Positions 1 through 21,158 of a stretch of 21,158 bases of DNA are shown one piece after another. The notes under the pieces are model-generated. The model had not been told where the DNA came from. It saw only the letters and a list, made by a program, of their open reading frames with translations, and did no database searches. Within the stretch, counting starts at the first letter, position 1. The number at the start of each line of letters is the position of its first letter. The DNA is from a virus: positions 1-21,158 of the IMG/VR virus record IMGVR_UViG_3300048836_000737; one strand, written 5' to 3'. The position numbers were made by a program, and so were the translations under genes.

Positions 1-1
1 C

Positions 2-1135
2 ACCAGCATCGACACCGGCACGCTGGGCGCAGCCGAATGGCGCATCGAGGCGATGGAGGATGTGTTTGGCCTCGACAGTGCCGTGCTGGCCCCGCCGCCA
101 CCCATCATCGACGAACCCACACTGGAGCCGCTGCCGCCCGCCCTGGTGCTGGCGGTGGAGATCCCGTATTGGGAACTGGCGCGCACCTTGTCGCGGGCCG
201 AGCTGGATTACCTGACCGACACCGATGCGGCGGTGGGCGCGCTGGCGGCGGCGGGTGGTGCCGGACAACTCAACTGGCAGCTCGCCACCGGCGCATCGGT
301 GGGTGATATCGAAGTCATCGCCAGTGAGGACTACGCGCCGCTGCTCACGCTCGACACGGATTTGCCCGCCACCGAGGCCGATGCCATCGCGGTGCCGGTG
401 ACGGCGATCAGCCAACCGGAACGGCTGGCCGTGGGCAGCTACGCCTATCTGGTCGATGCCGCTGGCGACATCCGCGAAGCCGTCGCCGTGCTGGCCTTCG
501 ATGCCAGTGCGGCCAGTATCGATCTGGCGCGCGGCGTGCTCGACACCACGCCGCAGTCGCACGCCAGTGGCACGCAGTTGATCGGCGTCGGCGAATGGCT
601 GGCTGCCGAAGGTGCGGAACGCGCACCGGGCGAATCCGTGTTCGTGGCCGCAATTCCGCGCACCTCGACCGATCAGGGCGAGCCGGAACTGGCCGCCAAT
701 GGCCAGCCGCTGCTGCTCACCGGGCGGCAGGCCATGCCGTATCCACCCGGTCGCATCCGCCTCAACGGTCAGATCGAGCCTACCGTGGTGGCCGGTGATC
801 TCGCCGTAGCGTGGGCGCACCGCGACCGCATCCAGCAGACCGCCTACCTCGTGCATCAGGACGAGGGCGACATCGGCCCGGAACCGGGCGTGACCTACAC
901 CGTGCGCATCCGTGATCGCAACGACACGCTGGTGCATACGGCGTCCGGTATCGCGGGAACGGATTTCGTGTGGGACGTGGCCACCGCTGCCGCAAACGCC
1001 GGAGCGCTGGGCGACCGTATCAGCGTGGAAATCAGCGCCGAACGCGACGGGCTGGAGAGCTGGCAGCCGCAGGCTCGCGTCATGGATCGCGCGGGCTACG
1101 GCCTGCGCTGGGGCCAGTATTGGGGAGGAAACTGA
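2..1135 (+). CDS. Phage tail-tip protein, C-terminal part (5' end outside window)
   Basis: The reading frame is open from the first full codon of the window, so only the C-terminal ~377 residues of a larger tail protein are present. The text just after the edge (IDTGTLGAAEWRIEAMEDVFGL) resembles the end of the core domain of phage tail-tip/baseplate-hub proteins that bind the tail tube and contact the host. After it come a Pro-rich linker, beta-rich sequence, and near the C-terminus a segment (GVTYTVRIRDRNDT) that reads like a fibronectin/Ig-type strand pair. The protein ends in an aromatic and Gly-rich tail (GLRWGQYWGGN). An in-frame ATG at 53 is not the true start, because coding continues upstream. 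The stop overlaps the next start (TGATG at 1133-1137), as in a packed late operon. The tail-tip assignment is family-level recognition; no catalytic motif supports it. Confidence 0.7.
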   Translation, partial: TSIDTGTLGAAEWRIEAMEDVFGLDSAVLAPPPPIIDEPTLEPLPPALVLAVEIPYWELARTLSRAELDYLTDTDAAVGALAAAGGAGQLNWQLATGASVGDIEVIASEDYAPLLTLDTDLPATEADAIAVPVTAISQPERLAVGSYAYLVDAAGDIREAVAVLAFDASAASIDLARGVLDTTPQSHASGTQLIGVGEWLAAEGAERAPGESVFVAAIPRTSTDQGEPELAANGQPLLLTGRQAMPYPPGRIRLNGQIEPTVVAGDLAVAWAHRDRIQQTAYLVHQDEGDIGPEPGVTYTVRIRDRNDTLVHTASGIAGTDFVWDVATAAANAGALGDRISVEISAERDGLESWQPQARVMDRAGYGLRWGQYWGGN

Positions 1136-1743
1136 TGGAAACACCAACCGACGCCCGCATCGATGTTCATCTGCTCACCCTGAACGAGCCTGCCGAATGG
1201 CGCGAGGCCTGCATCGCCAGCCTCGATGGCGCGCCGATCCAGTTGCACGTCGTGCCGGGCATTGCCGGACGCATCGGCGAAGCCCGCGCCGCTGGCTATT
1301 CGCGGGGCACTCTGCCACTGGTGTCCTTCGTCGATCCCGACGATCTCTATGAGGCCAGCGCCTTCACGCAACTGGCCAATGCGCTGGATGCCTGCCCGCA
1401 AGCGGTGATGGCCTACAGCGACGAGGCGCTGATGGACGAAACCGGGCGCGACATCGCGGTGCGGCGTCTGGCCTATAGCCGCTGGCAGCACGCCAACAGC
1501 GCCAGCCACGTTCACGGCCTGATCGTAATGCGCCGGTCTGCCGTGGAGGCCGCGCTCGCGGAAACCACCGACATCAACAACTTCGCCGACTGGCTGCTGA
1601 CCCTGCTGGTAGCCAAACGTGGAGGCGTGCTGCACCTGCCCATCGTCGGGCGGCACTGGCGGCAGCACCCGCAGCAAAGCCATCGCACCGGCGACCCGGA
1701 AGCCGTCCGGCGCATCCGGCAAGCCGTGCCTCTCTGGAGATAA
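1135..1743 (+). CDS. GT2-like glycosyltransferase-fold protein in tail module
   Basis: This 202-residue protein has the layout of a minimal GT-A (family 2) glycosyltransferase: a short N-terminal beta-alpha region, a metal/nucleotide-sugar binding DPDD motif at residues 67-70 preceded by SFV, a second acidic patch (YSDEALMDE, about 94-102), and a C-terminal HWRQHPQQSH segment (174-183) like the arginine/histidine motif near the end of GT2 domains. It is shorter than most cellular GT2 enzymes (about 250-330 aa). It starts on the ATG overlapping the tail-tip stop, with GGGGAGGAA as ribosome binding site. Its place between tail-tip and DUF2793 genes suggests a tail-associated role or modification of a phage or host surface sugar. 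No acceptor can be inferred, and it may be structural rather than enzymatic. Confidence 0.6.
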   Translation: METPTDARIDVHLLTLNEPAEWREACIASLDGAPIQLHVVPGIAGRIGEARAAGYSRGTLPLVSFVDPDDLYEASAFTQLANALDACPQAVMAYSDEALMDETGRDIAVRRLAYSRWQHANSASHVHGLIVMRRSAVEAALAETTDINNFADWLLTLLVAKRGGVLHLPIVGRHWRQHPQQSHRTGDPEAVRRIRQAVPLWR

Positions 1744-1745
1744 GC

Positions 1746-2096
1746 ATGTCATCGACCGATCCGAACCTTGGACTCACCTACGGCTGGACGCTTGGCGAAA
1801 GTGGCTGGGACAGCGGCATGGACGCCAATCTGAAACGCCTCGGCGCGACAGTCGGCCTGTCCGTGAAAGACCGCGACCTGACCTCGCCACCAGCCAGCCC
1901 AGTCAACGGCGACCGTTACCTCATTCCCGCCGCCGCCACCGGCGTGTGGGCAGGCAAGACCAACCAGATCGCCGTGCGCATCGAAGGCGTGTGGGAATAC
2001 CACGCGCCCAAGGTCGGCTGGCTTTGCTACATCGAGGACGAGGCCAAGCTCAGTGCCTACAAACCCGCAGGCTGGAGCGCGGGCATCGCCATCTGA
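1746..2096 (+). CDS. DUF2793 domain phage tail protein
   Basis: The 116-residue protein matches the DUF2793 pattern found in phage tail and putative fibre proteins: an N-terminal stretch with regularly spaced aromatics (GLTYGWTLGESGWDSGMDANLKRL), a central SPPASPVNGDRYLIP motif at about 48-61 and the ending KVGWLCYIEDEAKLSAYK at about 89-106. No signal peptide or membrane segment is visible. The ATG lies two bases after the preceding stop, with GGAGA as ribosome binding site inside the upstream gene. It is the last gene before a strong terminator hairpin, so it probably closes the tail transcript. Family members are mostly tail fibre or baseplate accessories of unproven function; a binding role is inference. 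Confidence 0.75.
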   Translation: MSSTDPNLGLTYGWTLGESGWDSGMDANLKRLGATVGLSVKDRDLTSPPASPVNGDRYLIPAAATGVWAGKTNQIAVRIEGVWEYHAPKVGWLCYIEDEAKLSAYKPAGWSAGIAI

Positions 2097-2120
2097 TTTC
2101 CACTCACCCGCAACCACCCG

Positions 2121-2143
2121 AACCCGCCCACGAGGCGGGTTTT
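2121..2143 (+). terminator. Intrinsic terminator between tail and lysis genes
   Basis: AACCCGCC (2121-2128) pairs perfectly with GGCGGGTT (2134-2141) around a five-base loop, CACGA, and runs into TTTT (2140-2143). The 8-bp GC-rich stem with a short T tract fits a rho-independent terminator. It sits in the 65-bp gap between the DUF2793 gene and the lysis cassette and could attenuate read-through into the lysis genes. Confidence 0.75.
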
Positions 2144-2161
2144 GCATTTCTGGAGACTGCA

Positions 2162-2464
2162 ATGACCGAAGAACACCAACCCGCCACCCTCGTGGAAAAC
2201 ATGCTGCTCATCCGGCGCGAAGACTTCGACGAACTGCTGGATCGTGCCGCCGAGCGCGGTGCCGGACGTGTGCTGGCCCACCTCGGCCTCGAAAACGGCC
2301 ACGCCGCCCGCGACATCCGCGAACTGCGTGATCTGCTGGAGGCATGGCGCGATGCCCGTCGCACCGCGTGGCAGACCACCGTGAAAGTCATCACCACCGG
2401 CCTCCTGGCCGCGCTGCTGGTCGGGGCCGCCATCAAGTTGAAGTTGATGGGAGGCCCGCAATGA
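2162..2464 (+). CDS. DUF6127-like small phage membrane protein
   Basis: This 100-residue protein has a soluble, charged, helix-forming N-terminal half (LLIRREDFDELLDRAAERGAGR) and one C-terminal hydrophobic segment at about 72-92, ending in KLKLMGG. The pattern, an E/D-rich helix then RTAWQTTVKVITTG and a final membrane helix, agrees with the DUF6127 family of phage proteins as I remember it. It begins the lysis cassette directly after the terminator hairpin, with TGGAG seven bases before the ATG, and its stop overlaps the next start (ATGA, 2461-2464). Position and topology would suit an antiholin or holin accessory, but no function is established from the sequence. Confidence 0.65.
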   Translation: MTEEHQPATLVENMLLIRREDFDELLDRAAERGAGRVLAHLGLENGHAARDIRELRDLLEAWRDARRTAWQTTVKVITTGLLAALLVGAAIKLKLMGGPQ

Positions 2465-2685
2465 CCGCCCGCAAAATCTGCTTGCTGGACGACTGGCGCA
2501 AGATCGCACGCCGCGCGTGGAGCATTCGTCTGTCCATCGTCGCGGCGATCTTCACGGCGGCGGAAGTGGTGGTACCGCTGTTCGGCGACGTTCTGCCGCG
2601 CGGCGTGTTCGTGCTGCTGGCCTTCAGCGCCAGCATCGGCGCGGCCATCGCCCGCTTGGTGGCACAACCGGAGATGCACCGATGA
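2461..2685 (+). CDS. Putative holin, two membrane segments
   Basis: The 74-residue protein has a basic amphipathic start (DDWRKIARRAW) and two predicted transmembrane segments at about 22-41 and 47-66, separated by a tight turn containing GDVLPRG, with a short charged tail. Two-helix proteins of this size directly upstream of an endolysin are typical holins, which depolarise or perforate the inner membrane to time lysis. The start overlaps the preceding stop and its own stop overlaps the endolysin start (ATGA at 2682-2685), so expression is probably coupled. I do not recognise a named holin family. The role rests on topology and gene order. Confidence 0.6.
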   Translation: MTARKICLLDDWRKIARRAWSIRLSIVAAIFTAAEVVVPLFGDVLPRGVFVLLAFSASIGAAIARLVAQPEMHR

Positions 2686-3197
2686 TCCGGCCGCCATCAT
2701 CACCAGCTGCGCGCCGCACCGTGGCCGCGCTGACCCTGTCCGCCGCCGCACTGGTCGGCCTCGTGCTGCACGAGGGCTACACCGACCGCGCGGTGATTCC
2801 GGTCAAGGGTGATGTACCGACCATCGGGTTCGGTACGACTTCGGGCGTGAAGATCGGCGACACCACCACGCCGCCAAAGGCGCTGGCCCGGGCGCTCACC
2901 GATGTGCAGCAGTTCGAGGGCGCGCTCAAGCAGTGCGTGACTGTCCCGCTGGCGCAGCACGAGTACGACACCTATGTGTCTTTCGCCTACAACGTCGGCA
3001 GCCGCGCGTTCTGCCAATCCACGCTGGTGAGGAAACTCAACGTCGAGGACTACGCCGGAGCATGCGCCGAACTGCTGCGCTGGCGCTTCTTCCAAGGCAA
3101 GGACTGCGCATTGCCGGAGAACAGCCGGTTGTGCGGTGGTCTCGCTACACGGCGTCAGGCCGAGTACCGCCAGTGTCTCGGGGAAACCGCGCCATGA
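2682..3197 (+). CDS. Phage endolysin, GH24 lysozyme, probable SAR type
   Basis: This 171-residue enzyme should cleave the glycan strand of peptidoglycan between N-acetylmuramic acid and N-acetylglucosamine. Residues 13-29 form a weakly hydrophobic Ala/Leu/Gly-rich helix right before the catalytic segment, as in signal-anchor-release endolysins exported by Sec and held at the membrane until depolarisation. HEGY places the general-acid glutamate at residue 31. TIGFGTT gives the conserved threonine at 47, with Asp44 nearby. Further GH24 features are AYNVGSRAFC in the middle and GLATRRQAEYRQC near the end. I chose the ATG overlapping the holin stop because upstream in-frame sequence encodes only the holin in another frame. 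The stop overlaps the Rz start (ATGA). Confidence 0.85.
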   Translation: MIRPPSSPAARRTVAALTLSAAALVGLVLHEGYTDRAVIPVKGDVPTIGFGTTSGVKIGDTTTPPKALARALTDVQQFEGALKQCVTVPLAQHEYDTYVSFAYNVGSRAFCQSTLVRKLNVEDYAGACAELLRWRFFQGKDCALPENSRLCGGLATRRQAEYRQCLGETAP

Positions 3198-3691
3198 CGC
3201 TGATCCCTTGGCCGTACCGCCTGCTGGCCTTGGTGCTGCTCGCCGTCGCGCTGATCGGCTTCGGCTGGATCAAAGGAGCCGTGCACGTTCAGGCGCAGTG
3301 GGACGCCGCCGTCCAACAGCAAGCCCTGCAAACCTCGGCCACGCGCCTGCGTCAGGCTGAAGCCACCGTCAAGGTCGTCACCGAGTACGTCGACCGCGTC
3401 CGCGTCGTCCGCGAGAAGGGCGACACCATCATCAGGGAGGTTCCCGTCTATGTGCCCGCTCAAGCCGATGCTGCTTGCACTATCAACCGTGGCTTTGTGC
3501 GCCTGCACGACGCTGCCGCCGCCGGGGAACTGCCCGAGCCCGCCGGAGATGCTGATGCGCCCGCCGCAGGAATTGCGCTCTCTACCGTCGCCGAAACCGT
3601 CGCAGGCAACTACCAGTCCTGCCACGAAAACGCCGAGCAACTGAGGGCGTTGCAGGGGTGGGTCAGGGGGATGGCATCCGCCATCAAGTAG
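3194..3691 (+). CDS. Rz-type inner-membrane spanin
   Basis: The 165-residue protein has a short N-terminal cytoplasmic stretch, one transmembrane helix at about 9-26 (LLALVLLAVALIGFGW), then a long periplasmic region that is helical and likely coiled coil between about 30 and 80 (VQAQWDAAVQQQALQ, RLRQAEATVKVVTEYVDRV). This is the i-spanin layout. Together with Rz1 it bridges the periplasm and fuses inner and outer membranes in the last step of lysis of Gram-negative hosts. A cysteine at 95 could form a disulfide. It overlaps the endolysin stop by four bases and fully contains the Rz1 frame, which strongly supports the call. It is the last recognisable phage gene. Confidence 0.8.
   Translation: MTLIPWPYRLLALVLLAVALIGFGWIKGAVHVQAQWDAAVQQQALQTSATRLRQAEATVKVVTEYVDRVRVVREKGDTIIREVPVYVPAQADAACTINRGFVRLHDAAAAGELPEPAGDADAPAAGIALSTVAETVAGNYQSCHENAEQLRALQGWVRGMASAIK
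3450..3644 (+). CDS. Rz1-type outer-membrane spanin lipoprotein nested in Rz
   Basis: A 64-residue frame lies wholly inside Rz, shifted by +1. It begins with a hydrophobic signal (MLLALSTVALCAC) with a lipobox-like LCAC, giving a lipidated cysteine at residue 19 (or 17). The mature part is very proline-rich (TTLPPPGNCPSPPE), which is diagnostic of Rz1 o-spanins. It would be anchored to the inner leaflet of the outer membrane and pair with the end of Rz. The start is either the ATG at 3450 or the in-frame ATG at 3468; the second gives a more usual signal peptide, the first lies behind GGGAGG at 3435-3440. Confidence 0.8.
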   Translation: MCPLKPMLLALSTVALCACTTLPPPGNCPSPPEMLMRPPQELRSLPSPKPSQATTSPATKTPSN

Positions 3692-3767
3692 CCAACGCCT
3701 GAGGTGGCGCGCTCGCGCTGATCTCCTTCACGGGCACCAGAGAAGTATGAGACAATACATATAGTCC

Positions 3768-3786
3768 GTTTTCATCGGATGAAAAC
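3768..3786. promoter_or_regulatory. 19-bp perfect palindrome upstream of ietA, operator-like
   Basis: GTTTTCATC-G-GATGAAAAC is a perfect 9+1+9 inverted repeat 29 bp before the AAA+ gene. It lies in a 124-bp AT-rich spacer (3692-3815) between the last lysis gene and the defence pair. CATATAGT just upstream (3758-3765) could be a -10 element, but I see no convincing -35 box. There is no T tract after the repeat, so a protein-binding operator is more likely than a terminator. No other gene or RNA is visible in the spacer. Confidence 0.5.
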
Positions 3787-3815
3787 ACATTGTAAATCAA
3801 TAACTTGAGATTGTT

Positions 3816-4973
3816 ATGGGCGAGTTGACTGGTTTGAAAGCTGATTTAGCCCAGATTGTTCGGCTGGCGCTCGCCGAGCAGGCGGAGGACGTGCGCCTGT
3901 TTGCTGCGAGGCTGGTCAGAAAGTACCGAGGCACTGAGCCGGAGTTGGCCGAACAGGTGGATCTGTTCCTTCGCGCCAAGCCGCATCGAGCAGGGGCACC
4001 GCTGCGCAAGGTGACATCGCCTTCGCTGCCGGAGCAGGTGCTGCCGGTGGATGACGAATCGCGCCTGTCGCTGTTGAAGGTCTTCAAGGACTCTCCGGAT
4101 CGTGAGGCTCCGTTGTTGTCTGCCGAGCTGGAAGAGTCCCTTGGGCAATTGATCCAGGAGCGCAAGCAGGCAGCGCGTCTCGCCACGCTCGGTTTGACCC
4201 CGACCCGCTCTGCCATCTTTGTTGGTCAACCCGGGGTGGGCAAGACGCTGACGGCTCGCTGGTTGGCAGCCCAACTGGGCGTGCCGTTGTACGTGCTCGA
4301 TCTGACTGCCGTGATGAGCAGCCTGCTGGGACGCAGCGGCAGCAACCTGCGCGCGGCGCTGGATTTCGCCAAACGCAGTCCCTGTGTCCTGCTGCTGGAC
4401 GAGATCGATGCAATCGCCAAACGTCGCAGCGATGACACGGACATCGGTGAACTCAAGCGGCTGGTGACCGTGATCTTGCAAGAGGTTGACGAGTGGCCAG
4501 CAACGGGATTGCTGCTGGCCGCCACCAATCACCCAGAGTTGATCGATCCAGCGCTGTGGCGACGGTTCGATCTGGTTGTGGAATTCAAGGTGCCAGCGGC
4601 GGCGGCGGTCAAAGAAGCCATTAAGCGTTTCTTGGGGCCGGACTTTGCCTTGTTCGGTCGCTGGATCGAGATTCTGGCTTTCGCGTTTCGCGGACAGTCC
4701 TTTAGCGACATCGAGCGCGAGATACAGCGCTTTCGGCGTGCAGTGGCGCTGGGGACAACGCCGGATGCCGACCTGATCGAAGAATTCATCAAGGCACGCG
4801 CCCTCTCTCTGGATCGGCAAGGCCGCATCGACATGGCAGTGTTGCTGGCAAATCAGACGCGCCTGTCTCAGCACAGTATCTCGGACATCACCGGCGTGAG
4901 CCGGGACACCATTCGCAAATACACCACCGATAGCTCGACCGTGGTTCCCAAGAAACGGAGACGTGAGGCATGA
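3816..4973 (+). CDS. ietA: AAA+ ATPase of an IetAS-type defence pair
   Basis: This 385-residue protein has an N-terminal helical region (1-125), then a classical AAA+ domain: Walker A GQPGVGKT at 137-144, Walker B LLLDEID at 192-198, sensor-1 ATN at 236-238 and a candidate arginine finger at RR 249-250. The C-terminal lid is followed by a helix-turn-helix-like segment (RLSQHSISDITGVSRDTIRK, about 349-368) and a basic tail. The four-base ATGA overlap with a subtilase gene matches the IetAS anti-phage module (AAA ATPase plus subtilisin-like protease). By analogy the ATPase probably senses infection or unfolds and feeds substrate to the protease; that mechanism is inferred. The ATG at 3816 has only a weak ribosome binding site. 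Sequence composition is less GC-rich than the phage genes upstream. Confidence 0.75.
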   Translation: MGELTGLKADLAQIVRLALAEQAEDVRLFAARLVRKYRGTEPELAEQVDLFLRAKPHRAGAPLRKVTSPSLPEQVLPVDDESRLSLLKVFKDSPDREAPLLSAELEESLGQLIQERKQAARLATLGLTPTRSAIFVGQPGVGKTLTARWLAAQLGVPLYVLDLTAVMSSLLGRSGSNLRAALDFAKRSPCVLLLDEIDAIAKRRSDDTDIGELKRLVTVILQEVDEWPATGLLLAATNHPELIDPALWRRFDLVVEFKVPAAAAVKEAIKRFLGPDFALFGRWIEILAFAFRGQSFSDIEREIQRFRRAVALGTTPDADLIEEFIKARALSLDRQGRIDMAVLLANQTRLSQHSISDITGVSRDTIRKYTTDSSTVVPKKRRREA

Positions 4974-7192
4974 GCCAGACCAACTTTCTGATCGGGCGCG
5001 GCGAGTTGCTGACCCACGAGATTAAGGGCCCCAAACGTGGCATGGACAAGGCTGAGGTCTACACGTTGCAGCAAGCGCGGAGCCGACTGATGCCGCAGTT
5101 CGTCGAGGTCGCGGCGAACCTCGATAGCTTGCCTGACAAAGCCTGTCCGGGAGATTTGGGCGTGGCTCGTCTCACGCTCAATCCGAGTTACATCGCGCGC
5201 TCCTTCTTCCCGACAGCCATGCTGCGGAGCGCGGGTTTTGAGTCGGTCGGCAGCAGGGCCGTCAAAATCACCCCAGAGGGCTGGTCAAAGAAGGGGCCGC
5301 CACGCGAATCGGCCACCACGGAGCTGTTCGTGGTGGGCCAGCGCCAGGCATTCCGCCAGCTGAAGGACTGGGCCGGGCAACTGGGCGAAGGGTCGAATGA
5401 AGCCAAGGATTTGTCGCATATCGAGCGGTTTTCCGCCTTTGAGTCCAAGGATCGCATCGTCTCGTTGGGCAAAGCAAAGGATCGCTTCTTCGAGGTTGGC
5501 ATCCATCTGCTTCCCGGTGACAACGATCAGTTTGTGCAGCGTGCGTTTGCCAAGTACGCAGCCGATGTTGGTGTGACGATCCATACCGACTTGGCGTTCA
5601 GCGCGGGCAACCTGTGGTTTCTTCCGGCCGAGGGTACGCACCACAACATCAAGCGCTTGGCTGAGTTCACCCTTGTGCGCGTGATTCGTCCCATGCCGCA
5701 ACTGCGTGGCATGCGTCCGGTGCAACGCTCTGCGGGCGTGAAGGTGGCGTGCAGCCTGCCGACAGAGCAACCCTTGTCGTCCGAACCCAAGGTCGCCATC
5801 CTCGACGGCGGCCTGCCCGAGCAGCACAGCATTGCTCCGTGGTTGAGAACCTATCGGGCACTGGATGAAAACGCGGCGGATGATCCGAGCGGTTTGGAGC
5901 ACGGCCTCGGTGTGACCTCGGCATTCCTGTTCGGCCCAATAGCTCCGAACAGCACTGCGGCACGCCCATACTCCTACGTTGACCACCTGCGCGTGCTGGA
6001 CCGCGAGACCGAATCGGAAGATCCACTGGAGCTGTACCGCACGCTGGGGCTTGTCGAAGAAGTCCTGCTGTCGCGCCAATATCAATTCCTCAATCTCAGC
6101 CTGGGGCCGGATCTACCGATTGAGGACACCGACGTGCATGCGTGGACATCGGTGATCGACGACCTGCTCAGCGACGGTGATACCTTGATGACCGTCGCCG
6201 TTGGCAACAACGGCGAAATGGATCGCTCGGTGGGCAATGCCCGCGTGCAGGTGCCCTCGGACTGCGTCAACGCCTTGTCTGTGGGCGCTGCCGACAACGT
6301 GGATGCGACGTGGTCGCGTGCCGCCTACAGCGCCGTTGGGCCTGGGCGCAGTCCTGGTGTGGTGAAGCCTGACCTCATGGCATTTGGTGGAGACGCCGCC
6401 AGCTCTAAGTACTTCCATGTGCTGGGCGCTGGCGCGAAGCCGACGCTGATCCCGCAGTTGGGTACCAGCTTCGCGTCGCCATACTTGTTGCGTAATGCCG
6501 TCGGTGTTCGGGCAATCCTCGGCGCGGATTTGACGCCGCTGGCCATCAAGGCATTGCTTGTTCACGCCGCTGATTCATCCACCCACGACAAGCTCGAAGT
6601 GGGTTGGGGCAAGGTTCCGGAAGACCTGATGGAGGTCATCGCTTGCCCGACCGGCGTGGCACGAGTGGTCTATCAGGGGGAGTTGAAGCCGGGCAAGTTC
6701 TTGCGCGCAACGCTTCCCCTGCCTGTCGGCGGCCTACAAGGCAAAATTCGCCTGAAGGCGACCTTTTGCTATGCGTCGCCGACAGACCCTCAAGATGCTG
6801 TCGCCTACACCCGCGCTGGTCTGGAGGTTGTGTTCCGGCCCAGCGACAAGAAGATCAAGGAGGGCAAGACCAGCGCCGACACAAAGGGCTTCTTCAGCAT
6901 GAAGAAATACGCCACCGAGGAAGAGCGCCGTTCCGACCTGGGCAAGTGGGAGACTGTTCTGCACGGCAACAAATCCATGCTGGGCAGCAGCCTCGACAAC
7001 CCGGTGTTCGATATCCACTACAACGCCCGAGAGGCGGGTGGGCCGACAACCAACGCCGAGAAAATTCGCTACGCGCTGATCATCACGGTTGAAGCGCCCA
7101 AGCATGCAGACCTCTACAACGAGATTCTGCGTGCCTACGCGAAGACGCTGGTGCCCATCCAGCCGAAGGTGACGTTGCCGGTTCGCGTGTGA
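4970..7192 (+). CDS. ietS: Subtilisin-like serine protease (S8) of an IetAS-type pair
   Basis: This 740-residue protein has an N-terminal accessory region of about 270 residues and an S8 domain with a complete catalytic set: Asp279 in VAILDGG, His311 in LEHG, oxyanion Asn413 in AVGNNG, and Ser500 in GTSFASP. A ~200-residue beta-rich C-terminal region follows. No signal peptide is seen, so it should act in the cytoplasm, unlike secreted subtilases, which fits a defence effector controlled by the partner ATPase. The start overlaps the ATPase stop (ATGA at 4970-4973), with GGAG and GAGG as nearby ribosome binding sequence. The gene ends 19 bp before the converging Res stop. The alternative is a cytoplasmic S8 protease of unrelated role, but the AAA+ coupling argues for IetAS. 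Confidence 0.78.
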   Translation: MSQTNFLIGRGELLTHEIKGPKRGMDKAEVYTLQQARSRLMPQFVEVAANLDSLPDKACPGDLGVARLTLNPSYIARSFFPTAMLRSAGFESVGSRAVKITPEGWSKKGPPRESATTELFVVGQRQAFRQLKDWAGQLGEGSNEAKDLSHIERFSAFESKDRIVSLGKAKDRFFEVGIHLLPGDNDQFVQRAFAKYAADVGVTIHTDLAFSAGNLWFLPAEGTHHNIKRLAEFTLVRVIRPMPQLRGMRPVQRSAGVKVACSLPTEQPLSSEPKVAILDGGLPEQHSIAPWLRTYRALDENAADDPSGLEHGLGVTSAFLFGPIAPNSTAARPYSYVDHLRVLDRETESEDPLELYRTLGLVEEVLLSRQYQFLNLSLGPDLPIEDTDVHAWTSVIDDLLSDGDTLMTVAVGNNGEMDRSVGNARVQVPSDCVNALSVGAADNVDATWSRAAYSAVGPGRSPGVVKPDLMAFGGDAASSKYFHVLGAGAKPTLIPQLGTSFASPYLLRNAVGVRAILGADLTPLAIKALLVHAADSSTHDKLEVGWGKVPEDLMEVIACPTGVARVVYQGELKPGKFLRATLPLPVGGLQGKIRLKATFCYASPTDPQDAVAYTRAGLEVVFRPSDKKIKEGKTSADTKGFFSMKKYATEEERRSDLGKWETVLHGNKSMLGSSLDNPVFDIHYNAREAGGPTTNAEKIRYALIITVEAPKHADLYNEILRAYAKTLVPIQPKVTLPVRV

Positions 7193-7211
7193 CTGTGCTT
7201 TTCCGTGATGA

Positions 7212-10200
7212 CTACTTCACGATTTCCATCAACCTGCCGAAGCTGTCCACCACGTCGTACTTGACGTTCTCTGGGGCGAAGCGGCGATTCATCTCCTCGA
7301 AGAACTTGCGGGCACACTTGATCTTGGTCTTTTCGATCTCGCGCAGATCCATCGATGACATCGACCCCTTGGTTTCCGCCACGAAGTAGATGTGCTTGAC
7401 CGTGCCTTCCTTGAAGGTGATGGCCCAGTCGGGGTTGTAGTCGCCGACTGGCGTCGGGATCAGGAAGCCGCGTGGCAACTTGGCGTATACGACCACCTCG
7501 ACACTGGCCTCCAGCGCCTCGGCAAAGTCGCGCTCCGGCTTCGATCCTGAATCCGGCAGTACGAAATCGTAGATGTGGTGCTTGGGCGTTCTGACCGCGT
7601 TGCTGAAGTCCTGCTTGGTCTGCCCGGCGGTGAAGATGTCGAGGTCGAACTTGTCCTCGACCGGGTCGTAGGCCAGATGTTCGATGATGACCGTGGCCTT
7701 CTGCTCATTGATGAGCCGCGTGGCCTCGGCAATGAAGCTCTCGGGGTTGGTCTTGAATTGCGCAAACACCGCGACGTTGATCCCCTTGAGGACTTCCGCC
7801 ACCGTGCGGCGCGTCAACTGCGTGCCCTCAGCCAGCTTGCCGATGAGGTCGTACTTGACCGCCGAGTGGATCGAGTTCTTGTTGGTTTCGGTTTCCGTGG
7901 CTTTCAACTCGAAGGCATTGCCGCCCTTGATACCGTCATAGGTGACGGCGGCTGCCTGCTCGCCGTGCTGGATGGTGTATTGCAGCGGGGTCACGCGCAA
8001 GGCTGCGTCCAGCTCCTTGACTGCTTTCTGCACCAGCTCGTCCGAGTCGAAGTCGACGCTGTAGGCCGCCTTGCGGTTGATGCGGTTCCACAGCGCCTTG
8101 AACTCCTGCTTGTCGAAGTTGGCGTTGAGCGGATTCTTCTTGGGGCGACGGTCGTCGCCGATGTCGGGCAACTGGCTCGCGCTGAAGAAACTGTCGATCA
8201 GCTGGAACACCTGTTCAGCGTGCGGCTTCAGCTCTGGCGGCAGGTCGGCGAGCGTCCCAGCCTTCTTGGCATCGTGGTACGCGCCAGCGATCCTATCCGC
8301 ATCGTCGGTGTAGTCGTTCTTGACCAGATAGCGGTAGATCTGCTTCGCCAGCTGCGGCGTGACCTGCACGTCCCCTGTTGGCGTTTTGAACACCTTGCCG
8401 GTGAAATATTCTTCGTTCGCCACCTTGGGGCGGGCGGACAGCGAATCGCTGATGTCCTTCTGCAGCGCCGCCACGAAGTCCTTGTAGCTCTCGCTGGCCA
8501 CCACGGTCAGCACGTTCACGTCGTGGACGATGGCCGGGTGATCCATGCGGTCGCCCTGCTGGTTCACGGACAAACGCAGGCCGCGCCCCACCTCCTGGCG
8601 GCGCGAGATGGTGTTGTCGCTGTGCTTGAGCGCGCAGATGACGAACACGTTCGGGTTGTCCCAGCCTTCGCGCAGGGCCGAGTGCGAGAAGATGAAGCGC
8701 ACCGGCTCGGCCAATGACAGCAGCCGCTCCTTGTCCTTCAGGATCAGGTCATAGGCGTCCACGTCATCGGACAAGCCCGCGTTCTCGCCGCGCGCCGCCA
8801 CATCCGAATCCACCTGCCGCTTGCTCTTCTTGTCGATGGAAAAGTAGCCGCTGTGGGTCTTGCCCACCGGGATGCCCTTCAGGTACTTGATGTAGGCCGT
8901 CTCGTCCAGATCAAGCACCTCGTTCAGGTACTGGGTGTATTCCTCCTCGAAGATGCGGGCGTACTCGCCTTTCTCGTCCGCCTGCGCGTAGTCGCGGTAC
9001 TTGGCCACCTCGTCGATGAAGAACAGGGTCAGCACCTTCACACCCTGTTGGAAGAGCGCCTGCTCCTTGTCGAAGTGCGCCTTGATCGCTTCCCGAATCT
9101 GGATGCGACGCAACGCCTGCTCGGTCACGTCGCCCGTGGCATCGCCCACCGTCAGCTCCACGCCATTGGTAAAGCTCAGTGTGTCGGTGTTTGCGTTGAT
9201 GTCCGCCACCACATAGCCGTCGCGGTACTGATCCAGCCCGTTTGAGAGATCGAACAGGTTGTCGCCCTTGCCGAGCTTGCGCACCACGCGCTTGATGTCG
9301 CCATTGGCGAGTTTCTGCTCCATCTCCACGCGCGCCTCAGGCGGCTTCTTGGTCGAGATGTCGATGGATTGCAGATACAGGTAACCGGTCGTGCCCGCCA
9401 GCCCCTTCACCGCGATGCCGCGCACGGCGATTTTCTTCACCAGCTTCTGGTTGTAGGCATCCAGCGCGTCCAGCCGGTGAATCTTGTTGTGCGTGGTCTT
9501 GTGGGTCGCCGAGTAGCGCAGCACCATCAAGGGCTTGAAGTTGACCAACGAATCTAGCGTCTTGCCGCCTTCCATCTTCTGCGGCTCGTCCAGAATCAAA
9601 ATGGGCCGGTTAGCACTGATGACATCGATGGGCTTGCGCGACTGGAAGTCGTCCAGCTCCTCGTAAATGCGCCGATTGTCCTTGCCGGTAGCATTGAACG
9701 CCTGCACGTTGATGACCATCACGTTGATGCCCGCGTCTGACGAGAAGCTCTCCAGATGGTGCAATTGCTTGGAGTTGTAGATGAAGAAGCGTGCCTTCTT
9801 CTGGTAGCTCTCCAGAAAGTGTTCGGCGGTGATGTCCAGCGACTTAGCCACGCCCTCGCGAATGGCGATGCTCGGCACCACGATGATGAACTTGCTCCAG
9901 CCATACAGCTTGTTCAGCTCGAAAATCGTCTTGATGTAGCAGTAGGTCTTGCCGGTGCCGGTTTCCATCTCGATGTCGAGGTTCACCCGCGCGACCTTGG
10001 TCTTGACCAGCGTGTCCGACAGCGGGAGGTTCTGCGCCCGTTGCCCGGCATGGATGTTGTCGAGCAGCGCCGTGTCCGAGAGCACGAGGTCGGCGTTCTT
10101 GAACCCGGCCTCGGTGAACAGGTCTTCCGTTCCCTTCTTGGCCTTGCCGGGGTCGATGCGGTAGCTGATGGCCTCGGTGGATGCAGGCGGCTGGCCCTTG

Positions 10201-10265
10201 AAGCAGTCCACCACCGCCTGTACGGCGGCAGTCTGGTAGGACTGCGTTTTGAACTTCAGTTTCAT
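7212..10265 (-). CDS. res: Type III restriction enzyme Res subunit (helicase-nuclease)
   Basis: This 1017-residue protein is an SF2 ATPase with a C-terminal nuclease. Visible motifs are ETGTGKT (motif I, 101-107), DEPQ (motif II, 226-229), SATH (motif III, 252-255), [13 protein letters not shown] (529-541) and [12 protein letters not shown] (motif VI, 554-565). The end carries a PD-(D/E)XK site, NPDWAI (Asp946) followed by AETKG (Glu964, Lys966). Length is usual for type III Res. With Mod it should translocate from unmodified asymmetric sites and cut near the site after two complexes meet. The start is 10 bp after the mod stop with GGGGGCGGAG as ribosome binding site. Both active sites look intact, so restriction is probably functional. 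It is the last gene of the operon. Confidence 0.93.
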
Positions 10266-10275
10266 CTCCGCCCCC

Positions 10276-12234
10276 TCAGATGCTCTTCACTTCGGTGGAG
10301 GGCGACAGCGACTTGAAAATCTGCTCCACGTTGATCTTGACCGCGCTGTCTTTGAACCCGGCGTCGCGGAACACCGCGCGCAGCGGCTTGTGCGTCGCCA
10401 GTTCCTTGACGAAGCTTTCATCCACGCCGCCGTGAGCGTCGAAGCAGGCGGCCAGCGCCGGGCTGCCATTTGCGCTCGCGTCCACGAAGAACACCTCCTT
10501 GCCCTGGATGACCTTCTTCTCGATGGGCAGGGCGAGGTCAACGCCCCAATCCAACATCACCTGGAACAGCAAGTCTTCCGCCGTGCGGTCGGGCTTGATG
10601 TTGTCCACGAACAGGTCGAGCTTCCCCTTTTCCAGCGCATCAGGGGCGTAATAGACATCGGCCATATTGGAGGTGTCGATCTTGAGGACGCGGAAGCCAA
10701 CGTCCTGTTTCCACCCCTCATCAGAATCGCCCTCAAGAACTTGTTTGCCAGCCCGACGAATGCGCTCCTTCCCAATATCAGGAATGCTCTTGTATCCAGC
10801 CTTAGCCCCTGCGGAATCGGGCGCAAGTTCTTCCGCCAACTGCACCATGATGAAACGACGGTTTCCGCCTTCCTCAGCATTTACTGTCATTACCGCATGG
10901 GCCGTTGACGAAGAACCGGAAAAGAAGTCCATGACGATGGAGTTTGGATGGCTGCCAATCCTTACGAGCTTGGCCATCAGCTCCGTCGACTTTGGGAAGT
11001 CCATGACGGACGAGCCGAATAGGTCTTTGATCGCCTTTCGCCCGTAGTCGTTTGTGATCTCCTTATCCACCCACAGGGATTTGACCAGTGTCTTGGCGAC
11101 CTCTCCGTTTTCCCCATGCAGATAGTCTTTACGGTAGATGCGCCATTCGTCACCGGTAGGTTGTGCGCAAAGCAGCTTTCCTTCCTTCAATACCTTGTCT
11201 TTTCCCCACGTCCAGCACGTCTTGACTCCATTGGGAGCGTCTGGCCAGACTTCAATCTGAAAGTTCGCATCTTTCTTCAGCGAAACAGCGCACGTTGCAT
11301 TGTCTACATAGAGCGGGTAGTAAAGCTTCGGACGTGTGGTCGGATTGAAAGCTTGGTTTCGATTGCGCAACCCAAGCAGGCGGTACTGGCCTTGATCATC
11401 ATTTTTATCGTATTCATCGACCATCCGACCTTCCTTTTCAAGGCCACGAACTGCCGAGGAGTTGAGTCCATCTTTTACAAACACGAGGACAGCTTCATGG
11501 GTCTTGGCGACAAATCTATCCAAATGTCGGCCACGGGGATTCAACTGAACAGCAAGTTGGGCGACAAAATTCTCCGAACCGAAAATCTCCGAACAGATAT
11601 TGATTAGATTGCTCGATTCGTTGTCGTCGATGCTGATGAAAAGCACGCCATCGTCGGCCAAAAGTCGGAACGCGAGACGAAGTCGTGAATACATCATGGT
11701 CAACCAATCGGAATGAAATCGCCCATTCGCTGCGGTATTGGCAGCGAGCCGATTCCCTTCCTCATCCACTTGATTCGAGCGACGCAAATATTCGTTCGCA
11801 TCCTCGGCAAAGTCGTCCTCATAGATGAAATCATTGCCCGTGTTGTACGGCGGGTCGATGTAAATCATCTTCACCTTGCCCAGATACGTCTCCTGCAACA
11901 GCTTCAAGGCATCGAGGTTGTCACCCTCGATGAACAGGTTCTTCGTCGTATCGAAGTCCACGCTCTCTGCGCGCACCGGGCGTAGCGTCTTGGCAATCGG
12001 CGCATTGGCCGTCAGCAGCGCCTCGCGCTTGCCGGGCCAGTTGAGGTGGTAACGCTCCTGCGGGCCTTCGACGATGGCGCTGGACAGCTCCTGCTTGAGC
12101 TGGTCGAAGTCCACTGCCAGCCTCACGCTGCCGTCCTCGCCCCGCGCTTCCGTCACGCAGCCGGGGAACATCTCGCGGATGCGCGCAATGTTGTCTTCGG
12201 TCAGGTTGGGCGAGTGCATTTTTAGCTTTTCCAT
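10276..12234 (-). CDS. mod: Type III DNA adenine methyltransferase Mod subunit
   Basis: This 652-residue protein is a beta-class amino-methyltransferase: the catalytic IDPPYNTG (DPPY at 127-130) precedes the AdoMet-binding [14 protein letters not shown] (435-448), with a target-recognition region of about 300 residues between them. It should methylate N6-adenine on one strand of a short asymmetric site and guide Res. The N-terminal [16 protein letters not shown] is typical of type III Mod. I chose the ATG at 12234 because AGAGGAA lies just upstream; Met6 is a second possible start. A 74-bp gap separates it from the upstream helicase gene, the only sizeable gap in the operon, and I found no clear promoter there. 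The central part is much AT-richer than the ends (about 46% GC at 11401-11640 against 67-70% in flanking lines), suggesting exchange of the recognition segment. Confidence 0.93.
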
Positions 12235-12308
12235 GTTCTTTTCCTCTGCTCACCGCGCTTTTTTGGGAAAAGGCTTGGCGGCTTAATTTTCAAGTTCGTG
12301 TTGGTATG

Positions 12309-15011
12309 TCAGTCGCCCTGCTGCCAGTCCTGGCAAAAGTGCGTGCGCAGACTCTCGATGCCGGATGGCAAGGTGCCTTGGCAAGTGACGCCCAGGTAGG
12401 TGGCCGCGCGGGTGGTGCCGACGTACAGGTATTTGTCGAACAGCGCGGGGTGCAACGAGGCCAGTTGGTCAATGCCGACAAAGAACACCGCCTCGAACTC
12501 CAGACCTTTGATGTGCTGGATGTCGAATACGCGCACGTTGCTTTCTTGCCCCACGGCCTGCCCCTCACGGCAGGCGATGACCTGGATGTTGTGCTCGGCC
12601 AGGGCGGCGTTCAGAGCGTCGGCCACCGGGGCAACGTCATCCTCGGTGTTCACAAAAATGGCGGTGGATGGCAACTGACCGACAAAGCGCTCAATCTCCC
12701 GAATGCGATCAGCCAGCCACCAAACAGTGGTTTCCGCGTTGGTAGCGTGCTCCAGCAAGGCAGGTGCGACGCCCATGCTGTCCATATGTGCAGGCAAGCT
12801 GGCGCCTTGTTCGGTGCCACCGACGGCCTGGATCATGGCGCGGGCCAAATCATTCAGTTGCTTGCTCTGCCGGTAGGAGACCGTGATTTCCTTGATGTCG
12901 AAATCGGCGAAGACCCACTTCAAGTCGTCGGCGGAGCGCGTGCCCCAGGTGGTCAGGCGCTGGTTGAAGTCGCCGCAGGCAAAGAACGAGCGCAGTCGTG
13001 GATGCGCCAGCGCTGCCATGCTCGCAAGCTGGATGGGTGAGAAGTCCGTTGCTTCGTCCACCAAGATCTGGTTGCGGTAGTGCCCGAGGATGGGCTGGAG
13101 CGATGACCACGCGGGACTATCGATATCACGCTGGACGTTGGGCCGACTGATCAGGTCGCCTGCGGCGCGCAAGATCGCAAGCAAGACGATGTCCAACTCC
13201 AGCGGATGGATGTCGCGCGCCTCAAAGGCTTCGTGGCGATACCAGGTGTTTGCCGGTTGGCGCTCGCGCCTGAATGCACGGTAGCGCTTCGGGATGCCAT
13301 CGAGGTAGCGCTTGACCGGATTGACGAAACGACGGGCACTGGCCTGCACCAGAAGGCTTGCCCCTACCTCGGCGCGATCCGCCTCTGTCAGGCCGCGATC
13401 CTTCAGCCACTCGATGATCTTGCCATTGCGAGATGCCTTGCTGAGTGTGCGCTTGGATGCGGTCGCCCGTGCTTGGGCACGCGCAGCTTGCATATAGGCA
13501 TTGAGCGCGGCGGCACGGCCTGTGCGGGGAGCTGTGGCGTCTTCTTCCTCATCAGCGTCGGGGTCGTCCTGCTCGTCCGCATCAGTTGCTTGCGCCTGTT
13601 GCAGGCTATCGATCACGCGGGCCAACTCATCCAGAAAGGCTCGGTTGCGATTGAGTTGCAAGTTGAGAGCGGCCTTGATTTTGGCGTCGGAGCCATCCTT
13701 CAGGCTGCCGACAAGCGCCTGCACTTTGGCAATCTCTACCGCCAGCGAGCCAAACATGGAAGCCAACGCGCCATCGACCGCCCGCGACAAAATGCTTTGC
13801 AGGCGTGCGCCAAGACTCTGTATCTCGGGAATGCTGGCATCGTGGAGCTGGGTTGCTGCATCGTGTAGCTCTTGTACATAGGCCTTGCGCTGCCATGCCT
13901 CGAAGTCATCAAACCATTGAATGGGGCGCTCTAGTGCTGCCGCGTTCAGGCTGGCCAATCCGTCTTTCAGGACAAAAGTGCCGCCACCGGAAGCTGTTCT
14001 GAGGACGCCGAATGCGTTTCGGGCCAGCTCGCGTCGATAGTCATGCCACGTTCTGATGCGCAGATCCGATGCGGGAACACCTTCACGCGCGAAGGCCTCC
14101 TTGAGATACTGTTTGAGCAACTCCGTAGGTGTGAACATCAGCCAGCTATTGGCGTGCGCCATGCCTTGGGCTGAGGTGACTGTTTCAACCAGACGTTGTT
14201 CGCCTTCTTCCAGGAAGGCGGTGTCGAGTTTTTGGCCAAGGCGGCGGATGAGGGTTGTTGTTTTGCCAGTACCGGGTGGCCCCAGGATCAGCAGGCGCTT
14301 GTCGAGCGGGAGTCGGAAGATCTCGTCCTGGTATTGGTCGAGGATGGGCTGATCCCGCAGCCCCATCTTGGTGATGACGCTGCGGCGAACGCCGTCGATG
14401 ATGTTGGCCTTGACGGTTTCCTCGGCCAGCAGTTGGCCCAGAATGTCTTCGGTGACTTCTTCCCCTGCAACCTCAGTCAGAAGCGCACGCAGCGACTCGA
14501 TGGTCAACGGCCCGAAATGTTCGGCCTCAACAACGGTGTCGCGGGAATCCCACCCATCGGCAAGCGTCTTGGGCCGAAGTTGGGCTCGCTCAAGAACCTC
14601 AACGGTGGTTCCATTGGGAAGCGTGAACTCTGCGCCAATTGCCAACGAGGCCAAGCGTCCAACAGGCGCGCGGTAGCTGGCCAAATTGGGAAAACCCGAT
14701 ACCGGCGTCGTGCGGCAGATGTAATAGGTTTTTTCTTCTCCCTCTTCATCGGCCACCACAACGCGAGCGATGGCGGGCTCTGCCACCAGCACTTGATAGC
14801 TTTCGCGGTTCGCCTGACTGATCTGATCCAGCTTTTGGATGGCTGAGCTGGACGTCATCGTGTTGATGCTTGCCAGCGCATCGGAACCCAGTGTCCGCCC
14901 ATCGTGCAGCTTGCCCTTGGCAGTCGCAGCAATGCTTTCGAGTTGCGCCAGCGCTTCGCCAGCGACCTGCTCGATGTGTTTCCGCGATTCGTCGTTCAGA
15001 CTCTGCGTCAT
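12309..15011 (-). CDS. UvrD/HelD-like superfamily 1 helicase with N-terminal Gre/HelD-like region
   Basis: This 900-residue SF1 helicase has Walker A GPPGTGKT (244-251), motif II VDEATDFS (651-658), motif III GDFNQRLTTWG (680-690), motif IV SYRQS (712-716), motif V DIQHIKGLEFEAVFF (830-844) and motif VI YVGTTRA (863-869). About 400 residues, including an acidic linker (476-492), separate the first two motifs. The N-terminal 150 residues are a helical region followed by YRAPVGRLASLAIGAEF and LPNG, which resemble the RAPI segment of HelD and the C-domain of Gre factors, proteins that bind RNA polymerase. I placed the start at the ATG at 15011, overlapping the DUF4391 stop (ATGA), because upstream codons are the DUF4391 gene out of frame. 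The ATPase fold is certain; the polymerase link is inference. It may unwind or strip nucleoprotein at sites recognised by the neighbouring modification system. Confidence 0.82.
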   Translation of the reverse strand: MTQSLNDESRKHIEQVAGEALAQLESIAATAKGKLHDGRTLGSDALASINTMTSSSAIQKLDQISQANRESYQVLVAEPAIARVVVADEEGEEKTYYICRTTPVSGFPNLASYRAPVGRLASLAIGAEFTLPNGTTVEVLERAQLRPKTLADGWDSRDTVVEAEHFGPLTIESLRALLTEVAGEEVTEDILGQLLAEETVKANIIDGVRRSVITKMGLRDQPILDQYQDEIFRLPLDKRLLILGPPGTGKTTTLIRRLGQKLDTAFLEEGEQRLVETVTSAQGMAHANSWLMFTPTELLKQYLKEAFAREGVPASDLRIRTWHDYRRELARNAFGVLRTASGGGTFVLKDGLASLNAAALERPIQWFDDFEAWQRKAYVQELHDAATQLHDASIPEIQSLGARLQSILSRAVDGALASMFGSLAVEIAKVQALVGSLKDGSDAKIKAALNLQLNRNRAFLDELARVIDSLQQAQATDADEQDDPDADEEEDATAPRTGRAAALNAYMQAARAQARATASKRTLSKASRNGKIIEWLKDRGLTEADRAEVGASLLVQASARRFVNPVKRYLDGIPKRYRAFRRERQPANTWYRHEAFEARDIHPLELDIVLLAILRAAGDLISRPNVQRDIDSPAWSSLQPILGHYRNQILVDEATDFSPIQLASMAALAHPRLRSFFACGDFNQRLTTWGTRSADDLKWVFADFDIKEITVSYRQSKQLNDLARAMIQAVGGTEQGASLPAHMDSMGVAPALLEHATNAETTVWWLADRIREIERFVGQLPSTAIFVNTEDDVAPVADALNAALAEHNIQVIACREGQAVGQESNVRVFDIQHIKGLEFEAVFFVGIDQLASLHPALFDKYLYVGTTRAATYLGVTCQGTLPSGIESLRTHFCQDWQQGD

Positions 15012-15682
15012 GCCAGTTCCCTTCCAGTCAATTCTTCGAGTTCGTTCTTGAGCTGCCGCAGGTGCGCGTTGATCTCCACCTTGCGATTGAATTGCTTTTC
15101 TTTCGCCAGTCGCGCCGTGGCCTTGTCCAGCTCGCGCTGTTTGGCTTGTGCTTGTTCGACGCGTAGCACCAGTTCGGTCAGCGCTTCTTGCGGTCGCGCA
15201 GACAAGGGAATCAGGCGGTGCAGCAACTGCTCGTAGAGGCCACCCAGATGCAGGGCCACGGGCATCGCGGTGCGCTCGTGGTCTGTCGGTAGCCAGTCCG
15301 ATGCAAAGTAGTCCGAGAGCACCCAATGGCTGGCGTCGGATTCGCTGGGGCGCTTGTAGGCGGCGATCACCTGCGTCTTACCCTCGAAAACCAGCTCGAA
15401 CACGATGGGAAACGGAATGGCCCCGTCGATGCAGCGCAGCACGTCGATGTGCAGTTCCGTTGTCTTGAGCTGGATGGTGAAGATCTGGATTTCCGGCACG
15501 CCGGGGCGGGCAGGCAGGTGGAGCGTCTCCGGGGCCAGCTTGTACTGCCAGATGATCTGCTCCACCTGTTTGACGAACAGGTCTTTGAGCCGGGTGTTCG
15601 CTCCGCTGTGCTCGTAGATTTTGTTCTTGGGCAGAACGCGCCCGAAGGCGGCTTGTTTGGGATAGGCGATCAGCGCACTCAT
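15008..15682 (-). CDS. DUF4391 domain protein
   Basis: This 224-residue protein matches the DUF4391 family: LPKNKIYEHSGANTRLKDLF at 17-36, the conserved IIWQYKLAPETLHL at 43-56, EIQIFTIQLK at 64-73, a short strand and acidic turn (VLRCIDGAIPFPIVFEL, 81-97) and VIAAYKRP at 105-112. The C-terminal third (about 165-220) is charged and probably coiled coil (LRVEQAQAKQRELDKATARL). No nuclease or ATPase motif is visible. Start and stop overlap both neighbours by four bases (ATGA), and the start has an excellent AGGAGGT ribosome binding site. DUF4391 genes are, to my knowledge, commonly found beside SNF2-type helicases and type III restriction genes. It is probably an adaptor of the two helicases, but its biochemical function is unknown to me. 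Confidence 0.8.
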   Translation of the reverse strand: MSALIAYPKQAAFGRVLPKNKIYEHSGANTRLKDLFVKQVEQIIWQYKLAPETLHLPARPGVPEIQIFTIQLKTTELHIDVLRCIDGAIPFPIVFELVFEGKTQVIAAYKRPSESDASHWVLSDYFASDWLPTDHERTAMPVALHLGGLYEQLLHRLIPLSARPQEALTELVLRVEQAQAKQRELDKATARLAKEKQFNRKVEINAHLRQLKNELEELTGRELA

Positions 15683-18600
15683 CCAACCTCCTGAATCACA
15701 AGGAAGCTGATGAGTTCGAAGTCGTCCAGCCCGGAGATGGTGTTGGTCAGCGCTGTGGTTTTGCCGCCGCTGAATAGGCTATCGAGGTCTTTTTCTTCCT
15801 TTACCTCGATCATCGAACGGATGGCTTTGCCCAGCAGGTCGGAGTAGGCCTGCATCCGGCGGCCATCTGCCGTTTCCTGATTGAAGTGATGGCAGGCCTC
15901 CAAGATGGGTTTGTCCTGCCCCTTGCAGCAGCTGCGAGCCAAGTCGAGCAGGCGTTTGACTTCAGTGTGGTCGTGGATGACCTCGCCCTGGCGGTTGATG
16001 TAGATGAGGTAGTACGGGTGCAGGCGGTTGTGCTGTGGCAGGTGTGCAGGCGGGTTCACGCCCGTATTGCGATTGCGCAGCGTGAAAATCACGCCGGGCG
16101 CAAGGCCCAGATCGGGGTTGGCGGACACGACGGCGTGCAGGCCGTTGGGTGACTTGTCGAGGTCGCCGTGAGCCTTGACGTAGTTCAGCAAATCCATGCG
16201 GAAGTCGTTCAAGCCCAGATCGGTGATGGAGACGCCGGTCTTCAGGTCTTCCAGTTCGATGACTTCCTCCTGCAGGCGGCGTAGTTGCTCCTTGCGGTAG
16301 GACACGTCGTTGGCCTGCGCGGAGATGACGTTGTCGTCGCCGGTGGCCGTGACGTCCACGATCATCATCCGGTTCTCGACGCGCTCCTTGAGGTTGATGT
16401 ACTCGTCCAGCGAGATGTCGGGCCAGTAGTTCACCAGTTGGATGCTGGCGTTGGGTGAACCGATGCGATCCACGCGCCCGAAGCGCTGGATGATGCGCAC
16501 CGGGTTCCAATGGATGTCGTAGTTGATCAGGTAGTCGCAGTCCTGAAGGTTCTGGCCTTCGGAGATGCAGTCGGTGCCGATGAGCAGGTCGATTTCCGCC
16601 GGTTCGCCCGGCAGTACGATGGCCTTTTCCTTCGAGCGCGGGGAGAACAGCGTCAGCAGTTCCTGAAAGTCATACGCCTTCGGCAAAGTGGATTTGGGCC
16701 GGTCGCTGCCCGTGACCTTGCCGGAGTGCAGCTTCAGGGCCTCCAGCGTGGGTGCCAGATTGGCGTACAGATAGTCGGCGGTGTCGGCGAAGGCGGTGAA
16801 GATCAGGATCTTCTTGTTGCCGGGATTGATGGGGCTGGCAATCTTGTTCAGCACCTGACCCTTGAGATGCTGGAGCTTGGCGTCGTCGTCGGGCGTGATC
16901 TTGGCCATCGAGGCCAGCAGCGCCTCGATGTTGGCGAGATCGACCTTGAGGTCGTGCTCCCACGAGGGCAAGTCCATGTCGACCAGATTGATCTTGACCT
17001 TGCCGCCGATGTCGCCACCTTCGCCAAGCTCATCGAGCAGGTCGTCGTCCTCGGCGTCGAGGTCTTCCAGCACGTCGGTCAGGTCGCCGACGCTGGCGGC
17101 GCTGCCGGTCTGATTGAACGCCGCAATCTTGACGAGCGTGCCTTGATGGTTGGCTTGCAGGGATTGCAGCGTGAGCCGGAATGACTGGACGGAGCTTTCC
17201 AGCCTCTTGAGCAGGTTGACCGTCATCAGCGCCTGCAGGCTCTTTTCGCGGTCAGCCTGCCGCAACGTGCCCTTGCCGCCGACCTTGGTGTCGTAAAGGT
17301 CTTCGTACTTCCGCAGGCGGCTGGGCAGGATGTAGCTGACCGGGGCATACACCGCGAGCTTGAGCTTGGCGAGCTGCTCGAATATTTCGTTGAAGCCCAT
17401 GACATCCGAGCGCGTGGTCAGGGCGCAATGGAACGACAAGGGCTTGCGGCGCTCGGGGAAGTGGCCGATGTCCTTGGTGTCGTAGAAGGTCTGGATGTGC
17501 CTGCGCGAGCGCGCGATGGTGACGCTATCCAGCAGCTCGAAGAAGTCGAACTCCAGCGCATCCAGAATGGCGCGCGGCGTGCGCTCCTCCGGCGGCAGCT
17601 TCGACCAGGCATTGAAGGCCGTCTGCGCGTTGCGGAAGACCTCCTCCACCGACTTGCTGGTGCGCAGCTTCTTGCTGAGGTTTTCGGAGTCGCCTTCGTA
17701 GGCGAGTGCGAGCTGGTTTCGCAGATCCGTAAAGCGGTTGTTGACCGGCGTGGCAGAGAGCATCAATACCTTGGTCTTTACGCCTTCGCGGATGACCTTG
17801 TTCATCAACTTCTGGTAGCGGGTTTCCTTGTCCTTGTAGGCGTCGTTGTTGCGAAAGTTGTGCGATTCGTCGATGACGACGAGGTCGTAGTTGCCCCAGT
17901 TGATGCGGTTGAGCGGAGTGCCGAACGATTCGCCGCTGGTGCGGGAGAGGTCGGTGTGCGCCAGCACGTCGTAGCTGAAGCGGTCGCGGGAGAAGATGTT
18001 GGTCTTGAGGTTGCGGTTGTAGTTGAGCCAGTTGTCCGCCAGCTTCTTCGGGCACAGCACCAGAACGGACTTGTTGCGCAGCTCGTAGTACTTGATGACC
18101 GCAAGCGCGGTAAAGGTCTTGCCCAGGCCGACGCTGTCGGCAAGGATGCAGCCGCTGTAGGTCTCCAGCTTGTTGATGATGCCGGTGGCCGCGTCCTTCT
18201 GGTAGTTGAAGAGCTTGTTCCAGATCAGCGTGTCCTGATAGCCAGTGCGGTCGTTGGGCAGGACGTCCTCATCGATGTCGTCGAGGAATTCGTTGAAGAT
18301 GTTGTAGAGCATCAGGAAGTAGATGCTCTCCGGCGAGTTCTCCTGGTAGACCGAGGCGATGTGCTCGCAGAGCTGCGCGGTCACGTCTTCCAGTTTTTCA
18401 GGGTCGTTCCAGATCTGGTCGAACAGGCTCAGATACGTGGCAGCAAAGGGTGCCTCGTTCATCTTGTTGACGAGGTTGGAGACGGCATTGCCTTGCTGGT
18501 AGCCCAGATCGACAGCGGTGAAGCCGTGCAGGGGCATGTAGGCCGTATCGGTGCCGCCAGCCTGCACGCAGGCAAACTGCTGCATGGGGGCCTTGGTGCG

Positions 18601-18963
18601 ATTGCTCCTGAACTTGGCCTTGCGCTGTATCCAGTCGGCGCACTCCTTGGCCACCGCCCGCTGGGTCAGCTTGTTGCGCAGCTGGATCTCAAACTCGCTG
18701 CCGTAGAGGCTGCGCTCGCGGTCGAGCTTGGGGATGTGGAATTCCTTGCGCTCCTTGCGGATTTTGTCCGCGACCTCATTGGCAACGAAGGTGGGCGAGG
18801 TGAAGATGAAGTTCAGCTCGTCGACCTTCTCCAGCTCGGCTTTCAGTGCCTCGAAGGCGTACATCGAAAAGCACGAGGCCGCGATCTTCAGTCGCGCCCC
18901 GGGCCGAACGGTCTGCTTGAGGTCGTCACCTAACAGGCGGCTGATGTTGTCGATCAGTTCCAT
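15679..18963 (-). CDS. SNF2-family helicase with degenerate PLD-like N-terminus
   Basis: This 1094-residue SF2 ATPase has Walker A LADSVGLGKT (274-283), DESH box (365-368), SAT motif LSATPVNNR (402-410), motif V GTDCISEGQNLQDCD (796-810) and motif VI QRFGRVDRIGS (826-836). The N-terminal ~200 residues begin with a phospholipase-D-like opening (LKIAASCFSMYAFEALKAEL), but the HxKx4D catalytic motif is not intact. An acidic loop lies at about 632-651 between the helicase lobes, and a C-terminal region of about 250 residues follows. SNF2 enzymes translocate on double-stranded DNA and remodel nucleoprotein. The start is the ATG at 18963, overlapping the regulator stop (TGATG). A longer frame to 19041 only re-reads the regulator gene. 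DrmD of DISARM is a related helicase type, but the other DISARM genes are missing. Confidence 0.85.
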   Translation of the reverse strand: MELIDNISRLLGDDLKQTVRPGARLKIAASCFSMYAFEALKAELEKVDELNFIFTSPTFVANEVADKIRKERKEFHIPKLDRERSLYGSEFEIQLRNKLTQRAVAKECADWIQRKAKFRSNRTKAPMQQFACVQAGGTDTAYMPLHGFTAVDLGYQQGNAVSNLVNKMNEAPFAATYLSLFDQIWNDPEKLEDVTAQLCEHIASVYQENSPESIYFLMLYNIFNEFLDDIDEDVLPNDRTGYQDTLIWNKLFNYQKDAATGIINKLETYSGCILADSVGLGKTFTALAVIKYYELRNKSVLVLCPKKLADNWLNYNRNLKTNIFSRDRFSYDVLAHTDLSRTSGESFGTPLNRINWGNYDLVVIDESHNFRNNDAYKDKETRYQKLMNKVIREGVKTKVLMLSATPVNNRFTDLRNQLALAYEGDSENLSKKLRTSKSVEEVFRNAQTAFNAWSKLPPEERTPRAILDALEFDFFELLDSVTIARSRRHIQTFYDTKDIGHFPERRKPLSFHCALTTRSDVMGFNEIFEQLAKLKLAVYAPVSYILPSRLRKYEDLYDTKVGGKGTLRQADREKSLQALMTVNLLKRLESSVQSFRLTLQSLQANHQGTLVKIAAFNQTGSAASVGDLTDVLEDLDAEDDDLLDELGEGGDIGGKVKINLVDMDLPSWEHDLKVDLANIEALLASMAKITPDDDAKLQHLKGQVLNKIASPINPGNKKILIFTAFADTADYLYANLAPTLEALKLHSGKVTGSDRPKSTLPKAYDFQELLTLFSPRSKEKAIVLPGEPAEIDLLIGTDCISEGQNLQDCDYLINYDIHWNPVRIIQRFGRVDRIGSPNASIQLVNYWPDISLDEYINLKERVENRMMIVDVTATGDDNVISAQANDVSYRKEQLRRLQEEVIELEDLKTGVSITDLGLNDFRMDLLNYVKAHGDLDKSPNGLHAVVSANPDLGLAPGVIFTLRNRNTGVNPPAHLPQHNRLHPYYLIYINRQGEVIHDHTEVKRLLDLARSCCKGQDKPILEACHHFNQETADGRRMQAYSDLLGKAIRSMIEVKEEKDLDSLFSGGKTTALTNTISGLDDFELISFLVIQEVG

Positions 18964-19166
18964 CAGTCGCCCGCCCCTGAATCCTTGTTGGTCAGATTGG
19001 CGGCAATCCACTTGTCCAGATCGCTGCGACGGAAGCGCCACGTACCGCCCAGCTTGAAAGCGGGGAGCTTGCCTTCAGCCGCAAGGCGATAGACCGTGCG
19101 CTTGCCTGCCTTCAAGTAAGCAGAGACCTCGTCCAGGGTCAGGATTTCACCTTTCGGTTCTGCCAT
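18963..19166 (-). CDS. Excisionase/AlpA-like helix-turn-helix DNA-binding protein
   Basis: This 67-residue protein is almost entirely one winged helix-turn-helix domain of the excisionase (MerR-like, HTH_17) kind: LTLDEVSAYLKAGKRTVYRL forms the helices (9-28), then GKLPAFKLGGTWRFRRSDLDKWI gives the wing and final helix (32-54). It is the first gene of the operon and its stop overlaps the start of the SNF2 helicase gene (TGATG), so it is translated with the system. Such proteins act as recombination directionality factors or small transcription regulators. The palindrome and repeats just upstream are natural targets, so an autoregulatory role is likely but unproven. AAGGGCGAG precedes the ATG. 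Confidence 0.85.
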   Translation of the reverse strand: MAEPKGEILTLDEVSAYLKAGKRTVYRLAAEGKLPAFKLGGTWRFRRSDLDKWIAANLTNKDSGAGD

Positions 19167-19195
19167 CGTCTCGCCCTTGCCGATGATGAATTAAG

Positions 19196-19217
19196 ATTGC
19201 CAAGAATTGCCAATTCT
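19196..19217 (-). promoter_or_regulatory. Operator-like palindrome and ATTGCCAA repeats before the defence operon
   Basis: On the + strand ATTGCCAA occurs at 19196-19203 and again at 19206-19213, ten bases apart, so both copies face the same side of the helix. The second copy is part of a perfect 15-bp palindrome, AGAATTG-C-CAATTCT (19203-19217). The elements lie 30-51 bp upstream of the regulator ATG on the - strand, where the operon promoter is expected. TTGGCA on the - strand could serve as a -35 box, with no good -10. Binding by the HTH protein is inferred. Confidence 0.55.
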
Positions 19218-19293
19218 CCCATAGAAAAACCATGCCGACCAGATGCCGAGCAGGCGTCAGTCACGACGCCGGGAGACGTTGAACGCGCTTGAG

Positions 19294-19374
19294 GCGAAAT
19301 TAGCGAAATCAGCGAAATTAGCGCCGTGACAAGCACTTGCGACCGATCCGCCCCGGCGAAATCAGCGAAAAAAT
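19294..19374. repeat. Short direct repeats GCGAAATYA in two clusters
   Basis: Three abutting nine-base units, GCGAAATTA, GCGAAATCA, GCGAAATTA, occupy 19294-19320. A second group begins with GCGAAATCA at 19356 and a degenerate GCGAAAAAA at 19365. The two groups start 62 bp apart, about six helical turns. They fall in the 215-bp gap between the DUF3987 and regulator genes, just past the DUF3987 stop. They could be binding sites for the RepB/ParB-like protein or a recombination/replication factor; no function is shown. Confidence 0.6.
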
Positions 19375-19381
19375 CCCCGCA

Positions 19382-20751
19382 CTACCCCGTCGCCAGCCGG
19401 TACACCCGCAGCGGCGCGCCCGGCGCACCGTCGGCGCGCTCGCCCCACTGCACGGCGATCTTCGGCGGCGTACTGGCCAGCAGGTGCTCCAGGCTGGCGT
19501 CGAGCCGCGCCTTGGGCACCTTGCCCTTGAAACACTCGGCACTGATCTGGCTGCGCGTGGCCTGACCGCGCTCGCGCAGGAAGACCAGCACGCGGTTCGA
19601 CAGCTCCAGCACCTGCGCCAGCTTGGCTTCCTCGGCGGCGCTGACGAAGACGAACCGGACGGACGCCGTGGCATGCCGAATCCATGCCATCGCCGCGTCG
19701 ATGTGCTGGGCGTCGATGCGGGTTTGCAGATCGGTCAGCGCCATCAGCATCGCCAACCGGAGCAGCATAGGAGCGCGGCGTTCCAGCAGCGCCCCGATGA
19801 CGCCGTCGCCGAGGTCGTCGTTCAGCTCGCCCCGGTAGAGCTGGGCGTAGCGCCACTGCGCCTGCGGCGACAGATCCATCCGCAGGTGGTCGCGTTCGTC
19901 GTGTCGGTCGGCGCGGACGAAGGCCAGCACCTCGCGCGTCCGTGCCGCCAACTGCTCGACCACGGCCTGCGGCGTTTCCTTCGGGAACGGCAGCATCCTC
20001 GTGCGTTCGGCCCAGATCATCAGGAAGCGGTTGGCGAAGCCATTGGTCAGTTCGCGGGCGCTCATCAGGCTGGTCAGCTCGCCCGGCGAGATCGCCCCGC
20101 TCAGGCAGACGTGCGGGTCGCTGGCGTAGAGCCGGTTCGACTTGGTGGCAGGCTTGAGATCGACGCCATCCCAACAGTCGCGCAGCGCCGCCGACAGGGT
20201 GTTGCCGTCGCGCCGCCCTTGATGCAGTACGTTGGCGAACTCCGATTCGACCACCCACAGGCGCTTGTCGTCGATGGCGGGCACGTCCTGCCGACCTTGC
20301 CGGTAGCCATCGTGGATCAGCGCCGCCAGCCTTCGCGTGTGGACAGGCCGCCACGGTGAATCTGCGGCGCGAAGGTTTCGTCCATCGCCCGTAGCACCTG
20401 ATCGATGCGCAGCACCAGCGACACCGCGTCGCCCTTGCGGCCACGGCCCGAACGCCCGATGTGCAGGCAGAACAGGCGCGCGTGGTGCCGGGTGTTGCCG
20501 ATGGGCAGGTACACGCCGCGCCCAACCGCGCAGGACAGGTAGGCCATGAAGTTGGCGGCGATGGCGTAGGCGTTGGTCTCCGTGCCGTCGCTGCCCGCGC
20601 GGGCCACATCGCCGATCAGGCCGTAGAGACCGGCCGGATCAGGTTGCGGGGCATTGCGGTGCGCGGCCACGGCTGCGCCATCGTCGTCATCGGTGGCGTC
20701 AAGCGGTGACGTGGCATGAGATGCCGGGGTGACATCGACGATCCGAGGCAT
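19382..20751 (-). pseudogene. DUF3987 (YfjI-like) gene interrupted by a one-base frameshift
   Basis: Two frames together make one protein of about 460 residues. The first (20751 to TGA at 20319-20317) holds LYGLIGDVARAG, NAYAIAANFMAYL and a P-loop-like GRSGRGRKGD, and breaks after RGGLSTREG. The second reads LAALIHDGYRQGRQDVPAIDDKRLWV-type sequence from 20329 on and continues through ESEFANVLHQG and ANRFLMIWAERTRM to the stop at 19382. Codons GGC and CTG share one base at 20329, which means loss of a single C (or a sequencing error). DUF3987 proteins such as E. coli YfjI are found in prophage-like and integrative elements, and some are thought to be primase- or helicase-related. The start is three bases after the RepB stop, so they form one operon. 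A GTG at 20284 could restart translation of the second part. Confidence 0.8.
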
Positions 20752-20754
20752 TCG

Positions 20755-21158
20755 TCATTTGCCGTCCAGCGCCACGGTCTGAACGATATTCTCGAATTCG
20801 GCCAGCACGTCCGGCTGGCGTTGTGACAGGAAGCGGAACACGGCTTTGTTGCCGATCAGCTTGCCGAGGTAGCCGCGCGCCAGTGTCAGGAGCAGCACGT
20901 CCTGACCGTAGGACTTCTCGACCAGCTTCAACTGGTTTTGGATGTTTCCCATTTCGCGCTCCATCTTTACCATCTGTTCCGCCGTGACGCCGGAGAGTTT
21001 CCGGGGTCGCTTTTCGCTGACCAGCAGGTGTGGCGGCGTTGCCGCCAGCAAGGCTTCGGCGTAGGCGACGGTCATGTTGTTGGCGGTCAGCATCAGTTCC
21101 ACGCACTCGACCTGCCGTGTTGGTTTCATCTTGCGCAGCACCGAACCGAGGTTGGCCG
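20755..21158 (-). CDS. ParB/RepB-type protein, C-terminal part (5' end outside window)
   Basis: The reading frame is open to the window edge, so only about 134 C-terminal residues are present; GTG at 21141 is probably not the start. The sequence matches the C-terminal domain of plasmid partitioning protein RepB (PF07506): LRKMKPTRQVECVELML, NNMTVAYAEALLAATPP, LSGVTAEQMVKMEREMG, LVEKSYGQDVLLLTLARGY and IGNKAVFRFLSQRQPDVLAEF. The missing part would be expected to carry a ParB-type N-terminal domain and a helix-turn-helix. Such proteins centre on DNA segregation in plasmids, but paired RepB-like genes beside DUF3987 also mark chromosomal integrative elements. The stop lies three bases before the DUF3987 start. 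Confidence 0.8.
   Translation of the reverse strand, partial: ANLGSVLRKMKPTRQVECVELMLTANNMTVAYAEALLAATPPHLLVSEKRPRKLSGVTAEQMVKMEREMGNIQNQLKLVEKSYGQDVLLLTLARGYLGKLIGNKAVFRFLSQRQPDVLAEFENIVQTVALDGK

Follow-up and report, generated by a model that had tools for sequence, protein, structure and literature searches.

The stretch analysed here, which we call the window, comprises the whole of a 21,158-base IMG/VR virus record (IMGVR_UViG_3300048836_000737, positions 1-21,158). Genes for phage tail proteins, holin and endolysin occupy its left end (1-3700), followed by IetA and IetS, and the remainder is largely taken up by a unit that consists of a Snf2-like helicase gene, a DUF4391 gene, mod and res, with a UvrD-like helicase gene between DUF4391 and mod (Table 1). 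In type III restriction-modification systems, methylation affects a single strand of a short asymmetric site, and cleavage is directed at pairs of unmethylated sites. The product of mod is predicted to be the methyltransferase and recognition subunit of such a system: its DPPY motif lies ahead of the recognition domain and its AdoMet motif behind it, in sequence as well as by fold comparison, and the adjoining res gene codes for helicase and endonuclease domains (ResIII, RE_endonuc). The solved relatives found by sequence, namely 6k0w, EcoP15I Mod (4zcf) and Mbo45V Mod (7dsu), are also the three best fold matches of a predicted model (mean pLDDT 75), with Z scores of 33.4, 30.7 and 27.3 and an rmsd of 2.5, 12.2 and 3.1 over 286, 433 and 288 residues, respectively; the aligned rows comprise mainly residues 89-527 and barely cover the N and C ends.

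Table 1. Features of the mod locus (positions in the window; aa, residues of the mod product)
Feature	Positions	Strand	Basis
mod, predicted beta-class methyltransferase subunit of a type III system, 652 aa	10276..12234	-	PADLOC MTase_III PDLC03634, E 1.9e-217; Pfam N6_N4_Mtase; sequence and fold matches to EcoP15I Mod 4zcf and 6k0w
AT-shifted, putatively exchangeable core of mod, aa 134-505: methyltransferase domain past DPPY, target recognition domain, AdoMet motif	10720..11835	-	GC3 split, 0/300 shuffles; identity profiles
mod aa 205-425, unrelated between allele types (32 types, 100 genes), contains predicted target recognition domain	10960..11622	-	identity profiles, typing; EcoP15I TRD limits
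mod N-terminal frame, conserved, aa 1-133, includes DPPY	11836..12234	-	identity profiles, typing
mod C-terminal frame, conserved, aa 506-652	10276..10719	-	identity profiles, typing
mod right-hand junction of identity with 6 relatives of other type, aa 508-513	10696..10713	-	
mod left identity junctions, zone aa 143-228, against 11 other-type relatives	11551..11808	-	
res, type III restriction subunit	7212..10265	-	PADLOC REase_III PDLC03647; Pfam ResIII, RE_endonuc
DUF4391 gene, member of the conserved Snf2-DUF4391-mod-res frame	15008..15682	-	PF14335, E 1.7e-57
Snf2-like helicase gene of the same conserved frame	15679..19041	-	PADLOC C3a139 HKD+Snf2, E 7e-124
UvrD-like helicase gene, present in some loci between DUF4391 and mod	12309..15011	-	in 7/84 loci; Pfam
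IetA and IetS	3816-7192	opposite to mod unit	PADLOC

Among the 84 loci with enough upstream sequence, DUF4391 precedes mod in 72 and a Snf2-like gene in 76, and the UvrD-like insert occurs in 7, counting L088, an identical overlapping contig from the same contig population. The UvrD-like gene is 93-95% identical in L002 and L034, whereas the res genes of these two loci share just 80-82% identity with that of the window. In the viral contigs L089 and L100, Snf2-DUF4391, res and a stretch by the lysis genes match those of the window at 82-84%, but the mod centres are of other types; in the comparison of these contigs with the window, no DNA matching the UvrD gene or IetA-IetS was found. A phage cargo site is suggested, at which the unit, the mod centre and the inserts may vary separately. 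On the E. coli plasmids L082 and L086, a gene annotated as a LAGLIDADG homing endonuclease comes after the Snf2-DUF4391-mod-res unit.

A pronounced step in base composition runs through mod. The GC counts of the first-pass annotation, 46% for 11401-11640, 70% for 12001-12060 and 67% for 10441-10500, are confirmed at 45.8%, 68.3% and 66.7%, respectively, and the neighbouring genes, said to keep the high GC, do have a higher GC than the core, about 60%. The first of these segments has the lowest GC of all 1046 segments of 240 bases taken in 20-base steps along the record. The interval singled out in that annotation (10690-11870) corresponds to mod aa 122-515. With GC3 corrected for amino acids by the codon usage of the neighbours, the best split of mod encloses aa 134-505 (11835-10720), where GC3 falls from 0.86 to 0.56 (N end 0.865, core 0.565, C end 0.858; res 0.875, Snf2 gene 0.858), and a second correction places the split at aa 148-512. 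The low-GC stretch had been described as reaching from the catalytic core to the AdoMet motif, and the latter (DFFSGS, aa 436-441) indeed lies inside, but the best split leaves DPPY (aa 127-130) just beyond the edge of the low-GC3 part. Chance and amino-acid make-up are ruled out as sources of the step, since the GC3 expected from the amino acids is flat (0.77-0.81) and none of 300 shuffles reached the score of the split. A further GC step, in the UvrD ORF as originally called, was an artefact of a start within the DUF4391 gene, and the ORF was re-cut at 15011.

The history of the gene was traced in its relatives. Of 80 relatives from genome contigs, 78 were alignable over the full mod (L023 and L077 were removed for a broken frame); 15 viral and 6 plasmid genes were added, yielding 100 genes including that of the window. 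The near copies L088, L092 and L097 were excluded from part of the centre-type analysis, the ends tree, the AU test, the junction comparison and the 97-gene GC3 count. The median identity of the 78 relatives to the window's mod is 72-92% over aa 1-200, 15-42% over aa 201-440, 55-57% over aa 441-520 and 62-70% beyond aa 520; by their identity profiles, a minority share the window's centre. At a cut-off of 40% identity over 130 aa, the 100 genes form a mosaic of 32 centre types, with 19 members in the window's type, T01. Conserved ends thus combine with unrelated centres, and centre and ends have conflicting histories, two of the features by which alleles of the modA kind are recognised; the motifs read by different centres would differ as well.

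The ends fail to predict the centre, because the nearest neighbour has the same centre type in only 18 of 81 cases by the N end and 15 of 81 by the C end; mean identity within and between centre types is 0.75 and 0.75 for the N end, and 0.60 and 0.62 for the C end. A tree of the ends (97 rows) requires 63 type changes for the 32 types. T01 changes 12 times on this tree compared to a shuffled mean of 15.1, a value as low being reached in 29 of 500 shuffles, and clustering by type is therefore weak at most; for three types taken together, 6 of 200 shuffles were as low. The window's nearest frame relatives bear four other centres, and its starred five-row clade (L020, L021, L038, L045 and the window) holds five centre types. 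AU tests on the ends tree reject a single group of the 15 T01 rows (p 4.8e-5) as well as one of the window with L002-L005 (p 6.7e-4), where the long branches L098, L068 and L050 were left out and the tested groups were defined by their centres with an initial tree already known beforehand. The closest T01 relatives, the identical L088 aside, are 82-83% identical to the window's mod. Judging from these alignments and trees, exchange of the mod centre en bloc within a conserved frame has good support across the gene family, and the frame and centre of the window differ in their histories. The allele replacement proposed in the first-pass annotation hence holds at the level of the family, with its 32 types and non-predictive ends; its reading of low GC as the mark of a replacement in the window's own lineage does not.

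Breakpoints stand out most clearly among six alleles from E. coli plasmids. Here, the identity of L083 and L087 is 97-100% up to about aa 455 and then 68-92% over 100 residues, and beyond about aa 455 L087 is 97-100% like L084. In L008 (6001-7965), GC3 steps at aa 192 and 435 set off a recognition part at 0.17-0.20 from flanks of about 0.6, which looks like a recent swap.

In pairs of unlike type with well-kept ends, the left junctions fall mainly at aa 130-150 and 180-240 (245 pairs), and the right junctions at aa 430-440 and 500-520 (148 pairs). Breakpoints had been expected at the edges of the composition change in the window's mod, which is fully borne out on one side only: the right GC3 step (aa 513) coincides with the junctions at aa 508-513 in 6 of 6 pairs, but near the left step (aa 134-148) there is just one of 11 junctions, the outermost (aa 143), the other ten lying inward of it at aa 183-228. 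Over all genes, GC3 steps and junctions are weakly correlated (Spearman 0.31, p 0.06, n=39; 0.36, p 0.03, n=38). The sequence alignment of mod and the domain limits quoted for EcoP15I in the structural account (PMC4490356) would place the right junction near the end of the methyltransferase domain, ahead of the C-terminal domain.

The low GC3 of the core is by no means peculiar to the window. Core GC3 lies below that of the ends in 77 of the 78 relatives, among them all 27 whose frame is at 0.6 or less. Once viral and plasmid genes are counted too, the figure is 95 of 97, whatever the centre and over a range of frame GC3 of 0.20-0.86. The window's dip of 0.30 is equalled or exceeded in 11 of 78. 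The res gene shows shallow GC3 waves only and differs from the mod ends by 0.009 on average (67 genes), and the core lies below res in 66 of 67. Another PADLOC model, applied to 398 genomes of the phylum, gave 30 loci, of which 28 were used (L158 and L180 were dropped as short; L176 is the gene of L016), and every one of the 28 Mods has a core lower in GC3 than either end. Thirteen of these have ends at least 40% identical to the window's, a line of our own choosing, and 15 represent other type III lineages, every one of which shows the dip. HsdS, the specificity subunit of type I systems, has a GC3 below its neighbours at 25 of 30 loci among the matches listed. A general middle-of-gene effect is ruled out by 249 host ORFs cut in like proportions, where the mean difference is -0.015; 5 of them reach 0.15, half the window's dip, and none reaches 0.30.

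The AT-richness turns out to be a standing property of such genes in very different bacteria and not the trace of one recent swap. Uniform divergence along mod, named beforehand as the result that would speak against a replacement, is what is seen, nearly evenly, against the same-centre relatives L002-L005. Because these relatives share the dip and diverge nearly evenly, and the synonymous changes of the core are near balance, low GC is unusable as a sign of a swap in the window's lineage.

With a probability of roughly 0.85, we favour a frame of conserved ends that carries a swappable central recognition block, whose lower GC3 is lasting and does not mark the age of a single import. By analogy with EcoP15I, the conserved ends would serve dimerisation, harbour DPPY and contact Res, and thus form the frame. 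The central block, roughly aa 205-425 and often accompanied by adjoining conserved stretches, would be swapped by homologous recombination in the conserved parts, the route that we also infer for the window's lineage. The exchanged centre probably sets which DNA sequence is marked: since every block would bring its own target recognition domain, its replacement would alter the methylated and the restricted sequence of Mod and Res in one step and hence create a new specificity. Block GC3 stays under frame GC3 in nearly all kinds of host, and the offset would be an enduring property of the block. The spread of the left junctions (aa 143-228), the weak correlation of steps with junctions, the slight clustering of types and, for the window's own lineage, the distance of the nearest same-centre relatives (82-83% identity) count against this model. 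Moreover, T02 cores follow frame GC3 poorly (r 0.39, n=9) and therefore appear nearer to an import.

For the cause of the offset we infer three remaining candidates: a supply that is always AT-rich, a lack of gene conversion, and weakened codon selection. Centres might, in all hosts, be drawn repeatedly from a pool that is AT-richer than the host, such as phages and plasmids. This is a plausible source, if short of even odds: core GC3 is low in nearly all hosts, such loci do occur on phages and plasmids, and the domain of modA12 is read in this way in the published description (PMC3311624), but the tight tracking of frame GC3 by core GC3 within T00 (r 0.82) and T01 (r 0.92) would require long residence.

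Fast-changing parts of the protein might instead shed preferred GC-ending codons under weaker selection, a process that needs no exchange. Conserved parts of res do have a somewhat higher GC3 (r 0.66, 25 bins), yet the slope found in res predicts only about a third of the dip in the recognition part (0.07 of 0.20) and about a seventh of that in the adjoining conserved stretches (0.02 of 0.14); furthermore, aa 161-200 dip although they are conserved like aa 601-640, and we consider this origin rather unlikely. Similarly doubtful is a lower equilibrium, where unrelated centres find no pairing partner and are left out of the GC-biased gene conversion by which the frame is raised, such that AT-biased mutation sets their level. 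A core below the frame in 95 of 97 genes at frame GC3 of 0.20-0.86, the like sign in other type III Mods and HsdS, and the rise of GC with recombination in bacteria, as stated in the published summary (PMC4450053), agree with it. However, cores of common types ought to pair, and yet T00 and T01 dip in full, and the GC3 of frame and res is equal, although breaks due to exchange occur only in the frame. That restriction-modification recognition cores in all hosts settle below their own gene ends in GC3 through missed conversion is a generalisation we hold to be improbable.

Least probable is the reading of the first-pass annotation, a recent import from an AT-richer donor with a core still unadapted to the host: the contrast of 0.56 and 0.86 in GC3, the other centres of the window's frame relatives, a core with a lower GC3 than the host in 15 of 16 genomes (20 regions at places that we picked, hence indicative only) and L008 as a likely example (TRD GC3 0.19, flanks 0.63) are outweighed by the same centre and dip in L002-L005 at near-even divergence from the window, the tracking of frame GC3 by T01 cores (slope 0.62, n=18) and the lower cores of all 27 frames at or below 0.6. 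The synonymous changes inferred for the core of the window are close to balanced as well: comparison with L002 and L003 gives 26 from GC to AT and 38 from AT to GC, and the addition of L004 gives 10 and 8. This dating is weak because the sites are near saturation. In L016 (Nitrosomonas sp. HPC101), the frame has a GC3 of 0.80, the host 0.49 (one 20-kb sample) and the core 0.44, and here it is the frame that looks recently acquired.

Exchange of the Mod centre is a known route by which type III systems alter their target, and the window's mod is a further case of exchange of the modA kind. The generality of the dip looks new: a literature search, mostly shallow in depth, found no report of a GC dip over many Mod lineages. 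Low GC within a gene is often taken to prove recent transfer, as in the published account of modA12 (PMC3311624), and here it occurs in almost every related gene, irrespective of its history. Given this generality, strain sets from public genomes could serve to tell AT-rich supply, missing gene conversion and weak codon selection apart. If missing conversion were the true cause, low GC within such genes would indicate absent pairing partners and not foreign origin.

Among solved enzymes, EcoP15I (4zcf) shares with the window's system a beta-class Mod, the order of DPPY, TRD and AdoMet motif, and a Res partner; in the structural account (PMC4490356), its TRD comprises aa 263-384 and its C-terminal domain contacts Res. 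The two Mods are 29% identical over the structural alignment, at a fold Z of 30.7. The sequence match to Mbo45V Mod (7dsu) spans the recognition domain (aa 96-465, E 4.5e-50). In type I systems, HsdS is a separate subunit, usually with two domains per protein. Its target recognition domains are described as exchanged specificity modules (PMC3077401) and resemble the Mod centres in their low GC3. In phasevarion mod genes, simple repeats switch expression. The closest parallel is provided by the modA phasevarion alleles of Neisseria and Haemophilus influenzae: as far as the published description goes (PMC3311624), these are likewise type III Mods with conserved ends and a recognition domain that moves en bloc, and in Neisseria modA12 this domain has 28% GC between ends of 40% and 40%, which was read as transfer. 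Unlike modA, the window's mod belongs to a Snf2-DUF4391-mod-res unit that resides partly on phages and plasmids, and because its dip recurs over many hosts, it is, in contrast to that of modA12, not taken as proof of import.
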